From positions 3,160,054 through 3,224,053 of the forward strand of contig NW_004457695.1 in NCBI RefSeq assembly GCF_000203815.1: 64,000 bases of DNA, read 5' to 3'. The translations under genes and the position numbers were made by a program. How positions within the stretch are numbered: position 1 is the stretch's first letter; the number at the start of each line of letters is the position of its first letter. The notes below the pieces were generated by a model. The model did no database searches, was not told the DNA's origin, and saw only the letters and a program-made list of their open reading frames with translations. Positions 1-64,000 of the stretch are shown one piece after another. The DNA comes from Cavenderia fasciculata. Its lineage: Eukaryota > Evosea > Eumycetozoa > Acytosteliales > Cavenderiaceae.

Positions 1-3000
1 CCAAAAAAGAAAGAAGATAAATCATCCTTCTTTACATTCTCGGATGGTGAAAAAGACAAGAGCTCTACGGTTATTGTAACACCTGAAAAGCCATTGGTCA
101 AGAATGACATGTCTGCGAAATCAGTATACTCATTTTTCGATACCAAACCACCAATGCATTGCAATCTTAATGGAGGGAGCAGTCACAACCCCTCCTCCTC
201 CTCCTCCTCATCCTCCTCCACCAAAGATTCTGCCATTCATATCAAAGTGCCAGATGTTGTCAAAGATCATCAGATGCAGCGGTCGTTGTCAGGAAACAAA
301 AACTATAACTTTGAAAAGGCTCAATCAAAATATAACTCTATAATATTACCAAAAAAATCCAACAACTCTTCCTCCTCATCTTCATCCTCCTCCTCCTCCT
401 CCTCTAAACAAACATCAATGGATTTGACAACTGAAGAAGAAGTAGAGGAAACAGAGGAATCGATTCAGCAATCTTTAACCTCAATGTTGGGAAACAATCG
501 TAGTTTGATGACATCGACTGTTGACAAGATACCCTTTAGAAACTTTAAATTGTATTCAAATAGTGATGGAACAGCCTATTCAGGAGGTATATTTATACAT
601 GACCAACACACCTTTATCATGTTTGACGCTGGAAATGGCAATCTCAAAAACTTGGGCGTCTTTTGTCACAAACACATTGAATCTACACCGATTCGCATGG
701 ACGGTGTATTCCAATTTAAACTCAAGTATATTGTATTCTTGATGAATGGGGTTTACAATCTTGCAAAGGATGGATTCACACTGCGGTTTACATTGATCAA
801 CGGAGGTGATGGTGCAGAGGCTAAATTCAAACAAAGAGGTATTCGCATTCAACGTGTTCAAGCTATTGAAAAGTTGGGTGAAGCCTTTAACAACTCTCCT
901 TGCTTTCCAAACCGATCCACATTTCGTCGCGACATGATTAGAAATCCATTGGGTTCCATAACCAAGAGTTATACACCTTCATATATCTCCTCCTCCTCCT
1001 CCTCCTCCTCCTCCTCCTCCTCCTCTTCATCTTCCAACAAAAACCACACAATTGATAGACGACGACATTAAAAAAATGGGAAAACTAGTAGAAGAAAAGA
1101 TGTATCCGGAAACAGCACCAGCAACAACAAAGACTAGGAGTAACAAAGCAAGAGAGGTGATTGATAATTTAGACAATGACGAGTATGGTGTCTATGGTAG
1201 AGATAGAGGAGAGTATTCAAAACCAACCAAAGATGTTTACCCAGATGAAATTATGATGAAATATCCTTACGAAACGGATGAATCTCAAATTACAATCATC
1301 CGAAATGATATGGCTAGATTAAAAGATGGAGAATTTCTAAATGATTCAATTATTGAATTTTATATGAGGTAATAGAAATTAATCAATACAACAAAGTTAT
1401 CAACTATAAACTAACGAACCTCTAAACTTTAAATAATTATGTAGATATATTAAAGATAGATATGTTGCCAAGGATTTAAAAACATTCTTTTTCAATTCAT
1501 TCTTTTTTAAAAGATTGACAGACAAGAGAAATATTCAAGATGGTTACAATGAAGTTAAAAAATGGTCGAGAAATGAAGATCTATTTGATAAAGATTTTAT
1601 TTTTATTCCTATTAATGAACAGTATGTAATTTAAAGACATATTGAACAAATGATAGTAGTTTATTAATAATTATTTATTTATAGTTTACATTGGAGTTTG
1701 GTAATTGTATGTTATCCAGGAAATGACCCTGAAAAATCAAAACCAGATTATCAACCACAACTTTTATATTTTGATTCATTATTTAAAAAATCTACACATG
1801 ATAGTTATTCAAAAAAGTATGTACAAAAAATAATATTATTTATTTATTTATTTTTTATTTATTTATATTTATTGATTTACTATTTTATTTAATTTTGATA
1901 TTTTAGGATTAGGGGATATTTAACACATGAATGGAAACATAGAAAACTAGGGAAACCATTAAAGGAAGGATCAGAGGATGTATTCCAAGAAAAGATATTT
2001 ACAGAAGACAATCTACCATTTTTGGCACCACATGTTCCAAACCAATCAAATTATTATGATTGTGGTGTCTTTTTACTTCACTATATCGAATTGTTTTGTA
2101 AAGCACCAAAAAGAGGAGTATGTTAAACATATTAACATATATATATATATATATTGGTTGCTCACTACTAATTCGATAACTTTTTATTAGATACAAAGCG
2201 AAAATCCTGCATGGTTTAGAACAAACGAGATACCTAAAAAGAGAAAAATGTTGAAATCACTCATCTATAAATTGAGAAAGGAACAAAATCCAAACGCAGA
2301 CTCTGAAGAGGAGGAAGACAAGTTTAGATTGGTCATTGTTACGAGGAATCCAATTCCTGAATCACAACCAGATACAAGTAGCCTTGAAATTCTATCAAGT
2401 CTAGAGTATCGAACGGCAATGAGTATTGCTCAATCAAATGGTCAAGATAAAATAGAAGAGGAAAAACAAGAAGATATAGAAGAGGCAGAAAAGGAAAAGA
2501 AGAAAAAGACAAGCGACAAGGAAGACGAGGAGGAGGACGACGACGTAAAGGTCAACAAAAAGAGAGTAACAAAAAAGGATGATGATCATTGTACAGAAGA
2601 TGAAATTAGTTTTTCAGATAGAGATTCTCCAGATACGCCAACTAGTAACAACAACGAAATTATCACTCCTGCAACCAGACGAATAGTTGCAAAAAACACA
2701 GACAGTAGTAGTAGCGACAATGAAAATGAAAACCTTGTAAAAAAGTTTGAATCGAAATCAACTCGTGAATCAATGTCACCACCACCACCAACATCACAAC
2801 CAAAAGAAAAGGAAAAGAAAGGAGATGGAATGGAAATTGATGATACACAGTCTAGTTTTGAATTTGAATTTAGCCCACCTCCAAAACCTCGACCATCTCC
2901 AGAACCACCAGTCAAACCCGCGGCTGGACTCAAATCAAAACAATCACCCAAACAAAAACCAGCGGAGCCATTTACAAAACCTCCAGCTCGATACCAATCT

Positions 3001-3610
3001 TCATCCTCTTCTGCTTCTTCTTGCTCTGAATCATCTGGAGATGATAATGAAAAGAAAAAGAAAAAGTCATCAACAACAACCAAAAGAAAGAAACCAGAGC
3101 CTAAAACAACTAAAAAGGCTGTATCACCACCCCCTTCATCAGAGTCAGAGCCTTCTTCTTCTTCATCAGAATCATCATCTGAATCAGAAGATGATAAAAA
3201 GAAAAAGAAAAAGAAAAAGAAACCAACAACCACAATTAGATCAAGTGGGAGTGTATCAAATAACAAGAAACAAGAAAAAGAAAAGGAAAAAGAAGTACCA
3301 AACAAGAAAAAGAAAACAGAAACAAAAATCAAAATCAAAAGTCAACTATAAAAAGAAATCAAAGGATGCTAATAGTGATGGTGATGAAGACTCTGATGGT
3401 GACATTAAAATTCGTGAAGACAAACCACCAACTCCACCAAATATTACCACCATTAGTGACGACGATGATGACAATAATAATGGAGCTCAGTTGACCAAAC
3501 CAAAATCAAGAAATGGAAAACCAGTACCTCCACCATCAAAAAAGCTCACAAATATAGATTTGTCAGATATGGATGCTGAACTAGAGGAAGACTTTAAGAA
3601 AAAGAAATAA
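1..3610 (+). CDS. SUMO-specific protease, Ulp2/SENP6-7 type (5' partial)
   Basis: Cysteine protease of family C48, which removes SUMO from proteins. The frame is open from base 1, so the start lies upstream. The first ~355 codons hold Ser runs and a PH-like segment (about 515-900). The protease domain follows over exons ending 1368, 1445-1621, 1685-1816, 1907-2117 and 2191 onward, all phase-consistent. Catalytic residues are visible: His in LHWSLVIV (from ~1685), Asp in YFDSL, and Gln plus Cys in NQSNYYDCGVF (about 2040-2075). The long tail is charged and rich in Ser, Lys and Glu. Two frame changes occur. One lies next to the TCC run before 1071 and has no good intron. The other, near 3295-3355, fits a 61-bp GT-AG intron that joins in phase to a tail ending at 3610; without it the protein stops at 3351. 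The next gene is convergent, ~140 bp away. Confidence 0.85.
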
Positions 3611-3750
3611 TAATAATAATAATAATAACAATCAATCATTTCACTATTATACTTTATTCATTCAATTAGAATTAATTCATTTTAATTCCTAACTGTTTGA
3701 TATATTATACCAAAACAATAAATAAAAAGTATATTTATTAATATTACAAG

Positions 3751-5193
3751 TTAATCTCTTGATTTATTTAGTGAACTGAGTCGATTTTCATAGGTTTGGG
3801 CTATAGATTTCTTTTTAATGAGAATAATAGAGCCGACAGCAATGGCAATCAAAGCGACTCCACCAACCACTACTCCGACAATGATTTTCCAAGTGTTTGA
3901 TTGTGACTCTTTGCACCCACTGTCACCTCCCTTATCGATCAACAATGGCGTAAAGTCTGGATCTAATTGGCACGATGAACATTGAGGTAGGTTGATTCCA
4001 ATCAATGCAATTGACTGATCATCTGAATTGTCAATTGGAGTAGATGATATTAATTCTGTTTTTGAATAGGTTACTCTACCATCCGATACAACAAAATCAA
4101 TAAATCTTCCACTGAATTGGATATTATCTTTGACAACTCTTAGGTATTGAATTGATTCTGATAATTCGTCCTTTGTAAAACTATTAATTGATTGTTTTTC
4201 ACAATCAAATGTGACTGATTGATCATTGTTGATGATTGATTTGAAGACAACTCGAAGTGTTGCAAGGTTTGAAGTGTATGACCAATTACCAATTGTAAAA
4301 CCAACCTTGATTGAATTGGGTGCTAGGTCCAAATTACGATTACCAAATGGAATGGTTCTAGCAATCGATGAGAATGAAACTTGACTCTCTACAACCAAGC
4401 TACTAAACAATGAATTGTTGGCAACAATTTGAGTAGTGTTGAGAGTATAGTCGGCGGTAGTTGTAATATTATCTGATGAAACTGAAACATTCCATGGTTG
4501 GTTCAATAATAAAATCTCTTGCAATACTGACGAACTATCATAATCCAATTCTTGAATTGAATTAATTTCAAATTGAAAATCTATACCATCAATATCAAAT
4601 GATACTGTTGGATTGGTTGCATTGGGTGTTATATTTGTATTTATATCTAAAATTAGATTAATAAATTAAATTAAATTAATGTGATTTCTATTTCTATTTC
4701 TTTATACCTCTTTTTTTTATACTTTACATTTTGTTAAACAATTATCAATTTGATTATAAGTTTCATCACATTGACATTGACCATTAATATCACATTGTCC
4801 ATGACCATAACAATCAAAAGTTAATCTTGTACATTTTTCTTGAGGTGTTTCTCCATTATTTCCTCCAGTGGTAGTAGATGTGGTTCCAGTAGTTGTTGAA
4901 CCTGTTGTAGTTGTACCATTATTACCACTATTTGAACTATTAAAATAGAGTAGAGTTGAAGACTTGAATTCCAAACCACCAAGAGAAATGTAAAGATTGG
5001 CAGGACCTGCAGGAGGTACCGATGCAAGTATACAAGTGATCCTTAAAGATGATGCACTTCCCGAACAATCAATAGTATCAGCCACAGTAATTGTAAGAGG
5101 TGGAGTAATAGGACTTCCATAAAATCCATACAATACTAATGTTCTACTACTTGCGGTATATGATACTGATGTTACCGTTGGATAATCTATAAA

Positions 5194-5224
<31 letters not shown>

Positions 5225-7905
5225 TAATAAAAATAAGTTAATATTTTTCCTTTTCTCTTAAAAAATAGTTTCTATTTCTATTCCAACATACAAACTAAAA
5301 TTAAGTAAAGAAAAAAAAAAGAATTAATATTATTATTTTAATTATTAATTTAAAAGAACGTAGCTTGTAACATACCAAATGTACTACGGAGAGTAGTGGC
5401 ATCATATTCATTGGCGACTAGTACGGTATAGGAAGGTGATAGTTGGATCGATTTTGGAATTGTACAAGTAATGGTGCTGGCGGTTATGTTTTTCACGGTA
5501 CAAGTAGCATTGTTACGATCGACAAGTGTCACATTGTGAGTCAAATAATTGTTAATGGTAAAAAGTTGAATGACAATCTCGTTGACATCACCACTGCTCT
5601 TGAGAACAACAGATGATCGTATAGCTAAAACACCAGCCTCTAAAACTGAAAATGTATAATTTTGTCCAACAAAAGTGATATTAAATGGCATTGGTGGCCC
5701 AACAACATTTCTGCCGATATCATAGACGATACGTTTGTTTGGAACACCCACACCACTAGCCTGAGGAATACCCCACCCCAAGAGTTCTCCCTCTACTGCA
5801 ATGTATCCATAGTATGCAATTAAAAACATACTTTTAAATGTTACATCTTGAATTGGAAAAAAAAAAAAAAAATAGTTAGGATTTATATTCTTTTTGGATA
5901 GTGATTAGTGATTTACTTACTACACACAAGGTTAGGTGGAATTGTTAATGATAGTTGTATTTTTGGATTTGTTACATTATAGTAGCAATAAAAACAGTCT
6001 GGTGCACTTGCAATGTTGGTACCCAACAAATTGAGGGATACAAACTGACACCATTCCTCTGGAATAGCTATTGTTAGACCTGGGTTATATGCAAGATTCA
6101 AGTTGAATCCAGGCATCACATTTTCAAAAAGATAATTGGATACAATGCTACCTGTCAATTGACTCGATGATATTTCTCTTTTTTTAAAAAAAAAAGGTTA
6201 AATGATTGATTCTGTTTTTTTTTTTTGGGTTATTGTTATTTACATACAGGATGGTCAGATTTGATGGAATTTGTAATGATGGCATTACTTCAAAACTGGC
6301 ATTTCGAATTAGAAGTTTACCCAGTGCCGGAGGAAAAGCTGTAAATGGGTATGTTGTCATTTGACCAACAGATGTCTCACTAGTAGTAATAATAAGTTAG
6401 TCTATCAATCCAAAGAGAGAGAGATAAATGATATATATAAAGTAATATATTACTTACATTGTAAATAGGTGTTGCAAATCTTTGAGATCTGAGTTACCAG
6501 AGAGCAGAATAGATCCTGTTAAAAAAAGTTGAATAAGATTACTATTATTACCAAATGTTAGGTTCAATCTCCCAACTTGAGAACGTCTTGCTATATCTCT
6601 ATACAATCAAGAAGGATTGTGGTTAGTAGTGTGGTTGGTTATACATATTTGATTTAAAATATGTCATACACATTGTACAAAGCTGTACTGTCTAACCCCA
6701 AATCGATATCAAAGTCTGAAAAAATATCTAGTTCTCTATAGAGAGAGAAAGAAAGAAAAGAAGAGTTAGTCATTTTAACTAAATATTGCATACTCTGAAA
6801 TCAATCCATGGATAGATTAATTAATATTAATATTACACTGAATATACCGATGGGAATGACTTTTCAACAATGTCAATTGATTGTGGTCCGATCGGGTCAA
6901 CCAAAAAACTAATGAACCTTAAACGAGGCAAATAGAGTGACGAGTCAATATGTACGTTGGCCAAGCTCATACTTTGGAATTGAAGGGAAATGGCATTCGA
7001 GTTATTGAAAAAGGATGGGATTGAAAGATTGGGAATATTTCTAAGCACACTATAGTTGGGGAAGGAAATAAATTTAATGTCAATAACAAAAAAGAAAAGA
7101 TCAACTTTTGATCCATTACAAAGACACGACATACATATCTGATAAACCAAACATATTTGTTGGGAAATCTGATGGTATTGGACTGATCGTCCCATCACCT
7201 GATATGCTATAGTGTGTAAAGGTGTAAAAAAAAGTAGATAAGTAATCAATCAATAGGGAATTAGGTACCATAATACTATTTAATAATATTTGTTCAACAA
7301 CTTACACTAAAGAAGCGAGGGTTTTCAAATTACGTATTTTTGACAATATGTTGATACTTGTATTCTTGGTGGCACCAATATCAACCATTGATAGAGAGCG
7401 TAACAAAGGTAAGTCAAGTTCAATCGATGCATTTGGAAATGTAGATGATCCTGTAAAAGTGTCTTTTAAATGTCTATATTTGATGATGATCATTGTTTGT
7501 GTTAATAACATTGTATGTATTGATGACTATCAGATCGATCAGATATCTGATCATATAATACACATACATTTGTTGCAAATGATCCAACCCAGTGACTGAA
7601 TCATGTTCACATACAACGTCAAGCTCACTACATATGCTTTGATCTTGTGGCAACTGACTCTGTCCATATTGTTGTATCAAAAATACTATTGATGCCACTA
7701 GTGTATATATGAATAGAGACAAACGAAATGAATTAGTGTTGTTATAGCCAAAAAAAGGGTACGGATAAAAATAAAATAAAAAAAAAATCTTGCTCTGAAG
7801 GAACATACATTCTGAATCTGGCAACAATGCATCTACATCTACACAACTATAAATAGCAATCAATAAAAAGATAAATAACTGTATTCTCTTCTTCATCTTG
7901 ATCAT
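3751..7905 (-). CDS. ComC-like type I membrane protein with LRR, TIG and EGF regions
   Basis: Multi-exon gene for a cell-surface protein. It starts at 7905 (or the in-frame ATG at 7896) with a signal peptide containing IQLFIFLLIAIYSCV. A first intron joins DSE to LASIVFLIQQYG in phase. About ten short exons down to ~5900 encode leucine-rich repeat-like segments. Exons at ~5830-5370 and ~5190-4728 look like IPT/TIG folds. The latter ends in an EGF-like module (CYGHGQCDINGQCQC). The last exon (about 4647-3751) resembles the ComC supersandwich domain, followed by one membrane helix (IIVGVVVGGVALIAIAVGS) and a ~28-residue cytosolic tail. Related dictyostelid proteins act in cell contact and allorecognition; a role here is inference. 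Exon edges in the LRR part are not resolved. Confidence 0.75.
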
Positions 7906-8639
7906 ATTCTACTTGTACAAAAATAATAAAAAATGAAGAAGAGAGGATAGTTTTCTTTTCTTTTTAAGATACCCAAAAAATGATGTAGATTCTTTTGGTT
8001 TAAAAAAAATATCTTTTTGAAGATATCAAACGTGATGATGTGTCGTCAAAAGAAAAAGATATTTTTGTTTGTTGTTTTAACCATTTTATTCAGGTCGAAT
8101 AAATAAAGAATAAAGAAAGGTGCTATCGTTCATAGATATCTATATATATATAAAAGACATATGTGAATACTTTTGTTTCCAAATCAAATCTTTGAAGATC
8201 ATTCAAGGTGGATTCTTGAATGTTTGTAGGTCTCGTAGTCTTGATTTTAAGTAGACACTTTACCTTTAGTAAAACCCAACCATTTCAGAAATGGGTTTGT
8301 TGTTGTTTATTCGGTTAAACACATACTAACTGTACATTCACTCATCTACTTGGGGTATTGATTTCTCAAAAAGAACAAGGAAAAAAGTTGAATGGTTTGT
8401 TGATTTCCGCAGCGATTCATCGAATTCAAGTGGGTGAAGCATTTTTGTGTGATGTCAGCGCTAAAACAAAAAAGCGATGGTGTCTGCATCGACCAACCCC
8501 CAATAGAGGTAGAGCTTAACTAGTTGGATATTAATAGTCAAAGTCCAAACTGTCCACTGTTCATTTATACAATTAACCAAACAAGATAAAGATAAAGATA
8601 AACCAACAAACGTAGATACAGATAATATATATATACATC
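7906..8639. promoter_or_regulatory. Divergent intergenic region
   Basis: 734 bp separate two divergent genes and should hold both promoters. Visible features are T- and A-tracts, a TATATATATA stretch at ~8145, and a perfect 8-bp inverted repeat CATTCAAG / CTTGAATG at 8200-8222 with a 7-base loop. No RNA gene was recognised. Confidence 0.5.
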
Positions 8640-10635
8640 ATGGATTCAGATACACTAGAAAAATACGAAAAATTAAAAGATTTATTTGATTCGGGGTTCA
8701 TCACTGAATACGAGTTCAACAATAGAAAGAAAGAGTTATTAGGTGATAATGAAATACCATCAAATTTAACTGGTAGTAATAATAATAATAGTAATAGTAA
8801 TAGTAATAATGACAACAATTCATCTTACAACTACTACAGTAGCAGTAATAATAATGATGACTACAACAACAATAGTAGCAACTATAACAGCAATGACTAC
8901 AATTCAATAAGTTATAATTATAATAGTACTAATAATGATGATAGTAATAGTTACAATAGCTATAATAACTACAACAGCAATAATAATGATGATAATAGTT
9001 ACAACAACAATAGTTACAATAGTTACAATAATGATTACAATTCAACACCAACAACCACTACGTCATCATATGACTACAATAGTTATAATAATAATGATGA
9101 TCAAGTAGTTGCCAATACCGACTATAATCACATTAGTAGTAGTAGTAACAATGATGATAATAATTACAATCAATATAATTATAGTTATAATCATAGTACT
9201 AGTGATGAACCAACAGTTGATTTTGTTACACATACAACCACTGTTACAACAACCACGACAACAACGGTTTCCTATGATGATGATGATAATAATTACAATT
9301 ATAACCAATATCAGTCATCATCATCAGCAGTTCCAACTGACCAAGATGATGTTGTTGTTCCACCTAAACCACCTATCACCACTCCTGCAGCATCCAAAGT
9401 TGTAAAAGATAAATTAACTGGTAAATCAGAATCAATTGCAAAGATTCAATATCCACACAAAGTTAAAGATAATTATATGACCTATGACAAGAATGTATGT
9501 ATCTTCAAAACACAATTATTGAAATGTATGTTTATTAATTTATTTTCCTTTTTATAGATTGATGGAGTTATTTTGTATTATAAATCAAGAGAATGTGCAT
9601 ATCAAACTGATATTATTCCATTGTCATCATTGACCAAGAAACCAATTAGTGATGTTATTCGTGAACAATTTGGATTAAACAATTATGATTTGAAAAAGAT
9701 TATTTTAAAACATAGAACTCCTGGAGACGAATACCAAACCATGACAGACCGAACCGAACAGACAACACAAGACGTCGATTACATTACAACCAATGGACAC
9801 TATCTAGTGGAACCAGCATCATTCACTCTACATCGTAATGCTGGCACCATGTTTGTCAAAGGTGAATACTTTAGTAAATACAACAACAGTTACACCATTC
9901 CACAAACTAGTTTCAAGATTGGGTCTCGTACCATTGCATTAGAGTATCCTGAAACTCCTTCTGGTGGTTGGAATGCTACTTATTTTAAAATTCAACCTGT
10001 AAGTTAAACGATAATTTAAACGTTAAATATTTAAATTAAAAAGAGAACTATATTAATATTTTGTTTATTTATTTATTAATTTTTAGCCAAGAAGAACATA
10101 TAATACATCAATTCCAGGGTACAAAGCAGATAAATTTCAATCGGCAGGTCCGGAACACAACCTTTTAAACTTTTACAATTTAATGAGAAACAAACAAATA
10201 TTCAAGAAGGGTCAAGAACACAGAGCTACACCACAAGAGTTGGGTTCCCAACCACACCATCTACACGTCAGTCGGTCGTTGGCTCAATGTATAGACAGCC
10301 AAAAATGTTTCGAGTGTGGACTGCCTTCATTAAACTCATTCTTTTGTTCAGTTCATTATGACAAGGATCTCATTGAAATGTATGAACAAGTAAAAGAATT
10401 GATACCAAAGATGACAGAAGCCGAACAACTAGAGATACAAGCTGCCAAGGAAGAAGAACAACTCGCCAAATCCCAAGATCCAACCAACATTAATAATAGG
10501 GAAAAGTTTACCTATGTTCCAGATGTTTCCATCCTAGAACAAGTCATTTTAAAGTCAAAATCACAATATTCTGATTTAGATTGTCTATACCCAAGTAATA
10601 TTAAAAAAGAGTTTAAAGTCAAAGTTGATTTTTAA
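8640..10635 (+). CDS. Asn/Ser-rich protein with SHOCT-like N-terminus
   Basis: Three exons (8640-9494, 9558-9998, 10087-10635) give 614 residues; phases match and both introns are GT-AG. Residues ~8-37 (YEKLKDLFDSGFITEYEFNN) look like a SHOCT helix pair, a short motif often involved in oligomerisation. A ~200-residue Asn/Tyr/Ser/Asp low-complexity region follows, then Thr and Pro runs. The second exon encodes an ordered domain (YKSRECAYQTDIIPL ... YFKIQP) of unknown fold. The third has a Cys/His cluster (CFECGLPSLNSFFCSVHYD) that could bind zinc, and ends in a charged helix. Function unknown. The start is the first ATG after an AT-rich leader. Its neighbour upstream is divergent. Confidence 0.8.
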
Positions 10636-11042
10636 AAAAAACAAATAATTTAAAAATATTAACAAATATTAAAAATAATAATATAATAAACCAACAATAT
10701 GTACAAATATATATATAATATAATAATATAACATATAAATTATCCAATTCTATAAGTATAGTATTTCCCACGTCTTTTTTTGATTGACGAAAATCCATGA
10801 AAAAAAATCGAAAAATTGAAGAGTATGAGTTCATTGATCATCAGAAGACACAACTTTACTTTCTAAATTAGTATTGCATATATCTACTACAACTGTAGTT
10901 ATACTATATACTATATACCTCTTCCTCTCTCTCTCTCTCTATATATATAATATATATTCTCTAGTTTAGATATATATAAGTTTAAAAAGAAAGGAGAAAG
11001 GAATATAATATAGACAACAAATACGTAGAGAGATAGATAGAA
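10636..11042 (+). promoter_or_regulatory. EFTUD2 upstream region
   Basis: 407 bp of very AT-rich DNA with TA repeats (about 10705-10740 and 10945-10985) and a CT microsatellite at ~10920-10943. It should hold the terminator of the upstream gene and the promoter and leader of EFTUD2. Nothing else was recognised. Confidence 0.4.
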
Positions 11043-14000
11043 ATGTCAGATCAACCAATCTTTGATGAATTTGGTAATCTTATAGAAGATGTAGAGGATA
11101 TAGAGAATATAGATGAACAGCAAGACTATGATGATGATGAGGAGGAGAGAGTAGCACGTGACGAACAACAGAATGGACATACTACTGCTGCTGATGGAGA
11201 TGGTGATGAACCAATGGTACAAGAGGAGGAAGAAGATAGTCATGTAGAATTCAAGACAAGACAACCTGGAAATGCGATCGTGTTGCACGAGGATAAACAA
11301 TACTATCCCGATGCATCAGAGGTGTATGGACAAGACGTCGAAGTGATGGTGCAAGACGAAGATACACAACCGATTAGCAAACCGGTGATCGACCCTGGAT
11401 CGAAACGGTCGTTCTTGGTGGCAGACAAGGAGCTGCCCGACACATCGTTTAGCAAAGAGTTTTTGGTTGATATGATGGCACATCCACAGTTGATGCGTAA
11501 CGTGTGTCTTGTCGGAAACTTGCATTCGGGCAAGTCAAAGTTTATGGATATGTTGGTCAACCAGACACACGAACGCAAGTGGACACACGCCAAGGCATCG
11601 CGATATACAGACACTAGAAACGACGAGCAAGAGCGTGGCATGTCGATCAAGTCGGCTCCCATGTCTCTGATTCTGCCCAATAGCAACGACAAGTCGTATT
11701 TGGTAAACGTGCTCGATACACCCGGCCACGTCAACTTTACCGACGAGGTGCTTGCGTCGCTGCGTCTGTGCGACGCTGCCATTGTGGTGGTTGACGCGCT
11801 AGAAGGTGTCATGATGCAGACTGAGCGTCTCATCAAATTGGCCGTGCAGGAGGGTCTTGCCATCGCGGTCGTCATCAACAAGGTCGATCGTCTCATCCTC
11901 GAGCTCAAGCTGCCACCCCAAGACGCTTACTTTAAGCTCAAGCACACCATAGACGAAATCAACTCGATCCTCGATCTCTGCTCGCACGGCCAGCCCACCA
12001 AGTTGCGCGTGTCGCCCGAGCTTGGCAACGTGCTCTTTGCCAGTGCCGAGATGGGCTGGTGCTTCTCGCTCTTCTCATTTGCCAAGATCTACCAACAGAC
12101 GTTTGGCGGCTTTGCCCCCGCCGAGTTTGCCAAGCGTCTCTGGGGCGACCTCTACTTTCACCCCGACGTCCGCGGATTCCGTCGAAAACCTAGTCCCCAA
12201 GTCACCGATTCACAACGATCATTTGTACAATATATCCTTAATCCCCTTTATAAAAATTTATTCAACCGTTTTAGCTGAAGATAAATCAAAAGTAGAAGTA
12301 TGTAAAACAACAAATCAAAAACAAAATAGATATATTCTAACTCTTTTTCTTTTCTTTTCTTTTCTTTTTGTAGAAAGTATTATTAGAATTGGGAATTAGA
12401 TTATCAAGAGAAACATTAAATTTGGATGTTAAACCATTATTAAGAATAGTATTGTCATCATTTTTTGGAAAGGCTACAGGGTTTGTTGATATGGTGGTCG
12501 ACTTGCCATCACCGTTGGACAATGCAGAGCAAAAGGCGTCGTTTGTATACACTGGTCCGTTGAATGGGACTTATGGAGAGGCGTTGAAAAAGTGTGATCC
12601 CAACGGCCCGTTGGTTGTATATGTGACAAAGCTGCTGACCAACGACGCAGGAACGGGATTCGACTGTTTGGGTCGTGTCCTCTCTGGCACTGTGCGTCGT
12701 TCGAGCGAGGTGCGTGTGTTGGGAGAGAGATACTCGATCGACACCAACGAGGAAGACCTCGTTCTAGAAGAACTCACCAAGGTGAGCATTGGCGAAGCAA
12801 GATATAAAATAGATGTCGATAGTATCCCTGCAGGCATGTGGTGTCTATTGGAAGGAATTGATAGTTCAATCATTAAAACTGCAACAATTGTAAATGAACG
12901 TGATCCAAAAATGACAAATTATACAAATGGAAATAGTAATGGTAATAGTAATGGAAACGGAGACTATCAGGATGATTATGGAAATGTTGCACATATTTGT
13001 AGACCACTTTCGTTTGCGACGAGTCCGTCAGTGTGCAAGGTGGCGATTGAGCCACTCAACCCATCAGAGTTGCCCAAGATGTTGGACGGTCTGCGCAAGA
13101 TCAACAAGTCGTATCCGCAGGTGGTTACGCGTGCCGAAGAGTCGGGCGAACACATCATATTGGGCACGGGCGAGCTCTACCTCGACTGCGTGCTGCACGA
13201 CCTGCGTGTCATGTACGCCGACATTGAGATCAAGGTGGACGACCCCGTCATCACGCTCAGCGAGACGGCCACCGAGACATCGAGCATCCCCTGCATGAGC
13301 GAGTCGCAGAACCATCGCAACCGTCTGACCATGGTGTGCGAGCCGCTCGAAAAGGGGCTGGCCGACGACATCGAGTCGGGCAAGGTCGACATTTCGTGGC
13401 CGCGCAAGCAGCGTACCGAGTTTTTCCAAAACAAATACGACTGGGACGTGCTGGCTGCCAACAATATCTGGGCGTTTGGTCCAGACGCCCACGGGCCCAA
13501 CATCCTCATCAACGACACGATTGGCGGCGACGTGAATCGCTCTCATCTGACTGCTATATCCGAGTCGGTCGTGCGTGGCTTCCAGTGGGCCACCAAAGAG
13601 GGTCCGCTCGTCGACGAACCAATCCGTAACGTCAAGTTCAAGCTTGTCGGCGCACACATTGCCCCTGAAGCCATCCACCGCACAAGCGGCCACATCGTGC
13701 CGGCTGCGCGTTCGTCCACACACGCCAGCTTGCTCGTTGCTGCCCCGCGTCTGATGGAGCCCGTCTACATGGTCGAAATCATCTCGCCACCCGACTGTGT
13801 CTCCTCGATCGAGACTGTCTTCCACCGTCGTCGTGGTAACATCATCCACGACTTTCCCAAGCCCGGCACCCCACTCCATGTCACCAAGGGTCTCTTGCCC
13901 GTGCTCGACAGCTACGGCTTTGAGACGGATCTCCGTAGTCATACCCAGGGTCTGGCATTCTGTCTCTCGGTCTTTGACCACTACCAAATCGTGCCCGGCG

Positions 14001-14179
14001 ATCCACTGGACAAGGATGTCCAGCTTTTACCACTCGAGCCAAGCCCCCAACAACACTTGGCACGTGAACTTTTAATCAAAACAAGAAGAAGAAAGGGTCT
14101 ATCTGAAGACGTAAATCTTTCAAAACATTTCAACGATGAACAATTATTAAATTTAATGTCTCACATGTCAACAAATTAA
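11043..14179 (+). CDS. eftud2: U5 snRNP GTPase EFTUD2/Snu114
   Basis: EF-G-like GTPase of the U5 snRNP, which drives spliceosome activation and disassembly in the nucleus. The acidic N-terminus (FDEFGNLIEDVEDIENIDE) is typical. G-domain motifs are G1 GNLHSGKS at residue ~158, G3 DTPGH at ~225 and G4 NKVDR at ~278. Domains II-V follow to the end. Exon 1 is 11043-12297, the intron 12298-12373, and exon 2 12374-14179. At 12252-12256 an A5 run puts the end of exon 1 out of frame. Reading one A fewer restores a family-like stretch (NPLYKIYSTVL) that joins exon 2 in phase as KVEKVLLELG and gives 1019 residues, close to the family's ~970. The break falls in a homopolymer in an essential gene, so a base-call error is more likely than a real lesion. 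Codons are markedly G/C-ending between ~11300 and 14060. Confidence 0.95.
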
Positions 14180-14453
14180 TAATACCTTTAATATAATATA
14201 ATATAATCTCTCTTTTAAATAAATTATTAAAAAAGTAAAACAAACATATCATCAAAAAAAATAATTTAATATTTATTTTATTATTAATGGGTTGGGTACT
14301 TGGCAACGTGGCATCAATTCTCTTCCCTTTCAAAAAATTCATCAGAAGAGGAGAGAGAATACACGTAGACATGTTGACACAACATACATTACTTATTTGT
14401 CATCAACGACTGATACAATATACATAATATTATATAACAACAATAACAACTCT

Positions 14454-16013
14454 ATGGAAGATTATAATCGTGGTGCATTAGAGTATGCGCTGCCATGGCC
14501 AATCATACAACGTATATTTATATTGGCATCACAATACAATAGTATATGTACATGTGTAATCAGTGATGCTTTGAAAGGGTGTATTTATACTAGATATCAA
14601 GCAATCTGGCAGAATAGAGATAAAAGTCAACAAAGTCAATATGAATTGCATACAGACATGTTGCTTCATAGAGATATGACACAACATGCTCTCACAAGAG
14701 ACCAAATGTGTACTCTTCATCAATTCAATCTCGATCATGGTGGACGTGGACCAAACTATGTGCTCCAATCAGATCATCAAGTAACAAGAGAAAGTTATAG
14801 ATGGGTACGTAGAATGGCACTGTTATCCAAACGTATATTTGCCTTTGTTTCAACAACACTTGTCACCGATGTTACGTTAGATCTGTCAGAGGATACTTGG
14901 AGACATATCAACAACTGTCATTGTGTCATTAAAAATCCAAAGACATTGACACTTGTATCTCCATCTCCATCTCCTACATCTCCTCCTCCTCCACCACCAG
15001 ACACCCAACCCTTCTCTTTAACATCGTCATCATCTTCCACCTCTCAACATGATGAACACCTTTTTGACAATGTTGAAAAGATTCATATCAACGAATCACA
15101 ATTTGTTAACAATGCTTCAACTATCAATACATTAATCAACAAAACACCTAAACTTGTATCGATCAGTTTTAATTGTGAAATTCCAAAGCCAACAGTGATA
15201 GATCTTTTCAAAGGACCACTGCAACACATTCGATCACTCAACTTTCAAAATGCTTATGTTGAAGATCCAGATAATCCTCGGTGGATATGCGGGGGTGGAC
15301 GTAGAGCAGAACCATTCACGATTGGAAGTATGATTCAACCATCAATGTCATCGACACTCACAAAGATTCTACTTCCAGACCACTTTAATTGGAACACACT
15401 CTCCAACGAGGTCAAACAACATCTACAAGTTATCTCTCTCTTGTATTATAATTCGAAAGATACCAATGTCCATTTAAAAGTGCTAGATTTTCCCAACCTT
15501 CGACACGTCCACATCAAAAACGATGCCTATGGTCGAGCATTAGGGTCACTTATTCCAGGACAAGTAAAGAAAGTAACATGCCTTGAAAATCAATCGATCG
15601 GTGGTCTATCAATACTTTCCAATATCAAAACAATAAGAGTTCACAATAGAGACGAAATATCCAACATAGTCGGTCTTTGCAAAACACCAGCCAACAAGAT
15701 TATAATATTCTCAAAAGTAGATATTTGTGAAAAGAATATTAAGGATTTCAATAATAGTGGATTTAATTATTTTGGAGCAACATTCAAAGCATCATCAAAC
15801 ACAAAGAAATTCGTATTTATTAAAAATGACAACAATCTACCTCTGTCAAATATTAAACAATTAGATCAACCATCAATTTCAACCATCCCTACATCCACTT
15901 CATCTCCTCCATCCTCTTCTTCATCCCCTTCTTCATCCTCATCTCCTTCATCCTCTTCTTCTTGTTCAAATCCAATTTTACCAACAATAATAATTCATAA
16001 AATAATTGAATGA
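14454..16013 (+). CDS. F-box-like / LRR-like protein, fused at its 3' end into copy 1
   Basis: Open frame of 519 codons from the ATG at 14454; the frame extends upstream to 14292 without another ATG. The N-terminus (LPWPIIQRIFILASQYNSIC) resembles an F-box, the Skp1-binding motif of ubiquitin ligases. The rest has scattered LRR-like hydrophobic spacing (LVSISFNCEIP, VLDFPNLRHVHI) and a Pro/Ser/Thr insert near residue 165. The last ~25 codons are not unique to this gene. From 15940 the sequence is the start of the duplicated unit found again at 21053, reached through an in-frame Ser run. The stop at 16013 therefore lies inside copy 1. The true 3' end may be before ~15930, or the two may have been one long protein. 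Confidence 0.6.
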   Translation: MEDYNRGALEYALPWPIIQRIFILASQYNSICTCVISDALKGCIYTRYQAIWQNRDKSQQSQYELHTDMLLHRDMTQHALTRDQMCTLHQFNLDHGGRGPNYVLQSDHQVTRESYRWVRRMALLSKRIFAFVSTTLVTDVTLDLSEDTWRHINNCHCVIKNPKTLTLVSPSPSPTSPPPPPPDTQPFSLTSSSSSTSQHDEHLFDNVEKIHINESQFVNNASTINTLINKTPKLVSISFNCEIPKPTVIDLFKGPLQHIRSLNFQNAYVEDPDNPRWICGGGRRAEPFTIGSMIQPSMSSTLTKILLPDHFNWNTLSNEVKQHLQVISLLYYNSKDTNVHLKVLDFPNLRHVHIKNDAYGRALGSLIPGQVKKVTCLENQSIGGLSILSNIKTIRVHNRDEISNIVGLCKTPANKIIIFSKVDICEKNIKDFNNSGFNYFGATFKASSNTKKFVFIKNDNNLPLSNIKQLDQPSISTIPTSTSSPPSSSSSPSSSSSPSSSSSCSNPILPTIIIHKIIE

Positions 16014-17239
16014 ACTTGAAACTTGAACAACCTTTGACATTGTGTTATGAAAAAAGATACATCCAGAAATGGTTAGACATTGGACGTGATATTCTTCAAG
16101 ATGAACAAGAAATCGAAAGATTCTACACAATGAAGAATAATTGTCCAACTCATTTCTCACACACTCGACCATATAAACCATTGGCTCATGACTTGAAAAG
16201 CTCGAACCAATCTAAATTACAACTGACACTGATCAACAAGGATATATTTAATTATATTTCTCAAAATTGTTTCACTGTCATCAAACTCGAATGTTATCAA
16301 TATGAAGGTACTGTTGAGAAACATGGTAACAATGCATACTGTGTTGCACTCAAACACTTTACAACAATAACAAGTGATTGTAGTCATGATAATGATATTC
16401 CCAAATCACTTCACAAGATTGACAAAGACAAACTTGAACAAATCACAAAAGTTGTATTTTATAATGGTGATTGTTTGCAAGATTTAATCAAACTATTACC
16501 CAATCTCACTTGTATTGACTTTTCTAAAAAAGAGATGGGTGGCTTCCGAGAATTAAGTCTAGAGAATCTGAGTAAACTCAAATCTCTCACCAAATTAGAT
16601 CTTTCTGGCGTTAGTTTACAACGTGATGGTTCTAAACATTTGGCAGAAATCAAAAACCTACCACTCAAAAAACTATGTCTCCCAAGTTGGGATCCATCAC
16701 TGTATAATGGGCTCCCAGCCAAATTAAAACGATCAATCACCAAGATAACTGCCGATCCCTATATGGATTTAAGTGTATTTCCAAATGTTAATCATATATT
16801 GATTACCGAAAGAGATACATCCCGGTGGAGATTACCACAAACCGTCACCAAAGTATCCTCAAAATATTTAGAAATTGGATTCCTCCCTCACAATCGACAA
16901 GTAACCAAATTCAAAACCTATTATATGTTTACCAATCAACAAAAAGTACATACATTCCTCAAGACACTCTCGGATCAGTGTCATCATGTTAAAACGGTGA
17001 TCAGATATGGCAATTGCCCATTAAACATTCCAAATGATCTATTTGATTCATTTAACTATCGAATAGATTATAGTTGGTCATCAATGGAAGGCAACTCTCA
17101 CCATTATGCATCTAGTCAATATTTACGACTTGAAAGAATCAATTATCAACCAATCATAATCGATAGTCATATAGATATTGAGCATCATGATAATGATATT
17201 GAATATCGTGATAATGAACAACAACAGCCCGACCATTAA
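15940..17239 (+). CDS. F-box-like protein, copy 1 of a local duplication
   Basis: Nearly identical to the unit at 21053-22282 over ~1.23 kb. The longest frame is 16010-17239 (409 codons). In copy 2 the F-box-like start (NPILPTIIIHKIIGMTWKL) and the body (KWLDIGRDILQDEQEIERFY) are in one frame. In copy 1 small length changes around 16008-16030 separate them, so copy 1 lacks an intact N-terminus. The middle is leucine-rich (LSKLKSLTKLDLSGVSLQRDG), as in LRR F-box proteins. The tail diverges from copy 2 after 17171 and ends in His/Asp-rich codons. Probably a broken or N-terminally truncated paralogue. Substrate unknown. Confidence 0.6.
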
Positions 17240-17784
17240 AGCTTCAAAAAAACTAAAAAAAAATCTTGTTGTTTATTACAATAATTAAATCATTTAATAA
17301 ATAAATAATATTTCCATAACCATTATCAAGTGCCACGCTGTATCAATATCAGCATCTGACATCACATAATAAACGAAAATGAAAAAAAAGGAAAATCACT
17401 CCTCTTTGAACTGTAGGTCAAATAACAAGATGGTCAACTCCTAGGAGCGGGATTGTTTGTTTGATCTCTTATATCAAACAAGGGTACAATGGGGGGGGGG
17501 GGGGGTACTCCCCTCTAAAATGAAGATAAATGATGAAATTTCAAAGTTGATATGGTCTGAAACTCGTGAGAATTTTGAAAACTCTGTCGACTTGTTCAAT
17601 AGAACGGACGAAATCTAAAATATCTTTAAAAATCACTGATAAACTACTTCATTGGGTGACCTTTGGTTTGAAAATAGAATACTATAAATTGAACATCAAC
17701 AACATGTTCATTTCAATCATTTGTTTCTAAAATCAATTACATCAAACCAAACAACAACAACAACAACAACAATTACCAAAAAAA
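17240..17784. other. Intergenic DNA with G15 run and inverted repeat
   Basis: 545 bp between copy 1 and the small secreted gene. It holds a perfect 9-bp inverted repeat (TTGTTTGAT / ATCAAACAA, 17457-17481) and a run of 15 G at 17491-17505, very unusual in DNA this AT-rich. The final ~150 bp should be the promoter and CAA-rich leader of the next gene. Confidence 0.6.
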
Positions 17785-18363
17785 ATGTTTAAATTATTAA
17801 TAGTTTTAATATTATCAATTACTACTCTTGGTATGAATCATGATCATAGAAAAAAATATCCAATTAAATATAATTTATTAATATCTCTTTTTATTTTTGT
17901 TTTTTTTTTTATAATTTTAGTAATTGGTCGATCATATTTAATTGATGGACCAACACCAGGACAATATTTATGGAGAACTTATTATGATTCTTGTAACTTT
18001 TATACCAATATTACATTGTCTATACAAGGAAATAAGTTTTTTACCTATAATACTGCCAATCCAAAGTTAAAGTATATTGTAAATGCTACCGTTAATAGTG
18101 ATGGTGTTACTTTCCAAGGTTTTGGAACAGTTTATAGTACATCACCACCATATGGTCCAATTTCTGTAACTACTGTAAAGGGAGAAGTAACTAATCCATT
18201 CACAATCACTGCCGTCTACGCCAGTAACGAATATCATAATCAAACTATTGAAATTTATAGTCTTTTTGGATGTCCATTAATTTTAGATACCATTAATGAT
18301 GATGATGATGATTATGAATCAAATGAACCAGTAGATAATGTTGGTCGTCCATTATTGTATTAA
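17785..18363 (+). CDS. Small secreted protein, 162 aa
   Basis: Exons 17785-17830 and 17921-18363 join in phase. The 90-bp intron (GTATGA to TTTTAG) is a multiple of three with no stop, so the unspliced frame is also open. Splicing gives a clean signal peptide, MFKLLIVLILSITTLVIG, and a mature protein of ~142 residues. The mature part has several N-glycosylation sequons (NIT, NAT, NQT), two Cys (CNFY, FGCPL) that may pair, and an Asp-rich stretch near the end. Family not recognised. Its promoter layout and MFK start resemble the small secreted gene at 46172. Confidence 0.75.
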   Translation: MFKLLIVLILSITTLGMNHDHRKKYPIKYNLLISLFIFVFFFIILVIGRSYLIDGPTPGQYLWRTYYDSCNFYTNITLSIQGNKFFTYNTANPKLKYIVNATVNSDGVTFQGFGTVYSTSPPYGPISVTTVKGEVTNPFTITAVYASNEYHNQTIEIYSLFGCPLILDTINDDDDDYESNEPVDNVGRPLLY

Positions 18364-18451
18364 ATGATAAATACAATATTATATTCAGAAAATTATAAAA
18401 TAAAGAAAAAAAATATATTATATAATATAATATAATAATATATAATAAACT

Positions 18452-18512
18452 ATTTACGTCTTAAAAGAATCAATTATCAACCAATCATAATCGATAGTCA
18501 TAAAGATATTGA
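18452..18512 (+). repeat. 61-bp remnant of the 3' end of the F-box-like unit
   Basis: Matches the 3' end of copy 1 (about 17119-17179) at all but a few positions, including the bases just past where copies 1 and 2 diverge. It has no body upstream. Together with copy 1 it flanks the small secreted gene as direct repeats, which suggests a segment duplication followed by deletion. Confidence 0.8.
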
Positions 18513-18619
18513 TTATTTAAGTAAATAATTGAATTCAATAAATATTTCCTGCCTTTCATTCTTAGTATCTCTTTAAAGAATAAAATACAATAGTTTATAA
18601 TTATTTATTTATTACTTAT

Positions 18620-20900
18620 TTATTGTAATAAAGAATTCTTTTTTAATTTCTTTGCTATTCTACAAGCTTCACAGGTTTTTCGTAAAGGAATCCCATTTGA
18701 TTCGAAAAAGGATTTCTCTGCTTCTGGTAAAGCAAAGTCATTACTACATACTTTACACTTGGTGATGTGAGGTGGCAATAAAGAAGAAGATTCAATTACA
18801 GGCTGGCTGTTGACCTTTTTTTTAGGGGATGCTCCTGTTTTCTTGGTATAGGGTTTTTTGGGAGGGACTGCAACAACTGGAGGTAGTGGAGTCGCTGTGG
18901 TAAAAACTGGTGGAGCTGGTGTGGCAGTAAGAATACCCTTCTTCTTGTTTTGGCGACATTCGACGCAGGTCTTTGTGAGGGGTATATTTTTATCATCATA
19001 GAATTTTTGGTCTTTTGGTGTCATGGTCCAATCTTTGCTACACATCTTACATGGACCCATGTGAACGCCGCCAGGTGCAAGAGGTTTGCCACCAGGTGTT
19101 TGTTGTTGTCGTTGTTGTTGTTGTACATGTTGTTTTGGAACACTTTGATTTTGAATTTGAAGTTGGAGTTGTAAGATTTGTTGTTCAAGTGCCAATACTG
19201 ATGGAGAACCCTTGTTGTTGTTTTGGTTTTATGAAACCATTATTTGTTGTTGCATTAAAAGTTGCACTTGTTGTTGGAGTAATAACATTAGTGCTTCATT
19301 ATTATTATTATTATTGTTAGAGGTGGTAGAGGCGGTAGAAGTTGTTGAAGTCTTCATATCATCATCACTTTCATCACTTGGATAATATTCATCATCTGAA
19401 TCAATCTGATGATGTTGGTTGACGGTTTGAAGTTGTATGGTTTGGGAATCCTTGGCAAGTGAATCAGAGATCATCTTGATGGTACTAATCATTTTATCGG
19501 CAGTGTCTCTGGCATCGTGAGAGGTCAACATTTTAGATTCCATTTCCATCTGTTGGAAGCTCGTCGACAATATTGAATCCTTGACAAATCTTTTTCAAAT
19601 CTTGGCATGCTTTCATCGGTCGATGTCTTGATGGCTACATCAACAAGCTTCTTGGAGTCGGCAATGTTTGTGATTTTGCTTTTAGACGAGGCTGCATCTT
19701 TGGTAGCCTTGTCATACTTGGCTTTCATACCAGCAATCTCTGTTTCAAGAGACTCGGTCACCTCTTGTACCTCCTTTTTTCCATGATAGTGTTCGGTATA
19801 ACTACACCCGCTAGGACATACATGGCAATTGTCGCCAAGCATGGCTGCACAACTCCTGAAAGCATTGTGGTCAATTCTTGGAGACCGCAGTGTCGATGGC
19901 AAACATGGTCACAACGAGAGCACATGGTGTTATGGTATGAGACATCGACCAATACTTTTCTTGTGGTAGCAGTCTTTTTCATATAGTTTTGGAACTTTGT
20001 TGCATCGTTTGAATGAGCTCCACGTTGCTTTTGTGCATTTGCAATATCTTCTTGCAACTGTTGAATTCTTTGGAACTTCATTTTTGCTTCATGAAACTGT
20101 TTGTTTAATTCTAAAAGTAAAGAAATGGTAGAGGTTAATAAATATAAATATATATTTACAATAAATTATTTTAGTTTTGTTTTCTTTTTATACATACTTG
20201 AATCTCATTGATTTCATATCAGCAAAAGCTTGGGTTGCTACACCAGCCTTTTTTTGAATGTTACCTAGTAACTTTTCAACAGTGTGCATCGATTGATTAA
20301 ACTCGGGCTTGAGAAACGTGGTTGCACCCTTTGTCCAGTTGGCAGGATCAGTAGAGAATGCAGAGTTCTCCATGTAAAAGATTGACTTGGTTTGAAGATT
20401 GCCAAGTGACTTTTGGTCAAAGTTGCGATTGTCTGCACGACACTTGGTGAATACAATGACGAGGTTCTGGAGGACAACGTCGGGAATGGAGCCTTGAAGA
20501 CGAGTGACGGCGTTTCGAAGAGTCAACACATTTCTGCTGTCTTTGCCACTGATGATGATGATGGCACACAAAGATGGAGGATTTGAAACGGCATCGAGGA
20601 TCTTTGTCATGTTGATTTCATCTTGCTGTCCACCTCTTGTATCGGATAGACCTGGTGAGTCGATAAACTCATAGTTTACACCTCCCTTTGAAAAGTAGTA
20701 CTTTGAACATTCATCGGTCTGACTCGATGTCCTTTGCGTCCTAATCCCTCAGTTGATTTAAGATACTTTGTTTCGATTGATACTTTGATCTTATCAGGGA
20801 ATGACCCATTCTTGAAATAGTTGGTCAATGTATTAATAAATGTTGATTTGCCTACATATATATATATAGATGAGATATAGATAAATATGTGTCAATAAAA
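18620..20900 (-). pseudogene. Broken dictyostelid GTPase / zinc-finger / coiled-coil gene
   Basis: Reads on the minus strand as pieces of one protein in changing frames. An AIG1-like G domain comes first: GKSTFINTL from ~20856, then FIDSPGLSD (G3) and FTKC (G4-like). A helical segment with a Cys/His cluster (MCSRCDHVCHRHC) follows, then a second Cys cluster and a coiled coil. The C-terminus (19195-18620) carries two zf-trcl-like zinc ribbons, each CxxC ... CxxCR. At least four frame changes separate the pieces, near 20735, 19850, 19570 and 19210. One intron (about 20198-20115) is plausible. Upstream of GKST the exon across 20892-21107 does not supply the first glycines of the P-loop in a compatible phase, and it runs into copy 2 of the F-box-like unit. 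The gene therefore seems to have lost its 5' end to that rearrangement. Some frame changes could be sequencing errors, but not all are in homopolymers. Confidence 0.6.
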
Positions 20901-20949
20901 ATAAAAAGTAAAAGGAAACACACGCGCATACTCGTCACGCGCACTATAG

Positions 20950-22335
20950 ATGTTCCAGCCCATGTTGACATTCTCGGGCTGTGTAAACTCGTTGCGATGC
21001 GTAAAGCAAAACAAACTCGTTGCGCCAAGACTTGGCTCCAACACATCCTCTTCATCTCCTTCATCCTCTTCTTCTTGTTCAAATCCAATTTTACCAACAA
21101 TAATCATTCATAAAATAATTGGAATGACATGGAAACTGAGACACCTTTGCACATGTGTTTATGAAAAAGATACAATCAAGAAATGGTTAGACATTGGACG
21201 TGATATTCTTCAAGATGAACAAGAAATCGAAAGATTCTACACAATGAAGAATAATTGTCCAACTCATTTCTCACACACTCGACTCTATCAACCACTGACA
21301 CATGACTTGAAAAGCTCGAACCAATCTAAATTACAACTGATACTGATCAACAAGGATATATTTAATTATATTTCTCAAAATTGTTTCACTGTCATCAAAC
21401 TCGAATGTTGTGAATGGGATGATACATTTGAGAAACATGGTAACAATGCATATTGTGTTGCACTCAAACACTTTACAACAATAACAAGTGATTGTCGTCG
21501 TCACAATATTCCCAAATCACTTCACAACATCGGCAAAGACAAACTTGAACAAATCACAAAAGTTGTATTTTATAATGGTGATTGCTTGCAAGATTTAATC
21601 AAACTGCTACCCAATCTCACTTGTATTGAATTTTCTAAAAAAAAGATGGGTGCCTTCCGAGAATTAAGTCTAGAGAATCTGAGTAAACTCAAATCTCTCA
21701 CCAAATTGGATCTTTCTGGTATTCGTTTACAACGTGATGTTGGTTTGGCAGAAATCAATAACCTACCACTCAAAAAACTATGTCTCCCAAGTTGGGGTTC
21801 ATCATCACTGTATAATGGGCTCTCAAACAAATTAAAACGATCAATCACCAAGATAGCTGCCACTCCCTATATGGATTTAAGTGTATTTCTAAATCTTAAA
21901 CATATATTGATTACTTCCGAAAGAGATACATCCCGGTGGAGATTACCACAAACCGTCACCAAAGTATCCTCAAAATATTTAGAAATTGGATTCCTCCCTC
22001 ACAATCGACAAGTAACCAAATTCAAAACCTATGATATGTTTACCGATAAACAAAAAGTACATACATTCCTTAAGACACTCTCGGATCAGTGTCATCATGT
22101 TAAAACGGTGATCAGATATGGCGATTGCCCAATAAACATTCCAAATGATCTATTTGATTCATTTAATTATCGAATAGATCATAGTTGGTCATCAATGAAA
22201 GGCAACTCTCACCATTATGCATCTAGTCAATATTTACGACTTGGAAGAATCAATTATCAACCAATCATAATCGATAGTCATAGTAGTGATCCTAAAGTTT
22301 CAAAACTAAAAAATATTAAAGAAATAATTAATTAA
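20950..22335 (+). CDS. F-box-like protein, copy 2 of a local duplication
   Basis: One open frame. The shared unit begins at 21053. The N-terminus that matches copy 1 is a Ser run, then the F-box-like NPILPTIIIHKIIGMTWKL. In-frame ATGs lie at 20950 and 21124. Codons between 20950 and ~21050 are antisense to the neighbouring GTPase-like gene and are probably not original, so the natural start is uncertain. The body is leucine-rich (LSKLKSLTKLDLSGIRLQRD) and ends after a unique tail, SSDPKVSKLKNIKEIIN. Likely role: substrate receptor of an SCF-type ubiquitin ligase, by inference only. Near-identity to copy 1 points to a very recent duplication or gene conversion. Confidence 0.65.
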   Translation: MFQPMLTFSGCVNSLRCVKQNKLVAPRLGSNTSSSSPSSSSSCSNPILPTIIIHKIIGMTWKLRHLCTCVYEKDTIKKWLDIGRDILQDEQEIERFYTMKNNCPTHFSHTRLYQPLTHDLKSSNQSKLQLILINKDIFNYISQNCFTVIKLECCEWDDTFEKHGNNAYCVALKHFTTITSDCRRHNIPKSLHNIGKDKLEQITKVVFYNGDCLQDLIKLLPNLTCIEFSKKKMGAFRELSLENLSKLKSLTKLDLSGIRLQRDVGLAEINNLPLKKLCLPSWGSSSLYNGLSNKLKRSITKIAATPYMDLSVFLNLKHILITSERDTSRWRLPQTVTKVSSKYLEIGFLPHNRQVTKFKTYDMFTDKQKVHTFLKTLSDQCHHVKTVIRYGDCPINIPNDLFDSFNYRIDHSWSSMKGNSHHYASSQYLRLGRINYQPIIIDSHSSDPKVSKLKNIKEIIN

Positions 22336-22824
22336 TAAAATCCATACCTTTTCGTTCGTACAACATGTCTTTTTCAAGTTATTGTTGGAATTGTACTCAA
22401 TTATTATAATTACTTTATCAAAATTTAATATTATTTTTTAAATCACTCTTGTATGGATGGATGAAATTATAACATTCAAAGGTGTGGTTGTTGGATGTAA
22501 AAGTGTGGGAAAGAATACCCAGTCATTGATTCTTTAGCTGAAAAGAATATCAAATCTAGTTGAAGATCTTTGCATATTGATGATTCACCCCACTACAAAC
22601 TACATTACAAACCTCTCGTCTTTGAGAAATTTCATATTCATCAATGTATGACTGTATAATGAATGTGATGATATCAGAGTTCTTTTGCGAAAATTCTTTT
22701 TAAGAACCTTTGCATTTTTAATGATATTTGGGAGTAGTTCATTATAAAAACTAAAATACTTTGTTATACTAGGATCATCATAGTAGTAGAGAGATTGAAA
22801 GTGTAATATCAGAAGAAACATATC
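22336..22824. other. Intergenic region upstream of acid phosphatase
   Basis: 489 bp between copy 2 and the phosphatase start. AT-rich, with no repeat or RNA gene recognised. Presumed promoter of the downstream gene. Confidence 0.4.
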
Positions 22825-24359
22825 ATGATGTTCAACAAATATGTACAAGTAGTGATTGCTACTTTATTGGTTGCTGCTGTTGTAGCTATCAATGCTCAAA
22901 AGCCATTCTATTGTCAGGCTCCATTACCTGTATGTTAAACTATTAATCAATGATCATATGTTATATCATCATTTACTAACAACGATCATCTATCTATCTA
23001 TCTATATCTATATATCTATTCATTCATTTAGAACCCTTCAGAAGATACTGATGGAATGACATTAAGAATGGTTCAAAGTATGTAGTATTTATTTGTTTCA
23101 ATATTATATGATAAATGAAAGAACTAATTACCTCTATTATTTATTAGTTTTAACTAGACATGGTGATAGAACTCCATTATACAATCCACTTACCATTCAA
23201 ATGAATGATTGGAATTGTTCGTTGTCGACATACATGTATCCATCACCAAACGATCAAGATGCTTCGATCAACTCACCATCGATACTTTTCCGTAAGGTCT
23301 ATCTCCCCAACCGTGAATATTGGCCAGGTAATTGCTCAAACGGCCAATTGACTACTTTGGGATGGGAACAACATCAACAAGTAGGTACTGTATTTAGACA
23401 ATTGTACGTCGAAAAGTATGGTCTCTTGTCACCAGACGGATTGGATTTGAGCGAAGTTTGGGTCCGTTCCACCGATGTACCACGTACTCTTCAATCGGCT
23501 CAATCTGAAATCAACGCTCTCTACCCACCCAACACCAACGGTGGTGTCAACCCAATCGATGTTCTCGACATCCACACCATGGACGACTATTATGAAAACA
23601 TGTATTCTCCAAACGCACAACTCTGTCCAATCCTCAACAGCCTCGGAAACAATGCCACCAACTCCAAGCCATACCAAATCTTTGTCCAACAAACCGCTCA
23701 ACTAAGACAACAAATCATGTCTGCTCTCAAGGTCAAGTCATTCCCAGGCTTTTACAACTTTATGGATCTCTTCTTTGCCACTCAATGTCACGACCTCCCC
23801 CTTCCAAACGGTATCACCGAAGAGATTGTCAATGCCACCTACCAAGCTGCCTTTTTCGAAGACTCTTATCCATTGTCTTTCCCAATGATCTCTCGTCTCG
23901 GTATGTCAACCTTCCTCGAAGAACTCTTGGACAATATTAGAAACTTTATCAATGGTGATATTTCTTACAAGTATATGTTATTCTCTGGTCATGATGATTC
24001 TGTTGGTCCATTTGTTGTAAGTCTAAAAAATATATATATATATATTTAAATTAATTATTAAATATTTATTTATTAATTTAATTTATTTCTTTATTTTCTA
24101 GAATCTATTTAATATTTATAGAGAATGGGCACCTTATGCATCACATGTTGAATTAGAATTGTGGCAAGATGATAGCAGTAGTGAATACTACCTCCAATTC
24201 AAGTTTAATGGTCAATCATACACTTTGGATGGTTGTCCAGGCGTCATGTGTCCAATTGACGATTTCTTCTCTATTGCCTACAACATTTTAGTTCCAGATT
24301 ATTACGATGCTTGTAATCAAGGTGGAAGTTCATCTGATTCCTCTTCAGCTGATTTTTAA
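22825..24359 (+). CDS. Histidine acid phosphatase, secreted or lysosomal
   Basis: Branch-2 histidine phosphatase, which hydrolyses phosphomonoesters at acid pH. Four exons (22825-22929, 23032-23077, 23148-24016, 24102-24359) give 425 residues in phase. The signal peptide is MMFNKYVQVVIATLLVAAVV, and a second ATG at 22828 would also serve. The nucleophile motif RHGDRTP is split by intron 2 and begins exon 3. The catalytic HD pair is in SGHDDSVGPFV at the end of exon 3. Conserved RSTDVPRTLQSA also matches the family. Cys and N-glycosylation sites fit a secretory-pathway enzyme. The tail is Ser/Asp-rich with no membrane anchor visible, unlike mammalian ACP2. Confidence 0.92.
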
Positions 24360-25682
24360 AAAAATCTAATTTAATTAACTTAATAAATTAATAACAACAA
24401 CAACAATCTATATATTTTTTACTAAATTTATATAATCCTCCCATTAAATAAAAAGATCATGTGAGATGATCGTCGTGAATGATACCAACAATGGGGTCGG
24501 GGATATAAACGAAACCATTATTATAAAATCGGTATGTTCATTGTAGTTGATGAAAACCATCTCTCTCTCTCTCGTGTTGATTAGATGGATGGTTGACAAT
24601 TCATGTAACTATTCAAACGAATTATCTTTAGTACCCACATTTTCAATAATAGGGGAAAGGTTGTCTGGTCGTTTGCAAAGAAGCAGCATCATCATCCCCT
24701 CCTATGAGTGTTCTCATTGGCAACATTTGATGGTGTCCAAAAGAGGCTCAAAGGTGAGCCACCTCCATCGATATTTTGGATGATGGGTTCCGAGAGTTTT
24801 GTCTTTGCTCGACCAACGTCGGAAATAATGACAAGATATTTTGGATTTTTCGAGGCACCTGGTAACAAACTCACAGCAAATGTATCTGTACGCTACAATC
24901 GATTTTTCTGGTCTGGAGAGTTTGGGACTATTTTCGAGTCGTTTACAGCCATCCTCTCTCACGAGCGGGATCTCCTATCAATCGCCAATAATGATTGTTT
25001 TTTTTTATTCCTCTTCTCCGCATATTTAGTATCAAACAATTAATTATTATTCGTAGCAGCAGCTGTTATTATTATTAATTGTAGGAGATAGATATTTTTT
25101 AAACAAACAGGCACAACAACAACAACGAAACAAATCGATTTTTCATTTTTGTTTTTTTTTTTCTTTTCCCAACAAGAACTCTGATCATAGAAAGTGAACG
25201 AGTACACGTCACCTCTCCCTGTGAAACAAACACCCTTTCCTTTGCATCATTCACAAACCGAAACTTCCCGTCAAAAATAAAAAATAGAAAACTAGAGCCA
25301 AACTTTCAAAGTTCCCAACAACACACAACACAACACAACAACAACAAAACAACAATCCCAAGATAATTATTTATCTTTTTTATCCTTCCCCCCCCCCTCA
25401 AATCACACAATCGCATTATTATTATCTAGCATCAAAAACAAGACAAGATTCATTTTTAGATACCAGTACCACATACACACACAATTCGAAACTTTAAACA
25501 ATCATTCATCCACAAACACACATACATTATTATCTTATTCTCATTGTGTTTTTTTAAAAAGCTATTCTATTCTTATTCTATTTAGATATCTATCGCTATA
25601 TCTAATCTATAATCATTATATATCAACCAATTTATGTTTAAAAGGAGAAGCACCAAGCTAAGCAGTATCAACATACCTCAAT
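24360..25682. other. Long intergenic region
   Basis: 1.3 kb without a supported gene. From ~24440 to 25030 the DNA is less AT-rich than its surroundings and open in several frames on both strands, up to 111 codons, but none resembles a protein and the frames conflict. From 25050 it is a CAA/ACA- and T-rich leader-like sequence before the next gene. Presumed promoter. Confidence 0.4.
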
Positions 25683-28600
25683 ATGTCTTTGTTTGACTTG
25701 TCAAATAACAATAGTGGGCATGGCGGCGACCTCGACGACCAATCGCTCACCTGTCTTCTTCAATCAAACGTATCAACGCCATCCTCTGCAGCAACACCCT
25801 CTCCTCCACAGTATATCATCAACTATCAACAACAACAACAACAACAACAAAATCAATCACCCTCTTCATCATCTTCTTATCAGGACAATAACAACAACAA
25901 CAGAGACTATGTAAATAATTTAAATCACAATGGTAATAGATATGTTGGAAATAATATCAGTGATCCCATATCGGCACTCCATGATATGCAACAGCAACAA
26001 CAACAACAACAATTCATGCAAGGCAACAACAACAACAACAACAACAATCCCAACACGGATTTTTTCAATTCCTCTTCCCCAACAACAACACATATCCCTT
26101 CCACACAATATGGTGGTGGTCATCACCAGTATGAGCATATCAACAACAACAACAACACTGGTTCATCATCATCATCATCTTACTCTAATAATAATGGCGG
26201 TGGCATGATGGCCAACATTAGCAGCAGCAGTGATGGAGGTAGTGTTGGTGTTGGCAATGGTAATGGTGGCAACGGTGGCGGTGGAGACTATAGCTCGCCA
26301 TTGAGCGAGTTTAGCGGCACATTGGGAGTATGTGGCAGTCCTCAGGACACTACCAACAACATGGTAGTGCCACACCTTCTCTCGGCATCAACCAACTCTA
26401 CCACATCATCGACTGGTACAACCGTGTCAAATGCCACCGACACTTCCAACTATGTTACCAACTCTTCTCCATTCCCATCAGTTTACAATAACACTAGTAA
26501 CAACAATACTGGTGGCAGCGGTACTATTATGGGTTCACCCATTCAAACTACTTCTACTTCTGTATTTCAGAGTTCAATTCCACAAACATCTCAACAACCA
26601 CAACAAAGAATTAATGATCAACAATCCCAATCACAACAACAATCATCACCACCACAACCACAACAACCACTACCACCACAACAACAACAATCAACACTAC
26701 CATTACTTGACCAACCAAATGTATTCCAACCAGCCCCACCACAACACACAGCGGGTAGAGTGTCATCGATTTTGGGATCATTTGCTAGTTATGGACCTTC
26801 GCCAGCACTGTTGAGTTCACAGTACCTTTTCCAATGCACACCTACCTATTATGCAGCCAAGAAGAATCAAAAGATTGGTATATTCCTCTACCACAAGAAC
26901 GACCTCAACTTTCTTCACACTCAACACCCCCAACTCCGTCTAAAGTTGACGTCTGTCGCACCCTATTGGACACCGTCATCATTTACTCGGAAGGACAACA
27001 AAAAGAACATTGAAAGTATTGCTCCAACACAATTTGAACAGATTGAAGCCGTCATGAAAAAGGGTGAAGTCTTGTTTGGACCGGTTCGTATCCAAAAGAC
27101 TGGTTACTACTTTTTAAAGTGTTATGTTGAATTACCTCCATTCCCATCGGAAGAGGAATTACCATTCAAAGATTTTTCATTCACATTCAAGATTTATTTT
27201 TATGGTAGTCCTTCTAAAAAGAAGAATGGTTCATCTTCATCATCATCAACATCATCAACTGAAAGAGGTGAATCATCAAATGGTAATGGTGATTCTGATA
27301 GTGATGATGAAGGAAGTTCCAACAACAATGATAACAACAATAATAACAATAACAATAATATTAGTTCAACTGGTTCAAAGGAAAGACCAACTTCAAGTAT
27401 GTAAATCATTTATCACAATATAAATAGTATTTATTAATCCAATTTTTGTTTTTGTTTTATTTAGTATCAAATATTCATATTAGACCAAATGAGAATTTAA
27501 TGAATTATATTTCACATCTTCAAGAGACTGGAGCAAGATGGAGAGATTTGGAGAATGTCTTTGATATCTATATCAAAAAGTATGAAAAGACACCAGAGAT
27601 TTTATCAGAGCTATTCTTTGAACAAGGTATTGCCGCAACCTTTGTTGGTAATCTTCATGAAGCTCAACTTCAAATGGATAGAGGTTTGGATACATTTTAT
27701 ACTCCTGAAAATTTGTAAGAGAGACAACAAAAAACAAAGACAAAAAAAAAAAAAGAAATAATAATATCATTAACCATTTCTTTTTCTTTTCTCTTCTTTT
27801 TTAGATTTAAAATTAGTTATTTAAAATCAGTTATATTTAGAATTCAAAAAAATTATACAGCATCTAAATTACATCTTGATACATGTGACTTTTTATACAA
27901 GAAAATAGATTTGGGTAATCTTCATCAAGCTCAATATTATTTTAACAAAGCTGCTCATGATTATGGTATGACAAATTAATTTAAATTAAACAATAATTAT
28001 TACATTTATTCCAAAGATATTAATATTAATATATTTCTGTTTATGTTTAGATTGTTTTGTTGCACAAAAAACCAAACAAAATAATTATATTATGGTTCGT
28101 GATCAAATCATTGAGAAATTCAAACAAGCAGCCGATTTCTATAAAAAGGATTATGAAAGTTCAGATCCAAACTCTACTACCAATGCTAGAAGTATCAATG
28201 GAACATACCGTGCCAATATTCGTATCACTCAAACTATTCTAGGTTCTTCCAATCTAACAGAGGCTGATTTAACCAGAGCTGAATCTTATCTTACAATGTA
28301 TGTAATATTTTAAAATATATATATATATATTATTATTATTTTTAGAATATATATATTAATTAATAATATTTTAATTTTAGTATTCCAAATATTCAATCAT
28401 ATACATTTACTCAACGTACACAAGTTCATTTATTGTTTACATGGGCTGATTTGATGTTGTCAAAGTCGTATCAATTATTTAGATCCAATCACCAACAATC
28501 ATTCCACATGTTGGCTCAATCACTAGAGTATATCAACAAGTCGGCCAACTATGCAAGCAAGTTGGGATTCAACAATGAGATTAGATACACCAACGATCGT

Positions 28601-29806
28601 TACCAAAAACTCTTTTCAGTTGCTCCAAAATCATTTATCAATGCTCTCACTGGTGCTAATCTCCTTGGCAATCAATCAATGATTACTTCTTCTAATCCTT
28701 CTGTACCAGCATCTGGAGCCCAATTACCTTCTACCTCTATCACCTCCACCACCTCTACTACTACCACAACAAATCAATCTCAGGCATCATCCAATCAAAA
28801 TAATTTAATCACAACAAATAACAGTCAAAATAATCAAAACAACAATAATAATAATATTCAAATGACAAGAGGAAATATAGAATTTAATCAACACCAACAA
28901 CAACAACAACAACAACAACAACAGCTACAGCTACAACAACAACATCAACAAGTATATACTAACAATAATAATAATAATAATAATATAAATATGAATATAA
29001 ATAATAATAATAACAACAACATGCTAAATAATAACAAGATCATCATGACTAACAATACTAATAATAATAATGGTAATAGTGGAAATAATGGAAATATTAT
29101 TGTGAATAACAACAGTGCCACCAATAATAATAATAATAATAATAATAATGACAACGGAAATATTGCTATACAGAACTCTTTAGTTGGATTGCTTACAGGT
29201 GCCATCCCATTCAACCAAACACTTTTGAATAATTTAATATTATTGCATAGTTTAAGTCAAACTTTAAATAATAGTGGTGGTGGTGGTGGCGGTGTTGGAG
29301 CTGGTACACAGCAACAAGCTGGAGGTGCTTTAAATCTATTATTAGGAGGATTATTAAATACACCACTATTGAATAATCCCCTTTTAAATAATTTAATGCA
29401 ACTTTCAAACAATAATAATCAAGATAGTAATATCAATCTCTCAAATATCAATCTTTTGACTGCCAACAACAACAACAACAATCACCCATCCTCCACCACC
29501 ACTTCATCCATTCTAAACTCATCACATTCACCAAGTTTTCATTTGACTGAAAATCAACAACACCAACAACAACATCAACAACACCAACAACAACAAGTAC
29601 TTGTAAATAATAACAACACCAACAATAATCTTTTATTTTTAAATGGATTACAACAACAACAACAACAGCAACAGCAACAACAACAACAAACAATGATGAA
29701 TATTCAATCCTACGCCAATCAAGCCAATCTTGACATCTTACAAGATTACCTTTGTTCTCAGTCACCTACACAATCCATCACCAAAAATGAAAATAACTAT
29801 AAATAA
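25683..29806 (+). CDS. Gln/Asn-rich protein with helical-repeat core
   Basis: Five exons (25683-27396, 27465-27714, 27805-27965, 28051-28297, 28381-29806) sum to 1265 residues with all phases matching. Residues 1-370 are low complexity (Gln, Asn, Ser, Gly runs). An ordered block follows at ~370-500 (SSQYLFQCTPTYYAAKKNQK ... FKIYFYGSP), predicted beta-rich. Exons 2-5 encode an alpha-helical, TPR-like region (ELFFEQGIAATFVGNLHEAQ; LGNLHQAQYYFNKAAHDY; TWADLMLSKSYQLFRSNHQ). The last ~400 residues return to Asn/Gln runs, including CAA and AAT microsatellites. A scaffold or transcription-linked role would fit, but no family was recognised. Confidence 0.85.
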
Positions 29807-30846
29807 ATAACTTTTGAAACGATGGAAAGTAATACAAAAAATATTGGTGCATCCACAAGCCTGAAGGAGTATTCCAAATGTCAAATATTTATTAGAGAGA
29901 GCGTGATAATAAATATTAATAACATATTAATAATAATACAATGTATATATTAATAATAATAAATACATATTAATCTGATTTTTGTATTTTTGTTAACTAG
30001 ATTTTGAAAAAAGATAGTTTTGTATGTTTTTTTTTTTTCTTCACTTTGAAATCTCAAGTTATTATACTATACTCGTTGATTGATGATCATCTCTTTCTCA
30101 AGATTGTGGTAGTAGTATTGAATGATTGAATACTACTACTACTACTACTACTACTACTCCTGCCACAATCATCATCAACAACCTAGTGCATCATCACTTC
30201 TTCTCTTTGGCATCAACAATCAATCAATCCTGCTGCAGCTTAGTGCAGCACTCGTTTGTGTGTGTGTGTCAGTGTGGCGGACAGCCAATGAACATCAAAT
30301 TTAATTGGGTGTGTTGATTGCATTCACCTTTTTAGTCAAACTCGTTTAAGACGACAGACTGTGAGACATGCAACCCCCACCCACAAACTCATCATCATCA
30401 TCCAGCAATGAAAATTAATTATGCGTATTAGATTTATAAACCCCCCACTACCCACACACTAACTAATATTAAAAATATTTAAATAATATTACCAAGAGTT
30501 TCTTGGTATACCCTAACCAACCTGCTCTCTCTCTCTCACTCTTTATTTATCCACTGATCATCCATTTTATTTCTTTTATGAAACTTGTTTCAAAAATCGT
30601 ATGATATACAGATAATAATAATAGTGTCCTACTATTATCTCTCTCTCTCTTTTACCTCTCTATACTATATCCAACTCAAACTCTTCAAACTTTAATTAAC
30701 CATTTCTCTTTCTCTTATTTTTTTTTTTTTTTTCTTTTCTACTTACCTTCCATCTATCTATAGTCTTACAGCAACACAATCATTACTACTACTACCTATC
30801 AACAATCAAAAAATCAAATCATTTATTTTACATTCATTATCCAATC
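29807..30846. other. Intergenic region with triplet-repeat hairpin
   Basis: 1.04 kb without a gene. At 30102-30170 a hairpin is formed by an 11-bp inner stem (GTAGTAGTATT 30109-30119 / AATACTACTAC 30129-30139) and an outer 8-bp arm GATTGTGG (30102-30109) / CCACAATC (30163-30170) around an ACT triplet run. The last 350 bp are pyrimidine-rich with CT repeats and T-tracts, and lead into the ATG at 30847. Confidence 0.5.
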
Positions 30847-33558
30847 ATGAATCCATTAATTATCATCTTTATTTTGTGTATCCTTGTATCATCTGTTTTT
30901 GCCAATATGTCTTGCGACAACCAATATGTCTTTGTCAACGACACCAACTCATTGTCATCATCATCTTTCTCATTGTTCGACCATGTTGAACAACAATCAA
31001 CTATCCTCCAAAATAAAAATATTTCTTTGAAAATGATAATGCAGCAATCATCCGTTTCATTGTCATCTTTTAATCATTTCGAACATCCAATCATTCTTAA
31101 CAAAAACAAAAACAACAAAAACAACAACAACAATAATATCCATTCATCTATTTCACAAACCAATTTGATTCAAATCATATTGTTTCTCAATGTCATTTAC
31201 CATCAAACCATACTTTTATTCCTGTCTATAACAACAAAAATAATAATAATTTATCTTTTAATTCATCAATTTCAATTCCTTTTGTTTTGTCCCAATCCCA
31301 TTTACAGTTACCATTAAATCACTCAACCAACAACCATATTATTTTCTATGACGAGGAAGAGGAAGAGTATGTTCAATTGAACAGCAATACCAGCAACAAC
31401 ACAATCTCATGTTTCAACCATGTTGAACATCAATTAATTTCCATCAACTCTCCATTACCAATTAGCAGTTTTCCATCGTTTTCACACAATATTCACTTTA
31501 GCTCAAGCCATGTTTTGTATATCTCAAATCATTCAACAACCAAAAACCATATTATTTTAGAGGAGGAGGAGGACTTCAACAGCAGTCCAATTTCAATCTC
31601 GTGTTTCAATGTTAACCATCAATCAAATCTCATCTTAGAGGAGGAGGAGTCTGTTCAATTGAACAGCAGCAATACAATCTCATTTTCGAATTTCAACCAA
31701 TCAATTCCCATTGATAATAATAATTATAATAATAATCAAAATAATAATAATATTTTATTCTTCAATGTCCATCAATCATCGATTCCATGTTTTAAATCTA
31801 GTGATATTTTAACTCATAATCAATCACCACAATTAATATTAAACCATTCAACAACCAACAACCACATTCTTTTAGACAAGGAGGAGGAGTTTGTTCATTT
31901 GAACAGCGGTCCAATTTCAATCTCATGTTTCAATGTTAACCATCAATCAAATCTCACCAATAATCATAGTTCATTTTCATTTCCCTTAGAGGAGGAAGAG
32001 GAGTCTGTTCAATTGAACAGCAGCAATACAATCTCGTTTTCATATTTCAACCAATCAATTCCCATTGATAATGATAATAATATTTTATTCTTCAATGACC
32101 ATCAATCATCGATTCCATGTTTTAAATCTAGTGATATTTTAACTCATTCAACAACTGACAACCACATTCTTTTAGAGTTTGTTCAATTGAACAACAGCAC
32201 ACATTCATTAACATGTTTAGACCATGTTAAACATCAATCAATTCCAATTAATAATCAATCAAATAATAATAACTATTTTTCATTAATTCATTCATCATTA
32301 TTATTGATTTCACCTATTCCATTTTCATCTGATTATTTTAACTCTTCAAACAAATCCACATCATCATCAACATTATATATATTATCAAATACAATCAATT
32401 CAACAAGATCAAAGACAATCCCATTTTCAAAATACTCCAGCAACATCTCAAGTATAGAAAACAACAACGCGGTAACAAGCTCTGACAATTTCAACCATTT
32501 TACTGATACCTCTTCTTTTATTTTTATAGATACCAAAGTTGCCAACAATTATTTTGATTCTCTCAACTGTTTCGGAACCAATCATTCAAATCATACAGCA
32601 ATACAACAACAACAACAATCATCATCACCAATCAATCATGATGCCATCCTCACCACGGTCCACATTCACAATTCAACTCACAATCCACATTCACAAATGA
32701 TTCCACCATCTTCAAATAATAATAATAATACCAATGTATCAGACTCACTTATTCACTCATTATACATGTACACTCCATTTAATTCAAGTGATGTTTCGAC
32801 CAATTGTCGATCATCACCATTTCTCTTTAATCATTCAACAACCAACCATTTTCTTTTAGAGGACAAGTCGTTCCAATTGAACAACAACAACAACAACAAC
32901 ACAATCATCGATTCCATGTTTTAATTCAAGTAATATTTTAACTCATTGCCAATCAAACAATCTGACAATCCTCACCAATCCATCCACCCTCCACATTCAT
33001 CTCCAATCGACCCACAATCCTCAAACCATTGAACAATCTTCAAATAATAATAATAATAATAACAAAAATACAAATAAAAACAACACAAGACCAACAATTA
33101 ATAATAATAATATTAACAATAACATCACAACAACAAATAATAATAACAATAATAACAACAACAATTCCTCTTCCATAGACAAACAACCCCCTCATTGTTC
33201 ACCAACCAATAATGATCGTAATAATATTGCCATCTTTGCCAATCACTTCAATCCACAGTCATTAAATAATACAAATAACAACAATAACAACAATAACAAC
33301 AATAATAACAACAATAATTCATTGTCATCATCATTCTCATGCTTCAACCATGTTTCATTCATCTCAACCAGCAATCAAACAAAAAATATTAATAATAATA
33401 ACAACAACAACAATAATAATAACAATAACAAAAATACAAAAACAAATAACAACATCAATAACACAAGAACAACAAAAAATAATAATAATATTACAATCTT
33501 TGCCGATCACTTCAACCCACAATCAATCACAAATCACTCAACAATTTGCAAACAATAA
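30847..33558 (+). CDS. Putative secreted repetitive Ser/Asn-rich protein, frame interrupted
   Basis: Begins with a good signal peptide, MNPLIIIFILCILVSSVFA, at 30847. The reading then runs through three frames: 30847 to ~31140, ~31160-32900 and ~32890-33558. The switches fall near AAC/AAT runs. The middle part has an internal ~324-bp duplication (31587 and 31911), with shared peptides ISCFNVNHQSN, SVQLNSSNTISFS and HQSSIPCFKSSDILTH. Shorter echoes recur from 30960 to 33380 (SCFNHVEHQ-like units). After 33558 only AAC/AAT low complexity is seen. It may be a surface or matrix protein with repeats, a decaying gene, or one intact gene with errors in microsatellites. Confidence 0.45.
31587..32200 (+). 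repeat. Internal duplication, ~324-bp period
   Basis: Two units begin with the same ~47-base stretch at 31587 and 31911 and share most of the following ~290 bases, with insertions of AAT runs in the first. A partial third echo (HQSSIPCF-like) appears at ~32905-32950. Confidence 0.8.
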
Positions 33559-34200
33559 TAATACAAACAACAATAATCCAAACAATAATCAAACAACAAA
33601 AAATAATCCAACAAACAATAATAATACAAACAACAATAACAATAATAATTCAAACAATACAAATAATAACTTAAAAAATAATAACAAGAATACATTTGAT
33701 AATAACAACTTAAATAATAATAACAACAACAATAATAACAATATATTATATATGTCACAATCCAACTCTTCCTCCTCCTTTTTTACCTCTTCAATGTACA
33801 TGCGACCCCTCATTGTTCACCAACAAATAATAATTACAAATCACTCCAATCCACAATCTTCATTCACCAATCAATCATTCATTCATCTAGTCAGTTGCCC
33901 CTCCCAAATCCAGTGATCAAGAGTACCAGTTTCCAAGCAACAATCACCACCATTCGTAGACCAACATAATTAACTCTGTATCAAATGTTGATAATTAATT
34001 ATAAATTTACTGACTCTTTTTCTTTTTATTTTATAGGTACATTACTCTTTCAATCATTCTCTTCAACTCTTTTGGTAACATCTTAATAATAATACAACAA
34101 TAACTAAAAATAAGAATAATAATAATAATAATAATTACAACCAACAAAAATAACTAATAATTGTAATATTAATAATAATTACAACAACAACCAATTACAA
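33559..34200. repeat. AAC/AAT low-complexity tract
   Basis: Mostly AAT/AAC/ACA runs to ~33745 and again at ~34090-34200, with ordinary AT-rich DNA between. Frames here are open only because the repeat lacks stops in some registers. No gene is supported. Confidence 0.6.
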
Positions 34201-34220
34201 TCCTCTTCTTTTCTAAAAAA

Positions 34221-34438
34221 AAAGATATTCAATTACTTTTACCCAAGTGGTTTCCCTCTCTTCCTACTCTTTTCTTTTTATACATTTTCCGTTGCCTCGT
34301 CCGTGTCCAGTCCATCATCATCCATCCATGTTCCACGTTTCCCTAGGCTTTTATACCCAAAAAAGATATTCAATTACTTTTACCCAAGTGGTTTCCTTTA
34401 CAAAAAGATAATCAATTACTTTTACCCAGAGGGTTTCC
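34221..34438 (+). repeat. Three copies of a 35-bp direct repeat
   Basis: Copies at 34221-34255, 34362-34396 and 34404-34438. Each begins AAAGAT and contains TCAATTACTTTTACCCA followed by GTTTCC or GGTTTCC. The first two are identical; the third differs at a few bases. The spacings of 141 and 42 bp are multiples of neither helical turn nor codon size in common. Confidence 0.85.
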
Positions 34439-34445
34439 CAGGTTC

Positions 34446-34529
34446 GCCCCCGTGTAAGTCGATTTTCTTCGCATTGGGGGCTTTTTTTTTTTTTTGGACT
34501 GTTCCCATGGTCTAAACAACCATGGGAAC
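34446..34529 (+). other. Two hairpins around a T14 run
   Basis: GCCCCC (34446-34451) can pair with GGGGGC (34476-34481), directly followed by T14 (34482-34495), which resembles a Pol III stop. Next comes a perfect 11-bp inverted repeat, GTTCCCATGGT / ACCATGGGAAC (34501-34511 / 34519-34529), with loop CTAAACA. The block is much more GC-rich than its surroundings. It could be a small non-coding RNA locus, but no known RNA family was recognised. Confidence 0.45.
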
Positions 34530-34535
34530 AACCAA

Positions 34536-35534
34536 AACTATATTTTTCTATTTCTTTCTTTCTCTCTTTTCTCTCTTTTTTATTTATTAATTAATTCTTT
34601 TACCCGCCAAATCAATATTATTTTTCTGACGAATTTAAAATTAATTAATTCATCATCAGAATTGTAATAATTATTTGTAACAACAAATATTTGTGACAAT
34701 ACAACTGTAGCAATATGTGTCTTTATAAAGGTGTGCATCCAAAGATGGTTTATGGGTTTGTAACTTTAATTTATTAAAATTAAAAACTTTAAAATAAAAA
34801 TAAAATAAAAAAGCAACCACACACCACTTCACCAACTCTGACTTTTTGATCAGACCAGACCATTTATTTTATTTTTCTTGAATTTATAATTATATAATTA
34901 ATTACTTGTTTCTCACATAATATCAATATTTATTCAAACATATATATATATACATTATCAACTATAGTATATGATAGAAAAGACCATGGTGATATGTAAA
35001 TTAATGTTAAGACCTCTCTTTGTTTTAAGATTAATATATATTTCTTTTTAACTATTTTTCAATCATTGTTTAGCTCCATCCTCCACCAACCATTCATCGT
35101 GGTCATCCTCCACCTTCCACTATCCATTCATTGATAATCAATCGGGCATCGCCAGCAGCCATCATCCGTTGTCCATTGCCTCTCCAGTCATCATTGCCGA
35201 TGATCAACTATCATCCACCGGTGGAAGACCAACGATGTAATATGCAATATCCGCCAATGAATGATTAAAAATTAGAATTGGAATCATCAAGATAGATTCT
35301 TTGACAAACAAAAAAAGGTAGTAATATTAATTTATAAATCATATAAATATTATTTTAAATATATATTTGTATTTTAGAGAGGACATCTGCAATGTACCAA
35401 AGTAATTTCATGATAGATTATGTGGGGTTTATGATCATTGTATAATACAATCAACCAATAAAATTATCTTTTAAATTAAAGTTTAATATAAAACTTCAAT
35501 TCTGTTTAATATCTATTTTAATCTCATTTCTTTC
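34536..35534. other. Intergenic region
   Basis: 1 kb of AT-rich DNA. A moderately GC-rich stretch at ~35075-35240 (CATC-rich) shares vocabulary with the minisatellite that follows and may be its degenerate edge. No gene was recognised. Confidence 0.4.
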
Positions 35535-35547
35535 TTGATAATATATT

Positions 35548-36420
35548 GTCCATCTATCCATCTATCTATCCTCTACCCACCATCCACCATCTACCATCTA
35601 CCATCTATCCATCCATCATCCACCATCTACCATCCACCATCCACCATCCACCATCTACCATCTATCCATCCATCATCCACCATCCATCCACCATCCATCC
35701 ACCATCCACCATCCATCCACCATCCATCCACCATCTACCATCCACCATCCACTCTCTATCCATCTACCATCCATCCATCCACCATCCATCCACCATCCAT
35801 CCACCATCCACCATCCATCCACCATCCACCATCCATCCACCATCTACCATCCATCCATCCACCATCCATCCACCATCCATCCACCATCCACCATCCATCC
35901 ACCATCCACCATCCACCATCCACTCTCTATCCATCTACCATCCATCCATCCACCATCCATCCACCATCCATCCACCATCTATCCATCCACCATCCATCCA
36001 CCATCCACCATCCATCCTTCCACCATCCATCCTCCATCCATCCATCTATCTATCCATCCAACATCCATCCATCTACCATCCATCATCCACCATCCACCAT
36101 CCATCCATCCCCCATCCATCATCCACCATCCACTCTCTATCCATCTACCATCTACCATCCACCAATCCACCATCCACCATCTACATCTATCCATCCATCA
36201 TCCACCATCTACCATCTATCTATCCATCCACCATCCATCCACCATCCCCGGGCCATCCATTCACTATCCCCCATCCATCCATCCACCATCCATCCATCCA
36301 CTATCCACCATCCACTATCCCCCATCCATCCACCATCCCCGGGCCATCCATTCACTATCCCCCATCCATCCATCCACCATCCATCTACCATCTATCCATC
36401 CACCATCCATCCTCCACCTT
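35548..36420. repeat. CCATC/CCATCCA minisatellite, ~870 bp
   Basis: Near-continuous permutations of CCATC, CCATCCA and CCATCTA, with small higher-order repeats. A block around CACTCTCTATCCATCTACCA recurs at ~35748, ~35919 and ~36128, and a CCCCGGGCCATCCATT block recurs at ~36245 and ~36336. Two forward frames stay open for ~298 codons only because the repeat contains no stops there. Not considered coding. Confidence 0.9.
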
Positions 36421-36431
36421 ATCAACAATAA

Positions 36432-37050
36432 ATTAAATCAATTAACCATTTTCCATTACAACAATTATTCCAACAACCAAAACAAAAATCGTGGATAAAT
36501 CAATATCATATGGCCACTAAGACAATAATAATATAAAAAAAAAAAAAAAGATCAATCAGCCTATTGTAGTCAATATAGTTTCATCATAATGTAAAATCAG
36601 GTGAAACACGAAAATAGAATCATCATTATAATCCTCATAAAAGATTAATTATCAAATGCCAACAACATTGAAAAGCTATAAAACTAACGTCATAGTCGTT
36701 TTTATGGGAGATCTCAAGCCGAACGAAACTTTTTTCCTAAAATCAAAGAATTAAATTCAATTAAATAAATAAATATAATCATTACAAGAGTTAGAGTTTT
36801 GTCTCGATTCATTGGGCGAGTACCAACAAGATTACATGTATCGAGAAATCTAATTTTAAAATGATTTTTGACATCATCATCCCAAACCCTCACCAAGGTG
36901 TAAATGAAAGAAATTAAATTAATCAAATCAATTTAAATTACGCACAATCAGTCGCATACAGATAAATAGATAGATAGAAAAACAATAGATAGATAGATAT
37001 ACATCCTATAAGATAGATAGATGATATTAAAGTATTTCGAAAAGTTAATC
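36432..37050. other. Intergenic region
   Basis: 619 bp of AT-rich DNA with an A14 run at ~36536 and TAGA repeats at ~36965-37020 just before the calcium sensor gene. Presumed promoter; no other feature was recognised. Confidence 0.4.
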
Positions 37051-37773
37051 ATGGGTAATCAGTTGGCTAGTTTAAAAAAGGAGGAAGTTGAAACTCTCTT
37101 GTTATCAACTCATTGTACGTCTCTCTCCTATATAGTGTATGATTGATTGATTGATTGATTGTATATTCACTGTTCCTCTTCTTTGATATATTTATAGTTG
37201 AAAGTAAAGAATTAAAATCATTATATAAACAATTCAAGAAGGATTCACCAACAGGAATGATAAACAAGGAGGATTTCAAAGAGATTATAACACAGATGGG
37301 TATTGGAGATGCTTTCTTGCACGAATTACTATTTAATGTGTTTGACAAGAACAAAGATAATACTATCAACTTTCAAGAGTTTGTTTGTGGACTATCATCA
37401 ATAACAAGAGGAACACCTGAAGAAAAAATAGAATGTATGAAATAGTAGTAGTAGTACTATTGATAGTATTGACAACAATTGTACTTAGACTGCTTCTCTT
37501 CTTTTTTAAATTATAGTTGCATTTTCATTATATGATTTAGATGGAAATGGATATATAACTAAAAAGGAAATGGAAACGATATTAGAGAGCATGTATAAAT
37601 TGGTAGGACCGTTTGTTACTTGTAGTGGAAAGAGATATGATCCACATGATTTAATAGATGACTTTTTTGACAAGATGGATGAAAATGGTGATGGAAACAT
37701 ATCACTTGAAGAGTATAAAAGAGGTACTTTAAAGAATCCTGATATTATTCAAGGTTTAAGAATTATCAATTAA
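37051..37773 (+). CDS. Neuronal-calcium-sensor-type EF-hand protein
   Basis: Exons 37051-37114, 37198-37434 and 37517-37773 give 185 residues in phase. The N-terminal MGNQLASL is an N-myristoylation signal, as in recoverin/NCS-1. Four EF-hands follow. The first is degenerate, as is usual in the family. EF2 (DKNKDNTINFQE), EF3 (DLDGNGYITKKE) and EF4 (DENGDGNISLEE) have good calcium-binding loops. The linker RGTPEEKI and the ending NPDIIQGL match NCS proteins closely. Likely a calcium-myristoyl switch acting at membranes. Calcineurin B is a weaker alternative. Confidence 0.92.
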
Positions 37774-37872
37774 AATAGAAATATAAAAATAGAAATATTT
37801 ATATTTATTTCTGTTACAACATTGTACAATATTTGTAAAAACAAAGAATATACTACACTAGGCTGTGTCTTG

Positions 37873-40018
37873 TTATTTTTTATTAGATTTATTTGTAATG
37901 GAAGAATCGGATTGATTTAAACCCATATCAGTCAATTTAGTTCGAATTTGGTCACATGATTCTAATAATTGTTGTTTGGTCGATATTGTACTTTGGGTGT
38001 CTGGTTTATCAATAGTCAGTGCAATCTTTCTAACATCATTTCTAAAAGTTTGGAGTAGATCATACAATTCTTTGAGTGTTGGTTCATCAGCATCACCACT
38101 TGTTTTAGTAGTAGTAGTAGTATTGATCGATGATTGAAGAGACGCTTCGAGTTGATGTTTCTTTTTCTGTTTCTCAGACATTGTATCTGTGAGACCAAAA
38201 ATTGAAAACATTCTACGTATGTAGTCGTTTATGTTGGATAGTATGTCTTGGGGTACAGACGATACGAGTTGGTTGGGTGAGGCAAGTGTCAACGATACGA
38301 GATTCCCCATTGATCGAATAGCCTTTGCCGTATTAAAGTCTTGTGATAGTGCTTGGTGTACTTCATTCTTGGTGGTGTTGAATGCATCAATGTATTGCTT
38401 GGCATCTGTGAACTTTGATCTTTCCAAATTCATATCCAATGGTTCCTTTAATCGTTGCTCTACCAATCCAAACCAACCATAAAATTTATTTGGCAGTGAA
38501 CTGTAATCATTGTTTGGGTTATAATCAATCTTGTCATAATATCTATTCATTAAACAAATCCATCTTAATGAATCTGCTGTATTTGTTTTTAAATATTCCT
38601 AAAAAAAAAAAAAAGAAATACAAATATTAATATTTTGATTTATGCTATATTATATTATGTCTAGACATACTCTAATGGTTATAAAGTTTTTTAAAGATTT
38701 TGACATTTTCAAACCTTGAATATTTAAATGACCAATATGAATGAAATAATTGATCCATTGATCGTATTCTCCAGTCTCTGTATTTGGGGTTGGTGAAAAG
38801 TTGGCTTCACATTGTGCAATTTCATTCTCGTGATGTGGAAACTTTAAATCAATTCCTCCTGCATGAATATCTAATTTATTACCAAATACTGATCTAAATT
38901 GAATTTGGTCAATATACTTTTTCTTTGTTTTAATAATTTAATATTTAAATTATTACATACTCTATCATACTTGAACATTCAATATGCCAACCTGGACGAC
39001 CTTTACCAAAAGGTGATTCCCAACTAACAATAGTTCCTTTACCATCCTTGTCATAGTCATTACCATAGGTACCTTTCCAAAGTGCAAAATCTCTTGCATC
39101 ACGTTTAGCATCTACATTGATCTTTAAAGTATCATCCGATATAATATTATCATTGTATACAAATTTACCATACCTATCACCCATTTGCTTGGTGTCAAAT
39201 AGAATAGAGTTGGTGTTGTCTGATTGAACGTCATAGGCAAATCCATTCTCTTTGATCTTGCCAATAAAGTCAATGATATTATCTATATGTTCTGTAACTC
39301 TTGTGATGAGTAGTGGTGGTCGAACATGCAGTGAAGCCATATCATCAACAAACTCTTGCTCCTTTACACGTGCCAACTCTTGAAATGATACACCAGTCTC
39401 TTTTGACTTCTTTATAATCTTGTCATCGATATCGGTCATTCCCATTACATGTATTACATTATAATTAAAATAATCATTAATAATTCTTTGAATGATATCA
39501 ATTGTTACATAAGTTCTAAAATATTAAATAAAGTCTAAAGTTAATGAGATGTAATCCTATATATATAAGTATTAATTTGATTCAATTGAAATTAATTACC
39601 TTGCATGACCAAGATGACTACTATCATAAACAGTTGGACCACATGAATACCATGATATATTTCTTCTTTCATCTTTTTGTTCATTATTGGTGTCTTGTTG
39701 TTGTTGTTGATGTTGTGGAAGGTTGTTTGATTCCAAGATCAAAGGAAATGGTTTACGATCACCTAGACGATTCAAACTATTACTTATATTGATACCAGTG
39801 TAGTGTCCTTGGGTTGGTTGTCTCCAAGTGCCATGTTGTTGTTGTTTATGTATTGTACAATTAGAATGGCTTCTTTTAGTGATGGACTGATCATGATGAT
39901 GATGATGATAACCATCCAATAAAGATGTACAAGAAGGAATATTATTATGATGATGATGTAATAAACTCAAAGCAGTAGTATGCTTTGTTAGTTTATGTCC
40001 ATGTCGTAGCATCATCAT
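37873..40018 (-). CDS. Cysteine-tRNA ligase, probably mitochondrial
   Basis: Class I synthetase charging tRNA-Cys. Exons 40018-39600, 39515-38957, 38916-38671 and 38598-37873 give 649 residues in phase. The third intron boundary implies a very short ~40-bp intron and is tentative. The N-terminus is a ~60-residue His/Gln/basic extension, like a mitochondrial presequence. Signature motifs are CGPTVYD, the HIGH box as HLGH at the exon 1 end, zinc ligands in WHIECS and HHENE, and KMSKS in [10 protein letters not shown]. The C-terminal ~200 residues are divergent and contain Thr and Lys runs. The start could be the first, second or third Met of the MMM triplet. Confidence 0.93.
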
Positions 40019-40303
40019 CTCATCCGTCTGATTATATTACACTTCAATTATGTATATATGTTTGGACTACGAACCTCCAAATTAAGGTTACCTCTCATTG
40101 TAACACAAAAAAATAAAAAAAAATGAAAAAAATGTGATGATCTCTCTCTCAGATGATTCAATCATTCTTTGTTCGTTTTTATTAGGCTTTTGTACTATAC
40201 CAATTTTACTAGTTAGTAGATATTATTTATATTCCTCTTCTATCTCTATATCTAAATAGTAATCACAGCAAAGCAATAGTCGAGACACAAAAAAGAAGAA
40301 GAA

Positions 40304-41477
40304 ATGTCTTTAATTAGTAGAGTCGTTGTTAGAGTATGTAGATTAGAGTAATAGTCTTTCGAATGCGATGATGAATGATTTGATGGTGATGACGATGATG
40401 ACAACGATAAAGCAATGGAACATACAATACAAATGGATTATGGTCAAAATAGCGATAGCATTACATGATGATAGTAGAAGATATGGATACTATCATCATC
40501 ATCATCATCATCATCATTCATATAGATATTTGCAAATCGATTACATGTAGCTAATATAATATAACTATAACTTGTAGGGATCACAATCATTGGTAAATAA
40601 GCCATCAGCTGCATCTGCTATTGGTTACCGTAGTTTCCATACCAGTGCACCAACTTGTAAGTTGACACAATCATGATGACAATGATGATGATGATCATTA
40701 TCGACACATTTATAACTAACATACAAACTCACTCTTAATTACTATTACAGTCAATGCTAGATGGGACGATAAAGTATGTAGATAGATAACATCAACAATA
40801 ATATATATGGATTGATTAATGGATATAGACAGACAAACAGACAAACAGAGATATATCTAACAATCATTTATCTTTATATTTTAGAAATCACAACCACCAA
40901 CTTTAGCAAAGATTGTTGATGAAGCAGCCAATACATTCTTCCTTTCTGAAATCATGGTTGGTCTATATATTACAATGGGATACTTTTTCAGAAAGAAATG
41001 TACAATCAATTACCCATTTGAAAAGGGTCCACTTTCACCACGTTTCAGAGGTGAACATGCTCTTCGTCGTTATCCAACTGGTGAGGAACGTTGCATTGCC
41101 TGCAAGCTTTGTGAGGCCATTTGCCCAGCACAAGCTATCACTATCGAGGCTGAACCACGTCTCGATGGTTCGCGTAGAACCACCCGTTACGATATTGATA
41201 TGACCAAATGCATTTACTGTGGTTTCTGTCAAGAAGCCTGTCCAGTAGATGCTATCGTCGAAGGTCCAAACTTTGAATTCACCACTGAATCAAGAATTGA
41301 ACTATTGTACAATAAGGAGAAATTATTACAAAATGGTAAGACATCAACACAGACACAGATACATACAATTCCAAACCCTCAATTGGATTACTAATTATTT
41401 ATTTATTTATTAATTTAGGTGATAGATGGGAAACTGAAATTGCTGCCAATATTGCTGCCGATTACCTTTACCGTTAA
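40304..41477 (+). CDS. ndufs8: Complex I 23-kDa subunit (NDUFS8 / TYKY)
   Basis: Carries two 4Fe-4S clusters (N6a and N6b) in the peripheral arm of mitochondrial NADH dehydrogenase. Five exons (40304-40333, 40578-40656, 40751-40773, 40885-41335, 41419-41477) sum to 213 residues in phase. The first three short exons encode a basic Ser-rich presequence ([10 protein letters not shown] ... YRSFHTSAP). The two ferredoxin motifs are [12 protein letters not shown] and [12 protein letters not shown], with all eight Cys present. The ending AADYLYR is typical. Exon 3 is only 23 nt. Confidence 0.97.
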
Positions 41478-41832
41478 ATATACCAAATATTCTTTTAATA
41501 ATAATAATAATAATCCAATCCTGTTCTATCAATAATACAATAATCTTTAAATTAAATTAAAAATGCAATGATAAATATTAATAATAATAATATGGTTAGA
41601 TTGAAATGTGAGTGTAATAGTTCTATTAATTCCATCATCATTAATTACTACACTGATTGGTTGAATGATTGATAAGCATTGAATTTTCAACAAAGAGACA
41701 AAAATGATCATGAAAAAAAAAAACGAACGATTCTCAAGCTTGTTAATATTACAATCATTCTTTTTGATTAAATTAACATTATTATAATATAGTAATAGTA
41801 ATTACTATACCTCTCTATATATTTATAAAGAA
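41478..41832. other. Intergenic region upstream of DIS3
   Basis: 355 bp of AT-rich DNA with AAT repeats near 41500 and 41580. Presumed 3' UTR of NDUFS8 and promoter of DIS3. Confidence 0.4.
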
Positions 41833-44800
41833 ATGCAAACAAATAGAGAATTTTTCAGAGCAACTAGAAGAGGCAAATTATTAAAGATTGTTAAAGAGGT
41901 TTATTTAAGAGAAGATATATGTTGCGGACACAAGGTGTGTACGAAATGTGAAGACACCAAGAGACAGTTATATACACCAGAGGAAAGAGCAAGATATGAA
42001 GATTCATTGTCACAACTGATCGGTGAGACCGTATTGGTACTCGACACCAACGTGGTGTTGCATCAGATCGATTTGTTGGAAGACCCATCACTCAAGAACG
42101 TCGTCATCCTCACCACCGTATTGGATGAAGTCAAGAACCAAAACTTTACAATCTACAATCGTATAAGAGAGGTTATCAAAGACAAGACTCGTTCTTTCTA
42201 CGTATACTCTAATGAACATTCTAAATTTACTGCTATCACTCGTGATAGTGGTGAAACTCCAAATGATCGTAATGATAGAGGTAAATAAGAAATAGATAGA
42301 TAGATAGAATAGAAAGAATACATGTATTTACTTACTTACTATTTGAATTATTTCTTTTATAGCAATTAGAGTAGCAACAGAATGGTATAAATCACATTTA
42401 CATAAATTAAATATAAAGGTTGTATTGGTAACCAATGATAGAGACAATGCAACAAAGGCAAAGAAATTGGGTATGGATGTAAAGACGATTAAAGAGTTGG
42501 TGTTTGAAATGAGCGATCAGTTTCCATCGTTGGTTGATAAGTTGTCGTCGCCAGAGGATGCTGTTGATTCGGCTGACCCAAACAATGCATCGGCAGTATC
42601 AAGTAAAAAGGAGAGATTCAGCTTTGCAGAGCATCGTCCAACTGCAGTGTTGACAGAAGAGCTCAAACAAGGTAAAGTGTTTCAGGGTATTTTAAGAACC
42701 GATCAAACCAACTATACTCAGGCAACTGTACAATGCCACTCGATGAACGAGGGTAAAGGTGGAGAGATATTGATCAAAGGCATAGAGAATATGAATCGTG
42801 GTGTCGATGGCGATATTGTGGCCATTGAATTGTTGGATCGATCGCTTTGGACGAGTGCGTCGACCGTGATGTTGATGGACGGACAGGGTGTTGCCGAGGA
42901 CGACGATTCAGTCGCTCAAGACGCGCTCATCAATGTGACACAGACTGCTCAACAACCATGCGGTCGCATTGTAGGTATCATCAAGAGAAATTGGAAGCCA
43001 TACTGTGGAACGATCGATTTCAAGGGAGACATTACACGTGCGAGCGGTATTCAACAGCTGCTCTTCCTTCCTATGGATCGTCGTGTTCCTCGCATTCGTA
43101 TTAGAAGTCGTCAGGTCGAGAATTTGGTGGGTCGTCGTATTGTCGTGGCCATTGATCAATGGGACCGTCACAGTCGCTACCCCACCGGCCATTTTGTCAA
43201 GGATCTCGGACAGGTTGGCGACAAGGAGACAGAGAGCCAGGTACTCTTGCTCCAGTATGATATCCCACACCATCCATTCAGCGAGGCAGTCATGAAGTGT
43301 CTGCCCGACCCAGCGTACATGGAGAACCTCACAGAGAGCGATATGATTGGAAGAAAGGATCTGCGTGGTGAAGTTGTCTTTTCGGTCGATCCACCAGGTT
43401 GCACAGATATCGATGACGCGTTGCACGTCAAGCGATTGGACGACGGCAACTTTGAGGTGGGTGTGCATATTGCCGACGTCAGCCACTTTGTGCGCGAGGG
43501 GTCTGCTATGGATTTGGAAGCAGCACATCGTAGCACTACCGTGTATTTGGTAGACAGACGTATAGACATGTTGCCCGGTTTATTGTCGGGTAACTTGTGC
43601 TCGCTCATGTCAAATGTTGACCGTTTCTCATTTTCGTGTATTTGGAAGATGTCGCCCGAGGGTGTCGTTCTCAATGTTGACTACACCAAGAGTATTATCC
43701 GCTCGGTCGCATCGCTCACGTACGAGCAGGCACAGATCAAGATTGACGACGCCACGCAACACGACGCCGTTGCCACCAACCTGCGCCACCTGCTGTCGCT
43801 CTCCAAGAAGCTCAAGCAGCAGCGTATCGAGATGGGTGCACTCGTGCTTGCGTCCCCACAGGTCAAGTTCAAGACCGAGGAGCTTGGCGGCGACCCCTCC
43901 GACGTCGAGCTGTACCAGATGCGTGAGACCAACTCGATGATCGAAGAGTTTATGTTGTTGGCCAATATTTGGGTTGGCAAAAAGATCCACCAACACTTCC
44001 CCGGCTGCGCTTTGCTGCGTCGCCATCCTACACCCAAGGCGTCCGCCTTTGACCTGCTCACCAAGCTGATTGAGCAGCGCGGTCTCGCGTTTGACACGTC
44101 CAGCAGCAAGGCCTTGGCCGAGTCACTCGACCGCTGCGATATTGGCGGCGACACCTACTTCAACACGCTCTGTCGTATCATGACGACGCGTTGCATGTCG
44201 CCCGCTCTCTACTTTAGCAGTGGCAGCCAGCCCTACGAAGAGTACCATCACTATGGTTTGGCCTGCGACATTTACACACATTTTACATCGCCTATTCGTC
44301 GTTACCCAGACGTCATTGTACATAGACTATTGGCTTCATCGATTGGTGTCTCGTCGGTGTCGCTCAACATGGAAAACAAAACCATTTCCAACATGTGTGA
44401 CACTATGAACAAGCGTCATCGTATGGCTCAGTTTGCCGGCCGTGGTAGCACCACCCTGCACACACTCATCTTTTTCAAGAACCGCAAGACTGTCGAACAA
44501 GCCTATATTATCCGTGTCAAGGCCAACGCCTTTGTCGTGCTCGTCCCACGCTACGGCTTTGAAACAACCGTCTATGTTTCCGAGCCAAATGCCCCAACCA
44601 CCTTCCAATACGACTGCAACAGCCAGACACTCAGCAACGGAACCCTCACCTTTAGAGTGTTTGACCAAGTCACTGTAGAGATTTACGTCGACGAGACCAA
44701 GGCCCACGACCAAAAACTCAAAACTGTCTGTGTCAATCCAAAGATTGATTTTGTCAATGCCCAAGACGACCCGGATAGTAGAATCAAAGAGGAGGAGGAA

Positions 44801-44971
44801 GAAGAACAAGAGGAGGAAAAGAAACAACAGAACGGGGAAAAGAGGGGCACCAAAAACAAAAGAGATGAAAATGTGGTTGCCCAACCCTCAAACAACGCAG
44901 CCCCCAAAAAACCATCCACTGAAAAGACGACCACAAAGAAACAACCATCAACAAAAAAGATCAAACAATAA
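41833..44971 (+). CDS. dis3: Exosome ribonuclease DIS3/Rrp44
   Basis: Catalytic subunit of the RNA exosome, with a 3'-5' exonuclease (RNB) and an endonuclease (PIN). Exons 41833-42280 and 42363-44971 give 1018 residues, the usual length. The N-terminal CR3 motif CCGHKVCTKC is present. The PIN domain starts at VLVLDTNVVLHQID (residue ~73), with further acidic residues at TRDSGETPNDRNDR and VTNDRDN. Cold-shock domains follow. The RNB domain has DPPGCTDIDDALH (about 43388-43427) with its metal-binding Asp. An S1 domain precedes a Lys/Glu/Thr-rich tail. Codons in the RNB part are strongly G/C-ending. The frame is intact. Confidence 0.97.
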
Positions 44972-46171
44972 ACTTAGGAAAGAAACACTAAAGTGTAGAT
45001 CTTTTTTGATCAAGACCCATTCCTCCCTTTTATATTCATCAATGAAAAGTTTACTTTGGATATTTTGCCTTGAACGAGGAACGAGACGGGCGAGTAGCAT
45101 CTTCGAGGACCTGACGTTTGACTATTCGTTTAATTGAATAAGATTGACCGACTCAACCGAGCGAATTCAGAGCAAAGGAAAGATCCAAATTAGAATCTTC
45201 GTTTACTTTATATCTTTGATCGACGACCTCGTGATAGATCATTAAAAATCTTGACTAGGCGAGCACCATTTGGCACAACTCTCTCCTCCGGAGAATAATG
45301 ATATCTCCGCCGCCCCCTCCATTGTTTCAAAGGGAATGCAAGAGTTTACTCGGGCAGCAAAGAATCTCGACTTGACGCTTTGCAATCGATTGATTGTTTG
45401 GGCGCGGCACCTTCACCAAAGACGACTGCGTGGCAATGGATGAAAAGGAAGGGGCTTTTGATCTGACAAGGGATAGGTCTTATCATCAAGATACCAAAGT
45501 GTAATAGCAAGTAAAGATGATGATTGATCAACCACCAACCCCTAATTATACCGGAATGTGTTGCTTTTAGCCAAGAGAAGATCCGTTTCCAAATTTGTCG
45601 GGCGAGTGATGGGTATTAAAATCGAATGGTTGATCATTTGCAATGAATGAATTTGATTTAAAAATATTACTCATGATGATACATAAACTTGGTTGACCGA
45701 CCCTCATAGTTGATAATACTTGGGCTAGGATTGGTGCGAGCTGAAATAAACTGCGGGATTCATCATCTTCATCACCATCGATGAATGGGTTTTCTTGTTT
45801 GCATCATCAAAATGGATATTCGTATAGGTTTTGGAGAGACACTTGCATCGCTGTTCTCGTTGCAAAGATGAATGGAGATTGATGTTTTCATTGCAAAGCT
45901 ATGTGTAGAGATAAATAAAGGGTGGTATCCCCCCCAAAAAATGTAAGGGTTCGCACATTTATAAATGCCCCATCAAATTTTTAAAACTATGCAAATAATT
46001 TGTTCAGGCCTTTTCAGTTGCTTTGTAACCTGGATAAACTTAATGGCAATCCAAAACCTATAAAAGACCAATCTTTGGGATCATTCATTCAATTCATTCA
46101 ACTCGAACAAACAAACAATCAAGTAACCAAACAAATATTTATTATTCCAAATAATTATAATTAATTCCAAA
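44972..46171. other. Intergenic region
   Basis: 1.2 kb without a supported gene. The first ~600 bp are less AT-rich than typical spacers but show no long frame. A TATA-like TATAAAAG at ~46058 and a CAA-rich leader precede the ATG at 46172 and are the likely core promoter of the small secreted gene. Confidence 0.4.
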
Positions 46172-46686
46172 ATGTTTAAATACACTTTTTCCATTATTTT
46201 CCTTATCGCCATATTTTTTACTATCGCTCAATCACTAGCAACCACTCCAACTGGATTCACTACTTTAACAACGTTTGTATTATAATTTATAAAATTTTAT
46301 TATAATTCTTTGTCTTTGTACTTATTCTTTTTTTCTTTTTTTCTTTTTTTTTTCCAATCCTTAGTCTTGCCCAAACCGAAGATGTTTTGTATGATAGTGA
46401 TCCTGATACCCTTATTGTTTTCTATTTTATCACTCAAATTTGTGCAACTGGTCCAACATGGAAATCGGATCTTGGCACCTTGAAAACATTGTACCCAACT
46501 GTTAACTTTTATGAACTTTCTGTAGACTTGTATCCAGCTGTCACTGATCATATTGCAACAATGACCTATGGAGTAGTTCCATCTTTGAAGGGATTCAAAT
46601 TTTGGAATGAAACTCAAGACTATCTCTTTTTAAGAGCAGGTCAGAATTTCAATTCTCTCAAGAATGATATTAATCTACACAAGTAA
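46172..46686 (+). CDS. Secreted thioredoxin-fold protein lacking CxxC
   Basis: Exons 46172-46272 and 46365-46686 give 140 residues in phase. The signal peptide is MFKYTFSIIFLIAIFFTIAQ. The mature part follows a thioredoxin pattern: TLIVFYFITQIC (strand, then the active-site region), LGTLKTLYPTVNFYELSVDL (helix and strand), and YGVVPSLKGFKFWN, where VP matches the cis-Pro loop. At the active-site position it reads ICATGPTW, with one Cys and no CxxC, so it should not be a dithiol oxidoreductase. Family assignment rests on pattern only. Confidence 0.7.
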
Positions 46687-47092
46687 ATTCAATCATACCC
46701 TTCCATTCCCTCCACTCATTCCATATTTCTACCTCTATACCCTAAACATGACTTCATGTTTATAATTTTCATCAACATAACAGCGGCACCAACATTTTTT
46801 TAATAATATATTACATTTTTTTAAAATGGTTGTATCGATATCGAGACACAACCACGCAATCAATCAACCCAATCCAAACCTCAATTAAAATAAATTAAAC
46901 CATCACTTTTAAATACTTTTCTTGTTTCGGTTCATTCCTTTAAATCTCAATTGTGGAGCCTTGAGACCATCGAAAATGTGATTTTTAATTAACAAAAAAT
47001 TAATTCATTCATTTTATCATGTGATCGGAGGTTGTGGAGTGAGCGCTTTTAAAGAAATTAAAGAGTCTGTTCAATTCAAGAAGAGACAAGCA
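46687..47092. other. Intergenic region upstream of D-lactate dehydrogenase
   Basis: 406 bp with no recognised gene. A frame open from 47021 (non-ATG) leads into the dehydrogenase start, so the 5' end of that gene may lie slightly upstream of 47093. Confidence 0.4.
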
Positions 47093-48906
47093 ATGCTTAG
47101 AAAATCAACAGACTTGATATTGAAAAGAAGAGGACTCTTTTCTTCTTCATCATCATTATCATATGTTAAATTAAACGAAAAGAACAAGAAGAATCAATAT
47201 AGTTATGAAAATGGTTATCAATATTCATCATCTTCTTCATCTTCATCGACATCAACAAATAATAATAGATTAATATGGACGACAGTTGCTTCTCTATTCA
47301 CTCTTGGTGTAACTATTCAAATTCAACTACAATCAGCGTTCATAAGAACTAACATTCATTCATTCAATCATTTTTAGTGTGCAGCTACAACCTCTACAAT
47401 ATTATTATTAGAAGATAATAACCCACATCATAATACAAAGGAATCTAGACTACCAATTGAATTTATTAGTTTATTGATTAGTAAATTTGGAGATAGAGTT
47501 GTATTTACCATTGATGATAGAGAAGCACATGGAAAGGATTTCAGTTACCATCCACCTGAAAACCCCGATGCTGTCATTTACCCAACATCACAAGAAGAGG
47601 TGCAATTGATTGCTCGATTGTGTGCAGACTATAACATCCCAATCATTCCATTTGGTTCAGGAACCAGTTTGGAAGGTCATATCCTTGCCACCAATGGTGG
47701 TGTTTGTGTCGATTTCAAATTGATGAAGTCGGTCATCAAGGTACGTCCCGAGGACATGGACGTTACCGTGCAACCAGGTATCAGTTACGACGAACTCAAT
47801 GAACATCTTAAACCATTTGGTTTCTTTTTCCCAATGGACCCTGGACCCGGTGCATCAATTGGTGGTATGGTTGGCACCAGTTGCTCGGGTACACACGCAA
47901 TGCGATACGGTACCATGAAGGAGAATGTAGTCTCTCTCAAGGTTGTCTTGCCCAATGGCAAGTTGGTCACCACCAAATCACGTGCTAAAAAGTCGTCAGC
48001 TGGTTACGATCTCACTCATCTATTCATTGGTGCCGAGGGCACACTCGGTATTGTCACCGAGGTCACTGTCAAGTTGCAACCCATCCCTCAAAAGGTGGCC
48101 GTTGCTCATGCCACCTTTGAAAATATTGGTGATGCCTGTAACTCGGTCATCAAGACAATGCAGTCGGGTGTCCAAATCGGACGTGCTGAATTACTTGACG
48201 ACGTCATGATGAAGGCCGTCAACTTGAGCAGCTCTACCGACTATCCCGTCAAAAACACCCTTCTCTTTGAATTCTCTGGCTCACCACAACAGGTTCAAGA
48301 CCAGATTGCACACGTCGAGGTCATTGCACGTGCAAACGGAGCCACTCAATTCTCGTTTGCCACTGAAGAAGAGGAAAAGGAGAAACTCTGGTTTGCCCGC
48401 AAGGTCGCCCTCTGGAGTGCACCATCGCTCAAGCCAGGCTCCGAGGTCATTATCACCGACGTCTGCGTCCCCATTTCACGTCTATCCGATATCATTGAAG
48501 AAACCAAAGCGGAACTTTTAACCACAAGCATCATCGCACCGCTCGTCAGTCATGCTGGCGATGGTAACTTTCATCTCTTTATCCTTTTCAATCCAAATGA
48601 TCCATTTGAAGTAAAGGAAGCTAAACAAATTAGTGATAATCTTGTTGAACGTGCCATTGGTATGAATGGTACTTGTACTGGTGAACATGGTGTTGCTGTA
48701 AGTTAAAAAATATAATTTAAGTATTTATAAATATAAAAAAAAGTATTAACCTTTTTTTATATATCTATCTATATTATATATAGCTTGGTAAAAAGAAATA
48801 TTTGGAAAAGGAATTAGGTAAAGAAGCAGTTGATTTAATGAAACTTATCAAGAAAACAATTGATCCAAAGAATTTAATGAATCCAGGAAAGGTTGTTGAT
48901 GTTTAA
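47093..48906 (+). CDS. ldhd: D-lactate dehydrogenase, mitochondrial FAD enzyme (LDHD type)
   Basis: Oxidises D-lactate to pyruvate, passing electrons to cytochrome c. Exons 47093-47308, 47378-48697 and 48784-48906 give 552 residues in phase. The first intron donor (GTAACT) is the least certain. The N-terminus is basic and Ser-rich with a hydrophobic stretch (VASLFTLGVTI), fitting a presequence plus inner-membrane anchor. The FAD-binding PCMH fold shows PIIPFGSGTSLEGH, DPGPGASIGGMVGTSCSGTH and GAEGTLGIVTE. The C-terminal FAD-oxidase domain has HAGDGNFH, GTCTGEHGV and the ending DPKNLMNPGK. All match the family. Confidence 0.95.
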
Positions 48907-49111
48907 ACTGTAATAAACTATACTAGTTGATTTTTGGATAATATTTAACAAAAGGGGGGGTTTTTTGATTGGTTGGAGGGGATTTATTATTATTATTATA
49001 AATATGATTTGGTGGATGGGGAAACTGGAAAAAAAAAAAAGGTGGAAGGTAATAATTATAAAATCTATTATTGATCTATTATCTATCTCTCTCACTCACT
49101 CTCTTTTTTTT

Positions 49112-50020
49112 TTACTTTCGACACTTTGAGAATGAGAAACCACCACAAGCCATTACGACAATAAAGAATATAATAATCTAAAACAAAAACAGATTATTAG
49201 TTATTTCTATTTATCATCAAATATATTTGATTACTCTTTTGTTTTAAACTTACAGCAACTACCAAAGCAATGATTAACATTAATTTTACATTTTTCCACC
49301 ACATGGCACATTTTAATTGTTTACTTTGTTTCTTAAATTTGAATGATTGTTGATTGAGTGATTCTGTACGATCGACCAATATTTCAATCTTTTCACCACG
49401 CTTTAAAAGTTGTGGAGCAATATCACTAACCAATATATTCTTTACTTCATCAACCTCTGCTTGAGTACGGCTCAACTTGTCGGCACCAGCATTATTTGAG
49501 TAATAGTCCATTAAATTTTCCAATGTTCGTGAGAAATCAGCATTCTACAAATATAATTAAAGGTTAGAGTAATATGATAGAATATGTATATATGTTTGGT
49601 CATCATACCATGCCATATGCAAGGGCAGTCTTTCCTTTATCTCCATATACTGATTTGAATCTATTCTTGACATCCTCTAAAAATGCAAATGGTATTCTTC
49701 TACCAAAGTCTTGATCTGCCATACATAAATAGGTCAATGAATCATTTACTAAATAATGGAAAATATATCTATAGGAAGAGGGAGAGGGAGATAGAGGGAG
49801 AGAGAGAAAATAAGTTAACACGCAACTACTAAAGTCTCAAAAGTACAATTCATTCATTTCAATTGACATACTTTTCATAGACATATGACATCTTTGTATC
49901 TGTATTTGGAGGAATCAAATCTAATATTCTTCTTGTGATGGTAGTAAAGTTACCAGTTGTATTTGTGAACTCGGCAAGTACCGAAGATCCTCTTGCAACT
50001 AATGAATAGATGAGGGGCAT
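49112..50020 (-). CDS. VAMP7-like longin R-SNARE
   Basis: Membrane-fusion SNARE of endolysosomal traffic. Exons 50020-49872, 49768-49609, 49544-49254 and 49177-49112 give 221 residues in phase, the usual VAMP7 size. The N-terminal longin domain begins MPLIYSLVARGSSVLAEF. The SNARE motif follows, from KLSRTQAEVDEVKNILV to ILVDRTESL. The zero-layer Arg lies in LLKRGEKIEIL. A CAMWWKNVKL juxtamembrane and a single C-terminal helix (LMLIIALVVAIIIFFIVVM) complete it. The last exon encodes a short lumenal tail. Confidence 0.94.
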
Positions 50021-50469
50021 TTTTCTAAACTATCTCTCTAATCTATAAATGTATATATATTGTGTATGTATGTATGTAAGTTGTAAACTACAGCAGTTAT
50101 CAATGATGTGATGAATGATGATGTATCTGCAGTTTCTCTCTCTTCAATTGCAATTCTTTGTAGGGGATGCAGAGAGTCACTAAATTAATTTTAAAAAGGC
50201 AAGGAAAAGTATTTGAATAAAATTATTTTCTTTTTTTTTTTTTCAAAACAAGGAGGATCTGTTGGGGGGTGGGCCATCCTCAAAACTTAAAAAGTAAGGA
50301 AATAAGTATTTAAAATGTATCTTATATACAGATATTGTGGTTTATTGTGGATTTGTTCAAAATATTAGGTTGATGATGGAATAGAAATTTAATCATTCCT
50401 TCGTATATCCTTTGGTTTTATTTAGTTTAGTTTGTTGTGTATTATATAATATTAAATATTATTTATAGA
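50021..50469. other. Intergenic region
   Basis: 449 bp between the VAMP7-like start and the end of the next minus-strand gene. AT-rich with a T-run at ~50230. Presumed promoter of the SNARE gene. Confidence 0.4.
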
Positions 50470-51694
50470 TTAATCTTGGTGTAATTTGTTTGAATGAGGT
50501 GACAAGATACTAAGAACATAGAATAAAATGGGGATTATCATTTGTGCAAAGAATACTGATGTTACTGGGGCAATATATCCAAGTAGCGTAAGTGGAATAT
50601 ATGTCAGTGCAATAATTAAAACAATATGGAAAAATTGATACCATGTCTCTTTGAAATCCTATTATATAAATAAATTAATTAATTAATTAATTAATTAATA
50701 TATATTAGTATAAATCCACATGAGAGAAATTAAATTAATTTAACTAGTACATACAGATTCATCGAAATCACCAAATGAAGAATCAGATGAAAACATAGAG
50801 GTTCGACCAAATAGTATTGGTAGTGATACTAGAATGACTACTGATAATATGATGGAAAGTAGTTTGAGTATATGGTTGAAGGTTGAATTACTAAATAGGA
50901 CATTATTGGCATCATAGATGGTTTGGAACCATGTAAGAGCTTGCAATGAAACATAAAATGTTATAAATGAAACATCCATAATAGTTGCCTCTTCAACCAC
51001 CATCATCAATGGAATTAATACCACCAATAATGTACAAATTATAGATAGGAAACTAAATAGATAAATAAATTATAATAAATGGTTAGAAGAATGAATGATC
51101 AAAGTTTCAAATCCTCTGTTTATCTTATCCTACCTTGATGAAACGATTGTTAATTTATCACTCTTGAATATTGATACAACGATAAACAATGAGAATAGGT
51201 AACAAAAGATGGATGCAATGATCATAAACACCTTGACAGGTACATCGTATGAAGAATCCAATGTTTTAAGTAGGAGAGTCTGTCTAGTTGCCAAAATGAC
51301 ATTGACCGATTGGAATGATTCGAGTATGATTAAAACAGGTGCCAACCAATCCAATATCACTGTATATATGTTGATTGATAGATCTGGTAGTACAAGATAT
51401 CCAACACAACAAACTATATACAATAATATAATCTCTAATAATCCACTTAATTTATCCTAAAGATAGAGTAGGTATTAGTATCAATATATCTATCTTATTA
51501 TTACTATTATTACTATAGATATGACATACCCATAATCTAGGCAAGAATAAAGTAATTAACAATAATATAAGTCTATAAGATAATAATAATAGTGAAAGCT
51601 TTGCAGTCAATTCAAAACTCCATAGTGAAGAGAGAACAAGACATCCTAAAGGTGCAATAAATGTAAAGAATAACTTTAATAAATATATTAGCAT
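50470..51694 (-). CDS. Multi-pass membrane protein of unknown family
   Basis: Exons 51694-51530, 51456-51134, 51052-50755 and 50658-50470 give 324 residues in phase. About eight to nine hydrophobic helices are visible, for example YLLKLFFTFIAPLGCLVLSS, LLEIILLYIVCCVGYLVLP, FMIIASIFCYLFSLFIVVS, TLLVVLIPLMMVV and FFHIVLIIALTYIPLTLLGY. One acidic Ser-rich loop (MFSSDSSFGDFDES) lies between the last two groups. No signal peptide apart from the first helix. The topology recalls small transporters or TMEM proteins, but no family motif was recognised. Confidence 0.85.
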
Positions 51695-52262
51695 CTCTTT
51701 CTCTCCTAGCTATTCTTAATATGTGTATGTCACTGAAGAAACTAATAAATAATAAAAAGAAAGAGAGTTTAAAGAATGTACCCGCTCGTAGTCTCTCTCA
51801 TGTTCCCTCGCTTTTTTTTAGATTGTTGAACTTCGAAGAGTAGTGAATACCCAACCCCCTAAAGAAAGAAAGATGGTACTTGTTTTTTTATTGTTCTTAT
51901 TCTTTCGTTCACAGATAAGATATTGTAGTAGGAGGGATTTAATAGAATCGGAACCAACCAACATAAATGAATCTAAAATGTTCATAATTATGTCACTATT
52001 ACTCGTCAGAGTCTGTCTGCAACTACAAAAATATCTTGGGATTCGCATATTCTATTAATTAATCGATTCATTATTAATGAACCGACGATTCAAATAGGTA
52101 GTAGACCAAAGTGAACGTTCATTATATCAGTATTTGTATTACATCTATCAACAACATACCTCAAAGTAAAGTAGTGAGAATAGATTAGTGCTACGAATAA
52201 CAGACAGAACGAGGAGAGGAGTTACACCACCCAACCTCAAATAAGAATCATATATAAAGAAC
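51695..52262. promoter_or_regulatory. Divergent intergenic region
   Basis: 568 bp between two divergently transcribed genes, so it should hold both promoters. A frame of 71 codons on plus (51843) and 76 on minus (51818) is present but not supported. Confidence 0.4.
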
Positions 52263-53166
52263 ATGTTTACATCAGCACTTAAAAGTTCATGGGGTAGATA
52301 CAAAGTACTACTTGAAACTGCACCATTTGCAACAAAGTGTCTTACAGCTGCTGGTAAATTAATTTTCGAATCTTTCGTCGTCTACGATTAATCTTAAACC
52401 ATCTATCTATCTCTCTCTCTGTCTTTATAGGAATTGTAACATTGAGTGATACAGCATCACAATATCTAGAAAATAAAGGAACAGATAAGAAATGGGATCC
52501 AAAAAGAACATTTATGATGTCTACTATATCCATTCTAGTGATGTCTCCTCAAATATACCAGTAAGTCAACTATGACAATTAAATCACACTGGACAGTATC
52601 TTGACTAATCCCTCACCCATCTCTCTTGTAGTTGGTTAAAATTCCTTGATAAGAGATTCCCTTCGACAGGAATGATTTCAACCACTGGAAAAGTAGTTGT
52701 CGATCAATTATTATTTAGTCCATGGTTGATCAATTGTAACTTTGCCGCCGTTCAATTCTTCCGTAATGGTGGTAAATTCGATCTTGATCTACATAAAGAG
52801 AAATTGGAAAGAGATTTTTTTAGTACAGTTAAACAAGCTTGGTATGTTAGTTATACAATATAATCAATCAATCAATCAAATAGATCTAGATATTAATCCC
52901 ATTGTGATATAATTTATAGGACTATTTGGCCAGTTGCAAATTTCATTATATTTTCTATTATTCCTTATAACTATAGAATGGGTGCTGGTAACCTTGTCAC
53001 TGCATATTGGAGTGGTTATTTATCATCCATGTCAAACAAAACACAATCCCCACCATCATCAACTACGCCAACACAACAACAATCTACTATAACTACACCT
53101 AATAATATTACAACTACTACTACTACTACGACCACCGCTGCGACTGTAACACCAACTTCTCTTTAA
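52263..53166 (+). CDS. Mpv17/PMP22 family membrane protein
   Basis: Four exons (52263-52353, 52431-52560, 52632-52841, 52920-53166) give 225 residues in phase. The family pattern is clear: WGRYKVLLETAPFATKCLTA, a GIVTLSDTASQYLE segment, DPKRTFMMS, WLKFLDKRFP, VVDQLLFSPW, and W-TIWPVANFIIF followed by the ending W-x-GYLSS. Mpv17 proteins are four-helix channels or pores of the mitochondrial inner membrane or peroxisome. The last ~50 residues are a Thr/Pro/Gln low-complexity tail absent from most relatives. Confidence 0.9.
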
Positions 53167-53256
53167 ATATATACTATATGTTTAGTTATTTATCTACAAA
53201 ATATACAACTTATTGTATATTAATTAATTATTAATTATTTATGATCATCACTATTA

Positions 53257-54495
53257 TTAATTGTTATCATTATCATTATTATGATTATGATTAAAGTGAT
53301 GATGATGATCAGTATGACTATGTTCAAAAGTTTGCTTTTTCAATTCCTTTTCAACATCCTTTTTAAGTTCTTTGTAGATACGGAAACCATGCCAAATATT
53401 AATGACTGCATAGAGGATGGTGGTTGGAACGATCCATAGGATGTTTGGCATACCTGCTGCTACGACCAACGCAGTGCTGTAGATGATCGAAGTGGCCTCG
53501 ACATTGAATACGTAGCGGTTGTACGATCTACTCGTAGAGATGACATTGTCGTTACAGTAGCGACGATAGGTGTGTACACCGGCCACGAGAACCGATGCAA
53601 TGGCTGTGTTTCGAATGCCAGCAGCTACAGTCTGCCATGGTCTCTTTCGCAGTCTGACATAGGCATACAATCCACCGACCAAGCCATACGCCAACACACC
53701 ACCTGCACCAACAGGACTCTCATACATCTCTTGTAGTCTGCCCAAGAACTGACTCTTTTCAACGAAAAAGTCATTGTTGAATGGGCCTTGTAGTTTAATC
53801 TGTGGGTATCGTCTCTTGAGCTCAATGATCTTTGATTTGGTGGCGTCGGGTATATCAACACCACTAAACATTGATAGTTGGAAGAGTAGTGATAATTGAT
53901 ACTCTAGATTCTTTAAATAGTCTCTTCCACTCTGTGTATTGGTATCTACCACCAAATCCTTTCCAGTTTGATTCATTCTTTCAACAATCATATCAAATAC
54001 TCCTTTTCTATATAATAATTCTCTTCCTCCTAAAATACAAATCAATAAATATTCTTGTTCACAATATATGATATATATATTCTATTCATTTCTACATACT
54101 TTGATAAGTTGATATTTCATATAATAATTGAACACCTTGAATTGATAATCTATCTCTTTGGAGTAGATCAATGTATTTAACCAATTCACCAGTATTATTC
54201 CATAATCCAATGGGAGGTGACCACCAAACTGTACATTTTTGAATAATTGGATGATTAGTTTAAAGTGATTAAGATATAGTATAATACTATAATATTTATA
54301 CATACAATAATTGAGTATACGAGATAGATAGGAAGGTTTATCTTTTTGATCATCTTGATCTGTTAGGTACAATACAGTTGAACCAAAACTAATACCAGAG
54401 ATGGCAGCACCAATTAAAAATGCAATGTAATTGTTCCAATCTCTATTTGCTCCTGTTAATCTCCAATCTGCTTTTGTATAAACATTCTCTTTCCT

Positions 54496-54539
<44 letters not shown>

Positions 54540-54756
54540 CTTGTTGTTGATTATGATCAGTTGAATAGTATCTATAGTTTTTAAATGTGTTGTTGTTGTT
54601 GTTTATAGTAGAGGTAGTAGTATTAATTGTAGCAATATTACGATTATAACCAATAGCTCCAACCAATGCTGGATGGATAGATGATCTACAATATCCACTG
54701 ATCAGTGAAGCAGTGGATGTTAATGAAGTGGAAGATGTTATGAATTTCTTTATCAT
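53257..54756 (-). CDS. Probable mitochondrial membrane protein, unknown family
   Basis: Exons 54756-54306, 54228-54100 and 54029-53257 give 450 residues. Exon 2 is read as FWWSPPIGLWNNTGELVKYI to QLLYEISTYQ, the only frame that fits both splice phases. The N-terminus is Ser/Thr/Arg-rich without acids, like a mitochondrial presequence, then Asn and a Gln14 run. One helix is at IAFLIGAAISGISFGSTVLYL. The C-terminal half has two to four more (GAGGVLAYGLVGGLYAYV, TAIASVLVAGVHTY, STALVVAAGMPNILWIVPTT). The tail is His/Asn/Asp-rich and could bind metal, but this is common low complexity in the group. Confidence 0.82.
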
Positions 54757-56766
54757 TCCTTCTTTCCTTCTTCTTTGTTGTCAACGATCAATAATATATA
54801 TATGAAATATGATGTAATGCAATGTAAGGTAAGGTTTCCCAGGTCAAACTAGTTTCTAGAAAAGGAAATGTACAATAATAGCTGATGATGATGAAGAGGA
54901 TGAGGTGTCAAAACTAGTGAGCAATGAGGCTACACCAATGTCCGAGTATGGTAGAGATGAGGAAGAAGTAAGTAGGGTAGGTAGGGCAATGTAAAGAAGC
55001 TCTTTAAAATTAAATGAATATTTATTTTCTTTGGGGGTTTTGAAAATTTTTGGTTGGGAGTACCGCCTCAGAATCTATTTATTTGTAAAACTTATTTCTC
55101 TCTATGGTCTTCTTTATTTTTAATTATTCTTTTACCAATCGATAGATCTTTTCATTATCTATCAAATGGTTGACAAAAAAATTTGCGAGAGGTTCACCCT
55201 TCTAAAAAGTACTTTCCGTAAAGTCGCCATTAGCCATGGGCTAAGATGAGGTCTAGAAAGCATTGTTTGGAAAAACAAATGATATAAACAGAAAGAGCAC
55301 AAAAAGTTGTATCTATTGGTGATATTGGATCGTCGTTTCAAAGATTATTCAAATAAAAAAAATGCTATTCTTCAAAGCCTATCTCATATAGTAAACATGC
55401 AACCATATAAAACTACGTGCTACATGGATCGGATCACGATTAATCAAATAAAAAGACAAGCGCCAACGCAAGAGGTGTAGGCGCCTTGAATCTTCAACAT
55501 TATATGCACTGGTGTCGGCAGTGTTCAATGCATGCCACATCCAGCAACGCTAGACAAGATGGTTAGTATATTTGGAATGGATCAATAATCAAATAATTCA
55601 GAAGTGGTCAATCTCAAAACAATTGTGAACGCTCAAGAGTAATGGTAGCTTAATCTCATATATCGATATCATGGTTATTTATTTGGTACATACTAGTATT
55701 ATTGTAATTGGCTCTTTTAAAACCCATCAAGGCTAGTGGTCATGGACAATTTCGCATTCGGTCTATCAAAACCATCCATTCTAAAAGATAATAAATAATA
55801 ATTAGTAAACAGTATTTATGACAGTAATTTTACAAGATACATATCTTTACAGTTTTTAAAAATGGACCAACTCGTCTCTAATCAATTGATTCTATATTTA
55901 AAGTACCAATATATACAGACTTGTTATAGATTTAAAATAAAAAACCCATCATCAAGAAAGAAAACACATACAATCTTTATGAAAGAAGAAATTGACGACC
56001 AATCAACTTTGCCCTCACGCGGTAAACAAATGGCCTTGTTTGGAAACTTATGAATATACCTACCGAAACAAACCCGCACACTCCAAGCACGCCAAATGAT
56101 CGATCAATTCCCCCAACACTCAAACTATACTTGTTTGGTTCCCCAACTTTGAGAATCCCATTTAAATATCTACAACATATCATCTAACAACTGTGTGTAT
56201 GAAAAAATCTTTCTCTTTTCATTGCGGTTGTGGAAGAGGAGGATGAAAGAGATGTAGGCCTGGAGGAGATGAAGAGGAGGGAGGAAGGGGCCGAGTTATC
56301 ATACAAATTTAAAACTATAATGGGTTGACATAGTTTTAAAATTAGTTGTGAATCATCACAGAGTGATTGTTGGTCTACGTCATGTCCTCTAAAGGCGTCA
56401 TTCCCATTGTTGATTGACTGATTGATGATTGTTTAAAATATCTTGATGAATCTAATCGATCGATGGTTATTGTTGTTGGTGTCATGATGATGATGAATGA
56501 AAATTCTCCCTCCAAAATTAATTAATTCTCTTCATGACATGATAGTGCTGTGCTGTACTGTGTTCTCATATTTACTACTTGTATTGTACTGCGCGAGACC
56601 CATCCTAAAGTTAAATTCATTCATTCATTCGAGACAGACATCATCCATCAAATGACGATGATGATTGAGATTTAATTTAACTTGTTACCCTATACTACTT
56701 GTGTTGATGATCAATATTCACATCATCATCATCATCAACATCATCATCATCATGACTTTTATATCT
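54757..56766. other. Long intergenic region
   Basis: 2 kb without a supported gene. GAT/GAG-rich DNA at ~54880-54970, between AG and GTAAGT, could be an exon but has no partners. GCGCC / GGCGC at ~55462-55486 could pair. CAT/ATC microsatellites are at ~56720-56755. A 63-codon frame at 55862 is unsupported. Confidence 0.4.
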
Positions 56767-57412
56767 CTAAGTATTGTATTGTAATTGTATTGTTCTTATT
56801 CTTATGACTCTGTGATGATCATGATGTTTGTTGGCGTTTGTGAATGCTCCATTTGCAAATTTGAACCCAAAATCTCTTAGTTGCTTACTAGTATGAAAAG
56901 GTGACACTGATGATAATATTCTTTTGAAGAAAGGAATTAGTATACATCAACAACTACTACTAGTTAATATCGTATATGCAACTTACTGTGTCGCTTTATA
57001 ATAATTCTTTTTTCCATCTTTTGCTTCCTTGTGCATCTTTCTAATGATGTTGATACAACTAAAATCTCTTGGTGACATAAAAACTGTACCATCTTTGTTG
57101 ATCTTTTCTCCTTTGGGGTCGAGAGTTGTCTTGATACCTCTTCCATGTTTAGACATGCTCAAACTTCTTAGAACCTCTGCTTGTAGTACTTCGTCGCCAT
57201 TTGTATGTCTTCTCAACAGGAATGACGTTTTATTTCTAATGCGTTGCACTTGTCTTAATGGGAATGTTGGTTTAACACGGTCGCCAATTAATCGTTGGTA
57301 GACTGTTGGAGGTGTTGTTGTTGTTGTTGTTGTTGCTGCTGCTGCTGCTGGTGATGCAGAGATTGTTGTTATTGGTACTAATGCTACTGATACTGATGCT
57401 GCTGCTGATGCA
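56767..57412 (-). CDS. Unknown small gene, 5' end unresolved
   Basis: A minus-strand frame runs from an Ala/Thr/Gln low-complexity segment (~57412) through an ordered basic region (YQRLIGDRVKPTFPLRQVQR, FLLRRHTNGDEVLQAEVLRS, SPRDFSCINIIRKMHKEAK) to 56987. There the codon run ends in a strong donor, CA/GTAAGT. A downstream acceptor at 56876 joins in phase to 56875-56767 (QDFGFKFANGAFTNANKHHD) and a stop. No ATG heads the frame. The ATG at 57433 is in another frame that stops at once, so an upstream exon or a repeat-length error is needed. Family not recognised. Confidence 0.45.
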
Positions 57413-57539
57413 GTGATAGTTTACTCATGATTAATATGCTTAAAATAAAGATAAAAATATATCTATAATATTGATAATTCATTAAATAAAGATATTATCA
57501 ATTTAATTAAATAATTAATTGTTTGTTTATTGATTCTAC

Positions 57540-57564
57540 ACTTTTTTTTTTTTTTTTTTTTTAA
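57540..57564. repeat. T-rich homopolymer run
   Basis: A run of about 20 T directly downstream of a 100-bp AT-rich spacer, between the unknown minus-strand gene and the CT-rich region. Confidence 0.7.
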
Positions 57565-57821
57565 ATTTTTTTTTCTCATGAGATAGTGCGATCTTTATGC
57601 GTGCCGTAGGTGACTGACCTGATACATTGCGAGGTTTGAACATTTGTTTCAAAACAACAACAGCAAATAGCCCCTCTCTCTCATTAATAAATGGATCCTA
57701 TCAAAAAGAAGAAACAACAATAGAATCATACCCTGATTTGGTATCATACACCCCCTCTCCCTCCTCCTCTTCTCTTCCATTTTAGATCTTGGTTCATATA
57801 ATGAGCCTAATCCGCACCCCC

Positions 57822-57991
57822 CATCCTCCTCCTTATCCGCCTCACTCATATAGTGAATCAACACGCCCATAATCTGACGGTTACATCAAAGAATGATCGT
57901 GCTTTGGTGATCATATCCAACCATGACTACCACCCCCCTATCCTCCTCCTTATCCCCCTCACTCATATGTTGAATCATAAATGATCGTGCT
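57822..57991 (+). repeat. Imperfect ~118-bp tandem duplication
   Basis: A pyrimidine-rich stretch (57822-57860) recurs at 57940-57976 with few changes, both ending GTGAATCA or TTGAATCA. An AATGATCGTGCT block follows each (about 57892 and 57980), at a shorter distance in the second copy. CT-rich on plus, so GA-rich on minus. It lies in the 0.9-kb spacer 57434-58349, which has no supported gene. Confidence 0.8.
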
Positions 57992-58349
57992 GCTGTGGCT
58001 CACCTAGGCATCATGAATGCCCCCATTAAACGGTGGTGATGACACAGTTCGGGTATTAAGAAACCACCATACGATTATGATATCATTGGGACACAACCCC
58101 ATCTGTATATGTATCACCCTCACTTTTTGTTGGTAATCAACAAAGACAAGAAAACATTTGTTTAAAATAAAATATTATTCATCAAGCTCCAATGTTCTCT
58201 ATTTAAAGTGTTCTTTTTTCTCATCACATCATTATTCATTTTATCTATCTTTTCTTCAATTCATTATCTTTCTGCTATATTGTATTACCTTTATATATTT
58301 TTTATATAGGAAGCTTCTAATTGAGGTTCACTATCGCACAGTGGTCATC

Positions 58350-61300
58350 ATGAATGGCCCACTTCCATCCGCAACAGAGACAAGAACAACTCAATACCCT
58401 CTCGATCGTCTCATGGGTAAGAAGTGGAATAACGAACAAAACTTGTTTGTGACACATCTCGGCCAATATGCAAGATACTATCACTCTGTTAAGAGGTTAG
58501 TAGGCCAATTTTTTTTAATATTTGTATACGACTTTAATAACAGTAAGATATCATCAACCTTTTTTTTTTTTTGAACATGAATCATTCAGATAAGTTCATG
58601 AACTAATTGATCGATTTCATGTATTTTACCATTTTTAGTGTTTAGTTTGTCCCGACAAGAACTCGAAAAAGTAATACCAAAGTATTACGACATGAGTGTT
58701 CTTTCAAAGAACAAAACAAATGAATTATATGAAAAAATGGAAAATCGGTTGACTTTGCCGATTCGATGGGATTCTCTAATTGTGGAGGCCATCATCTCAA
58801 AGGTGATGGACATAGACACACGCAAAAGCAGTAATAGTCCAAGAGATTATGTATGTATAACAGTCTGTGACAGTTATGATGTGTAATAATAAATTAATTT
58901 TTATTTTATTCTTTGTTTACTCTTTACAGAATTCTGCACAAGATGTCCAAGCAAAAGAGAAAATCGTCAACAAAATGCTATCGAGAACATTTGCCAAACT
59001 CAAGGTAGACGAGATGGTTGCAAAATATCAAATCCTCCGATATGCACTCCTTGACCCAGATCTGAATCCAATTGGCTGTTGCCACTCTTATAAAACCGCC
59101 TTTGCCAACTCCATTTGCAATAGTTACTCGGCCGAGGTGGCCGAGACCTGCAAAAGGATGGTGGAGAGTGCTTTAGACCGTCAAGATGACCGAAACATAT
59201 TCATTCCACCACGAGTCCAAGTTGGTGTCGGATCTTCTGGAGGATATACTTGCCAAAATAGATGATGGTGATATCGGTGAAGGGTACCAAGCTCTCAAAC
59301 TAATATTTTCATCTCAACCATTAAAAGGTATGTCATTGATATTAACACCATCACAGGTTTTTTTTAAATATCTTCTTGCGTCGGTTCATGTAACTCGATC
59401 TCTCATTTTGTTTATCTTTTTCTCATACACGTCAAAAGGGGCAGTTTGCGGAGTGTCGATCAGATCTTTTTTTTTTTTTAATATTTTCATTTTTTTTTTC
59501 ATCTCAAACAACTCACAGAAACCAAATTTAGAGAATGTATATTAAACTATTAAATAACATCGCACACTCAACACAACATTATCAATAGATAGAATACAGC
59601 GAGTATTGTTTATAGTTACACTTTTAGTGTAAGAACCCACACATCACTATCATTACTCCTCTTTTACACCATTTCTTTTTGATTATCTTTTGTTTTCATT
59701 GGTTTACCAATCAATGCACCACCCATCTCTTTCCTTTTAACTACTCATTGTTGGCCAAGTTCATCTTTACATATCATTGACCTCTTGTGTTCACTCATAA
59801 ATTATATAATCCTTTTTGATCCAAATCAAGTACCAATCTACACTACCACTCTTTATCGCTCTGCATCCTTTTTGTTGTTCGTTTGATCCACTCTCCTATC
59901 CGACAAACTTTCTTTACCACTTAACTTTCCATCAGATACTGCAATCAATCACTACCATTGCTCCTCTTTTACCCTTTCTTGTTTTGATTATATTTGTTTT
60001 TATTATCGAGATGCACCACCCATCTAACCACTCGCCTCATTGTTGGTCCCAGTCTATTTCATTCTCTTCCTAATTGTGCACCAACCAAACACATCGCCCA
60101 ACTTTTATCATTTGTTTTGTTTGGTCAATGATAAGTGTAATCATCAACACCTTTTTCAAATACCATGCATGGTCTGTTCACCAAGCTATACACTACTTGG
60201 CCATCTCTTATTTTTTATTTGCTCTTTGTTCAAAATAACCACACCCTTTTGTTTGTTAGTTTGATTCACGGTAACTTTCTTTATCACTTATCTTTCCATC
60301 AGATCGATAATGCAAAACATCACAATCATTGCTTTTACACCATTTCTTTTTTGTTTTCATTATCCAATCAACGCATCCCTATCTCTTTTGCCTGCTCTCT
60401 CTATGCAGTGACAGACCTGTCAAACCTTTTTTTTTTAATTTTAAACCTCTCTAACATTTATTACATTTATCATTATAGATCATAATTTGGAATGTGAAAA
60501 GAAAAGGTTAAAATTAAAAGAGGAAAGAGAGGCCAAGCAAAATCAAGAGCCAGCCATTCCCAAGGAAAAAAAAAAGAAGAAACAGTTTTTGGGTGACAAA
60601 AGGCCTGAAAACTTTGATGAAATCAATTTTGATGGATCTGTTTATTCAATATCAAATTTGGCCACAGATTTAGAGATTGATAGCAAAAATGTAAAGAAAT
60701 TAAAGGTTGAAGAACATATATCTGGTGATTATTTACAATCTGAACTCTCATCAAAGTTGGAAGCGTTGATCCAATCATCAACATCAATAAGTGCCTGGAG
60801 TGGGTTAAATACCCTCCAATTGAATAGATTGAAAATGCTAAATTTGGAAAATATAATTAATCCGTAACTATTATTATTATTATTTCTTTTGTTATTTTTT
60901 ATTATTATTATCATTAAATTAACTAATCAAATGCTTTTTTTGTAATCTTATTTTTTTTTCTATAGAGAGGACAATTCAATCGATTTTTCAAAGTTGACAA
61001 AAGATCAATATCCATCTTTAATGGATTTTTGTGAATCAAATGGATACAAGTTTCCAAAAGGATATGACCCTACAGGATTGAAATCCCTCATGACGTCCGA
61101 TTTGGAGACGATAAAAACTACTCCTTTCGCATTGAATAGCTTTGCACCACAAGCAAAGTATGTATAAAACAATTGACCAATATCTTTTTTTTTATATTTT
61201 TAAAACTAATCCTCTTTTTTATCTATAGATTCAACAGTACTTTTATCCCATTCTCGATAGAGTTGTTTGTCAGTATAATCGTCAACTCTGGAATAGATAT

Positions 61301-64000
61301 GTCCCTTGGTTTGACCGACAAACACAAAATATTAAGGTATATTTCAAAAATATTACCTAATTTGGAAAAAGAAATTGGTCATCCATTGGAAAGTGGCTAT
61401 CCATTGGATAGATTTAAGTTTTTCGACAAGGAAATTGAGATCCTCAAAGCTTCGCACTTGGCTTCTTTTCCTTCATCGTCAGATGTAACAATATCACCAT
61501 CCTCTTCGTCTGATGTAACAACATCACCATCCTCTTTGTCTGATGTAACAATATCACCATCCTCTTCGTCTGATACAACAACATCACCATCCTCTTCGTC
61601 TGATACAACTACATCTCCATCCTCATCATCAAAAAAAAAAAGAGGTAGAACTCGTAGTGAGATTGTGGATATAAAGTTAGAAAAATTCCCTGATTTTAAA
61701 GATTTTAAATTGGAGGATCTTAATCGACAATTGGAACTTAGAGATATCGAATCCCCAAACATTGATACACAAGTCCAAGAAGAGGAAAATATTAAAAGAT
61801 TGAAATTGGTTTTATGGCAAGACATGGTAAAACGCTTGCAAATAGATTTTAAAGAAGACTTTGACTACAGCAAATCCAGTCAAGTTAGCATTTTAAAATG
61901 GTTATCTTTACCTACTAGCACTATTAAAATCGAATATGATTGGTACTGCTGTTCATTGCCAACACTGAAAGCAACTCTCAAGAAACTATTCAATGACAGC
62001 CCAAAGGTGAAGAGAAATGGGCCAAGGAAATGGATGCCAAAGTCTCTTGTTTCAACAAAAAAATCGTTTCTTTTTCGTTACTATACGATTGGATTTGTTG
62101 GAAAATCAGTCCTCTGCGATTATTTGCAATCACCGTATGTAAAAGACAACCCATTCGATTTCAACGGGTCAACAAAAACAATTCACCCCAACTTTAATGA
62201 TTACGAAAGAGACAATATTGGTTACATTTATAACCAAAAAATGTCGGTCCTAATCAATCAAAGGGCGATGATGGTGACAACCAACGTTCCCAGCCATATC
62301 TGGTTCCAAACAAAAAGTAAATGTCATTGTTTTAAAGCATTATTATCTTTTACGACCCATTCATTTTACTAATATTTAATTTTAATCTTTATATAGGTGC
62401 AAATGAAAAAGTAGTTTCTGATGTGCAAATATCCATGAATAGCCGTCTCTTGCCATACCATTTGAAAAAGAGACAAAAACTAGAAGAATCTTTTCCAGAG
62501 CAAAGTTTGGTCTCTCAAAAAAACGGTCAAGATGGCACACCCATGGATGATTCCGATGACGACGACGATGATGATGATGAATCATGGAAATGTAAACAAG
62601 TAGAAGAAATGGAAAAGAACCATTCATATTCATACAACCATCCCCACTATGCTTGTTTTGTGGCAAAACAAGTTGGGTTGAAACCAAACATTCCCAAAGT
62701 CAAGGATAGAGATATTATCTGTGCCAATTGTTTGTCATCCCACTCACTTAAAGATTTGCCTATGGTGTGCGAACAATGTGATGCGACCATTCCTATTCTA
62801 TCGGAACATGAAAAAAGATTGGATTTATGTGGTGACCTGATGGATCTGTACTCGGTTGATATTCAACTAAAAAGGAATGCATTTGAAAAAATGCCACCCT
62901 TTGATTCAAAGGATGATCTATTCCCTCCACCAGTACCATTAATTGCCGAAATCAATCATCGACTCGTCAAATTTGACCAACCTGAATCACCCCATGTGGA
63001 GATTTTTCTACACGAGGCTCTCAACACCACCTCGATAGCACTCAACAGTAACAGGTCAGGAATTGCACCCTCCATGCGGAACCTATTCAATCTTATTAAA
63101 ACTACATCCGATCCCTCGATGCAATTTAGAATTCGTGATGCATATCCCTTTGTCCACGACTCGTCTACTGGCGGATTTGAAAATGAAATCAAACATGAAA
63201 TCATGGTGAAGGAATTAATGAAGCATTTTTCAATGACAACGTCCAAGCTCATTATTGTTTGTGGACAATTCCCTTGCAAGGCAGCCAAAGAGGCTTTTAA
63301 TGCCAATCCTTTGGATTACGAAATGGTTGACTATAGTCAAGAATCTTATCACACCATTTTAGATAAAGCCAAAGGCACAACCGAGGACAAAGAGGTGGAT
63401 GTAAGTAGGATAATTCCTAAAAGGCTCATTGCTATCGCCCCGCATCCATCAGTCATGTTTGCGTTGCACATAACAGCAGCCTATATTTTGATTGCTCATG
63501 ATATCTACAAAATGGCTCCAAAGGTATCTCAATTTGACCCAGTTCAAACATTTAAATCGAATTCCCCCTCGTCTGCCTCGTCCTCCTTCTCCTCCACGTC
63601 CTTATCATCCACGTCATCTTCATCATCTGCCTCGTCATCTTCATCATCTGCCTCGTCTTCCTCGTCTGCCTTGTCCCCGTCCTCCTCGTCCTCCTCCACG
63701 TCCTTATCATCCACGTCATCCTCATCATCTGCCTCGTCTTCCTCGTCGTCCTTATCATCCACCTCCTCTTCATCATCCTCCCCTTCGTCCTCCAATCAAA
63801 ATACCACCAAACGCCCAAATCTAAGTAACAAAACAAAAGATTTTCCTAAACTTAAACAATGGACGTTGGAACATCTAGTTGAAGAGGCCACATCCCGTAA
63901 AATCGACGTAGAGAATATCAAAGAAGATCGTCTTCAAGTGGAATGTGTTTTGTTGAAATCGGTCCTTGGGGTTCAAATATGGTCAGAACAAAAAATTGAA
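58350..64000 (+). CDS. Large unknown multi-exon protein (3' partial)
   Basis: Starts at the ATG at 58350 (MNGPLPSATETRTTQYPLDR). Exons are 58350-58495, 58646-58850, 58930-59327, 60479-60863, 60966-61157, 61229-62316 and 62397 to beyond the window end. All junctions agree in phase apart from one reading-frame change inside exon 3, where no intron is apparent. The 1.15-kb intron 3 is long for this genome. More than 1300 residues are visible. Features: a Lys/Glu coiled-coil-like stretch (exon 4); five ~12-residue SPSSSSDVTT-type repeats (61474-61630) followed by a basic KKKRGR; a D8 run; a zinc-ribbon-like pair CANC / CEQC (about 62739-62785); a conserved-looking alpha/beta segment (SKLIIVCGQFPCKAAKEAF); and a Ser run of ~75 residues at 63565-63795. 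No family was recognised. Its size suggests a scaffold or a lineage-specific element protein, but neither is supported. Confidence 0.6.
59641..60400 (+). repeat. Degenerate tandem repeat inside a long intron
   Basis: Related T-rich units begin at about 59641, 59946 and 60318. Markers are CTCCTCTTTTACACCATTTC-like, TGCACCACCCATCT (59715 and 60012, 297 bp apart), CTCATTGTTGG, and AACTTTCTTTACCACTTA-like before CTTTCCATCAGAT (59906 and 60273, 367 bp apart). Many substitutions separate the units, so the duplication is old. Confidence 0.75.
61474..61630 (+). repeat. Coding minisatellite, 36-bp period
   Basis: About four to five in-frame copies of a unit encoding SSSSDVTTSP-like peptides within exon 6 of the large unknown gene. 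Low divergence between copies points to recent expansion. Confidence 0.85.

Follow-up and report, generated by a model that had tools for sequence, protein, structure and literature searches.

In Cavenderia fasciculata, a gene composed of two halves was probably duplicated locally, after which a break with loss of sequence on both sides was closed by a patch copied from a myotubularin gene. Both copies lie in the window, a stretch of 64,000 nucleotides (NW_004457695.1, positions 3,160,054 to 3,224,053). Copy 1 (14454-17239) is a resident member of a multi-copy family with an N-half, a low-complexity linker, and a leucine-rich repeat (LRR)-like C-half. Copy 2 is a truncated duplicate possessing the C-half only. 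A 125-bp patch, identical to myotubularin DNA, separates it from a GTPase-like gene, the first exon of which was not found in the window.

The two-half gene family

The N-half of copy 1 is an open frame of 519 codons (14454..16010, plus strand), which corresponds to the N-half at 10 close paralog loci and runs through a Ser-rich linker into the beginning of the C-half. The Ser-coding, TCC/TTC-rich linker occupies 15891..15974 (plus strand), and the LRR-like C-half, with 409 open codons, occupies 16010..17239 (plus strand) and, in the assembly, is not in frame with the N-half. The first-pass annotation had regarded this arrangement as an in-frame fusion to a different F-box-like gene, an interpretation contradicted by the other family loci. 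Among 50 listed matches, 25 family loci were examined (10 close and 15 weaker; the weaker ones are L022-L035 and L037, whereas L036 denotes the myotubularin donor). The N-half is followed by the C-half in one open frame across the junction at all 10 close loci, and a same-strand N-half was found upstream of the C-half at 13 of the 15 weaker loci (E 1e-4). At L031 and L037, no same-strand N-half was found at this threshold; C-half-only members such as these may have arisen by other routes. The Ka and Ks values of copy 1 against nine paralogs were alike for the N-half and the C-half, and unrooted trees, inspected informally, gave no sign that the 23 two-half loci descend from a fusion at this place. 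Movement of an independent F-box gene and its fusion to another gene at copy 1 would agree with the Ser run joining the halves, with the single half at copy 2, and with the two exceptional loci, but it is hardly credible in view of the junction shared by every close locus, the order shared by 13 of the weaker loci, and the similar divergence of both halves. The two-half gene is the ancestral state, and copy 2 is the truncated product, not the donor unit; copy 1 as a new chimera was ruled out by the arrangement common to the 10 close loci. There is also no support for a breakpoint at the 5' edge of copy 1, where the homology stops because copy 2 lacks the N-half.

The designation "F-box-like" was not upheld either. 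The Pfam F-box model matched none of 11 C-half and 8 N-half members at E<=1, a limit under which the HMMER filters still remove most matches above about 0.1. Leucine-rich repeats were detected in the C-halves of the family with the Pfam models LRR_8 (1.4e-5, one of 11 members), LRR_4 (best 4.7e-5, four members), and LRR_Zer-1 (best 0.0026, five members); the window copies alone are below the Pfam cut-off. A PDB profile search gave matches at 4.5e-6 and 3.3e-4 to chains that we take to hold LRRs, and the corresponding search with the N-half gave a single match (E 0.3). An AlphaFold2 model from two sequences (mean pLDDT 41.3) displayed strand-helix repeats around residues 148-362, and its pLDDT was under 30 in the candidate F-box region, so that a divergent F-box could escape notice. 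One of the 11 C-half members also exhibited a kinase-domain match (1.1e-4), which is unrelated to LRRs. F-box/LRR proteins of the FBXL2/FBXL20 type are LRR proteins with a possible C-terminal prenylation motif. The family resembles them in its LRR-like C-half and in a C-terminal C-x-x-M/L, possibly such a prenylation motif, in seven of the 10 close paralogs, and differs from them in that it shows no Pfam F-box and that both window copies lack the motif.

The two copies form a direct repeat (15933-17174 and 21046-22286), and the homology of copy 2 begins at the place corresponding to the linker. In a pairwise alignment of 1254 columns, 1166 were identical, 63 mismatched, and 25 gapped, which corresponds to 94.9% identity over ungapped columns; a whole-genome DNA search gave 93%. 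The repeat of 1.23-kb units described earlier is therefore real, but the units are similar rather than almost identical. The duplication is recent only in a relative sense: the Ks of 0.074 between the copies is the lowest among the pairs computed. Beyond copy 2, a patchy likeness to the 3' flank of copy 1 extends up to ~22313. The tail remnant noted earlier was confirmed at 18451..18512 (62 bp, plus strand), with an identity of 95% to copy 1 (62 bp) and of 94% to copy 2 (52 bp); it may represent a third lineage, although the piece is too short for certainty.

Differences between the copies cluster in 85 bp of copy 1 (16004..16088, plus strand). They are mostly single-base run-length changes and break the frame of copy 1. 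Homopolymer compression decreased the differences from 14 to 4 in the cluster and from 71 to 61 in the remaining sequence. Because the cluster shrinks in this way, the frame break looks like a base-calling or sequencing error. We did not accept copy 1 as a simple pseudogene, since the frame break sits in this suspect cluster. The cluster also hints at uneven sequence quality near the patch. Past the cluster, the indels sum so that both copies stay in frame, and Ka/Ks over 357 codons was 0.74 (bootstrap 0.41-1.40), with Ka exceeding Ks in 14.8% of 500 bootstraps. On these values, positive selection was not accepted, and we claim nothing beyond relaxed constraint.

The myotubularin patch and its neighbors

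A search for the N-half found nothing adjoining copy 2 (21046..22286, plus strand, delimited by the alignment with copy 1) except the shared linker. The patch (20922..21046, minus strand) sits between copy 2 and the remnant of the GTPase-like gene and coincides with C16:327186-327310 in 125 of 125 bases. The donor stretch is inside an open frame of 853 aa encoding a myotubularin phosphatase (Pfam Myotub-related PF06602, 5.3e-141, residues 258-604 of 853). A search with the donor gene gave 22 matches, of which just two, the gene's own and that of the patch, reach 95%. A cloning or assembly chimera would produce an equally exact match. The donor and the window diverge after CCAACACAT, and the copy-1 linker has several CATC words, so that the join to the linker may involve 3-4 bases of microhomology. 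On the sense strand, the flank 3' of the patch contains no A-tract. As the whole donor stretch is contained in one frame, RNA and DNA templates are indistinguishable. In a Poisson estimate for this one short tract with an assumed synonymous rate, ~4.6 substitutions are expected if the patch is as old as the duplication, and none was observed (P about 0.01). Because of these zero substitutions against the Ks of 0.074, the patch is probably younger than the duplication. Recombination mediated by TCC/TTC repeats, as proposed earlier, is at best half correct: the edge of copy 2 lies in the Ser linker, but its partner is myotubularin DNA and not a microsatellite.

The patch is followed by 67 bp of 19% GC DNA (20855..20921, minus strand), which is probably the remainder of intron 1 of the GTPase-like gene. 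The remnant of this gene occupies 18620..20854 (minus strand). Its exon 2, which reads GKSTFIN, starts at 20854, and the frame is broken in the assembly. A Tbcl-type zinc-binding region (18620-19228, Pfam 2.5e-10) may be the 3' end of the gene. A paralog that possesses exon 1 lies at C10:209 kb. Exon 1 of this paralog ends in GLTGVG and joins KSTFIN (splice signals read by eye), giving GLTGVGKS across the inferred splice. The window copy keeps GKS alone and does not possess the complete P-loop GxxxxGK[ST]. A tblastn search of the window with the 23-residue exon-1 peptide of the C10 paralog, a weak query, did not find exon 1 (two matches, E 2 and E 3), including beyond copy 2, where it may yet lie should the copy have been inserted into intron 1. 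The earlier claim that copy 2 abuts a GTPase gene deprived of its P-loop exon thus stands with regard to the exon, which was not found in the window, but the patch and the 67 bp intervene; the observations support a truncated duplicate beside a GTPase-like gene that is damaged. The fragment resembles AIG1-type GTPases in a weak Pfam match (AIG1, E 0.011) and in the GLTGVGKS of its C10 paralog. It differs from them in its score (15.6 bits, below the cut-off of 27), in the absence of the first part of the P-loop, and in adjoining the Tbcl-type region and weak, sub-cut-off RING/FYVE matches.

On the opposite strand, a chimeric open frame of 461 codons (20950..22335, plus strand) begins inside the antisense of the patch. 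It consists of ~32 codons antisense to myotubularin DNA, followed by the Ser linker and the C-half, which is still open for >380 codons. It is improbable that the patch turned the headless LRR half-gene into a new working gene by supplying a start codon and ~32 new antisense residues, a reading that agrees with the open C-half of copy 2 and with the frame-preserving length differences beyond the cluster.

Origin of the junction

We propose that the full two-half gene was duplicated locally and that a later break, or pair of breaks, occurred between the second copy and the head-to-head GTPase-like gene. The break would have removed the N-half of copy 2 and the first exon of the GTPase-like gene, and the ends would have been rejoined via 125 bp copied from the myotubularin gene on another contig. 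We infer that the deletion and the patch were one event, that this event followed the duplication, and that end-joining was the mechanism.

A single replicative event (template switching, MMBIR-like) could instead have copied the C-half, continued into the 125 bp of myotubularin DNA, and joined the GTPase-like gene. This would explain both the missing N-half and the position of the patch exactly at the 5' edge of copy 2, but the patch has no substitutions against the Ks of 0.074 between the copies (P about 0.01), and the 62-bp remnant suggests that several copies may already have been present at the locus; we consider such an event rather unlikely. It is less likely still that the junction arose as a chimera during cloning or assembly, with no patch in the real chromosome. 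Two false joins, 125 bp apart within a 3.47-Mb contig, would be needed, and the ~5% difference between the copies, together with their different flanks, indicates that one read set was not used twice; in favor of a chimera are the exact identity of the patch to C16 and the run-length cluster at 16004-16088, which resembles low-quality sequence.

Retrocopies are typically 5' truncated and devoid of neighboring sequence, and copy 2 shares both features. It is nevertheless very unlikely that copy 2 arose as a processed retrocopy from a truncated transcript: inspection by eye revealed neither an A-tract at its 3' end nor a target repeat flanking it, the family's open frames contain no intron that could have been lost here, and a 5' patch from a different gene would remain unexplained.

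Closure of a break by a copied patch looks like a known repair mechanism. Human class 2 templated sequence insertions (TSIPs) are reported to be short patches from a distant locus that stays intact, with no A-tract after a cryptic polyadenylation signal, no target-site duplication, and end-joining marks such as microhomology or a small deletion (PMC5110952). The window patch is likewise short, its distant donor is intact (125 of 125 bases matched, 853-aa frame open), and no A-tract follows it on the sense strand; microhomology may be present on the linker side. In contrast to those human insertions, the window patch is accompanied by the loss of two gene ends and lies in an amoeba genome; the likeness is read from the patched allele alone, and the sides of the patch belong to different genes.

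Searches for similar patches, in which simple repeats are passed over and scoring is confined to the top candidates, found none in 1-14440 (54 matches of at most 79% identity) and none in 24500-44000 among the matches listed of 160 (best listed 93%, multi-copy repeats). In 44001-64000 (66 matches), the near-identical matches lie within a multi-copy element (from about 55003); the one exception is 54495-54539 (45 bp, 96% to C1:1542523-1542567), beside a C1 copy of that element. A literature search by title and start of abstract found no work on such patches in Dictyostelium.

The locus provides a natural, near-fresh example, from a social amoeba, of an apparent chromosome break sealed by a copied patch. 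It also corrects a tempting error, in which an ancestral arrangement appears as a gene fusion and a truncated product as the donor unit. One scar can behead one gene, strip another of its first exon, and give rise to a chimeric frame that is open. Should such patches turn out to be common across the genome, they would provide datable traces of break repair, and if copy 2 works as a gene, a break-repair scar would have served as a de novo N-terminus.

Family architecture of the repeated unit

The window covers bases 3160054–3224053 of contig C14, and its sequence style and gene content point to a dictyostelid social amoeba. The 1.23-kb direct repeat belongs to a gene family with an N-half, a low-complexity linker, and a C-half. 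The gene of copy 1 (15933–17174) carries both halves (14454–17239). Copy 1 matches copy 2 (21046–22286) at 1166 positions and differs from it at 63, with 25 gap columns in the pairwise alignment, and a search of the whole genome (31.0 Mb in 21 contigs) gave 93% identity between the copies and next-best matches to the unit, apart from a short remnant, at 70–75%. These results bore out the repeat and the tail remnant at ~18452 reported in the first-pass annotation (62 bp, present at 18451) but not its description of the copies as almost identical. The copies are sisters in the C-half tree (support 1.0). A run of 15 G (17491–17505) lies within an AT-rich stretch.

The genome-wide search for the unit that the first-pass annotation had suggested matched the same loci as did searches with the copy-2 protein and with region 14440–15990. 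Longer stretches were taken for ten close paralog loci: six in tandem on contig C21 (884–904 kb) and a single one on each of C5, C11, C14 (1.516 Mb), and C4. In all ten, the N-half lies upstream of the C-half on one strand and an open frame crosses the junction; nearly all of both halves is in a single frame in seven, and the frame is broken away from the junction in C21c, C21f, and C4. The linker, displayed for two paralogs, is Ser-rich in C5 and contains Asn and Ser in C21f. The same order was found in 13 of 15 weaker family loci; at L031 (C20:366 kb) and L037 (C3:234 kb), both of which match the C-half, no same-strand N-half was found at E 1e-4. Compared with nine paralogs (C4 was left out), the copy-1 C-half showed Ks of 1.12–1.40 and Ka of 0.35–0.44, and the N-half Ks of 0.99–1.26 and Ka of 0.39–0.54, except for C21f (Ks 0.42 over 66 codons). 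The shared order, the open junction, and the Ka and Ks values of both halves indicate that copy 1 is a native family member and that copy 2, a C-half alone, is the odd one, reversing the earlier view of copy 1 as an in-frame fusion to a different F-box-like gene.

Several paralogs possess an N-terminal extension (L062:621–1028 and L065:626–874; NELAYECSQLDVPL and SELIEICFQLGVP types), which we take to resemble a SAP motif; an extension of these types was not seen in the upstream frame of copy 1. Two neighbouring C21 genes (L062:1029–6641) have almost the same N-half (branches 0.04 and 0.02) but clearly divergent C-halves (0.19 and 0.36), suggesting gene conversion of one half. A 72-aa C-half tail remnant between two C21-cluster genes (L063:4034–4234) parallels that at 18451.

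Elsewhere in the window, 55003–64000 is probably a young mobile element, with stretches of several kb 98–100% identical on many contigs. Just outside it, 54495–54539 (45 bp) is 96% identical to C1:1542523–1542567, beside one of the copies of the element on C1. Another multi-copy repeat (~30200–36300) occurs on many contigs, often clustered, at identities of about 66–93% among the matches listed, and a gene-like region (3808–5242) has 54 matches at 66–79%, several per locus and many clustered on C17, C1, and C14.

Frame breaks and protein features

The copy-1 frame is broken in an 85-bp cluster (16004–16088), where compression of runs reduced the differences between the copies from 14 to 4, versus 71 to 61 in the rest of the alignment; none of the 22 overlapping 85-column tiles there with at least seven differences fell below a ratio of 0.75. 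Most of the cluster thus consists of run-length changes of the kind that base-calling error produces. Of 95 sites invariant in all nine paralogs, copy 1 keeps 77 and copy 2 keeps 81, with 9 of 18 and 3 of 14 departures, respectively, inside the cluster.

The C-half is LRR-like, as judged from Pfam (LRR_8 at 1.4e-5 in one of 11 members; LRR_4 in four, best 4.7e-5), PDB profile matches (4.5e-6 and 3.3e-4), and a repeating strand-helix pattern in a weak predicted structure. The label "F-box-like" is unproved: at E ≤ 1, Pfam gave no F-box match in any of the 11 C-half or eight N-half members searched. Among the ten close paralogs, seven have C-x-x-M or C-x-x-L as their last four residues (CNIL, CPLM, CKIM, CIIM, CNTM, CTIL, and CNIM) and C21f ends in a hydrophobic tail, presumably prenylation or membrane anchors; neither was found at the ends of C14b, C4, and both window copies. 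Together, these ends point to C-terminal membrane attachment as a trait of the family (L062–L066; C21, C5, and C11) that is missing from both window copies.

The myotubularin patch and the order of events

A search with 18580–21075 found, alongside a GTPase-like paralog on C10, a 132-bp match on C16 at 98%, with an exact core of 125 bp (20922–21046 = C16:327186–327310, opposite strand). The donor stretch lies inside an 853-aa open frame carrying a myotubularin phosphatase domain (5.3e-141). With the entire donor gene as query, 22 matches were found: the gene itself, the patch at 98%, three at 66–71%, which are probably family members, and 17 short ones at 81–93%. The GC content of the patch is 50%, with a 19% stretch on one side and copy 2 (34%) on the other. 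The open frame of copy 2 runs to 461 codons and has its first ATG (20950) within the antisense myotubularin DNA; any product would be chimeric.

Beyond the patch, homology of the minus-strand GTPase-like gene to the C10 paralog runs from 20854 down to 19488 (69%). We read exon 1 of the C10 paralog as encoding MSSAVTKAEITQIFIVLGLTGVG and joining KSTFIN; the window copy starts at this splice point, in line with the lost P-loop exon noted in the first-pass annotation. The window copy is frame-broken as assembled, and since run-length errors are suspected in copy 1, not all of these breaks may be real.

The donor and window sequences diverge after CCAACACAT, and several CATC words occur in the copy-1 linker; the junction is compatible with microhomology of 3–4 bases. 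No A-tract was found after the sense-strand end of the patch. The missing A-tract fits, and the possible microhomology would fit, class 2 templated sequence insertions (PMC5110952).

Over 357 codons outside the cluster, the two copies differ by Ks 0.074 and Ka 0.055 (ratio 0.74, bootstrap range 0.41–1.40). In a patch dating from the duplication itself, ~4.6 changes are expected, and none was seen (P about 0.01). We therefore favor, as a reasonably probable history, that the duplication came first and that the patch and deletion would have followed; our confidence is lowered by L031 and L037, weaker family loci that also have no recognisable N-half. Events of this type are already known, and this locus is a further example.
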